Shown here: positions 1-64,000 of the stretch, piece by piece
How the letters are laid out: every line of letters starts with the position of its first letter
Position numbering within the stretch: the first letter of the stretch is position 1
Assembly (NCBI GenBank): GCA_009838515.1
Contig: VXRL01000040.1
Location: 243,749-307,748 of the forward strand
DNA: 64,000 nt
Reading direction: 5' to 3'
Source of the DNA: Terriglobia bacterium
GTDB taxonomy: Bacteria > Acidobacteriota > Terriglobia > Bryobacterales > UBA6623
Translations under genes and position numbers: made by a program
The notes under the pieces: generated by a model
What the model saw: the letters and a program-made list of their open reading frames with translations, nothing else
The model's database searches: none
What the model was told of the DNA's origin: nothing

Positions 1-868
1 GCGTGGTCAGCATCTCAGGCGTCTCGCGGTGGTCGTCCCAGATGTAGCGGCCGCCGGAAGACATGACCTCGTCGGGCAGCGTCACGTCCAAGCCCCACTG
101 CAGCATGTCCAACTCGTGAATTCCCTGATTGCCGATCTCGCCGTTGCCAAAGTCCCAAGTCCAGTGCCAGTTGTAGTGCACGTGGCGCTTGGAGTAGGGG
201 CGCCACTTGCCAGGTCCGACCCACAAGTCATAGTCCAGGCTGGACGGCGGCTGCTCATCCGGCTGTGCTTCCAGCGGCGGGCGCCACTTGAAGATCGTCG
301 CCCGGCCCATGTAGACATCGCCGATGGCTCCGTCGCGCATTTTTTGAACGGCCTCGCGCACGGCCTCCGAACTACGCAACTGGACCCCGTGCTGGACGAT
401 CCGGTTGTACTTCTTGGCGGCCGCGATCAGGCTCAGGCCCTCGTTGAACGTGTGGGTGGCAGGCTTCTCAACATAGACATCCTTGCCCGCTTGGCAGGCC
501 CATATCGCCGCTAGCGTGTGCCAGTGGTTGGGCGTCGCGATGGTAATGACATCGATGTCCTTGTCTTCGATGACCTTGCGCAGGTCTTGCACGACGCTGG
601 GGCGATGGCCGTGCTTTTGCTCGAATTCGCCGGCGCGCTTGCGCGCGATCTCCAGATCGGGATCGACGAAGGTCGTGACATCGACGTTGTTGATCGGCTG
701 CAGCCCGTACATGTGGCTTTGGCCCCGGCCGTTCACGCCCAAGACTGCCGCGCGGATCCTATCGTTGGCCCCGATGACGCCGCTTCCTGCGGCGAACGCG
801 GCAGCTGGCGCTGCGGCCGCCGCGGCCTTGACGAAGGTTCTTCGCTTAAGTGAGGTGCTTGGCTTCAT
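1..868 (-). CDS. Gfo/Idh/MocA family oxidoreductase, Tat-exported (3' end outside window)
   Basis: Reading from the ATG at 868 leftwards gives 289 codons with no stop, so the C-terminus lies beyond base 1. The N-terminus has a Tat-type signal (KRRTFVKAAAAAAPAAA, residues 8-24). A Rossmann NAD(P)-binding segment follows (AVLGVNGRG), then the family's EKP motif (VYVEKPATH) after an ATPNHWH stretch. These are the hallmarks of glucose-fructose oxidoreductase/inositol dehydrogenase-like enzymes, which oxidise or reduce sugars and their derivatives; the substrate cannot be told from sequence. Exported members with Tat signals are abundant in Acidobacteriota and Planctomycetes. The strand opposite carries only shadow ORFs. 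Confidence 0.9.
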   Translation of the reverse strand, partial: MKPSTSLKRRTFVKAAAAAAPAAAFAAGSGVIGANDRIRAAVLGVNGRGQSHMYGLQPINNVDVTTFVDPDLEIARKRAGEFEQKHGHRPSVVQDLRKVIEDKDIDVITIATPNHWHTLAAIWACQAGKDVYVEKPATHTFNEGLSLIAAAKKYNRIVQHGVQLRSSEAVREAVQKMRDGAIGDVYMGRATIFKWRPPLEAQPDEQPPSSLDYDLWVGPGKWRPYSKRHVHYNWHWTWDFGNGEIGNQGIHELDMLQWGLDVTLPDEVMSSGGRYIWDDHRETPEMLTT

Positions 869-986
869 GGCGTATACGCTCCGCAGATCATCCTACCGCA
901 TCGAGCGGGTTGCGGCAATCCGCTGCAAGCCATTCCGCGCCGTCCGGTTGGCCGTGCGCGAGATCCCCGCGGGGAATCGAGGGCCG

Positions 987-1583
987 CTAGGCTCTCGTCG
1001 CGAACAGCGCGGCCTGAGACGCCGGCAGCACACGCACTTGCGCCTCCAGCGAGCTAAACCGCAGCAACCGACCCAGCTCCCTGAACCGATCCAAGGCAGA
1101 GCCCCTTAGGTCGGCCGCGAACACGTCGGCGCAGTCGGAGTACGAGTACCGCTCGCAGCGGGGCGACTGCTCGGCGAGCAGTGCGAGCGCAGGGTCCCAA
1201 AAGCCCTGCCGTCGCAGGAATCGCCTCTGCTGGCCAACTTCGCGGGAGATCTCAAAGTCTCCGCGCATGCCGCGCAGCAGCATTCTGTCACAGCGCGCAA
1301 TGTCGAACTCGCGCTTGGGGTCATAGTCGGGGAAACGGCCAAGGAGCGCGGCCATCTGGCCTGAAGCCAGCGAGAACGGGCTCCAGCGGAAGCGCGAATC
1401 GCCGCTGACCAAGGACCCGCGCAAGAAGATCCGCGCGATGCGCTCGGAATCCTTGCCGCAGACTCCCAAGACCTTCGAGGCTAGTTCCTCAAGCGGAAGG
1501 TCGACCCTTGCCACCGCCGCCATGTTCACGTAGCCGGCCGATTCCGAGCTCACCTTGCAAGTGATGGTCTCCGGCAGCGCCAA
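987..1583 (-). CDS. Hypothetical protein (198 aa)
   Basis: I do not recognise this protein. The reading frame is open further upstream to a GTG at 1634, but I place the start at the TTG at 1583. A TATCAT -10 hexamer (1590-1595, minus strand) sits exactly 6 nt before it, the leaderless arrangement seen at several genes in this window. An ATG 22 codons further in is a second alternative. The product is basic and Arg-rich, with scattered cysteines (for example CGKDSERIARIF, SPRCERYSYSDCADVF), no clear signal peptide and no membrane segment. It is transcribed alone, towards the left-edge oxidoreductase gene. Confidence 0.5.
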   Translation of the reverse strand: MALPETITCKVSSESAGYVNMAAVARVDLPLEELASKVLGVCGKDSERIARIFLRGSLVSGDSRFRWSPFSLASGQMAALLGRFPDYDPKREFDIARCDRMLLRGMRGDFEISREVGQQRRFLRRQGFWDPALALLAEQSPRCERYSYSDCADVFAADLRGSALDRFRELGRLLRFSSLEAQVRVLPASQAALFATRA

Positions 1584-1589
1584 ACAGCC

Positions 1590-1595
1590 ATGATA
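1590..1595 (-). promoter_or_regulatory. Candidate -10 element of a leaderless promoter
   Basis: TATCAT on the minus strand, 6 nt upstream of the TTG at 1583. It is one of a set of -10-like hexamers lying 5-8 nt before start codons in this window, which would put the transcription start on or next to the start codon. No convincing -35 is visible. Confidence 0.4.
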
Positions 1596-1684
1596 GTTGG
1601 GCGCGGCCCCACACGCGGGCTGCGCAAGGCTCACTTGTGGGGCGCGGCAGCGCAGCGCCTACGCCGGCGTTGGCGTCGGCCTAG

Positions 1685-2584
1685 TCACTCGATGAAGGCA
1701 TGCTTCCGCAGCGCCTCGCTCAACGCAGGCTCCTCCCAGAACACGAGTCGTTCCAAGACCGACCCCTCTTCGAGCATTGCACCGTAGGGAACGTCTTCGA
1801 ACACGAAGGTCTCCCTCAAGCGCTCCGCGTCGGGCGAGAGCTTCACACCAGTCAGCCCGGCATCCTGCAAGAAGCCCGGCCCCCAGTCCGGATCTTGGGT
1901 AGGGATGCCGACGAAGTCCACGAGCCACTCGTACTTGGCCATCGTCTGCCCGGCGTGCAGACAGTGCATGCACGAGGGGTTGAAGAAGAACAGGAACACC
2001 TTGCCCTGCCGCACGTCGAACTCGCTGCCATCCACGCTGATCGGCGCGATGCCGGCTAGCTCGGGCGGAGGCTGGATGCGGTCTACTCCGAGCATGCCCA
2101 CCGCGAATGCCGCCACGGCCAATGCCGCGATTCCGGCGCTGCGCGCATTCTTGGATGGCTGGGAGAACCGCACAGCCACGAGCGCAACCGCCACCATCGC
2201 GGCGTCGCTCCAGAAGAAGGCCGGGCCGACGGCCCGCTCGAGCCACGGGAAGCAGGAGCAATCTTCGCCCTGCAACGTCTGGTAGTTCACTGCCATGTAG
2301 GCCATGAACGCCGCGAGCAAGGCCACCGACAGCCATCCGCCCCAGCGGCGCCACGCCGGTCGCAACAGCAAGACGCCCGCGACGACCTCTGCCACGCCCA
2401 CGGCCAACGTGCCCGCCAGGCTCAACTGCACTGGCACGAGCAGCTGCGTCAGCTTGAGCTGCCAGCCCGAAATGTCGGTGAGCTTCCACAGGCCTGCGCT
2501 AAACCACAGTGCGGCCATCACTACCGCGGCGGTCCAGCCCAGCCAATCAGCCCATTTTGGTCGCGCAGCAATCGCAGTCGACAT
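1685..2584 (-). CDS. MauE/DoxX-like membrane domain fused to thioredoxin-like domain
   Basis: 299 aa, starting at the ATG at 2584 (MSTAIAARPKW); the longer open frame to 2713 has no further support. Residues about 15-160 hold four hydrophobic helices. Features here resemble the MauE/DoxX family, which carries disulfide-bond redox and methylamine-utilisation functions, including a CSCF pair after the second helix pair. The C-terminal half (from about residue 185) is a thioredoxin-like fold with the segment FLFFFNPSCMHCLHAGQ. Its CMHC pair stands where a redox CxxC would be. The predicted role is delivery or removal of reducing equivalents to an extracytoplasmic substrate. It is divergent from the Gfo/Idh gene at 2694 across about 110 bp. 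The partner substrate is unknown. Confidence 0.75.
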   Translation of the reverse strand: MSTAIAARPKWADWLGWTAAVVMAALWFSAGLWKLTDISGWQLKLTQLLVPVQLSLAGTLAVGVAEVVAGVLLLRPAWRRWGGWLSVALLAAFMAYMAVNYQTLQGEDCSCFPWLERAVGPAFFWSDAAMVAVALVAVRFSQPSKNARSAGIAALAVAAFAVGMLGVDRIQPPPELAGIAPISVDGSEFDVRQGKVFLFFFNPSCMHCLHAGQTMAKYEWLVDFVGIPTQDPDWGPGFLQDAGLTGVKLSPDAERLRETFVFEDVPYGAMLEEGSVLERLVFWEEPALSEALRKHAFIE

Positions 2585-2693
2585 GTGTTCCCAGCGCCGG
2601 AGCTCGAGGCCAGCGCAAGGCCTCTCTTCGAGTATATGGTCGCCGTGCCGCCGAGTCGGGGCCTCGGCATGGTTCTGCGACAATCGTGGTGCG

Positions 2694-3767
2694 ATGCAAA
2701 AGTCGGATGGCATGAACTACGCGCCGCAGGGCAAGGCCAGGCCGGTGGTCGAGGCCGGCACCTTCGCCATCGCGGCGGCGGCGCTCGACCACGGACACAT
2801 TTACGGGATGTGCAACGGGCTCACGGAGGCCGGCGCGGACCTGAAGTGGGTGTATGACGCAGACCCGGCTCGGGTCGAGCAGTTCCTCAAGTCGTTCCCG
2901 CAGGCCAGGGCGGCCCGCAGCCTGGACGAGATCCTGCAGGACGAAGAGGTGCGCTTGGTCGCTTCGGCTGCCATACCGAACCTGCGCTGCCAGCTGGGCT
3001 GCGAGGTCATGCGGCACGGCAAGGACTACTTCACCGACAAGGCGCCGATGACCACGCTGGAGCAGCTGGCCGAGGCAAAGCGGCAAGCCGCGGCCACGGG
3101 CAGGAAGTACGCGGTCTACTACAGCGAGCGCCTCCACACCGAGTGCTCGATCTATGCCGGAAACCTGATCGATGGCGGTGCCATCGGACGGGTCCTGCAG
3201 GTTATCGGCATGGGGCCGCACAGGCTCAACGCCCCGTCGCGGCCGGACTGGTTCTTCGACTTTGGGCAATACGGCGGGATCCTGTGCGACATCGGCAGCC
3301 ACCAGATCGAGCAGTTCCTCCACTTCAGCGGAGCCGGCGACGCCACCGTGACTTCCAGCCGCGTCGCCAACTACAACAATCCCGACCGCCCCGAACTGGA
3401 AGACTTCGGAGACGCGGCTCTGGTGGCGGACAACGGCGCGACGAACTACTTTCGAGTCGACTGGTTCACGCCGGACGGTCTTGGCGCGTGGGGTGACGGC
3501 AGGACCTTCATCCTCGGCACGCAAGGCTACATCGAGCTCCGCAAGTACCTTGATGTAGGCCGCGATTCGGAATCAGACCAGCTCTATCTGGTCGATGGCA
3601 AGGGCGAGCAGCATATCCGCACGCACGACACCGTAGGCTTCCCTTTCTTCGGGCAGCTGATCGTGGACTGCCTTGAACGCACCGAACGCGCGATGACACA
3701 GGAGCACACCTTCAAAGCGGCGGAGCTCTGCTTGGTCGCCCAGCGGGATGCCCAGCGCGTGGCTTAG
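2694..3767 (+). CDS. Gfo/Idh/MocA family oxidoreductase
   Basis: 357 aa from ATG 2694; ATG 2712 (MNYAPQGKARP) is also possible. The frame is open to 2304, but that part runs over the divergent gene. It has the family order: an N-terminal Rossmann region, a KDYFTDKAPMTTLEQL segment in the place of the EKP motif (DKAP here), then a C-terminal alpha/beta domain with GGILCDIGSHQIEQF. There is no export signal, so this member is cytoplasmic, unlike the one at the left edge. It ends 6 bp before the GTG of hpnI, so the two genes are probably co-transcribed. Whether it acts on a hopanoid side chain is unknown. Confidence 0.85.
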   Translation: MQKSDGMNYAPQGKARPVVEAGTFAIAAAALDHGHIYGMCNGLTEAGADLKWVYDADPARVEQFLKSFPQARAARSLDEILQDEEVRLVASAAIPNLRCQLGCEVMRHGKDYFTDKAPMTTLEQLAEAKRQAAATGRKYAVYYSERLHTECSIYAGNLIDGGAIGRVLQVIGMGPHRLNAPSRPDWFFDFGQYGGILCDIGSHQIEQFLHFSGAGDATVTSSRVANYNNPDRPELEDFGDAALVADNGATNYFRVDWFTPDGLGAWGDGRTFILGTQGYIELRKYLDVGRDSESDQLYLVDGKGEQHIRTHDTVGFPFFGQLIVDCLERTERAMTQEHTFKAAELCLVAQRDAQRVA

Positions 3768-3773
3768 CGCACA

Positions 3774-4910
3774 GTGGTGTTCGTCACGGCGGTCGGCCTG
3801 CTGGCGGCCGCCTCTTGCGCCTACTACCTAGCCGTTCTCGTGGTCCTTTGGCGACACAGCCGCGACCAGTCGGGTGCGCCGACGGAACCCAGGTCCCGAC
3901 CCGGGATCACAATTCTCAAGCCAGCGAGCGGAGTCGGGGCGGATTTCGTCAACCTGCTCAGGTCTCACGCCGTTCAGGACTACCCTGATTTCGAGATTCT
4001 GGTCGGTGTCGGCGGCGATGACAGCCTGGCTCGCGCGGCGGTCTGCGAGGTGCAAGCCGATTTCCCCCTCGCACGGATCAAACTCGTCGATTGCCCGGCC
4101 CCCGCGCGGGGATGCAACGGAAAAGTCGCAGCCCTGCAGGAATTGGCGCGACACGCGTCCAAGCCAGTCTGGGTGCTGAGCGACGCAGATATCGGCGTGC
4201 CCGAGCGCTACCTCGCCAGCCTGAGCGCAGAACTGCAGGCACCCAACACGGGCATGGTGACGTGCCTGTATCGGGCCGAGCCCGACGCTTCCCTGCTAAC
4301 CCGCCTGGAGGCCAGTCGCATCAACACCGAATTCCCTGCCCAAGTGCTCATGGCGAAGAACTTGCAAGGGCTTCGCTTCGGCCTTGGCTCGTCCATGGCG
4401 CTGCGCGCCGAGACGCTGGCCGGCGTGGGCGGATTCCCGGCACTGCGCAACGTGATCGGGGACGACTATCACCTAGGGGCCAGAGTCGCAGCCAAGGGCC
4501 TGTCCGTGAGGCTCTCGGCCCTGCCCGTGAGCACCCGCTTGTCTCGCGGCACGACATGGAAGCAGTCTTGGAGACGCCAGCTGCGCTGGTCGAGAACCAT
4601 CCGCAAGCAGCGCCCGCTGGGCCACTTCTCCCTCGTAGTCACCTTCGCGGTTCCTTGGTCGGTGCTGGCGCTGCTGGCGGAACCGGGCACTCTGTGGCCG
4701 CTGGCAGCAGCTGCGATCGGCCTGCGGCTCTTGGCCGGCCATTCGGCCGCGCGGCTGGTCCGTGCCCAGAACAGGGCGCGTTCGCTATGGCTCATCCCCG
4801 CGGCGGACCTTTGCGCCGCAGCGGTCTGGCTCGGCAGCCTGTTCGGCAACGAGGTCTGGTGGGCTGGCCGACGCCTCAGGCTCGGCCCACAGGGACGGAT
4901 CCTCAGCTGA
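3774..4910 (+). CDS. hpnI: Hopanoid biosynthesis glycosyltransferase HpnI-like
   Basis: 378 aa, GTG start, 6 bp after the preceding stop. This is a GT2 glycosyltransferase with an N-terminal membrane anchor (residues 5-22), a UDP-sugar-binding DAD at 137-139, a GDDYHLG acceptor motif (DD at 230-231) and an RQLRW motif ending at W272. Two or three C-terminal membrane segments follow. This resembles ceramide glucosyltransferase-like HpnI, which adds N-acetylglucosamine to bacteriohopanetetrol. It sits about 1.8 kb from shc-hpnH on the same strand but is separated from them by a convergent tautomerase pair. Assignment to hopanoids relies on family resemblance plus shc and hpnH nearby; other ceramide glucosyltransferase-like enzymes are the alternative. 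Confidence 0.8.
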   Translation: MVFVTAVGLLAAASCAYYLAVLVVLWRHSRDQSGAPTEPRSRPGITILKPASGVGADFVNLLRSHAVQDYPDFEILVGVGGDDSLARAAVCEVQADFPLARIKLVDCPAPARGCNGKVAALQELARHASKPVWVLSDADIGVPERYLASLSAELQAPNTGMVTCLYRAEPDASLLTRLEASRINTEFPAQVLMAKNLQGLRFGLGSSMALRAETLAGVGGFPALRNVIGDDYHLGARVAAKGLSVRLSALPVSTRLSRGTTWKQSWRRQLRWSRTIRKQRPLGHFSLVVTFAVPWSVLALLAEPGTLWPLAAAAIGLRLLAGHSAARLVRAQNRARSLWLIPAADLCAAAVWLGSLFGNEVWWAGRRLRLGPQGRILS

Positions 4911-4928
4911 TCCCGTCGCGGGGAGCGC

Positions 4929-5354
4929 TCACGCCGCAGCGGCGGGCTCTTCCAGCCAATCCGCCTCGGCTCCCGGTTCCGGAAGAATTCGCCCGGCCTC
5001 CATCGTCCACGAGGCGGGCGCCTCGGTGATGCGTCCGCTGACCATATCGGCCGGAACCCCGGCAATCTCCGAGAACTTCCCGATCAAGCCGCCCAAAATC
5101 AGGCGCTTCGTGTCCTCCGAGCGGCCCGCCCGGTTGCCGCCGGCGATGAAGTACGGCGTGTCATAGCGCAGCACGCCGCTCCCGTGTGAGTCCGCCACCT
5201 CGCCGGAACCATCCGTCTCAAGAAACGCGACCTGCACAAAACTCCGCGGCGCGGTTGAGAGGCCGCAATGCACGTCGGTGAATGCTACTGCGATCTCCTC
5301 GCGCTGCTCATAGGTGAGCGAGTCCTTCGGAATCAAGCAACGATAGAATGGCAT
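4929..5354 (-). CDS. Tautomerase superfamily protein, cis-3-chloroacrylate dehalogenase-like
   Basis: 141 aa. Starts MPFYRCLIPKDSLTYEQR, so the mature protein carries the catalytic N-terminal proline. From knowledge of cis-CaaD, other key residues also appear conserved: the TDVHCGL histidine, the two arginines of NRAGRSEDTK, and the glutamate in MEAGRILPEPG. The length fits a fused beta-alpha-beta tandem as in cis-CaaD. AAGGAG lies 11-12 nt before the ATG, one of the clear Shine-Dalgarno sites in this window. Most family members of this kind in genomes are cis-CaaD homologues with tautomerase, hydratase or unknown activity, so dehalogenation is not claimed. It lies 27 bp downstream of a second tautomerase-like gene. 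Confidence 0.8.
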   Translation of the reverse strand: MPFYRCLIPKDSLTYEQREEIAVAFTDVHCGLSTAPRSFVQVAFLETDGSGEVADSHGSGVLRYDTPYFIAGGNRAGRSEDTKRLILGGLIGKFSEIAGVPADMVSGRITEAPASWTMEAGRILPEPGAEADWLEEPAAAA

Positions 5355-5381
5355 GCGCTCTACTCCTTGTCTCTGGGACGC

Positions 5382-5714
5382 TCAGCCCGCCCAGCTCCAG
5401 TCGCGGGCGGACACAATGACCTCGTCCTCAGTCGCACCCGTCAGGTTACACCACGTCTCCGCGATCGACCGAAGGAACTGGGCCCGCACGTCGGAACCGT
5501 GCCCGTCCGGTATGCGGCTGCGGACTAGGGAGGTGGTCGACGGCTCCCCGCCTCGAAAACCGAACCCTTTGCGGATCACCGTCCACGAGACCGATACAGG
5601 GCCTGCCTCTGCACCTAGCACTTCGGCGCAGACCGACTCGATGTCTGCGACGATCCGAGCCCGGCTTTCTTCAGGGACGCAGCCCTCCTGCACGAAGAAC
5701 TCGAAGGTGACCAT
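5382..5714 (-). CDS. Tautomerase-like protein lacking Pro-1
   Basis: 110 aa from ATG 5714 (MVTFEFFVQEG). The beta-alpha-beta pattern with an amphipathic first helix and the final strand motif (DEVIVSARDW) resemble tautomerase-superfamily proteins such as the subunits of heteromeric tautomerases. Position 2 is Val rather than the catalytic Pro, so the protein is likely inactive alone or a partner subunit. A perfect TATAAT (5721-5726) sits 6 nt before the ATG, which indicates a leaderless transcript. An upstream in-frame extension to 5909 is therefore rejected. It forms an operon with the cis-CaaD-like gene 27 bp downstream. Confidence 0.65.
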   Translation of the reverse strand: MVTFEFFVQEGCVPEESRARIVADIESVCAEVLGAEAGPVSVSWTVIRKGFGFRGGEPSTTSLVRSRIPDGHGSDVRAQFLRSIAETWCNLTGATEDEVIVSARDWSWAG

Positions 5715-5720
5715 TTGCGA

Positions 5721-5726
5721 ATTATA
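5721..5726 (-). promoter_or_regulatory. Consensus -10 element, leaderless start
   Basis: A perfect TATAAT on the minus strand, exactly 6 nt upstream of the ATG at 5714, with no room for a ribosome binding site. It is the clearest of the leaderless-type promoters in the window. Confidence 0.6.
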
Positions 5727-5898
5727 TCCAAGCCCAACAGAAAAGCTGCTCAGAACCCCGCTGCGCTTCAAGCATGTAGCGGAATCCACAGCCTGAGCTG
5801 CCAGAACTCTACTCCTAGCGATGTCTAGGCCTATACCTGCGTCACTGTGTCCGAGCCCGATGGTTAGACCGGCAGTGTATGCTGTGTTGGAATCTGCC

Positions 5899-6165
5899 AT
5901 GCCCCACACGAGCGTGTATTTCCCGCGATCCGTGCTCTCCGGGCTGGACCGCGTCGCAGAGGAACGAGGTATGAGCCGGAACGGGCTGATCGTGGAGTCG
6001 TGTCGGCGGGTCGTGGGAGAGCGGACACGCTGGCCAGCGGACTTGTTCTCGAACGATCACTTGAGCCAGCCAGACTTACAACTCCTCCGTGACGGCCGAG
6101 ATGCCTTTCTGGACCCTATCTCACGCGTCCGCCTGCATGATCGCAGCGGTCGCCCTCTGCGATGA
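5899..6165 (+). CDS. Ribbon-helix-helix (CopG-type) antitoxin, C-terminus altered
   Basis: 88 aa, MPHTSVYFPRSVLSGLDRVA start. The N-terminal RHH beta strand and helices (residues 4-40) and the following RWPADLFSNDHLSQPDLQLL tail match CopG-like antitoxins that usually sit before a PIN toxin. TATGCT at 5878-5883 may be the -10. The last 15 or so residues read through into what looks like the 3' part of the toxin gene in the wrong frame. The natural end of the antitoxin appears to be lost in the same deletion that removed most of the toxin (next entry). Confidence 0.7.
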   Translation: MPHTSVYFPRSVLSGLDRVAEERGMSRNGLIVESCRRVVGERTRWPADLFSNDHLSQPDLQLLRDGRDAFLDPISRVRLHDRSGRPLR

Positions 6166-6235
6166 CGCACCGCTTGCCACCGCCAACGTAGCCGACTTCG
6201 AACGATTTGCCGCGGCCGGCCTGGCGATAGCGTAA
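6122..6235 (+). pseudogene. Remnant of a PIN-domain (VapC-like) toxin
   Basis: In the frame containing ATG 6137 the sequence reads MIAAVALCDDAPLATANVAD followed by FERFAAAGLAIA and a stop at 6233-6235. This matches the C-terminal end of VapC toxins (an alanine-rich helix, then LATxNxxDF). No N-terminal catalytic part exists upstream; the frame runs into the antitoxin gene. The remnant overlaps the antitoxin ORF end out of frame. It most simply results from an internal deletion joining the antitoxin tail to the toxin tail. Confidence 0.65.
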
Positions 6236-6740
6236 GGTCGGGGCACTTGCACGAGCAGCTCCTTGTTGCGGATCGGTCCGAATCTCAAATCTCAATGGCG
6301 CAACGCGACTAGCGCGGTGCGGACCGGCGGCTAGGTGGAACTGTGACCGTCAAGAATCCATTGGCTATACTGGCACTTCGCGTTGGGTCCATAATGCCCG
6401 CCCCAGACATCGAGTCTGTTCTATCGTCCCGCCCACGTGGATCCTGCACAGGCATGGCGCGCGCGTTCGAAGCCGTCGCAGTTGCCTTGCCAGCCCAGGG
6501 AGCACCAGGCTTCTTCGCCGACGAGAAGGACGCCACTTCAGCGGCACGGCTCGGCGGCACGCCACCCATGGCCGCCTCGGGCGGATCGGCTCCCGAACTG
6601 ATCGTCCATGATCTTCATCATCATGTGCAGTCGTCCGGCTTCGGTCGGGCGCCAGAGCCAGAACCCATTACCGAGAACGCCTATTTCCCGCTCACGCCTG
6701 GCTTGCGGCAGGCTCAGCCGCCTCGGATCTCGGCCATTCA
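6236..6740. other. 505-bp stretch without a confident gene; one possible ORF 6343-6744 (+)
   Basis: The only open frame worth noting is 6343-6744 (+), 133 aa from a GTG. Its stop overlaps the shc start as ATGA, the arrangement of translational coupling. Its composition is Ala/Pro-rich with no recognisable motif, and both strands are equally open. I therefore do not call it a gene. No tRNA-like fold, repeat or terminator was seen. Confidence 0.4.
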
Positions 6741-8714
6741 ATGAAGCTAGACGCTGGTCGAGACAGTAGGGCCGCAATCGCACGGCCGCCTGTTGAAAAT
6801 CTCGCCATCCGAGCCGAGCAGGCAGTAGACGCAGCCTGCAACTACCTGCTCAATCGGCAGACTTCCGGGGGTTATTGGGTAGGTGAAGTTGAAGGCGATA
6901 CCACACTGGAGTCGGACTACGTGTTGCTGCAACTCTGGCTGCACGAGCCCGGCGGCGACGGGACTTGGAATCCGCCAACACGCTCGCTGGTGGATGCGGC
7001 CTGCAACCGTATTGCGGACCAGCAACTCGAAGACGGCGGCTGGAACATTTATCCTCAAGGACCGGCAAATATCAACGCGTCTGTAAAGGCCTACAGCGCC
7101 CTGAAGCTGGGAGGTCACGGCCAGTACTCCGAGCAACTTCGGCGCGCCGCGAAACGCATCGTGGATCTCGGTGGCGTGGAAGCAGCCAACAGCTACACCA
7201 AGCTCTATCTGAGCTACTTCGACCTCTACCCGCGCTCGGACGTGCCGTCCATCCCGCCGGAGATTTTCCTGCTCCCGGCAGGGCATCAGTTCGGCATCTA
7301 TTCCATCTCGTCGTGGAGCCGTGCGATGCTTGCACCGCTTTCGATTCTCGGCGCGACTCGAGCTCGGCGGCGGGCGCCGATAGGCTTTTCGCTCGAAGAA
7401 CTGTTTTCGGGCCGCGCCGCGCCGGCGCCAGCACTTCTCAGCTGGAAGCGCTTCTTCCTGCTGCTCGACAAGGCGATCAAGTTTCTCGAGTCCACCGCAG
7501 CCGGACGCCACCGCGAGCTGGGCATCGAAGCAGCGCGCGATTGGATGGTCGCCCGGCTGGAGCGATCCGACGGCCTGGGCGCGATCTTTCCGGCCATGGT
7601 GAATTCGATCATGGCCCTGACGCAGCTGGGATACGACTCGAGCCACCCCCTGTTTCGGGCCCAGCTGGCGCATTTCGACAATCTGATCCTGCACGACGAA
7701 CGTGGATTTCGGGTGCAACCGTGCCATTCGCCGGTGTGGGACACCGCCTTGACGACCCACGCAATCGGCGCGGCCAAGGCCCGGCTCGGCGATCCGGCGC
7801 GCTGGGCGTTGGGCCGCGCAGCCGACTGGCTGCTTGCCAAGCAGGCGAGCACGCCGGGCGACTGGGCCGTGCGCAATCCGCAGGCCGCACCTGGCGGGTG
7901 GTTCTTCGAATACCGCAACGATCACTATCCCGACACCGACGACACAGCGGAGGTGCTGCTCGCGCTGGAGCACACCTCTGCCACGGATCCTCAGCGGCAG
8001 CTCCGCGCAGAAGAGCGGGCGTTGGAGTGGCTCGCAGCCATGCAGTCGTCCGACGGCGGCTGGGCAGCCTTCGATGTCGACAGTTGCACAGCAATCCTCA
8101 ACCACGTGCCGTTCGCCGACCACAACGCGATGCTGGATCCGAGTTGCGTCGATATCACGGGCCGGGTCTTGGAAACCTTGTGCCGGCGGGCTCCGGGACG
8201 CTATCGAGAGCGCGTCCTGCGCGGCGTAGAGTATATCCGCCGCGCGCAGCATGAGGACGGTTGTTGGTACGGGCGCTGGGGCGTGAATTACATCTACGGC
8301 ACCTGTTTCGCTCTGCGCGGTTTGCGGGCCGCGGGAGTGCTGCCGTGGGACAGCGCAGTGATCCGTGCCGGAGAGTGGGTGCGCTCGCTCCAAAACGCCG
8401 ATGGCGGGTGGGGCGAATCACCCGACAGTTACGACGATCCAGCCCTCAGAGCCCGCGGCGAATCGACGCCATCGCAGACCGCTTGGGCGCTGATGGCACT
8501 GCTGGCGAGCGAAGACTGCGAAAGCGGCTCGGTCGCGGACGGCGTGCGCTACCTGCTCGAGCGCCAGACCCCCCAGGGCACCTGGGCCGAGCGGGCCCAT
8601 ACGGGAACTGGTTTTCCAAGCGTGTTCTACTTGCGCTATCACATGTACCCGCAGTACTTTCCCTTGATGGCGCTTGGCGAATACGCCCGCAAGAAGGGAG
8701 TCGCGCAGGCATGA
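6741..8714 (+). CDS. shc: Squalene-hopene cyclase
   Basis: 657 aa, the usual family length. It cyclises squalene to hopene/hopanol at the cytoplasmic membrane. The catalytic acid motif DTDD is at residues 398-401, within a segment typical of this position (GGWFFEYRNDHYPDTDDTAE). Several QW-type repeats are visible (QLEDGGWNIYPQG, MQSSDGGWAAFDVD, LQNADGGWGESPDSYDDP, QTPQGTWAER). The C-terminal FYLRYHMYPQYFPLMAL motif is also characteristic. The stop codon overlaps the hpnH start (ATGA), so the two are translationally coupled. hpnI lies upstream on the same strand. Confidence 0.95.
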   Translation: MKLDAGRDSRAAIARPPVENLAIRAEQAVDAACNYLLNRQTSGGYWVGEVEGDTTLESDYVLLQLWLHEPGGDGTWNPPTRSLVDAACNRIADQQLEDGGWNIYPQGPANINASVKAYSALKLGGHGQYSEQLRRAAKRIVDLGGVEAANSYTKLYLSYFDLYPRSDVPSIPPEIFLLPAGHQFGIYSISSWSRAMLAPLSILGATRARRRAPIGFSLEELFSGRAAPAPALLSWKRFFLLLDKAIKFLESTAAGRHRELGIEAARDWMVARLERSDGLGAIFPAMVNSIMALTQLGYDSSHPLFRAQLAHFDNLILHDERGFRVQPCHSPVWDTALTTHAIGAAKARLGDPARWALGRAADWLLAKQASTPGDWAVRNPQAAPGGWFFEYRNDHYPDTDDTAEVLLALEHTSATDPQRQLRAEERALEWLAAMQSSDGGWAAFDVDSCTAILNHVPFADHNAMLDPSCVDITGRVLETLCRRAPGRYRERVLRGVEYIRRAQHEDGCWYGRWGVNYIYGTCFALRGLRAAGVLPWDSAVIRAGEWVRSLQNADGGWGESPDSYDDPALRARGESTPSQTAWALMALLASEDCESGSVADGVRYLLERQTPQGTWAERAHTGTGFPSVFYLRYHMYPQYFPLMALGEYARKKGVAQA

Positions 8715-9814
8715 GACTTCCCCTGTCGAGCACGCTGCGCATGGGCGCGTACGTCGCCAAGAACACACTCTTTCCAAGACCGGAGTGGCAGCGCGATCCC
8801 GCCCCCCGTAACAGCCCGTTTCCGATCCTGCCCGCGGTCCCGCGGCACGGCGCCCGATCGCAGCCACACCCGATGCTGCGGAAGCGCTTTCCCTTGGTAT
8901 TGATGCTGGAACCGCTCCACGCCTGCAATCTCACCTGCACGGGCTGCGGACGAATCCGGGAGTACGAGGACACGATCACCACGAAGCTGGAGCTGGAGCA
9001 GTGTCTCGCGGCGATCGACGAATGCCGCGCGCCGGTCGTGTCGATCTGCGGCGGCGAGCCGCTGATGTACAAGCCGATCGGAAGACTTGTCGAAGGCGCC
9101 ATCAGGCGCAGGCGGCATATCTATCTCTGCACGAACGGCATGTTCATCCAGGCGCGATTGCACGAATTCCGCCCGCACAAGCGCTTCTTCTTCAACGTCC
9201 ACCTCGACGGTCTGCGCGAGACGCACGATCTGGCGGTGGAGCGTGACGGCGTATTCGACGAAGCTGTCGCAGGCATCCGCGCCGCCAAGACGGCAGGCCA
9301 CATGGTTTGCACCAACACGACGGTTTACCGCGAGACCGACATGCGCGAAGTCGAGGCCCTGTTCGAGTACCTGCGGCAGTTCGACGTCGATGGCCACATG
9401 CTCTCCCCGGCCTACGGGTATTCGGCCGTCAAGAGCCGAGAGATCTTTCTCACGCGGGAAGACATCCAGGAGAAGTTCAAGGACGTGGACTCGTTGTTCC
9501 GGCGGTTCCGCATGAACACGACACCCATCTACGCAGAATTCCTCAAGGGACAGAGGGACATGCCCTGCACCGCTTGGGGAAATCCGACCTACAACACCCG
9601 AGGCTGGAAGGGGCCGTGCTACCTGATCACCGACGCGCACTGGGACAGCTTCGAGGAACTGATGAGCGAAACGCCTTGGGATCGCTACGGGCGCGGAAAC
9701 GACGATCGCTGCGAGCACTGTATGGTGCATTGCGGCTACGAGCCGTCCGCCGCGCTGGGGGTAAACAGCCGGCTGGCAGACAGCCTGCGAATGTTGCGCT
9801 GGGCACTGAGCTGA
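8711..9814 (+). CDS. hpnH: Adenosyl-hopene transferase HpnH (radical SAM)
   Basis: 367 aa. Radical SAM enzyme that adds adenosine to the hopene made by Shc, the first step of extended hopanoid synthesis. The cluster-binding motif is CX3CX2C at C72, C76 and C79 (HACNLTCTGCGRI). The glycine-rich CGGEPLMY segment follows, and a late cysteine cluster (CEHCMVHCGYEPSAAL) is typical of HpnH. The ATG overlaps the shc stop by four bases; the open frame further upstream over shc is not used. Neither hpnG nor the later genes of side-chain processing is in the window. Confidence 0.93.
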   Translation: MRLPLSSTLRMGAYVAKNTLFPRPEWQRDPAPRNSPFPILPAVPRHGARSQPHPMLRKRFPLVLMLEPLHACNLTCTGCGRIREYEDTITTKLELEQCLAAIDECRAPVVSICGGEPLMYKPIGRLVEGAIRRRRHIYLCTNGMFIQARLHEFRPHKRFFFNVHLDGLRETHDLAVERDGVFDEAVAGIRAAKTAGHMVCTNTTVYRETDMREVEALFEYLRQFDVDGHMLSPAYGYSAVKSREIFLTREDIQEKFKDVDSLFRRFRMNTTPIYAEFLKGQRDMPCTAWGNPTYNTRGWKGPCYLITDAHWDSFEELMSETPWDRYGRGNDDRCEHCMVHCGYEPSAALGVNSRLADSLRMLRWALS

Positions 9815-9857
9815 CGGGGACCCACAACGACTCTCGGCTGGGCGACACTGAATCAAG

Positions 9858-10892
9858 ATGAAGGCCCTGGTATTGAACGAATACAGGCAGCTCGACCTCG
9901 AGGAGGTGCCGGAGCCGCGAATCGAGCCGGACGAGGTCTTGATCCGGGTGCGCTCGTGCGGGATCTGCGGCAGCGACGTCCATGGCTACGACGGCAGCAG
10001 CGGCCGTCGCATACCCCCGCTGATCATGGGGCACGAAGCCGCCGGCGAGATCGCGCAAGTCGGCGCTGCAGTGCGGTCCTTCGATCCGGGTGACCGCGTT
10101 ACGTTCGACTCGATGATCTGCTGCCGCAACTGCGCCTTCTGTCGCACAGGCCGCCCCAACCTTTGCGAGAACCGCCGCGTGCTGGGAGTGTCGTGCGAAG
10201 ACTATCGGCGCCACGGCGCTTTCGCGGAGTACGTCTCGGTTCCGCAGCACATCGTGTTCCGCATACCGGAAGCGGTCGACTTTGACGAAGCGGCGATGGT
10301 CGAGCCGGTCTCCGTAGCGGTCCATGCCGTTGGCCGCACCCAGCCAGCCCTAGGCGATACCGCGCTCGTGATAGGGGCCGGCATGATCGGGCTGCTGACC
10401 ATGCAGGCCTTGCGCAGCGCCGGCTGTGGCCGCATCATAGCGGTCGACCTTGCGCCGGATCGCTTGGAACTGGCCAAGCACCTAGGCGCCGACCACACCA
10501 TCCAGTCCGGGGAATCCGCGGACGTGCCGGCAGCGGTCCGCGAGATGACCGGCGGCATCGGGGCGGACGTGGTGCTTGAAGCCGTGGGCGCCGATGCGAC
10601 CGTCGCGATGTCGCTGCGGAGCGTGCGCAAGGGGGGCAAGGTGACGCTGATAGGCAATGTGACTCCGACGGTCTCTTTCCCGTTGCAGGATGTGGTCACG
10701 CGAGAAATCGACGTGCTGGGCTCATGCGCGTCGTCGAACGATTACCCGGCCTGCCTCGAATTGATGCAGCGCGGAGCCATCCAAGTTCGGCCGGTCTTGA
10801 GCGCCTCAGTGCCGCTCGAACGAGGGCCCGAGATGTTCGACCGGCTGTACGCCCGCGAGCCGGGCCTGACGAAGGTCGTGCTGCAGCCTTGA
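9858..10892 (+). CDS. Zinc-dependent alcohol/polyol dehydrogenase (MDR family)
   Basis: 344 aa. Medium-chain dehydrogenase with catalytic zinc ligands (SCGICGSDVHGY and the GHEAAGEI segment). A four-cysteine structural zinc lobe follows (CCRNCAFCRTGRPNLC), then an NAD-binding Rossmann motif (ALVIGAGMIGLLTMQ). Closest in kind to sorbitol, threonine or galactitol-phosphate dehydrogenases; the substrate is not predictable. The stop overlaps the TTG start of aguB (TTGA), so it heads a coupled cassette with the two agmatine-degrading genes. That context hints at an amino-alcohol or polyamine-related substrate, but this is inference. The gap to hpnH is 43 bp. Confidence 0.88.
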   Translation: MKALVLNEYRQLDLEEVPEPRIEPDEVLIRVRSCGICGSDVHGYDGSSGRRIPPLIMGHEAAGEIAQVGAAVRSFDPGDRVTFDSMICCRNCAFCRTGRPNLCENRRVLGVSCEDYRRHGAFAEYVSVPQHIVFRIPEAVDFDEAAMVEPVSVAVHAVGRTQPALGDTALVIGAGMIGLLTMQALRSAGCGRIIAVDLAPDRLELAKHLGADHTIQSGESADVPAAVREMTGGIGADVVLEAVGADATVAMSLRSVRKGGKVTLIGNVTPTVSFPLQDVVTREIDVLGSCASSNDYPACLELMQRGAIQVRPVLSASVPLERGPEMFDRLYAREPGLTKVVLQP

Positions 10893-11809
10893 CGGGCGCC
10901 CAATCCACAACACTAACCACCACCTTGGGGCTGGTGCAAATGACGTGCGGGCCCGATCCAGCGGCGAATCTGGACAAGGCACTGCTGGCGATCGGCGAAG
11001 CCGCTGGGCGCGGCGCGCAGGTGGTCTGCCTGCCCGAACTGTTCCTGACCCAGTACTTCTGCCAAGAGCAGAACCCGGACAATTTCGAATTGGCGGAGAA
11101 GATACCAGGGCCTACTACCGAAGCGCTTGCGAGGGCGGCTCGCAGCCATGGCATCGTGATCGTGGGCTCGGTATTCGAGCGCCGCGCAGCCGGAATCTAC
11201 CACAACTCGGCCGTAGTCATCGACACCGACGGGAGCCTGCTGGGAACGTATCGCAAGATGCACATCCCCGACGACCCGCTGTACTACGAGAAGTACTACT
11301 TCACGCCCGGCGATCTGGGATTCAGGTCCTTCCCGACCAAGTTCGGTCGAATCGCACCGCTGATCTGCTGGGACCAGTGGTTCCCGGAAGCAGCGCGCTT
11401 GGCGGCGCTCTCCGGTGCGGAGTTCCTGATCTTCCCTACGGCCATAGGCTGGCACCCGCGCGAAAAGGACAGATGGGGCGAACGCCAGTGGGAGGCTTGG
11501 AGCATCGCCCAACGCGCCCACGGGATTGCAAACGGCGCATTTGTCGCAGCAATCAATCGCTCGGGAACGGAGCGCATCCTCGATAGCTCGCCGTCGCAGC
11601 CACCGGGCTACGCCGGTTTGGAGTTTTGGGGCAGGTCGTTCGTGTCGGACCCATTCGGCTCGATCCTGGCAGAGGCGGGCAGCGCTGAAGAAGTGTTGCT
11701 CGCAAGATGCGACCGGACGGAAATCGAACAGACACGGCGTGACTGGCCATTCCTGCGAGACCGGAGGATTGACGCTTACGGCCAGCTGACTCGGAGATCC
11801 AGCGAGTGA
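10889..11809 (+). CDS. aguB: N-carbamoylputrescine amidase
   Basis: 306 aa from a TTG at 10889 that overlaps the preceding stop; a TTG at 10925 is the alternative. Nitrilase superfamily enzyme converting N-carbamoylputrescine to putrescine, CO2 and ammonia. The triad is visible as E50 (VCLPELF), K123 (YRKMHIPDD) and C160 (PLICWDQWFPE). The PDDPLYYEKYYFTPGD segment is specific to the AguB branch. The stop codon overlaps the GTG of aguA, the enzyme producing its substrate. The frame remains open upstream to 10724 over the dehydrogenase gene, but coupling fixes the start. Confidence 0.93.
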   Translation: MTGAQSTTLTTTLGLVQMTCGPDPAANLDKALLAIGEAAGRGAQVVCLPELFLTQYFCQEQNPDNFELAEKIPGPTTEALARAARSHGIVIVGSVFERRAAGIYHNSAVVIDTDGSLLGTYRKMHIPDDPLYYEKYYFTPGDLGFRSFPTKFGRIAPLICWDQWFPEAARLAALSGAEFLIFPTAIGWHPREKDRWGERQWEAWSIAQRAHGIANGAFVAAINRSGTERILDSSPSQPPGYAGLEFWGRSFVSDPFGSILAEAGSAEEVLLARCDRTEIEQTRRDWPFLRDRRIDAYGQLTRRSSE

Positions 11810-12879
11810 GCGAGGCTGCGGACAGTGCCACTCGCCTGCCTGCCGAGTGGGAACCGCACGAAGCCACTTGGCTGGCTTATCCGCACTCGCTAAGCGACTG
11901 GCCGGGAAAGCTGTCGGCAGTGCGCTGGGCGTTCGCCGAATTCGTACGCCTGCTGAGCGGCGGCGAGCGGGTGCGACTGCTCGTCCGCCACGCGCGGGAG
12001 GCCGAGAGGGCGCGCAGCGTGCTCAGGCGCAGCGGCGCGGATCCAGACCGTGTGGAGCTGCACCTGGTGACAACAGACCGATCTTGGCTGCGCGACTCGG
12101 GTCCGACGTTCGTATTCCGGGAGGGCCAGCTCCATGGTGTGTGCTGGGCGTTCAATGCCTGGGGCCGCTACGCCAATTGGCAGGCTGACCGCAATGTCGG
12201 CCGCTACGTAGCGAACGCGTCCGGTGCCGCCGTCCTGGAGCCCAAGGTGAACGGCCGGATCGTCGTGATGGAAGGCGGCTCGGTCGATAGCAACGGCCGC
12301 GGCACGATACTGGCCACCGAGCAGTGCCTGTTGGGGAGCGGGCGCCACGCCCGCAATCCGGGGCTATCGCGAAGCGCCGTCGAGCGCGTGCTGGGCGACT
12401 CCCTCGGAGCGACGAACGTGCTCTGGCTTGGCCACGGGATCGCAGGCGACGACACCGGCGGGCATGTCGACACCTTGGCCCGCTTCGTTGGTCGCAACCG
12501 AGTCGCGGCAATCGTCGAGACCGACCGCCGAGACGAGAACTATGCAGCCTTGCAAGACAATCTGCGCAGATTGCGGGGGATGCGGGACGAGCGCGGGCGG
12601 GCACTCGAGGTCGTCGAACTGCCAATGCCCCGACCTCTATGGTTTGACGGTTGCCGGCTTCCAGCCAGCTACGCGAACTTCTACGTCGCCAACGGTACCG
12701 TGCTAGTGCCGACCTTCAACGACACCAACGATGCGGCGGCGCTACGTATATTGCGGGAGTGCTTTCCGGATCGCGAGGTGCTGGGCGTGCATTGCGTGGA
12801 CATCGCACTCGGACTGGGCACGCTGCACTGCCTAGCGCAGCAACAGCCCCGCTCTCCCGAGCGCAGCCGCGGCGGATGA
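11806..12879 (+). CDS. aguA: Agmatine deiminase
   Basis: 357 aa, GTG start within the aguB stop. Peptidyl-arginine-deiminase-fold hydrolase converting agmatine to N-carbamoylputrescine and ammonia. Recognisable segments are LPAEWEPHEATWLAYPH near the start, TDRSWLRDSGPTFV, the VMEGGSVDSNGRGT acidic motif, the GDDTGGHVDTLARF histidine region, and the nucleophile C342 in GLGTLHCLAQQQP. Together with AguB this gives a two-step route from agmatine to putrescine. No arginine decarboxylase is seen in this window. Confidence 0.94.
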   Translation: MSEAADSATRLPAEWEPHEATWLAYPHSLSDWPGKLSAVRWAFAEFVRLLSGGERVRLLVRHAREAERARSVLRRSGADPDRVELHLVTTDRSWLRDSGPTFVFREGQLHGVCWAFNAWGRYANWQADRNVGRYVANASGAAVLEPKVNGRIVVMEGGSVDSNGRGTILATEQCLLGSGRHARNPGLSRSAVERVLGDSLGATNVLWLGHGIAGDDTGGHVDTLARFVGRNRVAAIVETDRRDENYAALQDNLRRLRGMRDERGRALEVVELPMPRPLWFDGCRLPASYANFYVANGTVLVPTFNDTNDAAALRILRECFPDREVLGVHCVDIALGLGTLHCLAQQQPRSPERSRGG

Positions 12880-13076
12880 CGTGGCAGGTTGGAGATCGAG
12901 CATTCGAAAGCCCGGTAGCCCGGAACTGGACCCTCGTACGGGCCTATGTGGAGGACTCGAACGATGATCGCTTTCGCCTAGTGCCGCGCCGGAAAGCCGG
13001 CAAAGGCACTGGGCGGGCTCGCGCTGCGTACAGTCCGCGACTCTACCGAAGTGGGTTCTCCCACTCCAAGCCGTGA
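12876..13076 (+). CDS. Possible small coupled ORF (66 aa)
   Basis: An ATG at 12876 overlaps the aguA stop as ATGA, the same coupling used by the three genes upstream. The product begins MTWQVGDRAFESPVARNWTL and is basic, with no membrane segment and no family I recognise. Its 3' end runs 34 bp into the convergent vapC. Coupling is the main support; the basic C-terminal half (RRKAGKGTGRARAA) could simply be read-through of an untranslated tail. Confidence 0.35.
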   Translation: MTWQVGDRAFESPVARNWTLVRAYVEDSNDDRFRLVPRRKAGKGTGRARAAYSPRLYRSGFSHSKP

Positions 13077-13471
13077 AAGCGTGCAAAGTCCCCGTCCGTC
13101 GAGCACAGCTGGAGTCCGTGTTCGATGGCGAGTGCGGCGAGGTGGGCGTCGGGCACGAGATTCGCGCGGCTCGCCGTGTCCGCGAGAAGCGGTCCCAGAA
13201 CCTGCTGGTGGCGCTCGGTCGGCAGTGGAATCCAGACCGACTTCGCTGCCAACCACGACTCCACCTGGCCCCAAGCGGCAGACACCGCCACGGGTCGATC
13301 GAAGATGCGGGGATTGCTGACGATCCGCACGAACGCCAGCAGACTGGGCCAAGGAAGTCCCACCGGAGCGGCCCCATTGATTCGGTCGTCCAACCACGCG
13401 CGCGCCTTCTCATGCTGCGCAAACGAGGTCACGTGCGCATAGACCAGCAGATTGGCGTCGACGAGGATCAC
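13043..13471 (-). CDS. vapC: PIN-domain toxin, VapC-type
   Basis: 142 aa. Begins MILVDANLLVYAH, with D5 as the first PIN acidic residue. The later acidic positions appear in the conserved C-terminal LVPDAHLAALAIEHGLQL block and in CSTDGDFARF. These proteins are Mg-dependent ribonucleases that cut tRNA or rRNA when not bound by antitoxin. It overlaps the upstream antitoxin gene by four bases, the classic vapBC arrangement. It looks complete. Confidence 0.88.
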   Translation of the reverse strand: MILVDANLLVYAHVTSFAQHEKARAWLDDRINGAAPVGLPWPSLLAFVRIVSNPRIFDRPVAVSAAWGQVESWLAAKSVWIPLPTERHQQVLGPLLADTASRANLVPDAHLAALAIEHGLQLCSTDGDFARFHGLEWENPLR

Positions 13472-13716
13472 TGGAACTGCTCACCGTCTGCGACGGCGAG
13501 AACCTCGGCCACGTCATCCAGACTGCCGAACCGGCATCGGCCGAGATCGACTCCTGGCGTCCGGTAGACCTCCGGCTGGCCCGGTGGCTCCGCCATCATG
13601 CGCAGACCCTGGCGCAGGGCGTCGTTGATGATCGACTTGAGGGTTTGGTTGCGCACGCGCCGCATGCGGTTCACTAGGCTGGCCACGTCAGGAGCCAGCG
13701 TCAGCGTCGTTCTCAT
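13468..13716 (-). CDS. vapB: Antitoxin of the VapBC pair
   Basis: 82 aa from ATG 13716 (MRTTLTLAPDVASLVNR); an ATG four codons upstream at 13728 is possible. The RHH-like N-terminal strand and helices fit antitoxins with the MRTTLTLDxDV start. The acidic C-terminal tail (SLDDVAEVLAVADGE) would mask the toxin. TATGCT on the minus strand (13724-13729) lies 7 nt before the chosen ATG, a leaderless configuration. The stop overlaps vapC. Expression is probably autoregulated through the repeat just upstream. Confidence 0.8.
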   Translation of the reverse strand: MRTTLTLAPDVASLVNRMRRVRNQTLKSIINDALRQGLRMMAEPPGQPEVYRTPGVDLGRCRFGSLDDVAEVLAVADGEQFQ

Positions 13717-13737
13717 ACATCGGAGCATAGAGGTTAT

Positions 13738-13751
13738 GATGTCTTGATGTC
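13738..13751 (-). promoter_or_regulatory. Candidate VapB operator (direct repeat)
   Basis: Two GATGTC hexamers (13738-13743 and 13746-13751 on the plus strand) separated by 2 bp, immediately upstream of the candidate vapB -10 (13724-13729). Tandem short repeats spaced like this are typical targets of ribbon-helix-helix antitoxins. This is inferred from position and repetition only. Confidence 0.3.
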
Positions 13752-14160
13752 AACATGGTCGAGCACACATTGTTTCCGCGCATCGTATGCATCGGTGGCG
13801 TTGTACGCGTGGGCGGGATGAGCGGTCGACCCCGTGTGTCGCATCATCCCGCTCAGCGGCGCGCGTCTTGTTGTCGCTCCCAGAAGTTTCTTGATGCTTC
13901 GCAGCACTGCCTCTCCCAATGGGACAGCAAGCAACGGCACGCCGTCGCCACTGCTGGCACGGAGCTCTAGTTGTTGGGGCCGGTCAGCTGCGATGTCTCT
14001 ACCTGCAGAGCGGTGCGACTCTCGCCCCACCGTCGGCAGCCCGGCCCCGACGAAGCTGGCAAGCACCCGCCCGCGCGATCCGAATGCCGTGCGTGGGTCG
14101 GGTGATAATGTTGAAGGCGCGGGGCACAACCTTTAAGGTGGGTGGCGCGTCTAAACGAAC
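13752..14160. other. 409-bp intergenic region upstream of htrA
   Basis: No gene is supported here; short open frames on both strands lack motifs or initiation signals. A GATAAT at 14104-14109, preceded by a TG pair (GGTGATAAT), is a possible -10 for the protease gene and would give a leader of about 45 nt. Nothing resembling a tRNA, riboswitch or repeat array was seen. Confidence 0.4.
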
Positions 14161-15708
14161 ATGCGAATCATTGTCGAACGCCTCCAACACTCCGGGCTGC
14201 TTCCGGTAGCGCTGATCTTCGGCACTCTCACCGCCGGAATCTTGATCGGCACGATCATCTCGGGATCGGTTGATGCCGCGCCTGAGACTGACGAGCCCGT
14301 CTCCGATGCCACGCCACTCAAAGTGCCTGCCGCCGAACGGGTTGAGAACCAGTTCTCCGAGCTGGCCCAGAAGGTGCGCCCTTCGGTCGTCAGCATCTAC
14401 ATTCCCGCCAGTCGCGCCGACGAAGAAGACGACGACTCGGGTCCGTTTAGTTCTCCAGAGGACATGTTTCGCAGGTTCTTCGGAATCCCAGAGGGGCCGA
14501 TGCCTCCGCCGCGCCGACGCGGCTCCGGCCAGGGCTCTGGAGTGATCGTCGACCCGAAGGGATACATCATCACGAACCACCATGTCGTGGCCGACGCAGA
14601 GCGCATCCGCGTGTCGTTCGTCGATGACGACGAGCGCTATGACGCGACCTTGATCGGGGCCGATGCAGAGACGGACCTGGCTGTCATCCATGTCAAGGGC
14701 AAGACTGGCCTGCAGGCGGCCAAGATCGGCAACTCCGATGCAGCCAACGTTGGCGACTGGGCCATCGCTATCGGATCGCCGTTCGGGTATAGCGAGACGG
14801 TCACGGTGGGAATCATCAGTGCCTTGTCCCGGGAGATGAACGCCGCCCGGGGAGGCCGGCCCTTCCAGAAGTTCTTGCAGACTGACGCGGCGATCAACCC
14901 AGGCAATAGCGGCGGACCTCTGCTCAACATCCGCGGCGAGGTCATCGGGATCAACACGGCGATTATCTCCCGTACCGGTGGCTACGACGGCATCGGATTT
15001 GCCCTCGCATCCAATATCGCCGTCAAGACCTATAACCAGATCGTTCGCTTCGGGCGCGTGTCGCGCGGCTCCATAGGCGTGGAGTTCAGCGGGGACCAGA
15101 GTCCTTCGCTGAGTCGGAGCTACGGTGCGGACGGCGGCGTGTTCGTCTTACGCACGGTCGAGGACGGCCCGGCGGAGCGGGCCGGCATGCGCGCCGAGGA
15201 CATCATCGTGTCAGTGGACGGTGAGAAGATCGACACGGGCGAGAAACTCATCGAAGTGGTCGCGGCAATCTCGGTAGGCGAAACCGTACCAATCGAGGTC
15301 GTTCGGGATGGCAAGACCCTGACGCTGGACGTCAAGATCCAAGATCGGGCCAAGCTGTATGCGGAGCAGAGCGAGGCCGAGGCCGACCCGTCGGAGGCCG
15401 AAGAGGCAGCCGTCCGATTCGGGCTGACGGTCCAAGAGATCGACCCCGAGCGGCGCGACCAGATGCGCCTGAGCCAGCGCGGCGGAGTCCTGATCACCCA
15501 GATCGAAGCGCATTCTTTCGCGGAGGACATCGGACTGCAGCAAAGGGATGTCGTGCTTGAAGTCAACCGCGAGCCGATCGATTCGATCCGAGACCTGCGC
15601 GATGTCCAGAGGAGCCTGAAGCCGGGCAGCGACGTCGCATTCAAGCTGCTGCGCTGGGACAGCCGCGCGTGGCGCACCGTGTACGAGGCGGGCCTGATAC
15701 CGAAGTAG
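14161..15708 (+). CDS. degP: Do/HtrA-family periplasmic serine protease
   Basis: 515 aa. An N-terminal hydrophobic anchor or signal (residues 13-35) directs it to the envelope. The trypsin-like domain carries the catalytic triad H141 (TNHHVVADA), D172 (AETDLAVI) and S250 (INPGNSGGPL). Two PDZ domains follow (about 295-390, and 410-510 with the late EVNREPIDSIRDL segment). The linker before the protease core has an acidic DEEDDDSG stretch and a PMPPPRRRGSGQGSG turn-rich segment. It degrades or chaperones misfolded envelope proteins. It is monocistronic and followed by a hairpin. Confidence 0.93.
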   Translation: MRIIVERLQHSGLLPVALIFGTLTAGILIGTIISGSVDAAPETDEPVSDATPLKVPAAERVENQFSELAQKVRPSVVSIYIPASRADEEDDDSGPFSSPEDMFRRFFGIPEGPMPPPRRRGSGQGSGVIVDPKGYIITNHHVVADAERIRVSFVDDDERYDATLIGADAETDLAVIHVKGKTGLQAAKIGNSDAANVGDWAIAIGSPFGYSETVTVGIISALSREMNAARGGRPFQKFLQTDAAINPGNSGGPLLNIRGEVIGINTAIISRTGGYDGIGFALASNIAVKTYNQIVRFGRVSRGSIGVEFSGDQSPSLSRSYGADGGVFVLRTVEDGPAERAGMRAEDIIVSVDGEKIDTGEKLIEVVAAISVGETVPIEVVRDGKTLTLDVKIQDRAKLYAEQSEAEADPSEAEEAAVRFGLTVQEIDPERRDQMRLSQRGGVLITQIEAHSFAEDIGLQQRDVVLEVNREPIDSIRDLRDVQRSLKPGSDVAFKLLRWDSRAWRTVYEAGLIPK

Positions 15709-15722
15709 TCTTCCAGACCGGC

Positions 15723-15750
15723 GCCTCCCGCATCCCACCGTGTGGGAGGC
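15723..15750 (+). terminator. Hairpin downstream of the HtrA gene
   Basis: GCCTCCCGCA and TGTGGGAGGC form a 10-bp stem with one G-T wobble and an 8-nt loop, starting 15 bp after the stop. There is no T-tract, so it could act as a processing or partial termination site rather than a strong intrinsic terminator. Confidence 0.45.
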
Positions 15751-15805
15751 ACCCTTCGGTACCGGCCGCGCCGATCCTGAGCGGCCTCTCGGCGGGGCCC
15801 GACTA

Positions 15806-15811
15806 TATAAT
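15806..15811 (+). promoter_or_regulatory. Consensus -10 upstream of the PSCyt1/PSD1 gene
   Basis: TATAAT ending 17 nt before the ATG at 15829. The leader would be about 10 nt and has no Shine-Dalgarno sequence. No clear -35 is seen. Confidence 0.5.
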
Positions 15812-15828
15812 GGCAGCGAGCCCCGCCT

Positions 15829-18800
15829 ATGCGCACAATCTCGATCTTGGGTTCTCTCGCTGCGTTCTTGGGCATCGCCAGCGGTGCCGACTTCGCCGCC
15901 GACATCGAGCCGATCTTTCGGGACAAGTGTTACGGCTGCCACGGGGAGCAGCAACAATTCGGCCAGCTGCGGCTCGATTCTCGCAACGTGGCTACCAGTG
16001 CCGGCCCGAGCGGGCAGCGGATCGTGCCGCACGATGCCCTGGCGAGCTCCGTCTACCAGCGCGTGGCCGGTCTGGGCGAGGGCAACCGAATGCCCATGGA
16101 CGGCCAGCTCAGCGACGCGGAGGTCGCGCTGATCAAGGCCTGGATCGAGGCCGGTGCGGTCTGGCCCCAGGGCCGGGAAGCGGACCCCTCACTGAACCAG
16201 CACTGGGCGTTCGTTCGGCCTGCGAGGCCGGAGCAGCCCGGGCTGAAGAACGGGCGGAGTGCCGCAAGTCCAATTGACAGCTTCGTGCTGGCCAGGCTGG
16301 AAGCTGAAGGCTTGGAACCGTCGCCTCCTGCGAGCAAGGAAACGCTGATCCGCCGCCTCAGCCTTGACCTGACCGGGCTGCCGCCCTCGCTCGAAGATAC
16401 CCGGCATTACCTGAACGACACGGCGCCGGGCGCCTATGGACGCTTGGTGGATCGCCTGCTCGCCTCGCCGCATTACGGCGAGCGCTGGGGCCGCATCTGG
16501 CTGGACGCTGCCCGCTATGCCGATTCTGACGGCTTTGAGAAGGACAAGCCGCGCCACGTCTGGTTCTATCGCGATTGGGTCGTTGACGCCCTCAACGCGG
16601 ACATGCCCTACGACCGCTTCGTGGTCGAGCAAGTCGCGGGCGACCTGCTGCCTGATGCGGCCCAACAGCAACGCGTCGCCACCGGCTTCCTGCGCAACTC
16701 GATGATCAACGCCGAGGGCGGGGCCAATCCAGAACAGTTCCGCATGGAGGCCATGTTTGACCGGATGGACGCCATCGGCAAGGCCGTGCTGGGCCTGACG
16801 GTGCAATGCGCGCAGTGCCACGACCACAAGTTCGACCCGATCAGCCAGGGCGACTACTACCGGATGTTCGCGTACATCAACAACTCGCACGAATCCACGC
16901 AGGCGGTCTACACCGCGGAGGAAGACAGGGTACGCAACGAGATCTTCGCGGAAATACGAGAGATCGAGGCCGGACTGCGCGAACTGAACCCGGACTGGCG
17001 CGAACGGATGGCCGAATGGGAACAGTCCGAGGCCGCCAGCCAGCCCCAATGGACCGTTCTGGACACGCACATCAAGCTGGGCAGCGGAGAGAAGTACGAA
17101 GTGCTGCCCGACAAGTCGATCCTGGCGGAAGGCTACGCGCCGACACGTAGCGTGGTCACGCCGGAGGGCCTACTAGAGCCGGGCACGGTTCGAGCTTTCC
17201 GACTCGAGCTGCTGACCGATCCGCGGCTGCCGCTCGGCGGTCCGGGCCGCTCGTTCCGCGGCACCGCCGCGTTGACAGAATTCGAAGTCGAGGTGGCGCC
17301 TGCGGACGATCCAGAGAAGTGGAAGGCGCTTAAGATCGCACGCGCCACCGCCGACGTCAACCCCGAGATGTCGATACTCGACTCCTTCCTGTTCCCGGAC
17401 AAGGACAACAAGCGCAGGATCTTGGGGGACGTCGGGTTCGCCATCGACGGCTTCGCGATGAGCGCGTGGAGCACCGATGCCGGGCCGGGCCGACGCAACA
17501 CGCCTCGCAAGGCTGTGTTCCAGCTCGCCGAAGCGCTCGAGATCGAGGAGCCCACGCTGGTCAAGTTCAAGCTTTCGATGAACCACGGCGGCTACAACTC
17601 GGACGACAACCAGTCGCTGAACTTGGGCAGGTACCGGCTTTCGCTCACGGCGGCGGAGGACGCGGAAGCCGATCCCTTGCCAAGACACGCACGGGAACTG
17701 ATCTCCCGCGGCGGCCAGCGCACGCCGGAGCAGGAAGCGGCGCTCTTCGGCTACTGGCGCACCACGGTCGCCGAGTGGGCGGAGGCCAATCGCAAGATAG
17801 AGGAGTTGTGGGGCGAATACCCAGAGGGAAGCTCCCAGCTCGTTCTGGACGAACGCCCGGCGCCGCGCATGACCAGCGTCCTCCAGCGCGGCGATTTCCT
17901 GCGCCCGACCGAGCAGGTGCGGGCCGGGGTTCCGGGATTCCTGCATCCGATGCCCGAGCGGGACGAGCTGCCGCAGCGCCTGGCGTTCGCCGAGTGGCTC
18001 GTCGACCGCGACTCGCCCACCACCGCGCGGGCCATCGTGAATCGCCTCTGGCAGGGGCATTTCGGCACGGGAATTGTCGAGACCTCCGAAGATCTTGGGC
18101 GGCAGGCAGCCGATCCGTCCCACCCGGAACTGCTGGACTGGCTGGCGGTGGAACTGATGGAGAACGACTGGAGCCTCAAGCACATGCACCGGCTGATCGT
18201 GTCTTCGGAGACCTACCGCCAATCATCCCGTGTCACGCCGAGGCTGCTAGGGCTGGACCCGAACAACCGCCTGCTGGCCCGCGGCGCGCGGTTCCGCGTC
18301 GACGGCGAGCTGGTCCGCGATATCGCCCTGGCCTCGAGCGGCTTGCTCACGGCACAGATCGGGGGCGCGCCCGTATATCCCCCGGCTCCCGAGTTCCTGT
18401 TCCAGCCGCCTGTCAGCTACGGCCCCAAGCGGTGGTACACGGCGAACGGAGCGCAGCGCTACCGCCGCTCACTGTACGCCTTCCGCTACCGCTCGTTGCC
18501 CTACCCCGTCCTCGACACCTTCGACACGCCCACCGGGAACTTCGCCTGCGTGAAGCGCGACCGCTCCAACACTCCGCTGCAGGCGCTGGTCACGCTCAAC
18601 GAGCCCGTCTTTATGGAAGCTGCCCGCGAGCTGGGCCGCAGGACGCTGAATGAGGGCGGGGCGGACGATCCGGGCCGCATCGACTACGCGTTCAAGCGCG
18701 TGCTGGCACGCGCGCCCAGCGATTCGGAGCGATCCGAACTGGCCGCCCTGCTGGGCAGCCAGCGGGAACGCCTGCAGTCCGGCGGACTTGACGCGGCCCG

Positions 18801-18924
18801 GCTGGCCTTCGGGGAACAATCGTCTGAGCCGGAGATGGCAGACGGCGAGACCGCCGAACTTGCGGCTTGGACGGCCGTTTCTCGCGTGCTGTTGAACTTG
18901 GACGAAGCGATTACGAGGGAATGA
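15829..18924 (+). CDS. PSCyt1-DUF1549-DUF1553 cytochrome c protein
   Basis: 1031 aa. A signal peptide (residues 1-20, ILGSLAAFLGIASGA) is followed by a c-type haem site CYGCH in a PSCyt1 domain (DIEPIFRDKCYGCHGEQQ). Next come DUF1549 (DLTGLPPSLEDTRHYLND; YGERWGRIWLDAARYADSDG) with a second potential haem-type motif CAQCHDHKFDPI, a long central carbohydrate-binding-like insert, and DUF1553 near the C-terminus (ARAIVNRLWQGHFGTGIVET; RDRSNTPLQALVTLNEP). Proteins of this architecture are exported and very common in Planctomycetes and Acidobacteriota; their reaction is not established, though links to polysaccharide breakdown are suggested. It is followed 3 bp later by its usual partner, DUF1501. 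Confidence 0.9.
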   Translation: MRTISILGSLAAFLGIASGADFAADIEPIFRDKCYGCHGEQQQFGQLRLDSRNVATSAGPSGQRIVPHDALASSVYQRVAGLGEGNRMPMDGQLSDAEVALIKAWIEAGAVWPQGREADPSLNQHWAFVRPARPEQPGLKNGRSAASPIDSFVLARLEAEGLEPSPPASKETLIRRLSLDLTGLPPSLEDTRHYLNDTAPGAYGRLVDRLLASPHYGERWGRIWLDAARYADSDGFEKDKPRHVWFYRDWVVDALNADMPYDRFVVEQVAGDLLPDAAQQQRVATGFLRNSMINAEGGANPEQFRMEAMFDRMDAIGKAVLGLTVQCAQCHDHKFDPISQGDYYRMFAYINNSHESTQAVYTAEEDRVRNEIFAEIREIEAGLRELNPDWRERMAEWEQSEAASQPQWTVLDTHIKLGSGEKYEVLPDKSILAEGYAPTRSVVTPEGLLEPGTVRAFRLELLTDPRLPLGGPGRSFRGTAALTEFEVEVAPADDPEKWKALKIARATADVNPEMSILDSFLFPDKDNKRRILGDVGFAIDGFAMSAWSTDAGPGRRNTPRKAVFQLAEALEIEEPTLVKFKLSMNHGGYNSDDNQSLNLGRYRLSLTAAEDAEADPLPRHARELISRGGQRTPEQEAALFGYWRTTVAEWAEANRKIEELWGEYPEGSSQLVLDERPAPRMTSVLQRGDFLRPTEQVRAGVPGFLHPMPERDELPQRLAFAEWLVDRDSPTTARAIVNRLWQGHFGTGIVETSEDLGRQAADPSHPELLDWLAVELMENDWSLKHMHRLIVSSETYRQSSRVTPRLLGLDPNNRLLARGARFRVDGELVRDIALASSGLLTAQIGGAPVYPPAPEFLFQPPVSYGPKRWYTANGAQRYRRSLYAFRYRSLPYPVLDTFDTPTGNFACVKRDRSNTPLQALVTLNEPVFMEAARELGRRTLNEGGADDPGRIDYAFKRVLARAPSDSERSELAALLGSQRERLQSGGLDAARLAFGEQSSEPEMADGETAELAAWTAVSRVLLNLDEAITRE

Positions 18925-18927
18925 CAG

Positions 18928-20325
18928 ATGTTGCGCTCGCATGCCACCACTAGCCCGCTGGCAAGGCGTTGGTTTCTGCAGCAGTGCGGCGTCGGGCTGG
19001 GAGCCGTCGCGCTGCGCGACATGCTGCAGGCAGCGGACCCGCTGGCACCGAAGCAGCCGCACCACGCCCCGACTGCCAAGAACGTGATCTTCCTGTTCAT
19101 GGGGGGCGGTCCGAGCCACCTCGAACTGTTCGACAACAAGCCGGAACTGGCCAAGCACGAGGGGACGCTGCCGCCGGCGAACCTGCTGGAAGGCTACCGC
19201 GCGGCCTTTATCGACCCCAATTCGACGCTGCTCGGGCCAAAATTCAAGTTCGCCCGGCATGGCGAGAGCGGGGCAGAGTTGTCCGAACTGATCCCGCATA
19301 CCGCCGCGATCGCCGACGACATCGCCATCGTGAAGTCCTTGGTGACCGATGCGTTCAACCACGCCCCGGCCCAAGTGATGATGAGCACCGGAACGCAGCA
19401 GTTCGGGCGGCCGTCGATGGGGGCGTGGACGCTTTACGGGCTGGGCAGCGAATCCCGCGACCTGCCGGGATTCGTGGTCTTAAGTTCAGGCCAGAAGGGC
19501 CCGAGCGGCGGCAATTCCAACTGGGGCAGCGGTTTCCTGCCGTCCATGTACCAAGGGGTGCAGTTCCGCACCAGCGGCGACCCGGTGCTGTATCTGTCCA
19601 ACCCGGCAGGCGTCGACCGCCGGCTCCAGCGCGACTCGCTGGACGCGCTCGGAAGCCTGAACAGCATGCGCTTGCGAGAAGTCGGCGACCCCGAGATCGA
19701 GACCCGGATCAGTTCCTTCGAGATGGCCTACCGCATGCAGGCGAGCACGCCGGAGCTGATGGACATTTCCCAAGAGCCCCAGCACGTGCTCGACATGTAC
19801 GGGGCCGAGCCGGGACGTCCATCATTCGCCAACAACTGCGTCCTGGCGCGCAGGCTAGTCGAACGGGGCGTACGCTTCGTGGAACTGTTCCACGAGTCGT
19901 GGGACCAGCACGGGGCCCTCATCTCTGGCCTGAAAAAGAACTGCCGGGACACCGACAAGGCCAGCGCCGCCTTGGTGAGCGACCTCAAGCAGCGCGGCTT
20001 GCTGGAAGATACGCTGGTGCTCTGGGGCGGCGAGTTCGGGCGCACACCGATGGTACAGGGCGGCACTGACGATGGCCGCGACCACCATCCCAACGCCTTC
20101 ACGATGTGGATGGCGGGGGGCGGCACCAGACCCGGCGTCACGATCGGCAAGAGCGACGAGCTGGGCTTTAACGTGGTCGAGGACAAGGTACACGTGCATG
20201 ACCTGCATGCCACCATCTTGCACCTGTTGGGATTCGACCACACACGGCTGACCTACCGCTTCCAAGGGCGCGACTTCCGTCTCACGGACGTGGCCGGCGA
20301 GGTAGCGCAGAAGCTGCTCGCGTAG
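18928..20325 (+). CDS. DUF1501 protein, Tat-exported (sulfatase-like fold)
   Basis: 465 aa, starting 3 bp after the stop of the PSCyt1/PSD1 gene. An N-terminal twin-arginine-like signal ([19 protein letters not shown]) is followed by the family block [20 protein letters not shown]. Further on are [13 protein letters not shown] and [20 protein letters not shown], which carry the metal-binding-like Asp/His residues of the alkaline phosphatase/sulfatase superfamily. It is the near-universal neighbour of DUF1549/DUF1553 proteins, so the two probably form one exported system of unknown substrate. Confidence 0.9.
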
Positions 20326-20383
20326 GCGCGGGCCAGCCGCGGCATACGTGCCGTCCGATGATCTCGGCGGCGCCAGGATCCCG

Positions 20384-20707
20384 CTACTGCTGGCGGCTCA
20401 GACGCGCCTTGACCCGCCTGACCAGCTTCAGGATCTCCTCGGCCTTGCGCACGCTGCCCAGATCGACCGTGTGGAACTCGTTCTTCTCGATCTCTCGCTG
20501 GAGCTCGGTGGCTAGCTCCACTACCCGCGCCATGTCCGTCCTGGACTTGTCAGCATCATTCTTGAGCGTGATCAGCGCGCGCGAGCGGCCGTCCGGCAAG
20601 GTCTCCGGGATCCTGCCGGGGCTGCGCCTGAAACTACCGTCCCTGCGTTGCGCGGCAGCGGGCGCGACCAACGCCAGCAGGGCGATCCAACGGCGTGTCA
20701 TGAACAC
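20384..20707 (-). CDS. Small secreted hypothetical protein
   Basis: 107 aa from a GTG at 20707 (ATG two codons in is the alternative). A short signal peptide (MTRRWIALLALVAPAAAQ) precedes a charged helical domain rich in Arg, Glu and Lys (MARVVELATELQREIEKNEF). That region might form a coiled coil. TATCAT (20713-20718, minus strand) lies 5 nt before the GTG. I do not recognise the family. It is divergent from the ferredoxin gene. Confidence 0.6.
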   Translation of the reverse strand: MFMTRRWIALLALVAPAAAQRRDGSFRRSPGRIPETLPDGRSRALITLKNDADKSRTDMARVVELATELQREIEKNEFHTVDLGSVRKAEEILKLVRRVKARLSRQQ

Positions 20708-20767
20708 GCTTCATGATACTCTCAAGGAAGGGGAAGCTTGTGCTTCGGCACCCTGATGGCGTTGTGC

Positions 20768-20773
20768 TAGACT
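20768..20773 (+). promoter_or_regulatory. Candidate extended -10 of the ferredoxin gene
   Basis: TAGACT preceded by TGC (TGTGCTAGACT), an extended -10. It gives a leader of about 80 nt, which ends in a strong Shine-Dalgarno (GGGGGAGAGGG, 11-12 nt before the ATG at 20863). Confidence 0.4.
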
Positions 20774-20862
20774 CGTTCGTTGCAGCCGAGGCGGCCGCTC
20801 TCGAGCGGTGGCGGCTGGCGAGTCAGCAGGTAGTTGGAGTCTTTGGGGGAGAGGGATAAACA

Positions 20863-21120
20863 ATGGCCTATATCATCGCGGAACCGTGCATCGGTACCAA
20901 GGACACTGCGTGTGTAGACGCCTGTCCTGTCGACTGCATCCACCCGAAGTCGGATGAGGACGATTTCGACACGGAAGAGATGCTCTACATCGATCCCGAG
21001 GAGTGCATCGACTGTGGCGCGTGCGTGCCGGTCTGCCCTGTTTCGGCGATCTTTGCGGAAGAAGATCTTCCCGACGAGTGGATCGACTTCACCGAGCGCA
21101 ACGCCGCCTACTACGAGTAG
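20863..21120 (+). CDS. Ferredoxin, 7Fe/8Fe type
   Basis: 85 aa. N-terminal motif C9-x7-C17-x3-C21-x3-C25 (PCIGTKDTACVDACPVDC) and a second classical motif CIDCGACVPVCP. This is the spacing of bacterial ferredoxins carrying a [3Fe-4S] or [4Fe-4S] plus a [4Fe-4S] cluster. The C-terminus is acidic (EEDLPDEWIDF), typical of small soluble electron carriers. It carries one of the strongest ribosome binding sites in the window, as expected for an abundant protein. Its redox partner is not identifiable from the neighbours. Confidence 0.93.
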   Translation: MAYIIAEPCIGTKDTACVDACPVDCIHPKSDEDDFDTEEMLYIDPEECIDCGACVPVCPVSAIFAEEDLPDEWIDFTERNAAYYE

Positions 21121-21133
21121 GCGGCTCTCCCGG

Positions 21134-21150
21134 ACCGGCTTAGCGCCGGT
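21134..21150 (+). terminator. Hairpin after the ferredoxin gene
   Basis: ACCGGC and GCCGGT form a 6-bp GC-rich stem with a 5-nt loop, 14 bp after the stop. No T-run follows, so it is a weak candidate for termination between two convergent genes. Confidence 0.35.
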
Positions 21151-21208
21151 GCCGGGTATTTGAGGCGGGCCGACGGGCCAGCACCTGCGGTCACGGTCGC
21201 CCGCCGGA

Positions 21209-21631
21209 TTACTCTTCCTTCTTCTTGTGGACGTCGTGGCAGGTCTTGCATCCAGCTGACATTGCCTTCAGACCCTTGTTGTAGCCATCGGCGTCCATGC
21301 GATACGCCCCCATCATGGCACCCTGGGCAGCCTCGATGACCTGCTTCGCGCCATCGCTCCATGCGTCATCCTTGATACGGCCGTCCATCAGGACCAGCTG
21401 ACTGGCCTCTGTCACCATGGCGATGGCACCGAACGCCTTCTGCCATTGCTCCTTGTCGGCCGGTCCGCCGGCTTCGCGGTACTCCTTGATCTTGGCCATG
21501 GCGGGCTTGACCATGTACTCCATCAACGTTTGGACGGCCGCAGTCTTCTTGTACGCATGCCCTTCGTCGTTGGCGTAGCTAGTTCCGGCCATCGCGCAAG
21601 TGATGATGGCTACGGTCCAGATCTTCCTCAT
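21209..21631 (-). CDS. Small periplasmic c-type cytochrome, cytochrome c'-like
   Basis: 140 aa from ATG 21631. Signal peptide (residues 1-20, ending TSYAND), then a mostly helical domain with one haem site near the C-terminus (CKTCHDVHKKK). A single CxxCH close to the C-terminus of a four-helix-bundle-sized protein is the layout of cytochrome c'/c556. GGGGAGG lies 6-7 nt before the ATG, a clear Shine-Dalgarno. A TATAAT at 21698-21703 (minus strand) marks a promoter with a leader of about 60 nt, so this gene is leadered, unlike many neighbours. Confidence 0.82.
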   Translation of the reverse strand: MRKIWTVAIITCAMAGTSYANDEGHAYKKTAAVQTLMEYMVKPAMAKIKEYREAGGPADKEQWQKAFGAIAMVTEASQLVLMDGRIKDDAWSDGAKQVIEAAQGAMMGAYRMDADGYNKGLKAMSAGCKTCHDVHKKKEE

Positions 21632-21697
21632 TCGTTGCCTCCCCAGTCTTGAATGATTGGAGCGGACACGCTCGGTGCCCAGCTCTGCTCCCGTAGA

Positions 21698-21703
21698 ATT
21701 ATA
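21698..21703 (-). promoter_or_regulatory. Consensus -10 of the cytochrome gene
   Basis: TATAAT on the minus strand, 66 nt upstream of the start at 21631. It is within a locally AT-rich stretch and fits a standard leadered transcript with a Shine-Dalgarno sequence. Confidence 0.5.
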
Positions 21704-21832
21704 TCGAAAGTGCCAATCGAGGCTGATCCAGCAAGCCGTTGGGGGCACGAACGGTCTGCCCGCGCCGACCGGCCCGAACAGCCGGGCTGCTGCGGCACGA
21801 AACACCCCAAGCAGTCCTACCCAGCACGTAGC

Positions 21833-23449
21833 TCACCGCCACGAACGTTCGCGTGCCGCTAGGAACTCGTCCCCCTGCTTCCAGGTCGGAAGGTCCGGCT
21901 GGTCGGCGACGATCCTGCCCAGCTCGAACCCGAAACGCGCCAGGTCCGCAATTCCAGCGAAGTCCCAGTCCTCTCGGAACTCGTCCGAAGGCTGGTGATA
22001 GTGGCTCGCGCGATACTGAGCGACCCTCTCGTCGCCCCATCCGCCGGGCCGGCCCGGATACTTGGAACCGCTCTTGACCGAGAACGCGGGCACGCCGTGC
22101 TTGGCCAAGCTGAACTGGTCCGAGCGGTAGTAATAGCCCTGCTCAGGATGCGCATCGGGCGTCAGAGAGAAGCCAAACTCGGCCGCCAGTGCCTCGACTG
22201 TCGCGCTGAGACTCGTGCGCTCATACCCAGGCAGCGACAGATCGCTCGTCTTGCCAAAAGGGAACAGGCCGTCGAAGTTGAGGTTCACGGCGGTCTTGCC
22301 CATCGCCACCACCGGGTTGGCTGCGTAGTACGCTGATCCCAGCAGCCCGCTCTCCTCCGCGCCGACGAACGCGAACAAGACCGTGCGAGCCGGCGCGGAC
22401 GCCAGTTCCCCGAGCGCTTGCGCGATGCCGAGCAACACCGCGCAGCCGGTTGCGTTGTCCACGGCCCCGTTGTAGATGCGATCGTCCCCCTCCCCGCGCA
22501 TGCCGATGTGATCCCAGTGGGCCGTGTAGAGCACTGCCTCGTCTGCCAATTCCGGATCGCTCCCTCGGAAGCTTGCCAAGACATTGCGGGTAAGGATCGG
22601 CACGATCGAGCTGCGCAGATCGACCTGGGCCCGGACTGCCAGCTCTATGGGCGCAAAGTCCTTTCGGTTGGCCGCATCGAGCAATTCGGCCAGCGTCATC
22701 TCCCGGGCGACCGGTGAGGACCGAAACAGACGCTCGGCCGCTTCCGACGAGATCCAGCCGGCCAGTGCCAGCTTGGACTCGCCCGGCTTGGCCTCGACGT
22801 AGGGCTGGCCGCCGCTCCACGAATTTCGCACGACGTCCCAGGGATAGCCCGCGGTCTCGTCGGTGTGGACTATGAGCACCCCGGCGGCACCGCGCCGGGC
22901 AGCCTCCTCAAACTTGAACGTCCAGCGTCCGTAGTACGTAAGGGCCTTGCCGCCGAAGAAGGCAGCGTCGTCGGAGGGCGGCTCGTTCGTGAAGAGCACC
23001 AGGAGCTTGCCGCCGACATCGACTCCCTTGAAATCATCCCATTCGAACTCCGGTGCTGTGATGCCGTGCCCCACGAAGACCACGTCGGCGTCAAACACTT
23101 CCCGGCCGGTCTGCCGCTCATTGTTGCCGACATACTCGCTCAAGGGCTCTAATTCGCGCCCGGCCAAGCGCACGCTGGAACTGCTCTGGGTCCTGATTTC
23201 AACCAGCGGCACGGTCTGGAAGTAAGTGCCGCTCTCGCCGGCGGGTTGCGCACCCGCCAACTCCAGCTGGGTGGCCAAGTATTCGATCGTCAATTCCTCG
23301 CCGCGCCCGCCCACTCCGCGCCCTTCAAACAGGTCGCTGGAAAGGAACCGCACATGCGGCGCAATGTCATCGGGCGCGATCGAGCCTTCGTCAGGCGCTT
23401 CGCCCGCACACCCTGTGCCAAGCAAGACAAGTGCGACTAGCCAGCGCAT
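21833..23449 (-). CDS. M28-family metallopeptidase lipoprotein with PA domain
   Basis: 538 aa. A lipoprotein signal with a lipobox-like LLGTGC at residues 9-14 places it on the cell envelope. A protease-associated insert (about 120-290) precedes the zinc aminopeptidase core. Zinc-binding motifs visible in order are YTAHWDHIG, NGAVDNATGCAVLL, FVGAEESGLLGS, and a late SVKSGSKYPGRP/YHQPSDE histidine segment. The enzyme would release amino acids from peptides outside the cytoplasm. It lies 48 bp downstream of the GlcD-like gene on the same strand. TAGCAT about 9 nt before the start may be a -10. Confidence 0.88.
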   Translation of the reverse strand: MRWLVALVLLGTGCAGEAPDEGSIAPDDIAPHVRFLSSDLFEGRGVGGRGEELTIEYLATQLELAGAQPAGESGTYFQTVPLVEIRTQSSSSVRLAGRELEPLSEYVGNNERQTGREVFDADVVFVGHGITAPEFEWDDFKGVDVGGKLLVLFTNEPPSDDAAFFGGKALTYYGRWTFKFEEAARRGAAGVLIVHTDETAGYPWDVVRNSWSGGQPYVEAKPGESKLALAGWISSEAAERLFRSSPVAREMTLAELLDAANRKDFAPIELAVRAQVDLRSSIVPILTRNVLASFRGSDPELADEAVLYTAHWDHIGMRGEGDDRIYNGAVDNATGCAVLLGIAQALGELASAPARTVLFAFVGAEESGLLGSAYYAANPVVAMGKTAVNLNFDGLFPFGKTSDLSLPGYERTSLSATVEALAAEFGFSLTPDAHPEQGYYYRSDQFSLAKHGVPAFSVKSGSKYPGRPGGWGDERVAQYRASHYHQPSDEFREDWDFAGIADLARFGFELGRIVADQPDLPTWKQGDEFLAARERSWR

Positions 23450-23497
23450 GACAGGCAGATGCTACCAGAAGCGCGAATGCGGCGCAGCACGCGAGTG

Positions 23498-24931
23498 CTA
23501 CCAGACGACCGCTTTGTGGGGGGCGGCAGGCGGACGGATCTCCAAGCAGCCCTTGCCCGTTGGCAAGATCTTGCCTGGGTTCAGGCGCCCGTCCGGATTG
23601 AAGATGCGCATCAGCCGCTCCATCTGGTCCAAGCTGTCCTCGGCGAAGAGGAGTGGCATCAGTTCGTTCTTCTCCATGCCCACGCCATGCTCTCCCGTGA
23701 TCGCTCCGCCCACTTCGATGCAATACTTGAGGATGTCCTCCCCTGCCGCGCGGGTGCGCCTAGTCTCGTCCTCACTGCGGGGGTCGAACAGGATGATGGG
23801 ATGCATGTTGCCATCCCCGGCGTGGAAGATGTTGCTGATCGTCAGGCCGTACTTTTCTGAAACTCGGTGGATGTGCCGCAGCGTGTCGGCGATACGCGTG
23901 CGGGGGACGACGCCGTCCTGCACGTAATAGGTCGGGCTCACCCTCCCGACTGCTCCGAACGCGTTCTTGCGACCCTTCCAGAGCAGGGCCCGCTCCTCGG
24001 GACTCTTCGCAACGCGCACCTCGCGCGCGCCGGTCTGCAGGCACACCGAGTTGACTAGCTCCAGCTGCTCGGCGACGCCCTCGCGCACACCCTCGAGCTC
24101 GATCAGCAGCACCGCTTCGGCGTCCAGCGGAAACCCGGCGTGAGTCGCTTCCTCGACCATGCGGAGCATGACGCCGTCCATCATTTCCACCGCCGCCGGC
24201 GTGACGGCTCGAGCCGTGATCTCGGCCACCGTGTCGGCAGCATCGTCCGCTCGGTCGTAGATCGCCAGCAGCGTCTCCACCGCCTCGCTGGCACGCATCA
24301 GCCTGACGATGACCTTGGTCACTAGGGCCATCGTTCCCTCGGAACCGGTCAGCAGCCCTGTGATGTCGTAGCCCGGCAGGTCCTGCTCCTTCCCGCCCAC
24401 CTGCAGCACAGTGCCGTCGGGCAAGACTGCCTCTATGCCCAACACGTGGTTGGTGGTCACGCCGTAGATCAACGTATGCGGGCCACCGGCGTTCTCGGCA
24501 ACGTTGCCACCGATGGTGCAGGCCTTCTGCGACGAAGGGTCAGGCGCGTAATAGTAGCCGTGTCCTTGAACGGCGCGAGTGATGTCCAAGTTCACAACAC
24601 CGGGCTGGACCACAGCGCATTCGTTCTCGAGATCGATCTCGAGAATCTTGTTCATGCGCGCGAAACCAATCATGATCCCGCCCCGGGTCGGGATCACGCC
24701 CCCGCTCAGTCCGGTGCCGGCTCCCCGCCCCACGATGGGGAGGTCGTGGTCGGCCGCGACGCGCACGATCTCAACGACGTCTTCGGTGCGCCGGGGAAAG
24801 ACCACGCATTCGGGACGGCCCTTATCGATGCTGCCGTCGTACTCGTACAGCAGTAGGTCTTGGTCCCGGTGCAAGACTGCACGCTCGCCAACGGCTAGCT
24901 CCAGGGCACGCAGGGCTGATTGCGGAAGCAC
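23498..24931 (-). CDS. glcD: FAD-linked oxidase, glycolate oxidase subunit GlcD-like
   Basis: 477 aa from a GTG at 24931. The FAD_binding_4 (PCMH/VAO) domain is visible as VGRGAGTGLSGGVIPTRGG and PDPSSQKACTIGGNVAENAG. The C-terminal cap ends with the conserved HAGDGNMHPIILFDP and GEHGVGMEKNELM motifs. Members oxidise glycolate or D-lactate and pass electrons to GlcE/GlcF; neither partner gene is next to it. TACCAT (24938-24943, minus strand) is exactly 6 nt before the GTG, again leaderless-like, though only 21 bp separate it from the upstream gene. D-lactate dehydrogenase is the alternative identity. Confidence 0.88.
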   Translation of the reverse strand: MLPQSALRALELAVGERAVLHRDQDLLLYEYDGSIDKGRPECVVFPRRTEDVVEIVRVAADHDLPIVGRGAGTGLSGGVIPTRGGIMIGFARMNKILEIDLENECAVVQPGVVNLDITRAVQGHGYYYAPDPSSQKACTIGGNVAENAGGPHTLIYGVTTNHVLGIEAVLPDGTVLQVGGKEQDLPGYDITGLLTGSEGTMALVTKVIVRLMRASEAVETLLAIYDRADDAADTVAEITARAVTPAAVEMMDGVMLRMVEEATHAGFPLDAEAVLLIELEGVREGVAEQLELVNSVCLQTGAREVRVAKSPEERALLWKGRKNAFGAVGRVSPTYYVQDGVVPRTRIADTLRHIHRVSEKYGLTISNIFHAGDGNMHPIILFDPRSEDETRRTRAAGEDILKYCIEVGGAITGEHGVGMEKNELMPLLFAEDSLDQMERLMRIFNPDGRLNPGKILPTGKGCLEIRPPAAPHKAVVW

Positions 24932-24952
24932 GATCCTATGGTAGTTGAAGCC

Positions 24953-26107
24953 TCAAGCCGCCGCCCGCGTTTCCGCCTGCATGGTCGCCGCGGCGAAACT
25001 CAAAAGGTCGCGGCGCTTGCGCGCAACCTCGGCCAGCCGCTCGTAGTCCTGCGCCATCTGGCAAAGCTGCAGGGCGTTGGGGCAGGTGAGGAACTGCGGA
25101 TCGGCCTCGGAGAGGTGTTCCAGCGCCACATCGGCGGCCTCTGCGGGACGCTCCACGCGCACCAGCAGGTTCACCAGCACTTGCGCGGGCGTCGTGCCGG
25201 CGATATTGGCATCGCAAGTCTCGATCTTGCGCCGGAAGTGCTCCAGCCCGGCCTCGACATCGCGCCGCAGGACCGTGCTGATGTAAACGCCGTAGTCTTC
25301 AAAGACGTTCTCAAACGGCGGATTGCCCGGGAACTGGTACATCTCGCTGAGCTGGCTTCCGTAGCGGGCCATGCCGAGCAGCAGTTCCAGCGTGCGCTCG
25401 CGGTCAATCGCAGCCGCCATCTGCACGAGGGACGAGACATGCGAGGTGTCCAAGTAGTAGGCATTGCCCTCGAAGAGCCATCCGCGTTCCTCCACGATGG
25501 CTCCAAGGTCGTCGCCGTCTGGTGCCTGCCCCTCCTTCTGCTCCACGGCGTACTTGATGTTCGCCAGCAGTTCCGAGTGCACGTTCTCGGCCAGCAGTTC
25601 CGCGCAGTCCGCCCTGCCCTCCTCGACGGGATACTGCGAGAAGTTGGTGATGGCGCGGCAAGTGCCGTAATGCTTGAGGATCAGTTCGAAGCCCTTCTTC
25701 GGATTGACCTGCTCGTGATAGGCAACCTCGATGACGCCGTCCAAGGCCTCACCGGCCACGGCATCGTCACACTGCTCGATGGCCTGGCGAATGAGATCCT
25801 TCTCCCCGACAGCGCGGAAGTACGGCCAAGCCCGCCCGATCTCGCCATCGTTGAGGAAGAGCGTGCCCACCTCGCGGGCGGCTTCCACCGTGGCGCTCTC
25901 GTAGGCGGCCTGGCAGTCCTCGCCGAGATTGTTCCAAGGCTCGGTTTGGATCAGCGGCATGCCCAGCGCGTGCCGCTTCTGCATCAAGCGCGCTTCGAAG
26001 ATCATCGGGTAGGACCGCTCCTTCCGGAAGCGGTCGATCGCAAGCTCAAACCCGGCCTCGACGTCTCCGGATGCGAGGGCATCCCTGACTTGGTCGAACA
26101 CATCCAT
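24953..26107 (-). CDS. Hypothetical cytoplasmic protein (384 aa)
   Basis: Start at ATG 26107 (MDVFDQVRDALASGDVEAGF), with GAAGGGAG about 10 nt upstream and CATAAT 18 nt upstream. No signal peptide, membrane segment or cofactor motif is visible. The sequence is rich in Glu, Ala and Leu and looks all-helical, with patterns suggestive of TPR-like helical pairs (GSQLSEMYQFPGNPPFENVF; AAEAADVALEHLSEADP-like runs). I do not recognise a named family. It immediately precedes the GlcD-like gene (21 bp) and probably shares its transcript. The frame upstream to 26557 is rejected as antisense to the next gene. Confidence 0.7.
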   Translation of the reverse strand: MDVFDQVRDALASGDVEAGFELAIDRFRKERSYPMIFEARLMQKRHALGMPLIQTEPWNNLGEDCQAAYESATVEAAREVGTLFLNDGEIGRAWPYFRAVGEKDLIRQAIEQCDDAVAGEALDGVIEVAYHEQVNPKKGFELILKHYGTCRAITNFSQYPVEEGRADCAELLAENVHSELLANIKYAVEQKEGQAPDGDDLGAIVEERGWLFEGNAYYLDTSHVSSLVQMAAAIDRERTLELLLGMARYGSQLSEMYQFPGNPPFENVFEDYGVYISTVLRRDVEAGLEHFRRKIETCDANIAGTTPAQVLVNLLVRVERPAEAADVALEHLSEADPQFLTCPNALQLCQMAQDYERLAEVARKRRDLLSFAAATMQAETRAAA

Positions 26108-26211
26108 CGCAGACTCCCTTCCGCCATTATGCGGCAACCGCGGGCCGAGCGGCAGCATTGCGCTCACTCGCCGGCTTGAGGCCGCTGCAAGCCCGGCGCG
26201 CCGCAGGGGGG

Positions 26212-26658
26212 CTAGTACGACGGGCCTTTCGGCGGCGGCGTCTTGAAGCGCACCCAACTGGCACAAAGCAGCACGAACGAACCCAGAAGCATCCAGCCAT
26301 GGGTCTTGAAGCCCTCGATGCCATCGAAGCGATAGTCGCCGCGGAAGACCGCCGCCGTCAATCCCAAGAACAGTACTACGGCCCAGACCAGCAGGGGAAT
26401 GCGTTTGAGCCTGCTTTCGGAAACGGCAAGCGCCGAAGCGACAACAGCGAAGGAGCCGAGCAACAGCAGCGCCACGGCCGCGTCCTCTGGCGAAACCGGC
26501 ACCAGGGGGAAGTACATATCGCCGCCGACGACCAAACCTAAGGTGCCGAGGGCGCACAAGTAGAGCCCCAAGAGCAGGCTAGCGATAGCTCCGATCCCAC
26601 CGAAGGCGCTCCGGATGAAGCTCGGCCGACCGGCTCTGATCTTGAAACGGCGTTTCAA
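26212..26658 (-). CDS. Small multi-pass membrane protein, unknown
   Basis: 148 aa from a TTG at 26658. Basic N-terminus (MKRRFKIRAGRPSF), then four predicted membrane helices at about 17-45, 57-78, 87-105 and 120-137, and a basic proline-rich end (RFKTPPPKGPSY). TAGTAT on the minus strand lies 6 nt before the TTG. The nearby ATG is out of frame and hits a stop after three codons, which supports the TTG. No family recognised. Confidence 0.6.
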   Translation of the reverse strand: MKRRFKIRAGRPSFIRSAFGGIGAIASLLLGLYLCALGTLGLVVGGDMYFPLVPVSPEDAAVALLLLGSFAVVASALAVSESRLKRIPLLVWAVVLFLGLTAAVFRGDYRFDGIEGFKTHGWMLLGSFVLLCASWVRFKTPPPKGPSY

Positions 26659-26664
26659 TGATTC

Positions 26665-26670
26665 ATACTA
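26665..26670 (-). promoter_or_regulatory. Candidate -10, leaderless start
   Basis: TAGTAT on the minus strand with exactly 6 nt to the TTG at 26658. The spacing is identical to that at 1583, 5714, 24931 and 27954. Confidence 0.4.
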
Positions 26671-26753
26671 ACACTCCCCGAATCAAACAGATGCAGACGC
26701 GGCCAGCAGCTGCCGGCCTCGCGCCGGCCGACCGCCCCTGCACAGTGGCGAGC

Positions 26754-26759
26754 CATAAT
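26754..26759 (+). promoter_or_regulatory. Candidate -10 of nagA
   Basis: CATAAT 8 nt upstream of the ATG at 26768. No Shine-Dalgarno fits in the gap, so the mRNA would have a leader of only 1-2 nt. Confidence 0.45.
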
Positions 26760-26767
26760 GAGACTCC

Positions 26768-27922
26768 ATGTCGAGCAGACCCGCGGCGGTGGCCGGATCC
26801 GAGACCGTGCGCGGCATCCATCCCGGAACCGGCGAGACGCTAGCCATCAGCACCAGCGGCGGTAGAATCTCCGCGCTCGAGGCCGTGCCCGGCGAGGCGG
26901 GGCCCTTCGTTTCCCCCGGATGGGTGGACCTGCAGGTGAACGGCTTCGCCGGCGTGGACTACAACGACCCGAGCACGCCCGCCGACGAAATCGCCCGCTC
27001 GATCGAAGTCCAGCGTTCTACCGGCGTCGCGCGCTTCTACCCCACGGTGATCACCGGATCTGGACAGGGCATGCGAGGCTCACTCCGGAACCTAGCCCTG
27101 GCCCGGCGCACCATCTCCAACGGCTCGGCAATGCTCGGCTTCCACGTCGAAGGGCCGTGGATCTCACCGGATGATGGACCGCGCGGAGCGCATCCGCAGC
27201 AGCACGTGCGCCCGCCCAGCATCGAAGAGTTCGCGCGCTTTCAGGACGCGGCGGACGGGGGCATCCGGATCGTCACGCTCAGCCCGGAACACGACGAGGC
27301 GCCCCGCGTGATCGAGCACATGGTAGCCAACGACGTGGTCGTCTCGATCGGACATACCAACGCCACGTCGGCACAGATCGCCGACGCGGTTTGCGCCGGT
27401 GCGACGATGAGCACCCACTTGGGCAATGGCGCGCACGCGAGGGTCCCGAGGCACGACAACTACATCGTCCACCAGATGGCTGACGATCGCCTCTACGCAG
27501 GCCTGATCATCGACGGGATCCACCTGCCTCCGCCATTCGCCAAGGTCGCGCTGCGCGCCAAGGGGCCGCACCGATCGATTCTCGTCACCGATGCGGTGGC
27601 ACCAGCCCATTGCGAGCCGGGCATATACCAGCTCGGCGAGCAGCAAGTCGAGCTGTTGCCTAGCAGCCGGGTCGAACTCACCACCAGCCGGCGGCTGGCG
27701 GGATCCGCCCTGAGCATGGATCGCGGCGTCGAGAACGCCATGCGATTCGCGGGGATGACGCTGCACGAAGCTACGCGACTTGCCTGCTCGAATCCGGGAG
27801 CGGCGATGGGACTGGCGCAGCGCACGGAATATCTCACTCCCGGACAAGCCGCCGATTTCACACTGTTCCGCCTGGAGGAGGGAAATCTAGAGGTGATCCG
27901 CACCATCGCCGTGGCGGACTGA
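26768..27922 (+). CDS. nagA: N-acetylglucosamine-6-phosphate deacetylase
   Basis: 384 aa. Amidohydrolase-superfamily enzyme that removes the acetyl group from GlcNAc-6-P in amino-sugar and peptidoglycan recycling. Visible family motifs are WVDLQVNGFAGVDYND, LGFHVEGPWISP (metal-binding Glu), SIGHTNAT, MSTHLGNGAHARVPR and ILVTDAVAPAH (the catalytic Asp region). Length and order are normal. nagB is not adjacent; instead tmk and holB follow on the same strand, tmk 31 bp later with its own -10. Confidence 0.92.
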   Translation: MSSRPAAVAGSETVRGIHPGTGETLAISTSGGRISALEAVPGEAGPFVSPGWVDLQVNGFAGVDYNDPSTPADEIARSIEVQRSTGVARFYPTVITGSGQGMRGSLRNLALARRTISNGSAMLGFHVEGPWISPDDGPRGAHPQQHVRPPSIEEFARFQDAADGGIRIVTLSPEHDEAPRVIEHMVANDVVVSIGHTNATSAQIADAVCAGATMSTHLGNGAHARVPRHDNYIVHQMADDRLYAGLIIDGIHLPPPFAKVALRAKGPHRSILVTDAVAPAHCEPGIYQLGEQQVELLPSSRVELTTSRRLAGSALSMDRGVENAMRFAGMTLHEATRLACSNPGAAMGLAQRTEYLTPGQAADFTLFRLEEGNLEVIRTIAVAD

Positions 27923-27941
27923 CTAGCTGGACGGGCGGGGA

Positions 27942-27947
27942 TATAAT
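27942..27947 (+). promoter_or_regulatory. Consensus -10 of tmk, leaderless start
   Basis: A perfect TATAAT 6 nt upstream of the TTG at 27954. The transcription start would coincide with the initiation codon. Confidence 0.55.
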
Positions 27948-27953
27948 CGCAAC

Positions 27954-28622
27954 TTGCCGAGCGTTGGATTCTTCGTCAGCGTCGAGGGAATCGATGGTTG
28001 CGGCAAGACAACCCAGATCCGGCTCCTAGTCGAACGGCTGGCGGCACTGGGGGTACCGACGCTTCTTGCGCAAGAGCCCGGCGGAACAGCGACCGGACGG
28101 CTGATTCGAAGCGTGCTGCTCGATGCTCGGAACCACGGCATCGAGCCGATGACCGAGCTGCTGCTGTTCTTCGCGTCACGGGCGCAAAACCTGGCAGAAG
28201 TCATTCGCCCGGCCCTAGATGCCGGTCAAGTCGTGGTTTGCGATCGCTTCACGGATGCGAGCGTTGCCTATCAAGGCTACGGTCGAGGACTAGGCGCCGC
28301 CTCGGTGCAACAGTTGAGCGAAGTCGCCTGCGGTGATCTGCAGCCCGACCTGACGCTCTGGCTGGACATCGAGCCGGCGGCCGCACTGGCAAGGGCTGGC
28401 AAACGCGAGTCCGGCGGGAGCGCCGGCCGGGACCGCATGGAGTCAGAGGCGCTGGAGTTCTTCCTGCGCGTGCGGGAGGGATATGCTCACACGCATGCCG
28501 ACCAGCCGCAGCGAATTCGACGTATCGCAGCGGACGGCTCGGTCTCAGAGGTCTTCGACCGCGTGATGGCCGCGGTATTTCCAGCGCTCGAAGCGCGCGG
28601 CTTCGTGGTGCGGAGCAACTGA
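27954..28622 (+). CDS. tmk: Thymidylate kinase
   Basis: 222 aa from a TTG. It phosphorylates dTMP to dTDP. P-loop VEGIDGCGKTT near residue 15, the CDRFTDASVAYQGYGRGL substrate-binding block, and a lid region (RAGKRESGGSAGRDRM). No ATG or GTG exists near the conserved start; the only in-frame codon upstream before a TAG is a CTG, so the TTG is favoured. The stop overlaps the ATG of holB (TGATG). A tmk-holB pair is common in bacteria. Confidence 0.93.
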   Translation: MPSVGFFVSVEGIDGCGKTTQIRLLVERLAALGVPTLLAQEPGGTATGRLIRSVLLDARNHGIEPMTELLLFFASRAQNLAEVIRPALDAGQVVVCDRFTDASVAYQGYGRGLGAASVQQLSEVACGDLQPDLTLWLDIEPAAALARAGKRESGGSAGRDRMESEALEFFLRVREGYAHTHADQPQRIRRIAADGSVSEVFDRVMAAVFPALEARGFVVRSN

Positions 28623-29695
28623 TGCCAGCCCCCCGATTCTTCGGCCATCAACGCGTCGCCGCGTCACTGTGGCGAATGGTATCTGAGGATCGCCTGCCGC
28701 AGACGCTGCTGTTCGCTGGGAAGCGAGGAATCGGCAAGGCCACGCTGGCCCGCCATCTGGCGGCCGGAATGAACTGCGCGTCCGGGCCGGGCAAGCCGTG
28801 CAGCGATTGCTCGGCCTGCATCAGGATCCTCGAAGGCGACCTGTCGACGGAGCAGTTCCGCGAGAGGATCGAGGCACGGCGCAAGCTATCGGCGGAGAAG
28901 CGCAAGGGCGCTCCGCTCGTGGTCGCGACGCACCCGGATGTACTTATTTTTCCCCCGGACGGGCCGATGCAGTTGCTATCGATCGACCAGGCTCGCATGC
29001 TGCGCGAGTCGGCTCGCCTCGCTCCGGCAGAGGGGCGCCGCAGGATCTTCGTGCTCGAACACGCCGATCGCGCCACGGAGGAAGCTTCGAACGCGCTGTT
29101 GAAGACCTTGGAGGAGCCGGCTGCCAGCCTCACGATCATCCTGACGTCCGAGAACCCGTTCGCCCTCCTGCCGACCATACGGTCCCGTGCCATCCCGTTC
29201 TACTTTTCCCCCTTGGCACGGAGCGAAATGGACGAATTCATGCAATCGCGGCACGAGGTTGCCGGGAAAGACCGCGCACTGGTCAGCGCGTGGGCGGAAG
29301 GCAGCCCCGGCGCGGCGATCACGCTGGACATGGAAGAGTTCGCGCGTCGCCGAGGCGCCATGCTAGCCCTGCTCCGAGCGGCGCTGAAGCGCGGCAAGTT
29401 CGCCAAGCTGTCTGTTGAGATCGCATCGCTCGGCAGAGGCGAATCGGGGCAGATCGACCGGCTGGCTGCAATGCTGCACTCGCTCTTGCGGGACCTGCTG
29501 CTGGTGCGCGTCAAGGCCCCCGCCAACCTCGTGCATCACGACATCGCCCCGGAGCTGGAACAGCTTGCGCCCCGGGTGAGCTTTCCCTGGCTCGAGCGGG
29601 CGGTCGTCGCGCTTCAAGAGCTGGAACAGCTCCAGCGCCTGAACGTGCAAAAGCAGATCGCATTCGAAGCATACGCCCTGAAACTGCAACGCTAG
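28622..29695 (+). CDS. holB: DNA polymerase III delta-prime subunit
   Basis: 357 aa, coupled to tmk. Clamp-loader AAA+ subunit with a P-loop-like LLFAGKRGIGKATLARHLA and a zinc-binding cysteine cluster (CASGPGKPCSDCSAC). The Walker B-like region reads RRIFVLEHADRATEEASNAL, followed by the SRC-like sensor in PTIRSRAIPFYF. Within the clamp loader it bridges to the delta subunit and helps load the sliding clamp onto primed DNA. Sequence and length are normal for the family. Confidence 0.9.
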   Translation: MPAPRFFGHQRVAASLWRMVSEDRLPQTLLFAGKRGIGKATLARHLAAGMNCASGPGKPCSDCSACIRILEGDLSTEQFRERIEARRKLSAEKRKGAPLVVATHPDVLIFPPDGPMQLLSIDQARMLRESARLAPAEGRRRIFVLEHADRATEEASNALLKTLEEPAASLTIILTSENPFALLPTIRSRAIPFYFSPLARSEMDEFMQSRHEVAGKDRALVSAWAEGSPGAAITLDMEEFARRRGAMLALLRAALKRGKFAKLSVEIASLGRGESGQIDRLAAMLHSLLRDLLLVRVKAPANLVHHDIAPELEQLAPRVSFPWLERAVVALQELEQLQRLNVQKQIAFEAYALKLQR

Positions 29696-29751
29696 CCGGG
29701 CCCACGCAGTTCGGCCCGCCGGGGTCTAGACTAAATCCAGCGAGGATTCCG

Positions 29752-31545
29752 ATGTCTGCAACAGCTCTAGCCGATTATCCGGCCGTGCAAGCTCCCGTAG
29801 GCGGCCACTTTCTGATCGCGTCCGGCGACCCCGGCACCGTGTTCACTCCGGAGGACTTCACCGAGGCGCAGCTCCAAGCGCTGGCCACGACCAAACGCTT
29901 TGTGGAAGCGGAGGTTGTGCCGCGAATCGCTGAATTCGAACGCAAGGAGCCAGGCTTGGCCCGACAGTTGATCGAACAGTCCGCCGAGCTAGGGCTGCTC
30001 GGCATCCTCGTGCCGGAGCGGCATGACGGGCTCGAGTTGGACATCACCACGCAGATGCTGGTAGCCGAGGCGATGGGCGGCTACGCATCGTTTTCGACTA
30101 CCTACGGGGCCCACGCTGGGATTGGCACATTGCCCTTGGTCTTCTTCGGAACCGAGGAACAGCGGCAGCGATACCTTCCTCGGATGGTCACGGGTGAGTC
30201 GCTGGCGGCCTACTGCCTGAGCGAGCCGCAAGCGGGCAGCGACTCGCAGAACTCGCTCACGCGCGCGGAACTGTCTTCTGACGGCAAGCACTACGTGTTG
30301 AACGGCCAGAAGATGTGGATCTCGAACGGGGGCTGGGCGGACCTGTACACGGTGTTCGCGAAGGTCGACGGCGAACAGTTCACGGCATTCTTGGTCGAAC
30401 GCGAGTTCGACGGTGTCCAGCCGGGGGCCGAAGAGCACAAGATGGGGCTGCGCGGCAGCTCGACAACAGCGCTGTACCTTGACAACGTCCACGTGCCAGT
30501 CGAGAACGTGCTCGGCGAGGTCGGACGCGGGCACGTGATCGCATTCAACGTCCTCAACATGGGACGCTTGGAGCTGGCGGCCGCATGCGTGGGCGGCGCC
30601 AAGGACTCGATCTCGGACTCGGCCGCGTACGCCCTGCAGCGCAAGGCGTTCGGGCAGCCAATCGCTAATTTCGGGGCCATCCGCCAGAAGCTCGCGGACA
30701 TGGCGGTGCGGGTATTCGCGAGCGAGTCGATGGTGTACCGCACGTCAGGAATGATCGATGCGAGGCTGGCAGACGTGTCGTGGGACAGCCCCGAGGCCGC
30801 GCGACAGACACTCAAGGCTGTAGAGGAGTACGCCATCGAGTGCTCTATCGCCAAGGTCTACGTGTCGGAGGTTCTCGACTTCACGACAGACGAGGCTGTG
30901 CAAATCCACGGCGGCTACGGCTACCACGAAGACTACGCAGTCGAACGCAACTACCGAGACTCCCGCATCAACCGCATCTTTGAGGGCACGAACGAAATCA
31001 ATCGCCTGCTGACGACTGGCATGCTGCTCAAGCGCGCAGGTCAAGGCCGCTTGGACTTGCTGAAGGCGGTCGCGCAGGCGGCAGGGAACTCGCCAGACGC
31101 TGCGGCAGCTGCTGGCGACTCCGCTGGTTTGGGCAAGGAGCAAGGCATTGTTGATCGCATAAGAAAGGCTACCTTATGCATGACGGGCTTGGCCTACCAG
31201 AGATTCGGCGATTCGCTCGACCGGCAGCAAGAGGTCGCCGCCGCTGTGGGCGACATGGCGGCAGAGGTCTACACCTCTGAATCTGCCCTGCTGCGAACCG
31301 CGAAGCTTACAGCGGACGGCCGCGGCGGCAACGCTCGCGACATGCTCACCGTGCTGCTCCAGCAATCTCTGGGCACGGTAAGGGAACTCGGCGGACTCGT
31401 GATCGGCGCTGCCGGCGACGGTGCTGAACTGGAGAACACGTGGAGCTCGTTCCTGCAGCTGACCGGCCCCGTTCCTTCAGACCTCCCGGCGGCGCGGGAT
31501 CGGATCGCCGCGCGGATCCTCGAGTCGGGCAGCTACTCGGTCTAG
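29752..31545 (+). CDS. Acyl-CoA dehydrogenase, long C-terminal form
   Basis: 597 aa. FAD-dependent enzyme of fatty-acid or related acyl-CoA oxidation. Family signature 1 is YCLSEPQAGSDSQNS; signature 2 is IHGGYGYHEDYAVERNYRD followed by RIFEGTNEINR, where the glutamate of FEGTNE is the expected catalytic base position. The N-terminal 30 residues and a helical C-terminal extension after residue 430 (as in VLCAD-type proteins) make it longer than the typical 380 aa. The start has GAGGA 6 nt upstream and TAGACT as a possible -10. The electron acceptor ETF is not in this window. Confidence 0.92.
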   Translation: MSATALADYPAVQAPVGGHFLIASGDPGTVFTPEDFTEAQLQALATTKRFVEAEVVPRIAEFERKEPGLARQLIEQSAELGLLGILVPERHDGLELDITTQMLVAEAMGGYASFSTTYGAHAGIGTLPLVFFGTEEQRQRYLPRMVTGESLAAYCLSEPQAGSDSQNSLTRAELSSDGKHYVLNGQKMWISNGGWADLYTVFAKVDGEQFTAFLVEREFDGVQPGAEEHKMGLRGSSTTALYLDNVHVPVENVLGEVGRGHVIAFNVLNMGRLELAAACVGGAKDSISDSAAYALQRKAFGQPIANFGAIRQKLADMAVRVFASESMVYRTSGMIDARLADVSWDSPEAARQTLKAVEEYAIECSIAKVYVSEVLDFTTDEAVQIHGGYGYHEDYAVERNYRDSRINRIFEGTNEINRLLTTGMLLKRAGQGRLDLLKAVAQAAGNSPDAAAAAGDSAGLGKEQGIVDRIRKATLCMTGLAYQRFGDSLDRQQEVAAAVGDMAAEVYTSESALLRTAKLTADGRGGNARDMLTVLLQQSLGTVRELGGLVIGAAGDGAELENTWSSFLQLTGPVPSDLPAARDRIAARILESGSYSV

Positions 31546-31865
31546 CGCAGAGCCACTCGGAACTCGGGTGCCGCGGTCCGGACTGACGGAAGCGGCGAAC
31601 TGGCCTAGGGCTCGGGCGACCAATGCCCGTGCTAGCGGGCGGACCGCACCGAGCCACCCGCACGTGAACACCCGGCCGTGATGCTATCACCGGTGCCGGT
31701 GGCGTGGCAACAGTTTCTGAGCAGAGTGGCCAGTTTCTGAGCAGAAACGACGGTTCGGTTGTCAGCAAGCCTTGCGGCTTATCCCTCCGTGGCAAGGAGG
31801 CCCTTCTAAACCCTCCTGTGCCGGCGCCTCAAGGCATTGTGGGCGAGCGCTGACGCAAGCCTAGG
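31546..31865. other. 320-bp intergenic region with a 20-bp-period repeat
   Basis: No gene is supported. The stretch contains two copies of CAGTTTCTGAGCAGA at 31711-31725 and 31731-31745. The second lies within the perfect dyad GTTTCTG-AG-CAGAAAC (31732-31747). Multiple short terminal repeats with this look occur at the ends of IS21-family elements, so this may be a solo insertion-sequence end. No transposase gene is next to it. Confidence 0.4.
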
Positions 31866-32369
31866 TCAATCCGAATCCGGCAGCTTCCATTCGGAGAGCG
31901 ACTCCTCGACCGATTCACACGATTCCAAACTCAGATCACGCCGGAGATGGCTCGGGCCTCCAGTAGGCTGTCCGGCACCCTCGGCTACCGCCAGGCACAC
32001 GCTTCCCGATGCCAATCGAATCTTGCCGACGCTGTCGAACGAGAAGCGCTGCGATGGCGACGAGTCACACGGCTTGAGGAAGACTTGGGCTCCGGGTTGG
32101 TCCGATTCCGCGGAAGCGCAGCGGTCATAGGCTGGCATGTAAAGCTGCCCCGATGACGGCTTGTTGATCGCAAACATCTCGTCCGCCGCGCCGGGCTTGC
32201 AGGTGTGCGCCATTAGGGGAGCGTTGAGATTGAGACGGTTTCCAAAACCTGGGACGTCGACGCAGTAGCGTTCGGGCTCGTCGAGGGGGTCAACCAGTTC
32301 AATCAAGCCCTCGGCCTGGCCTAGCACCGGAAACGCCAGCGCCGCGATGAGGGGGATTCGTGCAAGCAC
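31866..32369 (-). CDS. Secreted beta-trefoil (ricin-type lectin-like) protein
   Basis: 167 aa from a GTG at 32369 that opens a good signal peptide (MLARIPLIAALAFPVLGQA). TAGAAT (32378-32383, minus strand) is 8 nt upstream; the longer frame to 32393 lacks such support. The mature part shows repeating beta-trefoil-like units with paired cysteines (RYCVDVPGFGNRLNLNAPL; KPGAADEMFAINKPSSGQLY; SQRFSFDSVGKIRLASGSVC). It probably binds carbohydrate outside the cell. It is divergent from the PQQ-like gene, whose product is also exported. Confidence 0.65.
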   Translation of the reverse strand: MLARIPLIAALAFPVLGQAEGLIELVDPLDEPERYCVDVPGFGNRLNLNAPLMAHTCKPGAADEMFAINKPSSGQLYMPAYDRCASAESDQPGAQVFLKPCDSSPSQRFSFDSVGKIRLASGSVCLAVAEGAGQPTGGPSHLRRDLSLESCESVEESLSEWKLPDSD

Positions 32370-32449
32370 CGAGAGACATTCTAGCGCTGACACAACGGGA
32401 CGACCGCCTCACGCTTGGAGCTGTCCGAGCGCTTGATACCATGTTTGGC

Positions 32450-33754
32450 ATGCAACGGCTGCTGATAACCCTCGTGGCCATCGCCGGACTGGCTGCCGCC
32501 AATGACAGCTGGCCGCAGTGGCGCGGACCGAATCTCGACGGGACGAGCACGTCCACAGGACTGCCCGTTCGCTGGAGCACGTCCGAGAACGTCGTTTGGC
32601 GCACCAAGCTGCCAAGCTGGGCAGCCGCGACGCCGATCATTTGGGGCGATACCGTTTTCGTGACATCCGCGGAGAAGGGGTCGAGCCTGAACCGGCCCAA
32701 CTCCCGGCTGTTCCAAGGTGGTGACGCGGATCGCGACCAGCTCTACCTGATCGCGATCAGCCGCCAGGACGGCAAGGTCCGCTGGCAGCAGTCCATCGGG
32801 CGCGGAAACCGCATCGGCAACAAGCAAAACATGGCGTCACCGTCACCAGTCACCGACGGCGAGCATGTCTGGGTGGCCAACGGAAACGGCGAGGTGCGCT
32901 GCTTCGACTTCTCCGGCCGCCAGATCTGGTTGCGCGACTTGCAGGCCGACTATGGCAAGTTCGGTGTGCAATTCGGCTACGGTTCGTCTCCCCTGCTTCA
33001 CCAAGGAGTGCTGTATCTGCAGAACTTGCAAGGCATGTACACGGACGATCCGTCGTACGTGCTGGCGATGGACGCCAAGTCCGGAAAAACGCTGTGGAAG
33101 GTCGACCGGCCCACCGACGGCGAGCACGAGACCCCTGATTCGTACTCGACGGCCACGCTGGCCAAGGTCGGCGAGAAGTTCATCCTGATCGTCTCGGGCG
33201 CCGGCTACGTCACCGGCCATGACCTCCAGACTGGCAGGGAGGTCTGGCGGGCCGGCGGACTGAACCCGAACAACGCAAGGAACTATCGCACCATCGCTTC
33301 GTCGCTCGTGGTTGACGACATCGTGCTGGTGCCCTCGCGGAGAAGGCCGTTCATCGCGTTCCGCACCGACGGGCGTGGGGACGTGACCGAGTCTAAGAAG
33401 CTCTGGTCTACCGACTACGGTCCGGACGTGCCGACGCCGACCAGCGATGGGAAGCGGCTCTACATCATCGACGACAAGGGCATATCGCTCAACCTGAAGG
33501 TAAGCGACGGAAGTACGATCTGGGATCGCACCCGGATCGAGCCGGGCACCTATTCGGCGTCTCCCCTGCTGGCGGACGGCAAGATCTACGCCATCAGCGA
33601 GGAAGGGACGACCACCGTCCTCAAAGCCGGCGACGAGTTCGAGATCTTGGCCGTGAATCGCCTTGACGACTACACCCTGGCGTCACCTGCGGCAGCGGGG
33701 AATCAGATCTTCATCCGCACCGCCGAGTACCTATACTGCATCGGCAAACCGTAG
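32450..33754 (+). CDS. Exported PQQ-like beta-propeller protein
   Basis: 434 aa from ATG 32450 (an ATG at 32441 is in frame). Signal peptide RLLITLVAIAGLAAAN, then an outer-membrane-assembly/PQQ-like propeller: the WPQWRGPNLDGTS opening and repeated blade motifs ending in trp-dock patterns (QDGKVRWQQ, FSGRQIWLRDL, AKSGKTLWKVD, TGREVWRAGG, VSDGSTIWDRTRI). Such proteins, frequent in Planctomycetes and Acidobacteriota, rarely have demonstrated enzyme activity. A TGATAC at 32434-32439 may be the -10. It converges with the PVC-type haem protein gene. Confidence 0.85.
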   Translation: MQRLLITLVAIAGLAAANDSWPQWRGPNLDGTSTSTGLPVRWSTSENVVWRTKLPSWAAATPIIWGDTVFVTSAEKGSSLNRPNSRLFQGGDADRDQLYLIAISRQDGKVRWQQSIGRGNRIGNKQNMASPSPVTDGEHVWVANGNGEVRCFDFSGRQIWLRDLQADYGKFGVQFGYGSSPLLHQGVLYLQNLQGMYTDDPSYVLAMDAKSGKTLWKVDRPTDGEHETPDSYSTATLAKVGEKFILIVSGAGYVTGHDLQTGREVWRAGGLNPNNARNYRTIASSLVVDDIVLVPSRRRPFIAFRTDGRGDVTESKKLWSTDYGPDVPTPTSDGKRLYIIDDKGISLNLKVSDGSTIWDRTRIEPGTYSASPLLADGKIYAISEEGTTTVLKAGDEFEILAVNRLDDYTLASPAAAGNQIFIRTAEYLYCIGKP

Positions 33755-33810
33755 CTGGCCGAACGCAGGAGCATCCGCTTGGCAGGTGCCGCGGAACTCC
33801 CGGCATCGAC

Positions 33811-33829
33811 CCCGGGCACCGGCCCCGGG
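33811..33829. terminator. Hairpin between convergent genes
   Basis: Two CCCGGG hexamers (33811-33816 and 33824-33829) can pair around a 7-nt loop, in the 84-bp gap between two convergent stops. It has no T-tract; a bidirectional terminator is plausible by position only. Confidence 0.3.
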
Positions 33830-33838
33830 CTAGGACGA

Positions 33839-36664
33839 TCAGTCGCCGCTCTCGCCCGACGACGCGGTTTCTTGAAGCAGCCGGAACAGTCCCGCGGTTT
33901 GCCGCATCTCGAACTCGTCCAGCAGACCTTCAGGCATGATCGAAACGTCTGACTCGCGCATGTCAACGATGTCTTCGCGCTGAATCGAGACCGGCCTGTC
34001 CAAGTCCGGGATCAAGATCTTGACGCTGGCCTCGTCCTCTTCCAGGATCAGCGCCGAATAGACATCGTCTTCGGTTTCGATACGCCAAGAACCGTACTGG
34101 TCAGAGATTTCCTGAGACGGCCACAGCACGGCCTCGAGCATGTCGCGCCGCGTGAACCGATTGCCAATCGTGGTTAGATCGGGACCGTAGTCCTCGCCAA
34201 GCTCGCCCAGACGGTGGCACTTCGCACATGCCTTCTCGTACACCTCGACGCCTTGCTCGCGCGTTGCCATCGTCGTCATAGGGTCGTACATCATGTACTC
34301 GAAGATTTCCTGCTCGCTGTACAGGTTGGTGCCTGTCTTGCGCGCAAACACATTGGGCCGGACATGGCCGTTACGGCTGCGCAAGCTGGCCAGCAAGGCT
34401 TCGTCGTCAACTGGGGCGAACTCGGGAATCGCAGCGTATGCCGCCTGGCGCTCCTGCGCGTCGAAGAACTCCAGCGATGACTCGAAGAGTCGGTTGATGA
34501 AGCCTGGGAAGCTGGCCCCGCCGCGCCAGTTCTTCGCCTTGCGGAACCACGCCAGAAGCGTTTGCTTTTGCTCGGACGACCAGCCGTGCCTGATCTCGCG
34601 CAGGCAGTAGACGTAGTGAATCTGCAGCTGCTGGTTGTCTTCCCCGGCTGGAATCCGGGCCAAGATGGGGTCAATCGCCTCGGGACGGTTGGCGTAGGCC
34701 ATCGTGCGGGCGTATTCCCGGTTCAGGTCATCGTCTTCGACAGGAAAGCGCCGGGAGACGATGTCGTAGATCTGGTCGCGCAGGCTCTCGCGGCAGCCGC
34801 CCTCGACCTCTAGACAGGCAAGGTGGAACACGCGTAGCAGCGCCAGCTCGGCTTCGACATCCAACGCATCGGACTTGAGCATCGAGAGGGTCTTCTCGAA
34901 CACCGCTTCGAGCTCAATCTGCTTCTGCGCGGTGCGCACCAGGGCCAGCATGCCGCCGGCGGCGGCGGTTGGGTCCGGCTCCGCGACGACCGAGTTCTCC
35001 CACGAGTCGCGGGGCGTGGCCTCGAGCGCGACGCGCGCGGACCAGCGCACGAAACGGTCGGGATCGCCGACAAGGGAATAGAGCAGCGAGGCATCGGCGA
35101 AGGCTGGATCCCCCATGCGCAACAGGGCCTCGACCGCCCGCCGGCGCACGAGAGCGTCTCGGTCCGCCAGGCCCTCCGCCGCCAGGGTCTTCGCGCGGTC
35201 GCTTCCGTGCTGCCCGACCACGTACATGGCAGCCGCTCGAAGCGACGCGGGTTCGCTCTCGAACGCGCTCCGAATCAACAGCGCATCCGGTTTCGGCCCG
35301 TAGCGCTGCAACAGATGCAGCGCTTGCGCACGGTCGCTACCCTGGGCGGTGCCGTCCCGCACCAAGGCTTGCAGACCCACGGCCCACGCATCGCCCATGG
35401 CACTCTTCCGCTCTTGGAAATAGGCATGGCTGAAGGCCGACAAGGGCTGTGGCTGGCGAACCACGGACAAGATCCCCGAATCGGGCCGGAAACCGTCGTT
35501 GGCGCGATGCCCCGTGTACGCCACGCGGAAAAATCCGCCCTGGGTCATCCGCCCCCCCATGGTGAAGTAAACCAAGCCGTCCGGGCCGACGGCCACGTCG
35601 GTTACGTTGAGGGGCTCGCCGTAAATGAAGTCCGTCGCCGGCTCAGCCAATGCATATGTGGCGCCGCTGCGCTTGAACTTGGACAACACGACCCGGCCTC
35701 GAGACCAGTCGCCCTGCAGGAAGGCGTCGAAATACTCCGACGGGTAGGCGTAGCTGTGATAGAACTCCACGCCGACCGGAGAGCCGCGCCCCAAGTCGTC
35801 CACCGGCGGCAGCGAATCGAGGAAGTAGGCCGGGAACTTGCCCGACCCCGTGCGCCAGCCGTAGTCGGCCGACGGAATGCCGTGCACGGATCGGACTTCT
35901 CGATACCAAGGGAGGTTGATGTCCCACTCCATGTCGGAGTCGAACGTGAACACCTCGCCAGCGAGGTTGTAGGCGTGGTTGTAGGGGTTGCGGAACCCGC
36001 CGAATTGCAGCGAGTAGGAGTTGCCGTCGTCCTCGATCCGGAACAACGCGCCGCCGGGAGCCATCCGGCCAGCAGCGTGCCCGCGAGCATCCATGTACCG
36101 GTCGAGGAGCTGCGATTCCTTGTAGCCCCGCAACGGCGAGTCAGCCGCGATGCGGTCAGCGGGCACGAAGGTATGGTTACCCACTAGCACGGAAATCGAC
36201 CCGTCCGGAGCGCGGCGGATGTCGTGGGGGCCGTGCTCGCCGATCCGGCCCGTGTACCGCACGAGGATTTCCCGCGAGTCCGCTACGCCGTCTCCATCTG
36301 TGTCCGGCAGCCGGAAGAGGTAGGCTTCGCGATCCTCTGGGTTTGTGCAGTTGGCATAAAGCGTGGAGCCATCGAACCAGATACCCTGGCAATTCTCTAC
36401 CTGATCGCTGACGACCTGCTGCGTTTCGAGCGTGCCGTCGCCATCGTTGTCTAGCAAGCGCACGGGATGGCTGCGCTCCTTGGACACGACTGGCAATCCC
36501 TTGGCATCGAACGTGAGTTGGATCAGAGAACCTATCTGGGCGTCGTCAGCCACCGTCTCCACCACGAACCCGGGCGGAACCTGATACGGCCCCTCCAGAA
36601 TGGGCTCGGAGACCTGGCAGTTCCACGTGGCTAGAGCGAATAGGAGACAGGCCGGCTTGCGCAT
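33839..36664 (-). CDS. PVC-type haem-binding protein / membrane-bound dehydrogenase with HEAT repeats
   Basis: 941 aa from ATG 36664 (MRKPACLLFALATWNCQ), an export signal. Residues about 35-400 form a glucose/sorbosone-dehydrogenase-like propeller (PPGFVVETVADDAQIGS; RRAPDGSISVLVGNHTFV; GPDGLVYFTMGGRMTQGGF). The middle has HEAT-like repeats (ADRDALVRRRAVEALLRMGD). The C-terminus is a c-type haem domain with CAKCHRLGELGEDYGPDLT and the VLWPSQEIS block of PVC-type CxxCH proteins. Function is unproven; members are thought to act in exported carbohydrate oxidation. TACACT 10 nt before the ATG is a -10 candidate. The open frame to 36769 is not used. Confidence 0.85.
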   Translation of the reverse strand: MRKPACLLFALATWNCQVSEPILEGPYQVPPGFVVETVADDAQIGSLIQLTFDAKGLPVVSKERSHPVRLLDNDGDGTLETQQVVSDQVENCQGIWFDGSTLYANCTNPEDREAYLFRLPDTDGDGVADSREILVRYTGRIGEHGPHDIRRAPDGSISVLVGNHTFVPADRIAADSPLRGYKESQLLDRYMDARGHAAGRMAPGGALFRIEDDGNSYSLQFGGFRNPYNHAYNLAGEVFTFDSDMEWDINLPWYREVRSVHGIPSADYGWRTGSGKFPAYFLDSLPPVDDLGRGSPVGVEFYHSYAYPSEYFDAFLQGDWSRGRVVLSKFKRSGATYALAEPATDFIYGEPLNVTDVAVGPDGLVYFTMGGRMTQGGFFRVAYTGHRANDGFRPDSGILSVVRQPQPLSAFSHAYFQERKSAMGDAWAVGLQALVRDGTAQGSDRAQALHLLQRYGPKPDALLIRSAFESEPASLRAAAMYVVGQHGSDRAKTLAAEGLADRDALVRRRAVEALLRMGDPAFADASLLYSLVGDPDRFVRWSARVALEATPRDSWENSVVAEPDPTAAAGGMLALVRTAQKQIELEAVFEKTLSMLKSDALDVEAELALLRVFHLACLEVEGGCRESLRDQIYDIVSRRFPVEDDDLNREYARTMAYANRPEAIDPILARIPAGEDNQQLQIHYVYCLREIRHGWSSEQKQTLLAWFRKAKNWRGGASFPGFINRLFESSLEFFDAQERQAAYAAIPEFAPVDDEALLASLRSRNGHVRPNVFARKTGTNLYSEQEIFEYMMYDPMTTMATREQGVEVYEKACAKCHRLGELGEDYGPDLTTIGNRFTRRDMLEAVLWPSQEISDQYGSWRIETEDDVYSALILEEDEASVKILIPDLDRPVSIQREDIVDMRESDVSIMPEGLLDEFEMRQTAGLFRLLQETASSGESGD

Positions 36665-36787
36665 TTCAAGAACCAGTGTAGCGACGGTCGCTCGCTCGCT
36701 TTCGAGCCTCTGGACGCCGCTCCTGAGAAGAGCATTGCGGCACAAATCGATAGTCTTGCCCTGGCCCACGATGAGGCGAGAGCTGCG

Positions 36788-37714
36788 TCAGGGAGTTGCG
36801 AGCGGTGGGTGGTGCAGCCGATGGTCCAGCGATGCGGCCGTCAGGATGAGCGCTACCCACAGGGCCTGAGCAGCCATCAGGTGCACGATCTGCAGCCAAC
36901 CCGGCGCGGACAGGCCGATGTTGAAGAACCCCACTGCCACCTCGGCTGCCACCAGATACATTGCCGAGCGGGCCCAGCGATTCGTCTCAGATTCACCCTG
37001 CAGCAACCAGATCAAGTACGCAGCCGCGATGACTGCGAAGCCCGGGTGCAGCACGCGTAGCCGCACGAGAAAGTGATTACTAGCTGACAGGTCATAGCGG
37101 ATTTCGGCCAGCAAACCCTCTCCCACCGTCACCTCGCGCGGGAACAGCGTGTCTCCAAGCGCCGTGACAGCTCCGCTCATCGCCGCCAGAACCACCAAGG
37201 CCAGCGCCACTGCAAACGCGAGCCTGCGCCGACACATGAACGATGGCTGCCAATCCCGCCTGGATCGCCACGCAGCGAGCGATGCGAACGCGGTCAACGC
37301 AAGCGTGTTCGTCAAATGCAGGGCAATGACGACCGCCCGGGCGACCGAGTCGTCGTCTGCGACGAGTTCTGCCAGCACCAGACCCGCCCCGATCGCGCCT
37401 TCGAAGACAACGAACAGCAGCGTCAACGCGACAGCCTGGGTAATCGGGCTCCAGCGGAAGCGCACCCAAGCCCAGGCCAGCAAGGCGAGCCCGAAGACAC
37501 CGCACAATCCACTGGTGAGGCGGTGGGTGAATTCGATCAGCGTGGCGGCAGTGGGGTCAGTCGGGACGACCTCTCCGTGACACGTGGGCCAGTTGCTGCC
37601 GCAGCCGTCGCCAGAGTGGCTGATGCGCACCCATGCGCCGAAAAGGATGACGGCGACCAAGTAGCCGAGAAAGAGCCATGCGGCGAGAGTGAAGCGCCCG
37701 TCACGCCGCTGCAC
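36788..37714 (-). CDS. ctaA: Haem A synthase (COX15/CtaA)
   Basis: 308 aa, GTG start 4 nt after the pyruvate carboxylase stop. Membrane protein that oxidises the C8 methyl of haem O to give haem A for cytochrome oxidases. About eight membrane helices are visible. The histidines and loop of the family occur in VRISHSGDGCGSNWPTCHGE (with the paired extracytoplasmic cysteines), LIEFTHRLTSG, IALHLTNTLAL and VLHPGFAVIAAAY. Oxidase genes are not next to it. Transcription is probably shared with pyruvate carboxylase, an unusual pairing. Confidence 0.88.
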   Translation of the reverse strand: MQRRDGRFTLAAWLFLGYLVAVILFGAWVRISHSGDGCGSNWPTCHGEVVPTDPTAATLIEFTHRLTSGLCGVFGLALLAWAWVRFRWSPITQAVALTLLFVVFEGAIGAGLVLAELVADDDSVARAVVIALHLTNTLALTAFASLAAWRSRRDWQPSFMCRRRLAFAVALALVVLAAMSGAVTALGDTLFPREVTVGEGLLAEIRYDLSASNHFLVRLRVLHPGFAVIAAAYLIWLLQGESETNRWARSAMYLVAAEVAVGFFNIGLSAPGWLQIVHLMAAQALWVALILTAASLDHRLHHPPLATP

Positions 37715-37718
37715 CGGC

Positions 37719-40700
37719 TCAAGACCTCAGCACCAGCAGCAGGTCCTTGGACTGCACTTGGCTACCGGCGGTGACCGCGATCTCCCTGATCGTGCCCGCT
37801 TTGGGCGAGTAGATGGTGCTCTGCATCTTCATCGCCTCGAGCGTGAGCAGCTTGGCGTTTGTCTCGACCTCATCGCCGACCTCTACGAACAGCCCCGTGA
37901 CCAAACCTGGAGTAGGCGCCCCCACATGGTCGGAATTGCCGCTGGCCGCCTTGCGCGCCGCCGGGCGGTCGGCCTGCAGAGAGTGGTCGCGCACGCGCAC
38001 CTCGCGCGGCTGGCCGTTGAGTTCGAAGAACACCCTGCGCGTACCGTCCGGCCGGGGCTCGCCACAGGTGAGGAACTTCACGATGAGCCGCTTGCCCGGC
38101 TCGATATCGAACACGCACTCCTCGCCTGCGTCCAGGCCGTAGAAGAACACCGGCGTGGGCAGCACGCCCACTTCGGCGAACTTGCGCCGGGTTTCGGCGA
38201 ACTTGGCGAATACGTCCGGATACAGCAGGAAGCTCAGCGCATCGGTCTTCCTAGCCTTGCGTCCGAGCAACTTTCCGGCTTCGGCCGTGGCGGCATCGAT
38301 GTCGGCGGCGGGCAGTTTCTCACCCGCCCTTCCCTCGATCGGCTGCTTGCGACACAGCAGGATTTCGCGAACCTCCGGCGGCCATCCTCCCGGGGGCTCG
38401 CCCAGTGAGCCGCGCATCATGTCAATCACGGAGTCAGGGAAGCCGACGTTGTGCCTGCGAGGCAGCCTGCGGACCTCGTCGCACGTCATCCCCTTGGCCA
38501 GCAGGAACAGCGCCAGATCGCCGACGACCTTGCTGGAAGGAGTCACCTTGACGATGTCGCCCAGCAGCTGGTTGACGTCTGCATACATCTGCTCCACATC
38601 GCGCCAGCGCTGCGCGAGCCCCATGGCCGAGGCTTGCTGCTGCAGGTTCGTGAACTGCCCGCCAGGAATCTCGTGCGTATACAGCCGCGCGCTGCCAGAT
38701 TTCGGTGCGTTGTCGAACGGCAGGTAGTACGAGCGCACCGTCTCCCAGTACAGCGAGCAGTCGCCCAGCGCCTGCATGTCAAGGTCGGTGTCCCGGGGCG
38801 TGCCCTTCAGCGTCCCGACCAAGGTATTCAGATTCGGCTGGCTCGTCGATCCGGACAGAGCCGCGACAGCAGCGTCCACCACGTCAACTCCCGCCTCGGA
38901 TGCCTTCAACAAGGTCGCAGCATTCAGGCCGCTCGAGTCGTGCGTGTGGAAGTGGACCGGCAGGCCCAGCTCGCCGCGCAAGACTTTGACGAGTTCGTAG
39001 GCGGCGTACGGCCGACAGAGGCCGGCCATGTCCTTGATGCCGAGCATGTGCGCGCCCATGTCCTTGAGCTGCTCGGCAAGGTCCAGATAGTAGTTCAGGC
39101 TGTACTTCGGCCGTTGAGGATCGAGGATATCGCCGGTGTAGCAGATTGCGGGCTCGCAGATTGCAGCGGTGCCCTGAACAGCGTCCATGGCCACGCGCAT
39201 GTTCCCGACATCGTTCAGAGAATCGAAGATGCGGAACACATCAATTCCCTCGCGCGCGGCCTCGATCGTGAACTCGCGCACGACGTTGTCGGGGTAACTC
39301 GTATAGCCCACTGCGTTTGACGCGCGCAGCAGCATCTGGAAGCAGATGTTGGGCACGGCCCGGCGCAGGGCGCGCAGCCGCTCCCAAGGATCCTCGTAGA
39401 GGAATCGCAGCGCCGAATCGAAGGTCGCCCCGCCCCACATCTCCAGGCTGAATAGGTTCGGCAGACGCTTGGCTACCGCGGGAGCGGTGGCCATCAGGTC
39501 GTGCGTCCGCACGCGGGTCGCGAGCAACGACTGGTGCGCGTCGCGGAACGTAGTGTCCGTGATCAGCAGGCGCTCCTGCGCGTGAACCCACTCGCAGAAT
39601 TTCTCCGGCCCGAGTTCCAGCAGCCTTTGGCGCGTGCCGGGCTCGATCTCCAAACCCGGGTCGACAGGCACTTCCGGAGGCGGCTCGAACCGATCGGGAC
39701 GCTCCTTGCCCGCCACGGTGGGATTGCCGTTGACGATCGTGTCGCCGATATAGCTGAGCAAGCGGTTGGCGCGGTCGCGAGCGGGTCGGAAGCGGAACAG
39801 TTCCGGGGTTTCCTCCAAGAACCCGGTGGTGACCTCGCCAGCCTGGAAGCTGGCGTGGTTGACGACATTCTGCAGGAACTGGATGTTCGTCTTCACGCCC
39901 CGGATCCGGAACTCCCGCAATGCCCTGTCGGCTCTGGCACAAGCTCCGGGCAGGGTCGAGTCCCACGCAGTAAGCTTGACCAACAGCGAGTCGTAGAACG
40001 GGCTCAGCACGGCGCCGGGATAGGCGGTGCCATCCAAGCGGATTCCCAAGCCAGCGGCCGTGCGATACGCCTGCAACCGCCCGTAGTCGGGCGAGAACCC
40101 GTCGGAAGGATCCTCGGTCGTGATCCGGCACTGAATGGCGAAACCGCGCCGTTGGATCTCGTCTTGGCGCGGGACGTTGAGCGGGCTCTCGTGCAGGCGG
40201 CATCCCTGCGCGATCAGAATCTGCGAGCGCACGATGTCAATCCCCGTGATGGTCTCGGTGACGGTGTGCTCGACTTGGACGCGCGGATTGACCTCGATGA
40301 AGTACCAATCCCCTGAATCGGCGTCGACCAAGAACTCCACGGTGCCCGCGTTGCGGTACTTCACGGCCCCGGCCACGCGGATCGCCGCCGCACAGATCTC
40401 GTCACGCAGCCGGTCCGGGAGATTCGCGGCAGGGGCGAGTTCCACCACCTTTTGGTGCCGCCGCTGGACAGAGCAATCGCGCTCCCAGAGATGGACGACC
40501 GATCCGTGCGAGTCGGCGAGGATCTGCACTTCGATGTGCCGCGCCCGCGAGATGTACTTCTCCAAGAACACGGAGCCGTCGCCGAACGTCCGTTGGGCCT
40601 CGGTTCGGGCCTCTTCCAGCCTTTCGGCAAGCTCCTCCGGGCCGTGCACGACACGCATTCCGCGCCCGCCGCCGCCGAAGGACGCCTTCACGATGAGCGG

Positions 40701-41168
40701 ATATCCGATGGCCTCTGCAGCCAGTCGCGCTTGTTGCGGGTCGTCTGGCGCCAAACCGGTGCCGGGGATGATCGGCACTCCCGCTTCGTCGGCGATCTTG
40801 CGCGCCTCGGTCTTATCCCCCAGCCGGTCCAACAGTTCAGGCGGCGGTCCCACGAACGTGATGCCCGCCTCGGCGCATGCCCGGGCGAACTTGCTGTTCT
40901 CGGACAGGAAACCGTACCCAGGATGAATCGCATCAATGCCGCGATCCTTTGCCAGGGCGACGATTCCCTCGATGTCGAGATAGGCTGCGACCGGGCCCTT
41001 GTCACCGCCTACTTCATAGGCTTCGTCCGCCTTGAAGCGGTGCAAGCTGAGACGGTCCTCGTTGGAATAGATCGTCGCGGTGCGCAATCCGAGTTCGGTA
41101 GCGGCGCGCATGATGCGGGTTGCGATCTCGCCGCGGTTGGCCGCCAGCAGCTTTTGCATCGGTCTCAA
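37719..41168 (-). CDS. pyc: Pyruvate carboxylase
   Basis: 1149 aa from a TTG at 41168; ATG 41159 (MQKLLAANRGEIATRI) is the conventional alternative. Biotin carboxylase domain (residues 1-450; SFGGGGRGMRVV ATP-grasp loop, FIEVNPRVQVEHTVTE), carboxyltransferase domain (about 530-830; LLITDTTFRDAHQSLLATRV, LEMWGGATFDSALRFL, GIKDMAGLCRP) and a C-terminal biotinyl domain with EAMKMQ, the target lysine near residue 1114. It carboxylates pyruvate to oxaloacetate for anaplerosis. Length and order match single-chain enzymes. TAGCCT 5 nt before the TTG is a weak -10. Confidence 0.95.
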   Translation of the reverse strand: MRPMQKLLAANRGEIATRIMRAATELGLRTATIYSNEDRLSLHRFKADEAYEVGGDKGPVAAYLDIEGIVALAKDRGIDAIHPGYGFLSENSKFARACAEAGITFVGPPPELLDRLGDKTEARKIADEAGVPIIPGTGLAPDDPQQARLAAEAIGYPLIVKASFGGGGRGMRVVHGPEELAERLEEARTEAQRTFGDGSVFLEKYISRARHIEVQILADSHGSVVHLWERDCSVQRRHQKVVELAPAANLPDRLRDEICAAAIRVAGAVKYRNAGTVEFLVDADSGDWYFIEVNPRVQVEHTVTETITGIDIVRSQILIAQGCRLHESPLNVPRQDEIQRRGFAIQCRITTEDPSDGFSPDYGRLQAYRTAAGLGIRLDGTAYPGAVLSPFYDSLLVKLTAWDSTLPGACARADRALREFRIRGVKTNIQFLQNVVNHASFQAGEVTTGFLEETPELFRFRPARDRANRLLSYIGDTIVNGNPTVAGKERPDRFEPPPEVPVDPGLEIEPGTRQRLLELGPEKFCEWVHAQERLLITDTTFRDAHQSLLATRVRTHDLMATAPAVAKRLPNLFSLEMWGGATFDSALRFLYEDPWERLRALRRAVPNICFQMLLRASNAVGYTSYPDNVVREFTIEAAREGIDVFRIFDSLNDVGNMRVAMDAVQGTAAICEPAICYTGDILDPQRPKYSLNYYLDLAEQLKDMGAHMLGIKDMAGLCRPYAAYELVKVLRGELGLPVHFHTHDSSGLNAATLLKASEAGVDVVDAAVAALSGSTSQPNLNTLVGTLKGTPRDTDLDMQALGDCSLYWETVRSYYLPFDNAPKSGSARLYTHEIPGGQFTNLQQQASAMGLAQRWRDVEQMYADVNQLLGDIVKVTPSSKVVGDLALFLLAKGMTCDEVRRLPRRHNVGFPDSVIDMMRGSLGEPPGGWPPEVREILLCRKQPIEGRAGEKLPAADIDAATAEAGKLLGRKARKTDALSFLLYPDVFAKFAETRRKFAEVGVLPTPVFFYGLDAGEECVFDIEPGKRLIVKFLTCGEPRPDGTRRVFFELNGQPREVRVRDHSLQADRPAARKAASGNSDHVGAPTPGLVTGLFVEVGDEVETNAKLLTLEAMKMQSTIYSPKAGTIREIAVTAGSQVQSKDLLLVLRS

Positions 41169-41271
41169 GTCCTAGGCTAGCAATGATGACGCAGGCGCTC
41201 GTCGCCCTCCCACCGGCGCGTCGAGGCGAGTGCCACGGATCACCAGTGGATGGTCGGGGACAGTCGCTGGT

Positions 41272-43035
41272 TCAACTTTCGGCAGCTCGAACCGGGACCT
41301 TCACATGGACGGTCACGACATCGATGTCGTGGTATTGCTGGTGCCGAACAGAAGACGCGAGGTGTCGAAGCAGCCGGAGCGAAGCCTCGTGCTCTATCGA
41401 AGCGTCGTCGCCCAAATCTCCGAGCACGACCAGCTGGTCCTGAATATTGTCGTCGCTAGGCGCTGCAGTGAATTCCAAGACTGCTCCGACATCGTCCCGG
41501 TAAGCAACCAAGCGCAGGCGACGTGGCCGGGAGTCCCTCGCTGCGTCATCTTCCGGTGGGACGAGGTTCAGCAAGCACTCTTCGCTGACAGCCTCCAAAC
41601 GCTCGGCCATCTCGGAATGCCAGCCCTCGCGCTCCGCGAACGAGCGGAGAAACTCCCTGATCTTGGGCAGGGCCGACAGCTCGAGCGTGGATGCCATCCT
41701 AAGCCTGCGAGATTTCGTCAACTCTACGAACAGGGTCATCAGGATGGCTGACAGCCCGCCCGTCGTCATGGCATTGGAGAACGTCCCGCCGGCGAACGCG
41801 GCAGCCTGTTCCGGGAAGATCATGTCGATTTCGAAACCCAGTCCGACCCAGAAGGCAATGCCGACGATCAGTCCCTTGCGGTATTCCAGACCGTCTTGGA
41901 CGACCACCTTGATGCCCACGAGGAAGAGCATCGCCATGAGCACACCGAGGTACCCTCCGACGACCGGACCGGGTATCGCCAGCACGGCGGCGAGCGCTTT
42001 AGGAAAGAACGCCAGAATGACGAACATCGCCCCGGTGGCGATTCCCACGCTGCGCGCCGCGACCCCTGTGAGCTCGGCCAGAGCCGCGCTCACCGAGTAG
42101 CCCGTGTTGGGCACGGTGCCTGCGAGGCCACATAGCAGGTTGCTGATCCCATCGACGTTTACCGCCCCCTGTACGGCGCGAAAGTCCACCGCTCGTTTCC
42201 GTCGCCACGAGACACTTTGAACCGCCACGCTGCTGCTGATCGAACGAAGAGTCACGATCAGCGTTACCAGCAAGAATGGAGGAAGGAGCGACCAGAAGGC
42301 CGGGCCGAAGTCCAGATCGATTCCTGGCCACGCTATCTCGGGAAGTCCTATCCACCGGGCGTCGTCGATGCGTCCGAAGTCGTACAGGCCGAATAGAGCG
42401 CCTACGACCGAGCCCGCGACCACGCCGATGACGGGTGCCCACAGGCGGAGCGCACCGCTGGCCTTGAGCGCGACCACGACGATAGCCAGCACGGTGGCGA
42501 TCGCGCACAACGGACCCACGTGTGCCGGACTGCCGTCGGGAACGCGATCCAGCATTCCGAGCACCGAAGGCATCGCCGTGACCGGAACCAGCATGAGAAC
42601 CGCTCCCGAGACGGTCGGCGTCAGGATTCGTCGAAAGAGCGCGAGCCGGGCGGAGAGCAGGAACTGGAACAGCGAGGCAACGACGACCAGAGTCACGAGC
42701 AGCGCGGCCCCGCCACTCTTGATCGCATCAATGGAGGGCCCGATGAACGCCGTTGAGCTACTCATGATGATGACGTAACCGGCGCCGATCCGCCCAATGC
42801 GGCGCGCTTGCAACATCGTGGCGGCCCCGCAGATCGCAACCGCCGCGAAGACCGCCCACGACAAATAGGCCTCGCTCGCCCCGGCAGCGCGCATTACAAC
42901 CGTAGGGATCAGGATCGGGATGGAAACGATAAGGGCTGTGAGCTGAAGACCAAGCCCGAGCGCGAGGGGAAGCGAAATGTTGTCGTCAGCCTGGTACCGA
43001 AGTCCGCGCTCGTGCGTGGGATCTTTCCTAGTCAT
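41272..43035 (-). CDS. NCS2-type xanthine/uracil permease with C-terminal RsbW-like domain
   Basis: 587 aa. Residues about 20-445 are a 12-14 helix NCS2 (nucleobase:cation symporter 2) permease: the helix 1 LGLGLQLTALIVSIPIL, the GTVPNTGYSVSAAL loop typical of the family, and a long hydrophobic end. Residues 450-587 are cytoplasmic and resemble the anti-sigma/HATPase_c_2 fold: LSALPKIREFLRSFAERE, an N-box-like EECLLN (E486, N490), and a C-terminal helix-strand pair (EASLRLLRHLASSV). The glycine-rich ATP lid motifs are not obvious, so nucleotide binding is doubtful. The tail suggests the transporter is regulated or signals. Confidence 0.8.
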   Translation of the reverse strand: MTRKDPTHERGLRYQADDNISLPLALGLGLQLTALIVSIPILIPTVVMRAAGASEAYLSWAVFAAVAICGAATMLQARRIGRIGAGYVIIMSSSTAFIGPSIDAIKSGGAALLVTLVVVASLFQFLLSARLALFRRILTPTVSGAVLMLVPVTAMPSVLGMLDRVPDGSPAHVGPLCAIATVLAIVVVALKASGALRLWAPVIGVVAGSVVGALFGLYDFGRIDDARWIGLPEIAWPGIDLDFGPAFWSLLPPFLLVTLIVTLRSISSSVAVQSVSWRRKRAVDFRAVQGAVNVDGISNLLCGLAGTVPNTGYSVSAALAELTGVAARSVGIATGAMFVILAFFPKALAAVLAIPGPVVGGYLGVLMAMLFLVGIKVVVQDGLEYRKGLIVGIAFWVGLGFEIDMIFPEQAAAFAGGTFSNAMTTGGLSAILMTLFVELTKSRRLRMASTLELSALPKIREFLRSFAEREGWHSEMAERLEAVSEECLLNLVPPEDDAARDSRPRRLRLVAYRDDVGAVLEFTAAPSDDNIQDQLVVLGDLGDDASIEHEASLRLLRHLASSVRHQQYHDIDVVTVHVKVPVRAAES

Positions 43036-43297
43036 GCCGAGATGAACCCTCTCAGGCGCCGTCGATGCGGACTACGGCGCGAGACTCCATCTATTGTCTA
43101 CTCGCCTAGCTTCCATGCCAGGAGACACGGCTCATGCGGCTCTTCTATCCTCTTGGGCAGCGGGTGACAGCGCGAGTGAATCATTGCTGCAGGGCGGTGA
43201 GCCAAGAGCTGAGTGCACGGATCGCAGGCTTACAATCACGGGTAGAATCGTATGATTGCGGTGGTGTCTCCGCCGATTGTCCCGAAAAGAAATCCCT

Positions 43298-44134
43298 ATG
43301 CGTTTATGGGCGCTGTCTGACTTGCATGTGTCCCATCCGGAGAACCAGGCGGCCCTCGAAGGCTTTCCGGCCTTTCCAGACGACTGGCTGATCTTGGCAG
43401 GGGACGTTACCACCGGCACGCATCGACTTGACTGGTGTTTTCGACACTTGGCTGCCAAGTTCCGCCAAGTCGTCTGGGTTCCCGGAAACCACGAACTCTG
43501 GACGAGTCCCGATACGGCTTCCGGGCTTGGCGGCGTCGCTCTTTACGATCGGCTCGTCGAAATCGCTCGCCTCCACGACATTCTCACGCCAGAGGATCCT
43601 TACCCGGTGGTTGAACATCGCAGCGGACCGGTTCTGATCGTGCCGCTGTTTCTGCTCTACGACTACAGTTTTCGGCCCCGGCACGTCCAGCGAGACGAAG
43701 TAGTTCGGTGGGCCCGCGAAGGCGGCTCTGTTTGCTCTGACGAACTAGTCCTGCGGCCCGACCCGTTTCCGGATCGCGAATCGTGGTGCGCTGCCCGCTG
43801 CGAGGACGCTGCCGCTCGGCTCGCGTCCTATCCGGCGGATCTTCCCAAGGTCCTGATCAATCACTTCCCGCTAGAAGAAGAACACGCCGTGCTGCCGCGG
43901 ATCCCTCGGTTCACGCCATGGTGCGGGACCCGCCGAACGCAGGGTTGGCACCGCCACTTCAACGCGTGTGCGGTAGTGTATGGCCACTTGCACATCCGGG
44001 GGACCCAGTGGCTTGACGGTGTGCCGTTCCAGGAGGTGTCCCTGGGATATCCCCACCAGTGGGACCGCCGACGAGGGGTTGGCGCGTACCTGCGGGAGGT
44101 GGCCATAGCACCCCAGGGTGGGACCCGCCGATGA
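43298..44134 (+). CDS. Calcineurin-like metallophosphoesterase, PptH-like
   Basis: 278 aa from ATG 43298 (MRLWALSDLHVSH). All metallophosphoesterase motifs are present: DLH near residue 8, LAGDV, VPGNHELW, INHFPLEEEH and VYGHLHIRG. Its stop overlaps the ATG of the 4'-phosphopantetheinyl transferase (ATGA). In mycobacteria the gene next to pptT encodes PptH, a phosphoesterase that removes 4'-phosphopantetheine from carrier proteins. Gene order and family suggest the same antagonist role here, but substrate specificity is inferred from context. Confidence 0.75.
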   Translation: MRLWALSDLHVSHPENQAALEGFPAFPDDWLILAGDVTTGTHRLDWCFRHLAAKFRQVVWVPGNHELWTSPDTASGLGGVALYDRLVEIARLHDILTPEDPYPVVEHRSGPVLIVPLFLLYDYSFRPRHVQRDEVVRWAREGGSVCSDELVLRPDPFPDRESWCAARCEDAAARLASYPADLPKVLINHFPLEEEHAVLPRIPRFTPWCGTRRTQGWHRHFNACAVVYGHLHIRGTQWLDGVPFQEVSLGYPHQWDRRRGVGAYLREVAIAPQGGTRR

Positions 44135-44862
44135 CCGCCCGCGACGCTTGGTGGAGTCCGTGGCGGGAGGCCACGGACTCGCTCATCCTGCATGTCGACC
44201 TGCGGCCTGACCCAGACCGCGAAGAACAGGCTCTTGCCTTGCTGGACGAACGCGAGCAGGAGCGCTGGAAGCAGTTCGCGAGCAAGGACGCTCGGCGTCG
44301 GTACACGCTTTGCCGCGCGGCGCTGAGGGTCAACCTCTGTGACCGTCTGGGGTGTGCGAACCGGGAACTGTCCTTCGGCTATCTCGAGCACGGCAAGCCG
44401 TTTGCAAAGGTCAATGGAGCGTCTTCAGGCGAGAGTTTCAATTTGAGCCACAGCGGCCAGCACGGACTGATCGGATTCTCGAGCCGGGACGACCTTGGCG
44501 TGGATCTGGAGGTGCGCGCTCCGGGCAGGGATTTTGACGGTATCGGGAGCAGCGTTTACGGCCCGCAGGAACGGCGCGCGCTGTCCGCAGCCAGCGGAGA
44601 CGAGAAAGTGGATGTCTTCTACCGATTCTGGAGCCTGAAGGAGGCGCTCATCAAGGCCTTGGGCACGGGATTCTCGCTGAATCCATCCCGTTTCGAGGTA
44701 CCTAGGCCGATGATCGAGGGCGAGCGCTCCGGCATATTCCGTTTCCCCCACCTGCCGTCGGAGCCGTTCTGGCTGGAGGATCTGGGAGAGTCCCGGTTCG
44801 CTGCCGCGAGCGCCTGCCGTCTGACAGCAGGAGATGCTGGTCCGAACGGAACACTCGGCTAG
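44131..44862 (+). CDS. 4'-phosphopantetheinyl transferase, Sfp-type
   Basis: 243 aa from ATG 44131 (MTARDAWWSPWREA), overlapping the phosphoesterase stop. It activates acyl or peptidyl carrier proteins by transfer of phosphopantetheine from CoA. Key motifs: FNLSHSGQHGLIGFS, the metal-binding LGVDLEV, and FWSLKEALIKALGTGFS (the WxxKEAxxK block). The length and the N-terminal RRRYTLCRAALRVNL fit the Sfp group rather than AcpS. No carrier protein or polyketide/peptide synthase gene is in the window. Confidence 0.88.
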   Translation: MTARDAWWSPWREATDSLILHVDLRPDPDREEQALALLDEREQERWKQFASKDARRRYTLCRAALRVNLCDRLGCANRELSFGYLEHGKPFAKVNGASSGESFNLSHSGQHGLIGFSSRDDLGVDLEVRAPGRDFDGIGSSVYGPQERRALSAASGDEKVDVFYRFWSLKEALIKALGTGFSLNPSRFEVPRPMIEGERSGIFRFPHLPSEPFWLEDLGESRFAAASACRLTAGDAGPNGTLG

Positions 44863-45018
44863 CGTCCAGTGGAGGAAATCGCCCAGCGTTCCGGCGCCGC
44901 CGCATCTGCCTAGGTCGCGCCTGCACATGCAGCGTCCACCCGCCCTACCGGCGGAACACTGCCGCTAGCCGCTGCTGCCTACTAGCTCAGCCCCAGCGGG
45001 GTGGCAGGTCCCAATACA

Positions 45019-47367
45019 ATGACTCTTGTGGCTGCAAGGCTGCTAGTCATCGCTTCAATCCTTGGCTTCCAAGCCTTCGCTGGTGGCTTCGCCGACGACG
45101 TACAGCCCTTCTTGTCCAAGCACTGCGTCGCCTGCCACGGGCAGCAGATGCAGATGGCAGAACTACGCTTGGACCAATTCCAAAGCGAACTTGACGCAAT
45201 ACGCTATCCCGGCATCTGGGATGACGTATTGCGCATGACCACGCTTGGCAAAATGCCACCTCCCGGGAGCCCGGTGCCAACGCAACCGGAACTGGAATCG
45301 TTGGCTGAGTGGATCGAGAGCAACCGCTCCGTCATGGAGATTCACCGCACCACGCAGGCGCGCCGAGTGACAGCCCGCCGCTTGAACCGGGCGGAATACA
45401 ACAACACCGTGCGAGATTTGCTGGGAATCGACGTGCGGCCAGCGGACGCCTTCCCAGTTGACGATTCCGGCTACGGATTCGACAACATCGCCGACGTGCT
45501 CTCAATTTCCCCGCTGTTGATGGAGAAGTACATCGCAGCAGCAGGCAAGTTGGCGCGGGCTGCCGTGTGGGACAAGCCGCGCTCGGCCGAACCGACGAGG
45601 TTCCGTATCCAAGCCGCTCGGGACGCGTCGAACCCGGCCGCCATCGGCCGCATCTCCCCGTTCACCGCGGACGGGTCGATTCACCTCAGCTTCGAATTCC
45701 CCGCCTCCGGATTCTACGAGTTCGCCTTCGGCGCGATCGATCGGCGCCAACGATCAGAGGAAAACGGTCGCTACCTTCCCGACATGGAGCCTCCGCCGCC
45801 CAGGCTCATGACGATGCGCCTGGACGGCTTGCGGATGGCGACCAAGGCAGTCGAGGCGGCCCAATACTTCGACCGCAGCGAGCGCGTCACGCACCGGATC
45901 GAACCCCGAACCGTGGACATATGGGTGGGCTTCATCGACCAAGCTGGCGATCCAATGGACCCAAACTTGGAATATTCGCAGCGCAAGCTGTGGGTCGACT
46001 ATCTGGAGATCAATGGTCCTTTCGACGCCGAACCTCTTCCGCTGCCCGCAAGCCATCGCCGCTTGCTGGCGTGCCGGCCAGATGGCGAAGAGCCGTGGGA
46101 GCCCTGCGCGCGGCGGATCGTCGAGCGCTTGGCCCTGCGAGCGTACCGGCGTCCACCCACGCGGTTGGAGCTGCAGAGTCTGATGAGGCTGGCCGCGCGT
46201 TCCATGCGTGACGGCGAAAGCTTTGAGGGAATGATCCAGACTGTCCTGCAAACACTGTTGGTTTCCCCGCAATTCCTGTTCCGCATCGAGCGCAGCCCGG
46301 CGCAGCGTCCGGATCAGCCGGCGCGGGAGCTGGACGACTTCGAGTTGGCCTCGCGCCTGTCGTACTTCCTCTGGAGCAGCATGCCGGACGATGCCCTCCT
46401 CGAGGCGGCGGCTAGCGGCAGCCTGCGGTCCGCCGAAGCATTGCGACGCCAAGCGCAGCGAATGCTGGCCGATCCGCGCTCGTCGGCGCTGGTTGAGAAC
46501 TTCGGGGGCCAGTGGCTGCAGTTGCGCAACTTGACGCAGGCCCAGCCAGATGCCGAACGCTTCCCTGCATTTGACGAAGAATTGCGCGCAGCCATGCTGA
46601 GGGAATCGGAGTTGTTCTTCGACAGCATCGTGCGCGAGAACCGCAGCATCCTCGACTTTCTGGATAGCGACTTCACGTTTGTCAACGAATCCCTAGCCCG
46701 ACACTACGGGATCGGCGATGTCTCCGGAACCGAGTTCCGCCGCATCGCGCTCCCCAACGAGCAACGAGGCGGGTTGCTCGGGCAGGCGAGCTTGCTGACC
46801 ATCTCGTCCTACCCGACCCGCACCTCGCCTGTGTTGCGAGGCCTGTGGGTGCTCGAGAACATCCTCGGACAGAGTCCGCCGCCGCCACCTCCAGATGTGC
46901 CCGAGCTTGAGATACAAGAAGGCCCGCTAGGCGGCACGCTGCGCGAGCAACTCGAGGCGCATCGCTCCAACGCCGGTTGCATGTCGTGCCATCGCGTCAT
47001 GGACGCGATCGGGTTCGGCTTGGAGAACTATGACGCAACGGGCAGGTGGAGGGAACGGGAGGGAGACCTGCCGCTCGACACGTCGGGCACGCTGCCTGGG
47101 GACCACTCCTTTCAGTCGCCCGCCGAATTGCGAAAGATCCTCGTCGAGACCGAGGCGCAGTCGTTCAGCCGCACCCTAGCCAAGAAGCTCCTCACCTATG
47201 CCCTGGGACGAGGCGTCGACCGGCACGACAACCCAGCGGTTGACGAGATCCAGCAACAGGTCGTAGATGCTGACTACCGGTTTTCCGCGCTCGTCGAAGC
47301 CATCGTGAGTACGGAGCCCTTCCGCCTTACAGCGCCCGATCCGACGGCTTCGGGCGAAAACCTCTGA
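45019..47367 (+). CDS. DUF1587/1592/1588/1585-type cytochrome c protein (PSD-type), orphan
   Basis: 782 aa. Signal peptide (LLVIASILGFQAFAGGF), then a PSCyt-like haem site (HCVACHGQQM), DUF1587 (RRLNRAEYNNTVRDLLGIDV), DUF1595/DUF1592 (ELDDFELASRLSYFLWSSMP), DUF1588 (SFDDE-like FDSIVRENRSILDFL; GQASLLTISSYPTRTSP) and DUF1585 (TLAKKLLTYALGRGVDRHD), with a second haem-type CMSCH before DUF1585. The usual DUF1552 partner is missing; a long non-coding stretch follows. TACAAT at 45015-45020 overlaps the ATG at 45019, so a GTG at 45028 (7 nt after the hexamer) may be the true leaderless start. A GTG at 45001 is also in frame. Confidence 0.88.
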   Translation: MTLVAARLLVIASILGFQAFAGGFADDVQPFLSKHCVACHGQQMQMAELRLDQFQSELDAIRYPGIWDDVLRMTTLGKMPPPGSPVPTQPELESLAEWIESNRSVMEIHRTTQARRVTARRLNRAEYNNTVRDLLGIDVRPADAFPVDDSGYGFDNIADVLSISPLLMEKYIAAAGKLARAAVWDKPRSAEPTRFRIQAARDASNPAAIGRISPFTADGSIHLSFEFPASGFYEFAFGAIDRRQRSEENGRYLPDMEPPPPRLMTMRLDGLRMATKAVEAAQYFDRSERVTHRIEPRTVDIWVGFIDQAGDPMDPNLEYSQRKLWVDYLEINGPFDAEPLPLPASHRRLLACRPDGEEPWEPCARRIVERLALRAYRRPPTRLELQSLMRLAARSMRDGESFEGMIQTVLQTLLVSPQFLFRIERSPAQRPDQPARELDDFELASRLSYFLWSSMPDDALLEAAASGSLRSAEALRRQAQRMLADPRSSALVENFGGQWLQLRNLTQAQPDAERFPAFDEELRAAMLRESELFFDSIVRENRSILDFLDSDFTFVNESLARHYGIGDVSGTEFRRIALPNEQRGGLLGQASLLTISSYPTRTSPVLRGLWVLENILGQSPPPPPPDVPELEIQEGPLGGTLREQLEAHRSNAGCMSCHRVMDAIGFGLENYDATGRWREREGDLPLDTSGTLPGDHSFQSPAELRKILVETEAQSFSRTLAKKLLTYALGRGVDRHDNPAVDEIQQQVVDADYRFSALVEAIVSTEPFRLTAPDPTASGENL

Positions 47368-48220
47368 AGGGGAAGCATAATCCTGTAGGCAGGCGAGTTC
47401 GAGGCAGAAGCTCTTGGCGTGAACCCGGATTCTCCACCGGCTCGCAAATGAGGAATTGGGTCCGAGGGCCTGCCATACCTAGTCGCATACGTGCCGTGCT
47501 TTGACGGCGCATCCGCGGGCCAGGTCTTCGTTTTGGCAATCGTCTCCAAACCTCTTCACGGCAGTCTTGCGCCTCAAGCGCCGAAGCCACATCAAGGCCG
47601 AATGAGCATGTCATTCATCGGCGCCTTCCCGGCCGGATGGTCGTCGCTGCTCGTCCTGCATGGCCCTAAGCCAGGAACCACCACAGGCAGCCCAAGGGCG
47701 TACGGCGGCGGTCGGCCCTCGGAGCGGAAAAGCTCCGCCAGCGTCACGACTGGGAACAAGCCGAGCCCGACGGACACCCCTAGATTTCCCGGATCGGTTG
47801 CCACTCGCGCCTCCATCTGTGACTGCCTGATTCGGCCATAATTGGCCGTAGTTTCAATCACTTGCGGTCGCCTTACCTCGCTGCATGGGCGGAGCAGCCC
47901 GGAACAGTTCAGAGCGTAGGTTGAATCCCACGGTGGGTCCCGGCGACGGCCCTTGCTTCGTATCGAGTCATAGACCAGTAGACTCCGGCGGGAATTTTGG
48001 TCTGCATTTCGCGCCTTGCACCGCCGGACTTAGGAAACCGTCCTTGGCGGCCCTCGCGTCCGCAGTTCCTTGGCCTTCTATGATGGGTTGGCTGCACGCA
48101 CGGCGTAGCTTGCATCAGCTATTCGCCCGCAGTGACATGTCGGCGTCCTGACACCCAGTGTGTACGGGCGCAGGAGGTGCCTGAAGAGTTCTTCGCCCGA
48201 GAATTCCAGGCTCCCATTTC
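47368..48220. other. 853-bp gene-poor region holding decayed mobile-element sequence
   Basis: No intact gene is supported. Two layers are visible. First, at 47794-47815, a 22-bp copy of the tRNA-Cys 3' end differs from the tRNA at 3 positions. Second, between about 47840 and 47980, a divergent relative of the sequence just downstream of the tRNA (51390-51530) carries the blocks CACTTGCG, AGAGCGTAGG and GGTGGGTCCC in the same order. On the minus strand, the frame ending near 47909 ends in RAVAGTHRGIQPTL, comparable to the integrase-tail-like frame at 51380-51628. The first 400 bp show nothing I can assign. Confidence 0.5.
47794..47815 (+). repeat. Degenerate copy of the tRNA-Cys 3' end (att-like)
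   Basis: This 22-bp stretch matches the T-arm 3' half, acceptor strand and CCA of the tRNA-Cys gene (51341-51362) at 19 of 22 positions. The final CGCGCCTCCA is identical. It lies 3.5 kb upstream in the same orientation and is followed by a similar flanking block, as expected of an attachment-site duplication from a tRNA-targeting element. Confidence 0.65.
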
Positions 48221-49738
48221 ATGGCCAGCGATCGCCTTCTCGAGCTCTCGATGTTGGCCGCGTATCTCGCGCTGCTTCTCTGGATCGGTCTGCGATCGGC
48301 AAGACGCATCAAGACATCGGATGACTATACCCTTGCCGGCCGAGGCGTAGGCTGGGTCATCGTTTTGGCAACAACCGCCGTGACGATGATTGGTGGGGGC
48401 GCGTCGGTCGGCATGGCGTCGCAGGTGTTTGCAGTCGGCATTGCTGCGGCTCTGGTCACCTGCGCGTGGCATCTGCAGCTGATCTTCACCGGGTTGTTCG
48501 TGGCCCCGAAGCTGCGGGGATTGAATCTGATCACGGTCGGTGACTACTTTCACCTGAAGTTTGGTCCGCTGGCTCGCGAGCTAGCCGTGATCAATTGCAT
48601 GATCTTCCTCGTTGGGGTGCTAGCGGCGCAGCTGGCGGCGATCGGCACCGTAACGAATACGATCCTTGGCATACCCTACGGAACCGGGTTACTGATCGGG
48701 GCGGCGGTTACAATCTTCTACGCGACCGTCGGCGGCGTTCGAGCCGTTGTCAACACGGACGTATTGCAGTTCGTCATCCTGGTCGCCGGCTTTGGGGTGG
48801 CATCATCCCTCCTGCTTGTTCAGCACGGCGGTTTCGAAGCCATGCTCGCCGCTGCTGACCCAGGCCAAGCCGGCGTGACCAGCCATTGGTCGACGACCAG
48901 ACTCCTTAGTCTGTTCTTTGCTTTTCTACTGGGTGAAACATTCGCTCCGACATACACCGTCCGATGCTTTATCGCCCGGAATCGCGAGCACGCCCGGTGG
49001 GGTGTTGCCGGCGCCGGCGTCTTCTTGTTGCTGTTCTTACCGATCGCGACATTCATCCTAGGGACGTCGGCGCAGATCGACCCGGACGTGCAAACAGCTG
49101 TCTCCTCCGAACAGAACCGTATCCTCCAGGCGGCAATCGCAACGGGACAAGAGCCAAGGCCGGACGCCGCACTGATTCAAGCCCGCCAGATTGTATTTCC
49201 GGCGCTGGTGCGCTCGACGTTTCACCCTGCGTTTGCCGGGATTATGATTGCGGCTATTATTGCGGCCGTGATGTCCTCGGCTGATAGCTGCCTGTCATGC
49301 TTCTCTACCGTCATCATGGAGGACACATACCGCCGGCACATCAACGAGAAAGCATCGGACCATCAGCTCTTGCGGGTCGCTCAGGTAACGACGCTAGTGG
49401 CTGGCATCATGGCGGTGGCCTGCGCCTGGTTCTTCAGTAACATCGCCGAGATCCTGGTATTCGTCTATGACTTCTGGGCGCCCACGATGATCCTGCCCTT
49501 CTTGGTTGCGGTGTTTTGGTACAGTCCAAACCGTATTCACGCCGTTGTCGTCTCGATGGTCGTTGGTGCCTTGGCCACCATTTGGTGGCGTTTCGGATTG
49601 GGGTCGCCATGGGATGTTGGGCCCGCTTCATTCGGCGTAGTGGCGGCGTCCGTGGCGTTCGCTGTTGCGGTGCCGCTGACAAGACATCTGCCGGCCCGCG
49701 GTCTTTTCAAACCCAGCACGCGAGAGGACTTCAGGTGA
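48221..49738 (+). CDS. Sodium:solute symporter (SSS family)
   Basis: 505 aa with 12-13 membrane helices. The start MASDRLLELSMLAAYLALLL places the N-terminus outside as in SLC5-type proteins. Family features include the TSDDYTLAGRGVGW segment after helix 1 and IMIAAIIAAVMSSADSCLSC in the sodium-binding helix 8 region (the MSSADS motif). It is followed by an overlapping 36-residue membrane protein and a DAO-type oxidase, so it probably imports the oxidase's substrate, for example an N-methylated or D-amino acid; this is inference from neighbours. Confidence 0.88.
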   Translation: MASDRLLELSMLAAYLALLLWIGLRSARRIKTSDDYTLAGRGVGWVIVLATTAVTMIGGGASVGMASQVFAVGIAAALVTCAWHLQLIFTGLFVAPKLRGLNLITVGDYFHLKFGPLARELAVINCMIFLVGVLAAQLAAIGTVTNTILGIPYGTGLLIGAAVTIFYATVGGVRAVVNTDVLQFVILVAGFGVASSLLLVQHGGFEAMLAAADPGQAGVTSHWSTTRLLSLFFAFLLGETFAPTYTVRCFIARNREHARWGVAGAGVFLLLFLPIATFILGTSAQIDPDVQTAVSSEQNRILQAAIATGQEPRPDAALIQARQIVFPALVRSTFHPAFAGIMIAAIIAAVMSSADSCLSCFSTVIMEDTYRRHINEKASDHQLLRVAQVTTLVAGIMAVACAWFFSNIAEILVFVYDFWAPTMILPFLVAVFWYSPNRIHAVVVSMVVGALATIWWRFGLGSPWDVGPASFGVVAASVAFAVAVPLTRHLPARGLFKPSTREDFR

Positions 49739-49845
49739 TTCCGACAGCGCTGTTGACAGCGCTTCACTATGTATCGTTAGCGGTCGGGATCGCAGTCCTT
49801 GCGCTTCTCGCCTGGCAGTGTTCTGGCTATTCCGGGCCGGAGTGA
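49735..49845 (+). CDS. 36-aa single-pass membrane protein coupled to the SSS transporter
   Basis: A GTG at 49735 overlaps the transporter stop (GTGA). The product has one strong membrane helix (ALHYVSLAVGIAVLALLAW) with a short polar tail (CSGYSGPE). It ends 3 nt before the oxidase ATG, so it sits exactly between transporter and enzyme with no spare DNA. Small accessory subunits accompany some SSS transporters (for example DUF485 with ActP), but this sequence is shorter and not recognisable as one of those. It may be a transporter accessory peptide. Confidence 0.6.
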   Translation: MIPTALLTALHYVSLAVGIAVLALLAWQCSGYSGPE

Positions 49846-49848
49846 GCG

Positions 49849-51072
49849 ATGTCGCCGAAGTCAGCGAATGTCGTCGTGATCGGGGGTGGAGTGCTCGGGA
49901 CGAGTGCAGCGTTCCACCTCGCGGAAGCCGGCCAGGATGATGTGCTGCTAATCGACCGTGGGCCGATCGCAAGCGCGACCACACCGCAAGCCGCAGGCCA
50001 AACTGGCTACCTGAACGTCGATCGATTCGCCCGCAAGTTCGGAATGTACTGCATCGAGTTCTTCGAGAACTTCGAACAGCGCACGGGGCACGCCATCGAC
50101 TTTCGTCAGTGCGGCAGCCTACGAGTCGCTTTGACTGAACCGTTTCAAGCGGACCTGGAAGCGCGACACAAGGCGGCCCAGCAGCTAGGACACGCTGTCG
50201 AGTTCCTTTCGCGGTCGCAGGCGCAGGAACTCGTGCCGACGTTCGATCCTCCCGAAGACTGCCGCATCCTTCTGATTCCGCGCGACGGATATGTCGAGCC
50301 AAAGTCCGTCGCCGTGGCGTTTGCCGCAGCGGCCAAGGACCGAGGCGTTGCGATCGAAACACGGGTCGAGGCAACCGGTCTGCAAATCAACGGTGGGTGC
50401 GTAACGGGAGTCGCTACGCGCCAGGGGACCATACAGGCGAGGTCGGTCGTCTTAGCCGCGGGAGCTTGGACGCGTCAATTCGGCCAGCGAATCGGACTGA
50501 ATCTTCGCACCGTGCCGGTCCGTCATCAGGCCTTTGTGACGGGTCCACTCGCCGGAGTGCTGCCGCGGCAGCCGATCGTCCGTATCACTGAGCCGCAAAT
50601 CTACGTTCGGCAGGAAGCCGCCGGATTGCTCGTCGGCGGTTACGGTTACCGCCCGCTGAGTTTCGACATGGATGAATTCGATGCAACCTTCGAGATTCGC
50701 TCGCTCGCGGCAGACCCGGTCTACTACCAGCAGCTCCACGCGGCGGCGACAACTTTCTTTCCATCGCTTGGTGACGCTGTCGTCATTCAGGAACGGCGCG
50801 GACTGCCGACAATCTCACCTGATGGCCGACTGATTATTTCCGAGCCTGGAGGCCTCCGCGGTCTAGTAGTTCTGTCGGCCTGCGGCGTGGGCGGAATTGA
50901 CCGTTCGCCGGGCGCTGGGCGTCTCGCAGCCGAAATCGTCAGCGGCGGCCAGCCATGGATCGATCCCGCGGTCCTTAGTGCCGACCGATTCGGTGACCAA
51001 TACGCAACCGATGGGAGCTTGCGGGCTCGCTGTGAAGAGATCTATGCGCACCACTACCATGAGGTCTACTGA
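49849..51072 (+). CDS. FAD-dependent amino-acid/amine oxidase (DAO family)
   Basis: 407 aa. An N-terminal FAD-binding beta-alpha-beta fold (NVVVIGGGVLGTSAAFHLAEAG) and a substrate domain ending with the GLVVLSACGVGGIDRSPGAG and GRLAAEIVSGG blocks, typical of the sarcosine oxidase / glycine oxidase / D-amino-acid dehydrogenase group. It has no signal peptide, so it acts in the cytoplasm or at the inner face of the membrane. Genes for the transporter and the 36-aa peptide precede it with 3-nt spacing, forming a three-gene unit for uptake and oxidation of one amine substrate. Confidence 0.85.
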   Translation: MSPKSANVVVIGGGVLGTSAAFHLAEAGQDDVLLIDRGPIASATTPQAAGQTGYLNVDRFARKFGMYCIEFFENFEQRTGHAIDFRQCGSLRVALTEPFQADLEARHKAAQQLGHAVEFLSRSQAQELVPTFDPPEDCRILLIPRDGYVEPKSVAVAFAAAAKDRGVAIETRVEATGLQINGGCVTGVATRQGTIQARSVVLAAGAWTRQFGQRIGLNLRTVPVRHQAFVTGPLAGVLPRQPIVRITEPQIYVRQEAAGLLVGGYGYRPLSFDMDEFDATFEIRSLAADPVYYQQLHAAATTFFPSLGDAVVIQERRGLPTISPDGRLIISEPGGLRGLVVLSACGVGGIDRSPGAGRLAAEIVSGGQPWIDPAVLSADRFGDQYATDGSLRARCEEIYAHHYHEVY

Positions 51073-51178
51073 CGTTGGGCCAAGTTGATGGGCCGGAGGG
51101 CGCAGATTGTCAGGCCCGCCCAAACGGCCGAGTTCCGAATTGGAGCGCCAGGGCGAATGCTATTTTGTGGGCCTAGTA

Positions 51179-51254
51179 GAGGGAGTAACTTAGTTGCTAG
51201 AGTGCGACCTTGCCAAGGTCGATGTCTCGGGTTCGAGTCCCGTCTCCCACTCCA
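51179..51254 (+). tRNA. tRNA-Gly (GCC), possibly degenerate
   Basis: 76 nt ending in encoded CCA. The anticodon stem-loop CGACC-TTGCCAA-GGTCG gives GCC, and the T-arm is canonical (CGGGTTCGAGTCCCG). Two oddities: the acceptor stem has one mismatch at pair 2:71 (A opposite A), and the D-loop reads GTTGCTAG instead of GTTGGTAG, losing the second G of the conserved GG. Just upstream is GTGGG followed by 12 nt, as if the original 5' acceptor (GTGGGAG) had been split by a small insertion. It may be a damaged copy. Confidence 0.75.
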
Positions 51255-51287
51255 AGCTACCGGAGGCCCGAGGGACTCCATCACGGC

Positions 51288-51362
<75 letters not shown>

Positions 51363-51379
51363 GGCTCTAACCCCTTGAT

Positions 51380-51628
51380 TTAGCTATAAATAGCCGTATT
51401 TTCAGTCACTTGCGTGCGTCTCGCCTTCGCAGATGAGCGGATCAGTTCGGGCCAAGTTGGATCACTCCGGGGCAGTTCGGAGCGTAGGGTGGGTCCCAAG
51501 GTGGGTCCCAACGACGGCTTCCCCTTAGTCTGTCTCGTGCCTGCCAGAGACTTCTGCAAGAATTGGAAGCTAGGTTCCGCAAATTGAACGGGCCGATTGT
51601 GGGAAACCGTTCTGGACTGCCTGTCCAC
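51380..51628 (-). pseudogene. Remnant resembling the C-terminal tail of a tyrosine integrase
   Basis: An 82-codon minus-strand frame ends in TKGKPSLGPTLGPTLRSE and further low-complexity residues. Tails of this kind, produced by repeated GGGACCCACC-type DNA, follow the catalytic domain of some tRNA-targeting integrases, and the position and orientation directly 3' of tRNA-Cys fit. No catalytic domain remains; the sequence is replaced by hsdM within about 80 bp. A diverged relative of this stretch occurs at 47840-47980. The integrase call is inference. Confidence 0.35.
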
Positions 51629-51704
51629 GTGTAGCCGTCCTGATCAGGATCTGCGTGGGTGTTGCCCAGATCTAACCGGGCCGCGGAGCTGTACAGGTAC
51701 GCTC

Positions 51705-54314
51705 GTGGACCACTCTCAACTCTCCTGGATCGCTCATTTCATCTGGGGAATCGCGGACGACGTGCTCCGGGATCTCTATGTCCGCGGCAAGTACCGCGAC
51801 GTGATCCTACCCATGACTGTGCTTCGGCGGCTCGATTCGATCTTGGAACCGCGCAAGTCGGCCGTTCTAGAACTGAAGGCACAACTCGACGCCGCTCAGA
51901 TCCACCATCAGGACGAGGCTCTGCGGCAAGCGGCCGGACAGGCGTTCTACAACACCTCTAGGTTCACTCTGCGGGACCTCAAAGCGCGGGCCAGCCAGCA
52001 GCAGCTTAAATCTGATTTCGAAGCGTATCTCGACGGATTCTCCCCGAACGTCCAAGACATCTTGGAGAAGTTCGAATTTCGGAACCAGATTCCTCGCCTC
52101 TCAAAGGCCGACGCCCTAGGGACACTCATAGAGCGGTTCCTTTCGTCCGACGTGAATCTGAGCCCCAATGCGGTCCTTTTCGGCGACGGATCGATAAAGC
52201 ACCCGGGTCTAGACAATCACGGGATGGGAACGGTCTTTGAGGAACTTGTCCGTCGCTTCAACGAAGAGAACAATGAAGAGGCAGGAGAACACTGGACCCC
52301 TCGCGATGCTGTAAGGCTGATGGCGAGGCTCGTGTTCTTACCTGTCGCCGATCAGATCCAATCCGGAACCTACCTGATGTACGACGGCGCCTGCGGTACC
52401 GGTGGAATGCTGACTGTGGCCGAGGAAACCTTTGCCGAGATCGCAGCCCAACGAGGAAAGCAGGTTGCAACCCATCTCTATGGACAGGAGATCAATGCAG
52501 AGACCTACGCCATCGCCAAGGCAGATCTGCTCATCAAGGGAGAAGGGGGAGCGGCAGACAACATCGTTGGAGGACCGGAGTACTCAACGCTTTCGAACGA
52601 CGCGTTTCCGAATCGCGAGTTCGACTTCATGCTCTCGAATCCACCCTACGGCAAGAGCTGGAAGAACGACTTAGAGCGGATGGGCGGGAAGTCTGAGATT
52701 CACGACCCGAGATTCCTGATCGACCACAGTGGCGATCCAGAATACTCGCTCGTCACCCGTTCAAGTGACGGCCAGATGCTGTTCCTGGCGAACATGGCCT
52801 CCAAGATGAAGCACGGCACGGCGCTGGGGAGCCGCATTGCAGAGGTACACAACGGCTCGTCGCTGTTTACCGGCGACGCCGGCCAGGGCGAGAGCAACAT
52901 CCGCCGGTGGATCATCGAGAACGACTGGCTCGAAGCCATCGTCGCGCTGCCGCTCAACATGTTCTACAACACGGGAATCGCCACCTACGTGTGGGTACTG
53001 GGCAACCGCAAGGCGGAGCAACGCAAGGGCAAAGTGCAGCTTATCGACGCTACCCCGTGGTTCAAACCGTTGCGGAAGAATCTCGGCAAGAAGAACTGCG
53101 AGTTGTCCGAGGAAGACATCGCGCGCATCAGCGATACGTTCCTCGCGTTTGAGGAAAGTGAGCAGTCGAAGATCTTCCCGAACGAAGCCTTCGGCTATTG
53201 GAAGCTGACTGTAGAACGGCCCCTTCGCCTTGCAGTGGACCTATCTGCAGAACGGCGTGACCAGTTCCGAGCGATCTGCAAGGAGGCCAAAGAGCTTCCG
53301 ATGGCTGGTCTCGCCGACAGGCTAGCAGCGAAGCTCGGGCCGGGGCCTCATCGCGACCTTAACGCGATCATGGACTCGCTTACGGAAGATGCCATGCAGC
53401 GCGGGGTCAAGCTGACAGCGAAGCGCAAGAAGCTGTTGCGCGACTCGCTAGCAGAACGTAGCGAGGAAGCCGAACCGGTAGTTGCAAGGAAGCACAAACT
53501 CGGGAATGTGGAACCGGATCCGCTGCAGGGTCTCTGCGAGGTCACCCTGGGCAGCAAGCGCTGGGTCGTCGAGTACGAGCCGGACCCCGCGCTGCGTGAC
53601 ACGGAGCAGGTTCCTTTGCTGGAAGAAGGCGGAGTCGAAGCGTTCCTGAAACGCGAGGTGCTGCCCTACGCGGAGGATGCCTGGTACGCACCAGCGAGCG
53701 TCAAGATCGGCTACGAGATCAGCTTTACTCGGTACTTTTACAAGCCGGAGCCCCTGAGGACGCTGGCGGATATCCAGTCGGAGATCGTCGCCGTAGAGCA
53801 AGAGGCGGAGGGGTTGCTGGGCAGGTTGATGAGAGGCGAATCACTCGCCGAGGAGAGCAAGCTGCGAGTCTACGCCGACACGTCGGTGATCGGCGGTTGC
53901 GAGGACGAGGAGTTCCGGGAGCCCTCTCGGCGGCTGATCGAGAAGTGCGCACGGGGTGAGATCACGTTGGTCGTGTCAGCGATTACACTACAGGAACTGG
54001 AGGATGCCCCCCAAGCCGTGCGTGAAGTGCTCCGGGCGATCGGGACCGAGGATCTCGAGGTGATTGCCATTACAGAAGAGGTCAGGGAACTTGCGGATCG
54101 TTACATCGAGAGCGGTGCCCTCAGCACGGCGATGCGCGCAGACGCCCAGCACATCGCCGCCGCAACCGTGGCGGATGTAGACGTACTGGCGAGTTGGAAC
54201 TTCAGACATATGGTGAATCTGACGCGAATCCGACAGTACAGCGAGGTGAACCGGCGCACGGGGTACCCCGGGGTGGATATCCGCAGTCCCATGGAGCTTG
54301 AAAATGAAGAGTGA
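51705..54314 (+). CDS. hsdM: Type I R-M methyltransferase HsdM fused to a PIN-domain toxin
   Basis: 869 aa from a GTG at 51705 (VDHSQLSWIAHFIWGIADD, the normal HsdM start). Residues 1 to about 708 are a complete N6-adenine methyltransferase subunit: helical HsdM_N, SAM motif DGACGTGG at 227-234, catalytic NPPY at 312-315 and the usual HsdM end (LADIQSEIVAVEQEAEGLL). Without a stop the frame continues through a short linker into residues 720-869, a PIN ribonuclease domain (LRVYADTSVIGG with D725; LQELED with E764; MRADAQHIAAATVADVDVLA; SWNFRHMVNL; NRRTGYPGVDIRSPMEL). PIN proteins of this exact kind normally stand alone beside a small partner, which is present here at the overlapping next gene. 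Confidence 0.9.
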   Translation: MDHSQLSWIAHFIWGIADDVLRDLYVRGKYRDVILPMTVLRRLDSILEPRKSAVLELKAQLDAAQIHHQDEALRQAAGQAFYNTSRFTLRDLKARASQQQLKSDFEAYLDGFSPNVQDILEKFEFRNQIPRLSKADALGTLIERFLSSDVNLSPNAVLFGDGSIKHPGLDNHGMGTVFEELVRRFNEENNEEAGEHWTPRDAVRLMARLVFLPVADQIQSGTYLMYDGACGTGGMLTVAEETFAEIAAQRGKQVATHLYGQEINAETYAIAKADLLIKGEGGAADNIVGGPEYSTLSNDAFPNREFDFMLSNPPYGKSWKNDLERMGGKSEIHDPRFLIDHSGDPEYSLVTRSSDGQMLFLANMASKMKHGTALGSRIAEVHNGSSLFTGDAGQGESNIRRWIIENDWLEAIVALPLNMFYNTGIATYVWVLGNRKAEQRKGKVQLIDATPWFKPLRKNLGKKNCELSEEDIARISDTFLAFEESEQSKIFPNEAFGYWKLTVERPLRLAVDLSAERRDQFRAICKEAKELPMAGLADRLAAKLGPGPHRDLNAIMDSLTEDAMQRGVKLTAKRKKLLRDSLAERSEEAEPVVARKHKLGNVEPDPLQGLCEVTLGSKRWVVEYEPDPALRDTEQVPLLEEGGVEAFLKREVLPYAEDAWYAPASVKIGYEISFTRYFYKPEPLRTLADIQSEIVAVEQEAEGLLGRLMRGESLAEESKLRVYADTSVIGGCEDEEFREPSRRLIEKCARGEITLVVSAITLQELEDAPQAVREVLRAIGTEDLEVIAITEEVRELADRYIESGALSTAMRADAQHIAAATVADVDVLASWNFRHMVNLTRIRQYSEVNRRTGYPGVDIRSPMELENEE

Positions 54315-54522
54315 AACCGGCATCAAGTCGTTCGATTGCGTGGAGTGGACCCGCGAGACGCGGGACCGGATCAGCGCTGAGATCAAGGACATGTCCGGCG
54401 AGGAGCTTCGTCGGTGGCTGGAGGCGCGGCGACCCCAAGATCCGTTTCTGGCGGAGCTGTTTGATCGGAAGACGTCGCCAAAGGGCAGTAGAGCCCCGGT
54501 CCGGATGCCTGCCGGGGATTAG
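54304..54522 (+). CDS. Small partner (putative antitoxin) of the PIN domain
   Basis: 72 aa from ATG 54304, overlapping the end of the HsdM-PIN frame by 11 bp; a TTG two codons upstream is possible. The sequence SFDCVEWTRETRDRISAEIK and the following MSGEELRRWLE resemble the short proteins that usually accompany this PIN family (FDCVxxxRxxRDRIxxEI-xDMxxEEL). The probable role is to neutralise the PIN domain, inferred from family co-occurrence. The C-terminus is basic and disordered-looking. A 187-bp gap without a gene separates it from hsdS. Confidence 0.7.
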   Translation: MKSETGIKSFDCVEWTRETRDRISAEIKDMSGEELRRWLEARRPQDPFLAELFDRKTSPKGSRAPVRMPAGD

Positions 54523-54709
54523 CGCATGGTGGTCGGATTCCGACGTCGCACTTGGAAGGGATCAGAGAATGACGGGCAAGACATCCCGAACCTCGTAGAC
54601 ATCTTGGGGGATGCGGCGAGACGTGCGAGAGGCGGTGGAGTGTGAAGGTAAAGAAGCAATGGAGCGAGCGATAGTGTGCCACCTGCATTGGAAGCCGTAG
54701 GGATTGACG

Positions 54710-56158
54710 ATGGCGAAACTAGCGAAGATCGTGAGCGACCTTCAGCCGTACCCGGCGTACAAGCCGTCCGGAGTGGAGTGGCTGGGGGATGTGCCGACGC
54801 ATTGGGAGGTAGAACCGAATCGAGCCCTATTTGAGGAGGTGAACGAGCGGGAGCGTCCTGACGAGCCCCTGCTTTCGGTGACGATCACTCAGGGAGTAAT
54901 CCGGCAAACTGAACTCTTGGCCGACAGCTCCAAGAAGGACAGTTCTAAGCTGGACAAGTCGTCGTACAAGCTCGTACGGTTTGGCGATATCGCATACAAC
55001 AAGATGCGAGCTTGGCAAGGGGCCATTGGGGTTTCCTGGGACCAAGGGATTGTAAGTCCCGCATATGTGGTGCAACGGCCACGCCACAGGACCAACTCAC
55101 AGTACATGCACCATCTATTCCGGACTCCAGCCTTCGCGAAGGAGGCAGAACGATGGTCATACGGCATTGCATCCGACATGTGGAGTCTGCGACCTGAGCA
55201 GTTCAAGGGGATATATGCGTGTCTTCCACCTGTCCCCGAGCAAGCCGCCATCGCTCGCTATCTCGACTACGCCGACCGGCGCATCCAACGCTGCATCCGT
55301 GCCAAGCAGAAGCTGATCACACTGCTGGAGGAACAGAAGCAGGCTATCGTCCACCAGGCAATCTCCGGCCAAATCGACGTTCGAGTCAGCAAGCCCTACC
55401 CGTCCTACAAGGACTCCGGCGTGGAGTGGCTGGGAGGAGTGCCGGAGCATTGGGAAGTTATCCGCTTGGGGAGACTCATTACCTTGACAACGGGTTTCCC
55501 GTTCAAGAGTGAGGGATTCACGCAATCGGAAGAAGACGTTCGGCTTCTTCGCGGGATTAACGTTGCACTTGGGAGACTACGCTGGAAGGAGACTGTTAGA
55601 TGGCCTGCAGACGACACAGAGAACTTTGCCGAGTATCTGCTTGAGCCGGGCGATATCGTGCTGGGCATGGATCGCCCGATCATCCAAGATGGCATACGTG
55701 TCGCGCTTGTGGACCTGTCAGATGTTCCGTCACTGCTTCTTCAACGCGTCGCACGGATTCGACCTGGCAATGAACTGAACCGGGACTTCGCGTTCTTGCT
55801 GTTGAGTGGTAAGGGTTTCTCTGACTACTTGGCCCCGATCTTCACGGGAGTCAGTGTTCCCCATCTGAGTCCTGAACAAATCAGGGGGTATAGGCTTGCA
55901 CTCCCTAGCTTGGCCGAACAGGAGCAAATCCTAGAATGGCTGGGTCCCCGTATTGGTGCCATTCGGTCTGGGATGGACTGCGCTATACGCGAGATCTTGC
56001 TACTCCGTGAGTACCGTACTCGTCTCACTGCAGACGTGGTTACGGGGAAGTTTGACGTTCGCGAGGCAGCGGCACGCCTAGCGGACGAATTCGATGAGTC
56101 AGACGCTTCGGGCATGATCTGTGCGAAAACTACCGACAAACTCGACACTTTGGCCTAG
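54710..56158 (+). CDS. hsdS: Type I restriction-modification specificity subunit HsdS
   Basis: 482 aa. Two target-recognition domains, each introduced by the same conserved repeat: YPAYKPSGVEWLGDVPTHWE near residue 15 and YPSYKDSGVEWLGGVPEHWE near residue 230. The long helical spacer between them (EQAAIARYLDYADRRIQRC, LITLLEEQKQAIVHQAISG) is repeated near the C-terminus (LLREYRTRLTADVVTGKFDV). Each domain reads one half of a bipartite DNA target. It contributes specificity to both the HsdM-PIN and HsdR subunits. Base composition is visibly lower in GC than the host genes left of the tRNAs. Confidence 0.93.
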   Translation: MAKLAKIVSDLQPYPAYKPSGVEWLGDVPTHWEVEPNRALFEEVNERERPDEPLLSVTITQGVIRQTELLADSSKKDSSKLDKSSYKLVRFGDIAYNKMRAWQGAIGVSWDQGIVSPAYVVQRPRHRTNSQYMHHLFRTPAFAKEAERWSYGIASDMWSLRPEQFKGIYACLPPVPEQAAIARYLDYADRRIQRCIRAKQKLITLLEEQKQAIVHQAISGQIDVRVSKPYPSYKDSGVEWLGGVPEHWEVIRLGRLITLTTGFPFKSEGFTQSEEDVRLLRGINVALGRLRWKETVRWPADDTENFAEYLLEPGDIVLGMDRPIIQDGIRVALVDLSDVPSLLLQRVARIRPGNELNRDFAFLLLSGKGFSDYLAPIFTGVSVPHLSPEQIRGYRLALPSLAEQEQILEWLGPRIGAIRSGMDCAIREILLLREYRTRLTADVVTGKFDVREAAARLADEFDESDASGMICAKTTDKLDTLA

Positions 56159-56169
56159 AAGAGTGAGCT

Positions 56170-56867
56170 ATGACCATTGATCGGCCGACCGAATACTTGG
56201 TTTGTCTTGTGCGCGAGCTTCGAAGGCTCGCCCGGGATACGGCGTGGGTCAAGTTCAAAGTCAACGTTCGCAGGCTAGAGGAGATCGGTGAGTACATTTC
56301 AGCGCTCGCAAACTCGGCCGCTTTGGTTGGCAAGGTATTTGCCTATATGGTGTGGGGGATTTCTGATCGAGACCATGCGGTCGTCGGCACAGGCTTCGAC
56401 CCGAACACCGCAAGGTTCTTCGACTGCTGAAACCAAGACTCCACTTTTGCTTCTTCCAAGTTTCCATTGAGCGGCATTCGGTGATCGTGCTCGAAATCGA
56501 GCGCGCGTTTCGCCAACCAGTGCAATTTCGCGGACAAGAGTACATCCGTGTGAGCTCCTACAAGAAGAAGCTGAAGGACTTCCCACAGAGTGCGCGGGCG
56601 TTGAGGCACGTTTTCGATCAAACGCCCGTTGAGAACGGCATTGCAGCCGAGCGAGTGCCTGACGATGCACTGCTTCGGCTGCTCGACTATCCTGCGTATC
56701 TTGATTTGCTCAGGAACCGGCTTCCAGGGAATCGGAACGAAATTCTAGATGCGCTCAACAGCGATGCTTGGATCGAGCGTAGCGACGCGGGTGGCTGGAA
56801 CGTGACAAGCTCACTTCCATACGTTGAAGACCATGGTTCAGGTTGCTTGAACGGTGGAGAGGGTTGA
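56170..56867 (+). pseudogene. Broken AlbA_2 (Schlafen-type) transcriptional regulator
   Basis: The first frame (ATG 56170, 11 bp after hsdS) reads an AlbA_2 domain: EEIGEYISALANSAALVGK and MVWGISDRDHAVVGTGF, then stops at 56430. The continuing family sequence is found in the +2 frame from 56421 (RLLKPRLHFCFFQVSI, VIVLEIERAFRQPVQFRGQE, SYKKKLKDFPQSARALRHVF, FDQTPVENGIAAERVPDDAL). A short deletion or frameshift therefore joins the halves. The expected C-terminal winged-helix part is missing: similarity ends near GGWNVTS at about 56810. Genes of this family often sit inside type I loci. Confidence 0.75.
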
Positions 56868-56870
56868 CGC

Positions 56871-59800
56871 TCAACACCTCAGGAGCTTAATGCGCTCTTG
56901 GAGGGCAAGGGCGCCGGGTGTGTTCTTGGCAGCCAGCGCCGCCGCGACCTCGACCAGCGCCTGCCTGGCCGCGGCATCTTTGGACAGCGCATGGAGGTCC
57001 GACCCCAACGCCGCAGTCACGAGTTCGACCAGCGCGTTTCCCTTGCTCTCGCGATACCAATGACTGGACGGGTTGTTCGCCTTCAGCACCGCAGCGATCC
57101 ACCGAAGGCCGTCCAAACGAAGCGGACCACCGAAGGCCGTGGTGAGAAAGCGCGAGAAGCGGGTGACACACTCTTCGTCGCGCCCTAGATGCGACTGCGC
57201 CCACCGCTCGTAGACATCCTTCATCCGGAGAGCGCCTCCCGGCGGGAGCCGCGCGAGGGAGTCTTCGTTCCCAAACCCGAGTAGGTCGCAGATTAGCCGC
57301 TCGCCATAAAACCATAGGCCCGGTTTCGACCAATCGGCCGCCAGTCCGTACTCCGCGAGCCCTCGCCAGACGCGCTCAAAAGCCGCGGTGTCATCACCGG
57401 CCCCGAGACGCATATAGAGGCCGCGGATGAAGTCCTCCAGCGCATAATGCGCCGCCGGCCCATGAACGAGAACCGGCTCCCAAACAGCCTGATCCTCATC
57501 TTCAGGCGCGGCGAGCGATAAGGCAGCGATCTTCGGGAGGATATTCTGGGTCGGCTGGTCGTACTCGCCGTTCCCGTCCGTCTCGGCCCGCGCCTTCGCG
57601 CGCGAAGCGTCGTAGTCCCAGATGCGGAGAGCAAGGCGCGTGTCCGACGACCGGTCGCCGGTTCCAGCGCCGTGCATGAGCCAACCGAACACCACTTCGA
57701 GCACATGGCCGTCAAGCGAGGCCCCCGGCCGGCGCTGGGGCTTTCCGCGCCAGGTCCGCTTGCCGGATGTGTAGAGACGCATCTTCCTGTAGAACTCCAG
57801 CCGCCCGCAGCCGGCCGCGACGCGCTTGAAGTCGAGACTGTCGAGGTTTGCGTCCTTATTCCGTAACGGGAAACGCCGCAGCCTCGCGAGCCAGCCGCTC
57901 CACGCACGTTCAGCGACTTCATCGTCTCCGTAATCGGGCGTGAGGAGGATGAGGCCGGACCACAGGACCCCAGCCTGCAGAAGCCGCCACCACACGGACC
58001 CCAACTGGTCCCGGCTGGCGTAGGCAATCCCGACAACCGCCTCCAAGGCGCACGAGTCACCGCTCGTCAGGAGGCGAAGGACATCGGCCTCCCACTCAGG
58101 TCCGGCGTCACCGGCCAGCCACAGGTGCATCACGGCATGCGCTGCGAACTTCAGTTCGTTGCGCATGCTCCTCATGCGCTGGTTGCGAATCTCGCCACTC
58201 GTCCATGGAATCCCTGAGACGGCTGAGCGGACAACTGCAAGCGAGTGGCCTTGCGCCTCAGGGGCTTTCGCCAACCACGTCCCACCCAGCACGACCAACG
58301 TTGCCGCCGCTGCGAGCCTACACGTGGATCTCCCAGCCTCATCTTCCTCCGTATTGGCCTCGCAGGTCTTGATTAGGTCGTACAGATACACCGCCTCTTC
58401 GTCTGTGAGCGTCTGTCCACGTTGAAGCCTCTGCTCGCAGCGGTTCGGCATGTGAAGGTACGTGAGCGGCTGCGCCTCCTCGCTCTGCAGCGACTGGACC
58501 TCAGAGCTCAGGTCGTCGGGGCAGACGAAACTCCGGACTTCTGTGCCTGTCTCCTGGTCCGTCGTCGGCCGATAATTCGCGCTGTCGAGAGCGGCGAAGA
58601 GCAGCTTGAACGCAAGCGCTTTCTTCGGGTCTTCAGGTAGCGTCCAAGTCGATACAAGCGCCTTGAGGTGCCGCGCAAGGTCGTGGTTGGCCAACAGAAG
58701 CTCGACCACCACATCCAAGAGCCGCCGCTGACGATGCGATGCGAGGGTCCAATTGCGGGCGAAGTCGAGCATCGCTTGGCCGCCCTGAAGCCAGTTCCAT
58801 TCGACGAAGTTGTTGGCAATCTGCTCTACACGAACGCTGTCCCAGTAGAACAGGTTCGGAAACGTCAGCAGAGGAGCGAGTGCTCCCGTGAGCAGCGACG
58901 GCCGGTACTTGGACACATTGAGGAGCACGCTGACTAGCGCCGCCGAGTTGCCCTCGTGCAACAGCCGATCGACGATGGCGGTTATGTCTTCGCCGGCATC
59001 GAGTTGGAACGTCAGCCATCGCTCGAGCGCGTCGAGCGCGCAGAAAAGGTTCCCGTTGCGCAGTGAGTTGGTCTGCGGCCAGCCGAACACCTGCTGCCAG
59101 CCCGGGAACTCTTTCTGCAATCCGCCTTCGAACTGCAGCGTGATCCCCAGTGGTGCACGCTCTCGGCCCTTCATGGCCTCGGCGACCCATCGTTCCGTCG
59201 AGAAGTTCACGAGCGCGATGAGCGCATCTGAGGCGACATCAGGCGCGACTTGCAGGAACGTGAAGAACGGGCTCTTCCAGAAGGCGGTGGGGTAAGCGTC
59301 TTTCGGGTAGTCGAGGCCTAGATCTACATCAAAACGCTCAGCCCTGTCCTCCCGTTCTGGCTGGTCGTCGATGATCAGCGCAAGCAGAATCTCCGCTGCC
59401 AGCTCTGGCCTTGCACGCATCAGCGGCTGGAGGCCGTTCTCCTTGAAGCATGCGGTCCGGAAGTCCATGTCGACCTCGCCGCGTGCGCCGAGGGGCCAGG
59501 GCGGCAGGCGCTCGCGGAACCGGCCAATGGAGGGGGGCATCCGCCGCAGCCTCTCCTGGCGCTCCTTGTATTCCGGGTCCGTCTCCAAGCGCTTGGCGTG
59601 CGCCAATGCCTTCTCCCGCCTGACCGCGGCTATCCGCCGCTCCACATCCTCGTCGACCTTCCGTCTTCCCGCCAGTTCCAGCGCCCAGTTGCCAACCTCT
59701 TCCGGGAGGTCTGCAGCGCCAGCCAGCGGCGCTGTGTACAGCGAGTACTCCCGCGTCATGTACGTGACGCCAAGTCCCTTCTGGACCTGCACGGTCCGGG

Positions 59801-62126
59801 CCATTGCCAGCGCAATCTCGGCCATCTCGCGCCGGAAGGGCATCAGCGCTCCCTTACTCAGTTCGCGCGGCGCCTTCGTGAGCCAGGTTTCGATGACCCT
59901 TGCGAGGGCAAACGAGACAAGCCCGCGCAGATGCTCACGCTGCGCAACGAGGAAACGGAGGAGCGGCGGCCACCGCCCGAAGACAATTGAGCGGAATCGC
60001 GCCTCAATATAGAGGCCGACTGCCGAGTCCGTCGCCAACGGGCCGCTGATCGGAACGGTCGCGATGTGATGGAAGCGCAGGAGCAGTCGATTGAAGGCCT
60101 TGGCGTTGTTTGCGAGCAACAGCTCGCGCCGGTCAGTCAGGAATCGTTCGGCCTCCGGGTCGAGACAGAGCGCATCGAGCAGGATGTCCCCTGCTAGCTC
60201 GTTCTTCGCGGCGGTGGCCGCATCGAAGGCAATGTCCCAAGCTGTTCCGACTTCGGCGGACTGCCGCAGCAGGAACTGCCCCAACATCCGCAGCGCGTTC
60301 GTCCAAAGCGGATTATCGGCAAGTGCCGTCCACTGCAGCGTGTTCGTCCAATCCTGTTTCAGGAATTGGAAGCGCGCCCAGTCCGCAGCGAGGTCGTGTT
60401 CGAACTCAACCCGGTTCGTCCATTCGTTCAGCCGCAGCGGAAGTTCGGACGGGCGCTGCGTGAATGTCGCAGTATCAGCCGGGTCCAGATCGGTCAGGGC
60501 GAAGCTGCGCTCGAAAGATGCTTCTCGCTGCGCCAGGCGCATCATGAGCGCCTGCACGTCAGCGCGGTCCTTCGTCCAATACTTCCACAACCTGTCCGCG
60601 ATGGCGGTGTGTGACGCGAGGCCGCTGGCATTCGAACCCAGCGCCGCGCCGGCCATGATGACCCACCCCAAAGTCCGGAGATTCGTTAGCGCCGTGACGG
60701 TGTCGTCATGGCCGGCCAGCCAGCCTAATGTCGGCGAATGCAAGAGCGCCAGCTTCACGTCCTCGCCGGTGACTCGTTCCAGCTCGACGAATGCGGCCCT
60801 TCGTCCGCCCACCATCGTCTCTTCGCCTTCGACCCAACCTTGCGTCTGCGTCACGACGACGACCCGCCATGTTGCCTCGGGCTGAGCTACAGCCGGGAGG
60901 ATGCCCTGGAGCAGCTCACGGATGACGTGGAACTCGGTTGCTTCAATCCGTTCGGCCGAGTCTATTACGAGTACGTTCCTCGGTTTGACTGTCGCATTGA
61001 GGACCCGCGACAGTTCGTACCGGAGCGGCAGGTTTCTCTGCCCCGCTGCGCTCAACGCTGTTTTCAGATCTTCGGAACCGAACCAAACCTGGTTCCACGA
61101 AGGGAACTCCACATCCAACACCGACTTGACCAAGGCCGACTTGCCGCAACCTGACTCGCCGAAGACCACGGTCACCTCGTTGTCCGCGACGGCGGACCGG
61201 AAATAGGCCTTCTTCGCGGTTCGCGGGACGGCATAGCCTGAAGGCAGTTCGGTCTCTATCCGGGCCTTTTGGTCCGAGGTGATCCTGGAAAGTGTCTCCC
61301 AATCGCCCGCGAAATCCGGATGCTGGCGAAGCCCGAACTGAACCCGCAGATGGGACCAGAGGTCCGGAACCGTGACGGTGCCCTTCCGCAGCCGCACGTC
61401 GGCGGCCACACTGACGAGCTCCTTCCAAAGTCTTTCTGCCTCGCTCGCGTCCCCAGACTCCAGCAGGCGGCGGCATTGGGCGATCGACTGATTCTCGGTC
61501 TCGGAGTGGGCGAACTGGAGGTCCACCGAAACGACATGGAGCCGACGGATTAGCTCGATGGTTTCCTCGTCACTCGCATCCCCGCCCGGCTCCTGGACGC
61601 TGCGAAGGACGCGCGACTGCTTCGGGTTGCTCCGAATGCGGCTCATCGCCAGAGCGACATCGGAGCCGCTGCATGCGTTCTTGACCTCGCGCCAGGTCGC
61701 TTCGAACGTCGGGAGCGTCCCGAGTGTAACCAGTGCCAACCCATCCGAGGCGCGGTTAAACGGCCCTTGCGGGTCACGCCACTGCTCCCAAGCCTGCGTC
61801 ACGAAGCCGGACGGGAGACCGGAGGCAGTGACTTGTTGATTGCCCTTTGCTGAGATGGCGAGCCGCCGTGGCTCTCCTTTGGCTTCGCCGGTCAGCAGCA
61901 GGTCGTCGAACCGCCAGCCAAGGGTCGAGACCTGCGCTTGGAGCTTCGCCGCGACACCTCCGACGCCGGGCATTTGCTCGCCGGAAAGCGCCTTCACCAG
62001 CTGCCACGCGGCTATCAGGTCTTCGAACTCGAAACCGGCACCGCTTGTCGACCGCAGCGTCGCAGGAACGCGTTGCCCGCCGCCGGATGATGCGTTCGGC
62101 TTCGATGTTTTCTTGGGTGAAGCCAA
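56871..62126 (-). CDS. Giant STAND-like NTPase with nuclease-like N-terminus (putative defence protein)
   Basis: 1751 aa from a TTG at 62126, with GGAG 8 nt upstream and TATTCT (62151-62156) as a possible -10. Residues 25-110 resemble a PD-(D/E)xK nuclease fold of the kind found at the N-terminus of antiviral proteins: GAGFEFEDLIAAWQLV (E33, E35), WRFDDLLL (D74, D75) and LAISAKGN (S92-x-K94, where Glu or Gln is usual). Residues 316-430 form a P-loop NTPase: VVFGESGCGKSALVK (Walker A, K329) and NVLVIDSAERIE (Walker B, D389). The remaining 1300 residues are helical, Trp- and Leu-rich, without named motifs, as in the sensor part of STAND (Avs-like) proteins. It lies antisense inside a type I R-M locus. 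Confidence 0.7.
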   Translation of the reverse strand: MASPKKTSKPNASSGGGQRVPATLRSTSGAGFEFEDLIAAWQLVKALSGEQMPGVGGVAAKLQAQVSTLGWRFDDLLLTGEAKGEPRRLAISAKGNQQVTASGLPSGFVTQAWEQWRDPQGPFNRASDGLALVTLGTLPTFEATWREVKNACSGSDVALAMSRIRSNPKQSRVLRSVQEPGGDASDEETIELIRRLHVVSVDLQFAHSETENQSIAQCRRLLESGDASEAERLWKELVSVAADVRLRKGTVTVPDLWSHLRVQFGLRQHPDFAGDWETLSRITSDQKARIETELPSGYAVPRTAKKAYFRSAVADNEVTVVFGESGCGKSALVKSVLDVEFPSWNQVWFGSEDLKTALSAAGQRNLPLRYELSRVLNATVKPRNVLVIDSAERIEATEFHVIRELLQGILPAVAQPEATWRVVVVTQTQGWVEGEETMVGGRRAAFVELERVTGEDVKLALLHSPTLGWLAGHDDTVTALTNLRTLGWVIMAGAALGSNASGLASHTAIADRLWKYWTKDRADVQALMMRLAQREASFERSFALTDLDPADTATFTQRPSELPLRLNEWTNRVEFEHDLAADWARFQFLKQDWTNTLQWTALADNPLWTNALRMLGQFLLRQSAEVGTAWDIAFDAATAAKNELAGDILLDALCLDPEAERFLTDRRELLLANNAKAFNRLLLRFHHIATVPISGPLATDSAVGLYIEARFRSIVFGRWPPLLRFLVAQREHLRGLVSFALARVIETWLTKAPRELSKGALMPFRREMAEIALAMARTVQVQKGLGVTYMTREYSLYTAPLAGAADLPEEVGNWALELAGRRKVDEDVERRIAAVRREKALAHAKRLETDPEYKERQERLRRMPPSIGRFRERLPPWPLGARGEVDMDFRTACFKENGLQPLMRARPELAAEILLALIIDDQPEREDRAERFDVDLGLDYPKDAYPTAFWKSPFFTFLQVAPDVASDALIALVNFSTERWVAEAMKGRERAPLGITLQFEGGLQKEFPGWQQVFGWPQTNSLRNGNLFCALDALERWLTFQLDAGEDITAIVDRLLHEGNSAALVSVLLNVSKYRPSLLTGALAPLLTFPNLFYWDSVRVEQIANNFVEWNWLQGGQAMLDFARNWTLASHRQRRLLDVVVELLLANHDLARHLKALVSTWTLPEDPKKALAFKLLFAALDSANYRPTTDQETGTEVRSFVCPDDLSSEVQSLQSEEAQPLTYLHMPNRCEQRLQRGQTLTDEEAVYLYDLIKTCEANTEEDEAGRSTCRLAAAATLVVLGGTWLAKAPEAQGHSLAVVRSAVSGIPWTSGEIRNQRMRSMRNELKFAAHAVMHLWLAGDAGPEWEADVLRLLTSGDSCALEAVVGIAYASRDQLGSVWWRLLQAGVLWSGLILLTPDYGDDEVAERAWSGWLARLRRFPLRNKDANLDSLDFKRVAAGCGRLEFYRKMRLYTSGKRTWRGKPQRRPGASLDGHVLEVVFGWLMHGAGTGDRSSDTRLALRIWDYDASRAKARAETDGNGEYDQPTQNILPKIAALSLAAPEDEDQAVWEPVLVHGPAAHYALEDFIRGLYMRLGAGDDTAAFERVWRGLAEYGLAADWSKPGLWFYGERLICDLLGFGNEDSLARLPPGGALRMKDVYERWAQSHLGRDEECVTRFSRFLTTAFGGPLRLDGLRWIAAVLKANNPSSHWYRESKGNALVELVTAALGSDLHALSKDAAARQALVEVAAALAAKNTPGALALQERIKLLRC

Positions 62127-62491
62127 TCAAATCTCCGATTTCGGTAGACCAGAATACCTATGGTACTTGCGATACATCAGCCCAAGATGACGTTTGTGCA
62201 TTCCGTTGCCGGGTGTAAGAGAGTCTGCCTCTTTCGAAGATCGAGTGGATAGCGCAGTAGGCTCTCTGGGATTGACGCAGTAGTGAGAGAGGCCTCGCAA
62301 CCAATGCAGTCGAAAGACTGCAGACCACTCCTCTTAGCACGCTCCGCCTTCCCGCAAGCAGATGCGGATCGTGCCGTGGTGGACGAAAGAAGGGGCTTGA
62401 GTTTCTTTATTTGATCAGGGGGCGCAATTTCAGCTTTCAATCAGCCGATATAGGAAACAAGTCGTTTATATTCATTTATTTGCAATGATCG

Positions 62492-62520
62492 GGTTTACTT
62501 GATTGGTACTTGATGATGTC
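62492..62520 (+). repeat. Repeat unit A upstream of hsdR
   Basis: GGTTTACTTGA followed by a second TTGA core; 21 of 29 positions match unit B at 63063-63091, with mostly transition differences. A shorter third copy (GGTTTATTTGA) is at 62975-62985. Unit B ends 20 bp before the hsdR ATG, so these could be operators or a duplicated promoter. Confidence 0.45.
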
Positions 62521-63062
62521 TAGGAAAAACTCTCCTGATGGTGTTCAATCTCGAATAGGCGATCTCGCAACGGGGTCTCGCTGAAGCGATGCGGTATTGA
62601 CACCGCAGCTCCTGAGTCGGAAGGCATCGCCTGCCTCATGGATGCGCGGGACCTAGGGTTCGCCATGCGAGGTCGTATCCGAATTCCAGTGTCCGTAGCC
62701 GCGGGTACAATGTTCGGCAGAGGTAATGCGGGCGCGCCCTCCGAATCGACTCGCTCCGGACCCCTCGGCGGGTCTACTGAGATAAGGATCATGCCGGGTA
62801 CCGGAACTTCCTTGTCCAACTTCAAGGTGTCGAGAGGTTCGTCTTCACATATCGCTAGTGGACTGCGCAACTGATGGAAGACTTGGTCGAGGCATGAGGC
62901 AACTGGCAAGTGCACCGACAACGGGGCTGACGGACTCCTATTGCGCCATCTGGGAGAATGGCTGGAGTTGCCAAGGTTTATTTGATGAAATGCTGGTCCA
63001 TTCGCTACGTTTAAGCCATCCGGAACGACAACCAGATTATTTTCAATGAGTTGCACGGATTC

Positions 63063-63091
63063 GGTTTATTTGACGGGTGTTTGACGATATG
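63063..63091 (+). repeat. Repeat unit B, immediately upstream of hsdR
   Basis: GGTTTATTTGA followed by GTTTGACGATATG; related to unit A at 62492-62520. It contains two TTGACG hexamers 5 bp apart, either of which could be a -35-like element. The hsdR ATG has a short AAAGGA ribosome-binding site between this repeat and the start. Confidence 0.45.
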
Positions 63092-63111
63092 CCGTTTGAA
63101 AAGGACGCAAC

Positions 63112-64000
63112 ATGAGCACTGACACCAGCGAGCGTGGTCTGGAACGGAGGATTTGCAAAGCACTGACCGGCGGACCCTGCGATACCGCGCCGGTTCAACA
63201 AGATTCGCATGCCCAAGGCCCCGCCCCTTCAAATGGGAAGGGTTGGATCTGTGGCCGCCGGAGTGACTACGACCGCCAGCACACCGTGGACCTGACGCAA
63301 CTCCTTGCCTTTTGCGTCGAGACCCAACCGCATGCCTACGAGGGTCTCCAACTCGGAACCGACAACCCTAGGCGCCGCAAGTTCCTGGCACGCCTACAGA
63401 GCGAAGTAGGCAGGCGCGGCATCATCGACGTGCTCCGCAAGGGAATCAAGGACGGGCCGTATCACATCGAACTCTTCTACGAAACGCCATCTCCCGGCAA
63501 CGCCATTGCCATTGAACGCTACTCCCAGAACCGATTCTCGGTCACCCGCCAACTCCGCTACAGCCTCGACCAAACCCAGCGCTCACTGGACCTGTGCCTG
63601 TTCATCAACGGTCTGCCTATCGCCACGTTTGAGCTAAAGAACAGCCTTACCAAGCAGACAGCCGCAGATGCGGTAGAGCAGTACAAGCGTGATCGCGACC
63701 CCCGCGAAAAACTGTTCCAATTTGGCCGCTGCGTAGCGCACTTCGCCGTAGACGACCACGAGGTGCAGTTCTGCACGCAACTCAAGGGCAAGGATTCGTG
63801 GTTCTTGCCGTTCAATCAGGGTTGGCAAGCAGGCGCGGGGAACCCGCCGAATCCGGAAGGCCTCAAGACGGACTATCTGTGGACACGGATCCTTACCCGC
63901 GACGGGCTCACTGAGATCCTCGAGAACTATGCCCAAGTCGTGGAAACCAAGAACAGCAAGACCGGCCGGAAGAGCAAGACGCAGATCTGGCCCCGCTACC
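63112..64000 (+). CDS. hsdR: Type I restriction endonuclease subunit HsdR (3' end outside window)
   Basis: 296 codons are visible, starting MSTDTSERGLERRI. The N-terminal PD-(D/E)xK nuclease domain is recognisable: HTVDLTQLLAF, a central SLDLCLFINGLPIATFELKN with the catalytic ELK, and the following QTAADAVEQYKRDRDPREKL and FQFGRCVAHFAVDDHEV blocks typical of HsdR. The helicase motifs lie beyond the window. It is separated from hsdS by nearly 7 kb, so the R gene has its own promoter. This completes a three-subunit type I system. Confidence 0.9.
   Translation, partial: MSTDTSERGLERRICKALTGGPCDTAPVQQDSHAQGPAPSNGKGWICGRRSDYDRQHTVDLTQLLAFCVETQPHAYEGLQLGTDNPRRRKFLARLQSEVGRRGIIDVLRKGIKDGPYHIELFYETPSPGNAIAIERYSQNRFSVTRQLRYSLDQTQRSLDLCLFINGLPIATFELKNSLTKQTAADAVEQYKRDRDPREKLFQFGRCVAHFAVDDHEVQFCTQLKGKDSWFLPFNQGWQAGAGNPPNPEGLKTDYLWTRILTRDGLTEILENYAQVVETKNSKTGRKSKTQIWPRY

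Follow-up and report, generated by a model that had tools for sequence, protein, structure and literature searches.

A putative PptH-family hydrolase gene overlapping an Sfp-type phosphopantetheinyl transferase gene in an acidobacterial genome

In the genome of a Terriglobia bacterium (Acidobacteriota), the gene for a putative phosphopantetheinyl hydrolase of the PptH family overlaps the gene for an Sfp-type phosphopantetheinyl transferase, and we consider it likely that the two products load and strip the carrier proteins of fatty acid and polyketide synthesis, as opposing enzymes of a two-gene unit. The window analyzed here, G000:C23:243749–307748, is a stretch of 64,000 nucleotides, and both genes lie on its forward strand. 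The phosphoesterase gene (P0001, 278 aa) extends from the ATG at 43298 to a TGA ending at 44134, and the transferase gene (P0002, 243 aa) extends from the ATG at 44131 to a TAG ending at 44862. The initial annotation described a complete calcineurin-like phosphoesterase that overlaps a transferase through ATGA, and our analysis supports this description: both frames are complete and open, and their Pfam domains match. The bases ATGA at 44131–44134 (+), common to both genes, form the stop of the first and the start of the second, which suggests from the sequence that the two are translationally coupled. A TTG at 43256 is an alternative start that would give a phosphoesterase of 292 aa, but the ATG at 43298 was preferred because the conserved N-terminus of the family begins there.

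The same gene order and adjacency were found in all eight genomes of the window genus that have the phosphoesterase (11 genus genomes were examined), including one, G006, in which the phosphoesterase is truncated by the end of the contig. The dN/dS ratios against four congeners, 0.07–0.11 for the phosphoesterase and 0.09–0.21 for the transferase, show purifying selection on both. Because the order is kept in 8/8 genomes and both genes are under such selection, the adjacency is not a product of chance. Upstream of the pair is a divergent nucleobase permease gene (Xan_ur_permease by Pfam; 41272–43035, minus strand), with pyruvate carboxylase beyond it, and downstream is a DUF1587/1592/1588/1585 protein; no polyketide synthase occurs among the pair's nearest neighbors in the window. 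The permease has about 185 extra C-terminal residues with no Pfam match, and its relatives adjoin the pair at one other locus (L141) and lie near it at another (L065). It probably stands outside the pair's mechanism.

The phosphoesterase matched Metallophos in Pfam (1.8e-13, residues 1–233), and Metallophos_2 was the only other family matched. When its sequence was compared with PDB chains by phmmer, PptH of Mycobacterium tuberculosis (Rv2795c; 6unc) was matched at 1.6e-76 over residues 3–273, and the next chain at 0.074; identity to PptH is 47% over the full length. The predicted fold (pLDDT 89.8, pTM 0.90) gave the same result, in that a fold search with this model returned 6unc at Z 34.7 (rmsd 2.9 over 271 residues) and the next structure at Z 17.1, with MPPED2, GpdQ, Rv0805 and purple acid phosphatases among the matches at Z 14–17. 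Thus, the grouping of the phosphoesterase with PptH, away from other nucleotidases and phosphodiesterases, is supported by both the PDB sequence search and the predicted fold. The metal-binding motifs are D8-x-H10, D36, N64-H65, H189 and H230-x-H232, and Cys209 lies within WCGT. D36, N64, H65, H189, C209, H230 and H232 are invariant in 105 of 105 family rows, and D8 and H10 are conserved in 104, the remaining row having a gap there; the family-specific motifs WCGT, YDYSF and GYP, away from the metal site, are conserved as well.

PptH and the window protein share the fold, all metal ligands, Cys209 (C225 in M. tuberculosis PptH) and His230 (H246), the mapping of the latter including a 3-residue offset between the 313-residue chain and its construct 1–310. 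We take the C225 mutant of the M. tuberculosis enzyme, altered at the position equivalent to C209, to be inactive. Passages of PMC8557913 describe the use of a mutant altered at C225 and state that M. tuberculosis has no functional PptH when H246 is changed to N. The pptH gene also adjoins a phosphopantetheinyl transferase gene, as the window gene does; the differences are that the window protein, from Acidobacteriota, sits in a different clade of the family and that its partner belongs to another transferase subfamily.

This second difference was evident from the transferase itself. It matched ACPS (2.5e-15) and AASDHPPT_N (2.6e-08) in Pfam and had no match to 4PPT_N, and its motifs are GKP, FNLSHS, GVDLE and WSLKEALIK, the last being of the W/KEA form, with no F/KES motif in the protein. 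As a two-lobed member of the ACPS superfamily with GVD-x-E and W-x-x-KEA, it is an Sfp-type (group II, W/KEA) enzyme. Its best PDB match was Sfp of Bacillus subtilis (8e-13), and its best NCBIfam match was HetI (1.9e-27, far below the HetI cut-off); we know of no PptH-family partner for Sfp or HetI. The class names W/KEA and F/KES are taken from passages of PMC3909215. A Streptomyces partner of a PptH gene, in contrast, matched 4PPT_N and PptT chains (about 1e-58), and F/KES was found in nine Streptomyces transferase rows. PptT (Rv2794c) and Streptomyces SCO6673 resemble the window transferase in being encoded by group II transferase genes that adjoin a PptH-family gene, and SCO6673 even lies downstream of the phosphoesterase gene and overlaps it, as in the window; they differ in being F/KES enzymes, whereas the window enzyme is W/KEA and has AASDHPPT_N instead of 4PPT_N. 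A PptT-like identity for the window transferase was ruled out by AASDHPPT_N, W/KEA and the best match to Sfp, since PptT-type enzymes have 4PPT_N and F/KES. The two genes had been called a PptH/PptT-like pair; this name fits the phosphoesterase, and the pair is conserved, but it does not fit the transferase. Because the transferase subfamilies differ, mycobacteria and Streptomyces have in common with the window only the hydrolase half of the pair.

We analyzed the distribution of PptH relatives in even samples of four phyla, named according to the labels of the sample centers, and found them in 23 of 396 genomes of Acidobacteriota, 27 of 396 of Actinomycetota, 5 of 398 of Pseudomonadota and 68 of 193 of Myxococcota. 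A scan of named genomes gave at least 564 confirmed relatives among the at least 595 pattern matches listed, and the record labels of the best 80 of these relatives include Acidobacteria, Alpha- and Gammaproteobacteria, Myxococcota, Chloroflexota, Pirellulales, Gemmatimonadetes, Latescibacterota, Actinobacteria and others. PptH was described in a passage of PMC8557913 as apparently limited to mycobacteria, a limit that is contradicted at the level of sequence. A transferase was found within 500 bp of the PptH gene at 17 of 20 loci in Acidobacteriota, 26 of 30 in Actinomycetota, 3 of 5 in Pseudomonadota and 38 of the 80 best named-genome loci, but at none of 30 loci in Myxococcota (L224–L253, the 30 best from the 68 genomes). 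Since these 30 loci and 42 of the 80 best named-genome loci are unlinked, PptH does not need a linked transferase.

Among 100 loci there were 55 pairs, in which the transferase was downstream on the same strand (22), upstream on the same strand (21) or convergent (12); because the genes converge in 12 pairs, operon coupling is not general. Two loci with negative pair distances, arising from domain boundaries, were counted as paired (L134 in this set and L190 in the 500-bp counts). At the 45 loci with no close transferase, we scanned 86 neighboring frames with Pfam (at most one per side, chosen by a codon-position heuristic) and considered the 25 commonest of the families matched, among which a lone transferase would not show. 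In one gammaproteobacterial MAG (L065, 5001–7878), the PptH gene and the transferase are about 1.4 kb apart, and the two frames tested between them had no Pfam match. The actinobacterial partners scored as PptT-type and all others as Sfp-type, a scoring checked by Pfam on ten frames, one of which had no match. On the PptH tree, the arrangement changed at least 19 times, with the unlinked state counted. The distances of paired proteins co-vary (r 0.89 in 47 Sfp-type pairs, reached by 0 of 9999 shuffles), an effect to which common descent of the organisms is expected to contribute. The F/KES pairs of Streptomyces, L152 and L057 were left out of this test because of their type or fragmentary rows.

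The pair has apparently moved between lineages. A 19-row clade (SH-aLRT 98) on the PptH tree unites the window PptH with sequences from other f23-family Acidobacteriota and from MAGs labeled Gemmatimonadetes, Latescibacterota, Dehalococcoidia and Proteobacteria, and a single clade for the genus's seven PptH sequences was disfavored (p-AU 0.022, on a more careful tree that has long rows). The PptH tree and one further tree behind the movement between lineages come from quick searches that left many forks open; L060, L061 and L140, which repeat the window or genomes of its genus, were omitted from the trees, and L094, L104 and L110 from alignment A3. The genes that flank the pair in the window were absent from the 5-kb flanks of eight MAG loci (L062–L069), except for the permease relative in L065, and three of these loci (L062, L068 and L069) have the phosphoesterase with no transferase. 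Because the flanks are not shared, the unit in common is the pair and not the region. The cross-phylum placements rest on the labels of single MAGs.

A search with PF01648 found one match in the window genome (G000), namely the paired transferase, whereas M. tuberculosis and Streptomyces also carry AcpS according to passages of PMC8557913 and PMC3909215. The window genome had 11 carrier-domain matches, of which one lies in a frame of 90 aa and several lie in frames of great length, and because no other transferase was found there, the paired one must serve every carrier protein. The paired transferase is also the only one in G001, G003, G006 and G010. In five of the 11 genus genomes (G002, G004, G007, G008 and G009; loci among L254–L264), a different Sfp-type transferase gene is convergent with accC, which was identified by TIGR00514 above its cut-off. 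No transferase was found within the 1.5-kb flanks of accC in G000, G001, G003, G005, G006 and G010, and these six genomes are exactly those with the window-type pair. Because the six are close kin, the accC-linked transferase was probably lost in a single event. G004 and G007 have both the pair and the accC-linked transferase, and G005 has an additional enzyme of the 4PPT_N type (L044). Among 34 PptH-bearing genomes searched (that of L119 was left out), PF01648 matched once in 13 and not at all in one.

G002 was the sole genus member with a transferase identified as AcpS (L042, TIGR00516); with 87% completeness and 5% contamination in this genome, the AcpS may be foreign. G002 and G008 lack PptH but encode a relative (47%) of the paired transferase (L041 and L047), which in G002 has a polyketide-synthase-like frame close by.

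We also analyzed AcpH (PF04336), an HD-type phosphopantetheine hydrolase that catalyzes an analogous reaction but has no homology to PptH, as stated in a passage of PMC8557913; the Pfam scan of the window phosphoesterase gave no PF04336 match. Full-length AcpH is present in 8 of the 11 genus genomes, and PF04336 had no match in G004 and G010. In the window genome, the AcpH gene (L171, G000:C25, near 59286) lacks about 110 internal codons, a deletion that keeps the frame and joins residues 12–53 to residues 163–205 of the G005 frame, within flanks that are syntenic with those of G005 and 90–92% identical. PptH and full-length AcpH occur together in five genomes (G001, G003, G005, G006 and G007), PptH without full-length AcpH in three (G000, G004 and G010), AcpH without PptH in three (G002, G008 and G009), and neither in 0 of 11, a distribution that was not significant (Fisher p 0.34). 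The coexistence in five genomes rules out PptH as a simple replacement of AcpH.

The opposing activities predicted for the two proteins are well supported by homology. The transferase would transfer 4'-phosphopantetheine from CoA to a serine of carrier proteins, and the phosphoesterase, with its binuclear metal center, would hydrolyze the phosphodiester to give the apo-carrier protein and phosphopantetheine. That carrier proteins are its substrate is what we infer from its relationship to PptH. It might instead use the PptH fold on free CoA, dephospho-CoA, a nucleotide or a lipid phosphodiester, so that adjacency would reflect shared CoA metabolism, as would suit a fold that serves many unrelated substrates (the matches at Z 14–17) and the absence of a linked transferase at about half of the best named-genome loci. 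Against this are the full-length identity to PptH, which no other PDB chain approaches, the retention of WCGT, YDYSF and GYP outside the metal site, and the repeated pairing with two transferase subfamilies, and we regard another substrate as rather improbable. Similarly improbable to us is salvage, in which the hydrolase would recover phosphopantetheine for CoA synthesis at pantothenate shortage and the transferase would spend it again: the expected product, 4'-phosphopantetheine, is indeed a CoA precursor, but in the passages of PMC8557913 drawn on here PptH of M. tuberculosis has no detected role in CoA salvage. The trees and the differing flanks do show movement as a block, which would suit two genes that were transferred jointly once and stayed adjacent with no functional coupling; one event would hardly account for the repeated changes of arrangement and for W/KEA and F/KES transferases having been paired separately, and we consider such hitch-hiking very unlikely.

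As to why opposing enzymes would be paired, we favor repair, in which the hydrolase would reset carrier proteins to which a broad-specificity transferase had attached a wrong or acylated phosphopantetheine arm, so that the holo/apo ratio would stay adjustable. Sfp tends toward broad specificity. Repair is favored because the partners found belong to group II, whose members tend to be broad in specificity, as passages of PMC3909215 state for SCO6673-like enzymes. A tuning of carrier-protein activation would be compatible with the same evidence. The pair could also be a portable cassette for attachment and stripping that takes over carrier-protein activation, an idea we regard as rather improbable. 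The hydrolase, once present, would make carrier proteins need an efficient partner transferase; the resident transferase would become dispensable and be lost, and the cell would come to rely on the cassette, as cells do on an addiction module. The six genomes with no accC-linked transferase, G004 and G007 with both, and the pairs on unrelated flanks in MAGs labeled as other phyla would then be stages of this process.

The initial annotation pointed to the pair as one outside mycobacteria. Its occurrence there is real and conserved, but less new than implied: a 2014 paper (PMC3909215) reported that a Streptomyces transferase gene overlaps a calcineurin-like phosphoesterase gene, and the passages concerned make no link to PptH. 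In the open-license literature, we found no published statement linking PptH to pairs outside mycobacteria, and no published account of the wide distribution of PptH, of Sfp-type pairs or of the loss of a resident transferase with the pair. Our results correct the printed view of PptH as limited to mycobacteria and offer a functional guess for the Streptomyces gene, which PMC3909215 described in 2014 as having no known function. According to passages of PMC8557913, the loss of PptH from M. tuberculosis caused no defect in mice, and the reason that cells keep an enzyme stripping an essential prosthetic group is unknown. With the PptH family spread over many phyla and occurring repeatedly beside two kinds of transferase, and with a PptH relative that in one lineage adjoins the sole transferase detected in a genome, the question of stripping becomes testable outside a pathogen.

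Follow-up and report, generated by a model that had tools for sequence, protein, structure and literature searches.

The 1751-residue protein encoded between hsdS and hsdR in the window (the whole 64,000-nucleotide stretch of DNA that was analyzed) is probably a single-gene antiviral STAND sensor nuclease that belongs to the wider Avs4 superfamily and responds to a phage protein. This model is supported by its conserved motifs, its colinearity with EcAvs4, a D-D/K triad in its N-terminal head, its mobility as one gene, and its location in a variable island slot. The long helical C-terminus would bind a conserved protein that the phage produces in the course of infection, and the ATP-loaded NTPase modules, by analogy to Avs4, would oligomerize. 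The N-terminal PD-(D/E)xK-type heads would then come together and cut DNA, and the cell would stop or die before phage release.

The features of the window are collected in Table 1. The TTG start of the giant gene corresponds to the same residue as the ATG starts of its relatives. Codon differences between the window gene and three of these relatives amounted to 36-56% at third positions and 13-16% at second positions; because they pile up at third positions, the frame appears to be under purifying selection. Walker A, Walker B, and HD motifs (K329, D389, and H577-D578) follow one another in order and are conserved in diverse homologues, and we take H577-D578, which was located by alignment, to be the equivalent of the MHD motif of STAND/NLR proteins. 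By these ordered motifs the protein fits the STAND NTPase superfamily. The wider family consists of proteins of 1604-1794 residues that are 15-30% identical and occur in several phyla; 15 of them retain the P-loop glycines, K329, and D578 without exception, and conservation reaches at least 90% not only at H577 but also at W583 and at residues near 946-954 and 1033-1035. The first-pass annotation had proposed a STAND-type NTPase and had placed K329, D389, D74/D75, and S92-A93-K94 exactly where we found them, and the conserved P-loop, Walker B, and HD motifs bear this out. One homologue, on a Geminocystis plasmid (L022 4921-9735, 1604 residues), is without a nuclease head, having ∼54 residues before the aligned region. 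Another distant homologue is followed 10 bases downstream, on the same strand, by a Peptidase_U49 (Lit-type) gene (L040 13266-14267), which might form a sensor-protease pair with it.

Table 1. Features of the window, with their positions, strands, and supporting observations.
Feature	Position	Strand	Observation
Giant head-NTPase-sensor protein gene	56871..62126	-	one open frame, 1751 aa, TTG start at 62126
Putative PD-(D/E)xK nuclease head, residues ~25-135	61722..62054	-	invariant D74, D75, K94, G31, F123; near-invariant D128
D74-D75, predicted metal-binding acids	61902..61907	-	invariant, 24 homologues
S92-A93-K94 half-motif (S-x-K)	61845..61853	-	K94 invariant
Helical region, residues 136-300, linking head and NTPase	61227..61721	-	W234 conserved
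STAND NTPase module, residues ~301-600	60327..61226	-	Avs4 profiles; alignment to EcAvs4 8DGF
Walker A GESGCGKS, residues 323-330, with K329	61137..61160	-	G323, G326, G328, K329 invariant, 15 diverse homologues
Walker B LVIDSAER, residues 386-393, with D389	60948..60971	-	conserved in homologues
HD motif H577-D578 (F-x-HD-x3-DW)	60393..60398	-	D578 invariant, H577 at least 90%, 15 diverse homologues
Long C-terminal sensor region, residues 601-1751	56874..60326	-	superfamily profile reaches 8DGF C-terminus
Best-conserved sensor block, residues ~934-1109	58800..59327	-	matches Avs4 profile and 8DGF 760-1088
HsdM with C-terminal PIN-like extension	51597..54314	+	PIN below curated cut-off
HsdS	54704..56158	+	
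Remnant AlbA_2-type ATP-binding protein gene, two frames	56170..56867	+	homology ends near 56810
HsdR start, 1009 aa, continues beyond window end	63112..64000	+	

Avs4 is the sole named Avs type that the window protein matches. The protein scored 36.4 bits (E = 9e-10) against NCBIfam NF041815, short of the curated whole-protein cut-off of 1500 bits, and the PADLOC Avs4 profile matched it at E = 2.4e-6. A profile of six members (A4: the window protein, two close relatives, and three middle relatives, with the members closest to Avs4 left out) aligned to the EcAvs4 chain 8DGF in two colinear stretches at E = 2.9e-17. The 15-member profile A3, which includes members near Avs4, reached the same chain from the NTPase through the C-terminus at E = 8e-126, and hhalign comparison of 14 members with three Avs4 proteins gave a probability of 99.6 (E = 1.2e-23). 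A profile of the nine closest sequences alone found no match in the PDB, and the connection to Avs4 therefore depends on intermediates. Through these intermediates, profile comparison places the protein securely as a homologue of Avs4, and it is predicted to possess an Avs4-type STAND NTPase with a colinear C-terminal sensor. Both the Avs relationship proposed earlier and the order of effector, NTPase, and large C-terminus are thereby upheld, the former by profile homology to EcAvs4 and the latter by colinearity of the NTPase and C-terminus with it. When 16 heads were compared by hhalign to three Avs4 heads the probability was 0.1, and the Mrr-like nuclease of canonical Avs4 was not matched. 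The suggestion that the protein falls outside the named Avs types thus holds for its head and for the missed cut-off, but not for its NTPase and C-terminus, which are homologous and colinear to those of EcAvs4. We considered the name Avs4 for the window protein and rejected it, as both the curated cut-off and the head fail. Portal protein is the trigger of Avs4, and by analogy it could also trigger the window protein, which we regard as possible but short of probable. Phage terminase and portal are the triggers of Avs1-4, with nuclease activation and cell death as the outcome (PMC12931631).

The relationship was further resolved in a midpoint-rooted tree of 874 core columns (IQ-TREE, 1000 ultrafast bootstraps, small sampling). 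Three Avs4 proteins and four proteins with a window-type head (L026, L046, L047, and L048) formed one group with a support of 100. This group joined L023, L024, L044, and L050, which also carry the window-type head, again at 100, and the window clade lay apart with L040-L042, L051, L022, and L057. At 732 bits, L046 fits the Avs4 profile from position 148 onward to its end, yet it has a window-type head. Canonical Avs4 therefore appears, from its core sequence, to nest among proteins with window-type heads; the simplest reading is that its Mrr-like head was acquired later or has diverged past recognition, and we infer this order of events and go no further because of the midpoint root and the small sampling. 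We give somewhat less than even weight to the broader proposal that the window protein belongs to an Avs lineage of its own with a distinct S-x-K variant of the PD-(D/E)xK head, which may sense a phage protein so far not counted among the Avs triggers, and that Avs4 is a derived, head-replaced branch.

In the head, D74, D75, and K94 were invariant in 16/16 and then in 24/24 homologues, at identities down to ∼20%, and most other head columns vary. This invariance, along with the shared start of the 64-75% identical relatives, confirmed by sequence comparison that the observed motifs exceed chance. At position 92, the half of the family that includes the window protein has Ser (16/16 members) and the other half has the common Gln (8/8 members); the serine before the lysine, formerly read as the mark of a separate family, is instead fixed in one half of this one. 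First-helix acids are present in both halves, as Asp36 in all 16 members of the Ser half and as Glu one position earlier in the other. The layout of a helix A acid, strand 2 acids, and a strand 3 x-K is that of a predicted PD-(D/E)xK site, and the active-site residues follow this pattern with a variant middle residue. An AlphaFold model of residues 1-305 (12 sequences) had pLDDT values below 50 for residues 1-97 and of ∼64-94 for residues 101-200; after K94, residues 106-117 form a helix and residues 130-134 a strand, in an order compatible with the PD-(D/E)xK fold. Foldseek with this low-confidence head model returned LmuA nucleases (Lamassu) first, in several chains and entries, at E ≥ 0.14, which is not significant, and a single-sequence structure model of residues 1-700 had a pLDDT of 41. 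Residues 1-300 matched no Pfam family, and PADLOC offered for them only a partial match to its candidate PDC-M54A. PF14130 (Cap4/LmuA) gave no match to the 16 heads at E ≤ 1 and an hhalign probability of 0.3; the head profile showed nothing above column-shuffled controls against LmuA/Cap4 or the Avs4 head, and eight LmuA-type proteins, scored directly with the HMM along with the Cap4-STAND protein adjacent to the L006 homologue, likewise did not match. Against the PDB, the head profile found 7oc3 at E = 0.074, below significance. The affinity to Cap4/LmuA is a lead only. Of the nuclease-like head proposed in the first-pass annotation, the motif and the invariance of D74, D75, and K94 stand, whereas profile comparison with two nuclease families gave no match. 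From its residue pattern, the head is very probably a nuclease.

Alternatively, the head could be a catalytically dead nuclease fold that serves as an adaptor, like the inactive endonuclease domains associated with NACHT proteins, with another protein doing the killing. Position 92 is without the usual acid or Gln in the window protein, inactive NACHT-associated nuclease domains are a recognized Pfam kind, and one of them (PF22722) is found in a neighbor protein. A dead domain would not, however, be expected to retain D74, D75, and K94 in 24 homologues, and the first-helix acids are kept as well. The acid before the lysine is, moreover, lost or migrated in active enzymes, including Cfr10I and NgoMIV (PMC1189080, PMC6344858). 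We consider a dead adaptor improbable and retain the active nuclease as the preferred reading.

The restriction island and defense context claimed for the gene were corroborated, as type I restriction-modification (R-M) genes (HsdM, HsdS, and HsdR) flank it. The gene has the strand opposite to hsdM/S/R and lies downstream of tRNA-Gly and tRNA-Cys genes. At its 3' side is the AlbA_2-type remnant, whose listed plasmid matches reach no further than residue 110 of its second piece, ∼60 bases before the giant gene. A congener (G379, L080) shares these R-M genes (its HsdR is 93% identical across the 296 residues that were compared), but its hsdS-hsdR slot holds a gene (7177-11223) for a 1348-residue P-loop protein with GEPGSGKT and YLDGLDEV motifs and no Pfam hit, a candidate defense gene. 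In a second congener (G157, L082) only ∼550 bases separate hsdS and hsdR, with no large gene between them. In L080, moreover, hsdM is preceded by a GmrSD-type gene and hsdR is followed by a phage-type integrase, a layout that points to an integrative island whose cargo slot is variable. The PIN-like stretch of the window HsdM (residues 758-864, E = 9.7e-4) is below the Pfam cut-off, and the HsdM of L080 is equally extended in length, though without a match to PIN at E ≤ 0.01; it would be unusual for a type I methylase to have a toxin-like RNase fused to it.

Its position between hsdS and hsdR could also mean that the gene functions within the adjoining R-M system, for example as a regulator or guard of HsdR. 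In keeping with such a role, the homologue in a separate type I array (L006: HsdR, HsdM, HsdS, Mrr, the homologue, and a Cap4-nSTAND protein) overlaps the preceding mrr gene. This role is very unlikely given the opposite strand in the window, the congeners that have near-identical R-M genes without the giant gene, and the absence, in the DNA compared, of any window-type R-M relative beside the other full-length close relatives. An independent single-gene sensor in a variable slot remains the preferred reading. In L006 the protein directly behind the homologue (15377-19198, 1273 residues) combines a Cap4 nuclease with nSTAND_NTPase5. The L041 homologue is near a DNA methylase gene.

A single scan across 84,980 species genomes found ten relatives with identities of 64-75%, mostly full length, in Myxococcaceae, Levilinea, and Rubrivivax metagenome-assembled genomes (MAGs), for which contamination could affect the host assignment, and in Aeromonas, Rhizobium, Pseudomonas, Aromatoleum, Roseibium, Stenotrophomonas, and Variovorax. 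The Roseibium sequence is a fragment, and that of Variovorax (L010 380-1840) is decayed, in that numerous stops and frame breaks precede residue 490; a congener of the source organism has a fragment of the gene (83%). Two plasmids, of Paraburkholderia and Aromatoleum EbN1, carry copies annotated "hypothetical protein", the latter split by IS1182. A viral contig (L056) carries a copy along with a VapE-type replication gene, and when distant members were used to search viral contigs, L057 was the sole addition. At the nucleotide level, the window resembles the relatives over a stretch whose two limits lie a few bases at most from the CDS ends, so the unit of transfer appears to be the single gene. 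As homology between loci stops at these limits, no partner gene is conserved between them and none seems to be needed, which also counts against a dead adaptor head. Examination of direct and inverted repeats around the window gene revealed no convincing insertion ends. Several relatives adjoin transposases or ordinary genes rather than defense genes, which weighs against the antiviral model. On Aromatoleum plasmid 2, a gene close to the homologue (L021 22889-27790) encodes a 1633-residue protein without a Pfam hit.

STAND NTPases include transcription regulators, and copies of the gene reside on plasmids, so the protein could have another job, either regulation or a response to plasmids or conjugation instead of phage. 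We hold this to be hardly probable, since the homology to Avs4 along the NTPase and C-terminus is specific, and since a head resembling a nuclease, dissemination as a cassette, and the defense neighborhoods also speak against it. The antiviral sensor nuclease is thus preferred here as well.

These results widen the Avs4 group, for most of the sampled relatives have a head that is not Mrr-like, and the curated profiles miss them. Head exchange on a constant sensor becomes directly testable, and the division into S-x-K and Q-x-K halves, both of which keep D74, D75, and K94 fixed, offers a clean natural experiment with the active site of a probable nuclease. The hsdS-hsdR slot, which swaps large P-loop genes among congeners, is a place for finding more defense genes.

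Three known systems invite comparison. PDC-M54A, a PADLOC candidate of 1621-1657 residues that to our knowledge has no tested function, is matched by relatives over the head and NTPase (L050, E = 1.5e-16; L040, E = 1.1e-13), which lowers the novelty of the family. Residues 1-300 of the window protein gave a partial match to it (E = 8.8e-5) and the whole protein none at E ≤ 1; to judge by its PADLOC name, PDC-M54A would be a multi-gene candidate, whereas the window clade moves as a single gene. The LmuA/Cap4 dsDNA endonuclease of Lamassu and CBASS (PF14130) shares the layout of an acid helix, a D-D/E-D strand, and a Q/S-x-K strand, and LmuA chains are the best Foldseek matches of the window head, at E ≥ 0.14; the profile similarity, however, is not significant, and the window protein is without LmuB/LmuC partners. 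Avs4 (EcAvs4, 8DGF, NF041815; AVAST type 4) is 1587 residues long, compared to 1751 for the window protein, whose head is ∼100 residues longer than that of Avs4 and not alignable to it and which lies outside the Avs4 branch of the core tree. The two nevertheless share the order of effector, STAND NTPase, and long sensor, the P-loop, Walker B, and HD motif, and colinear homology from the NTPase to the C-terminus.
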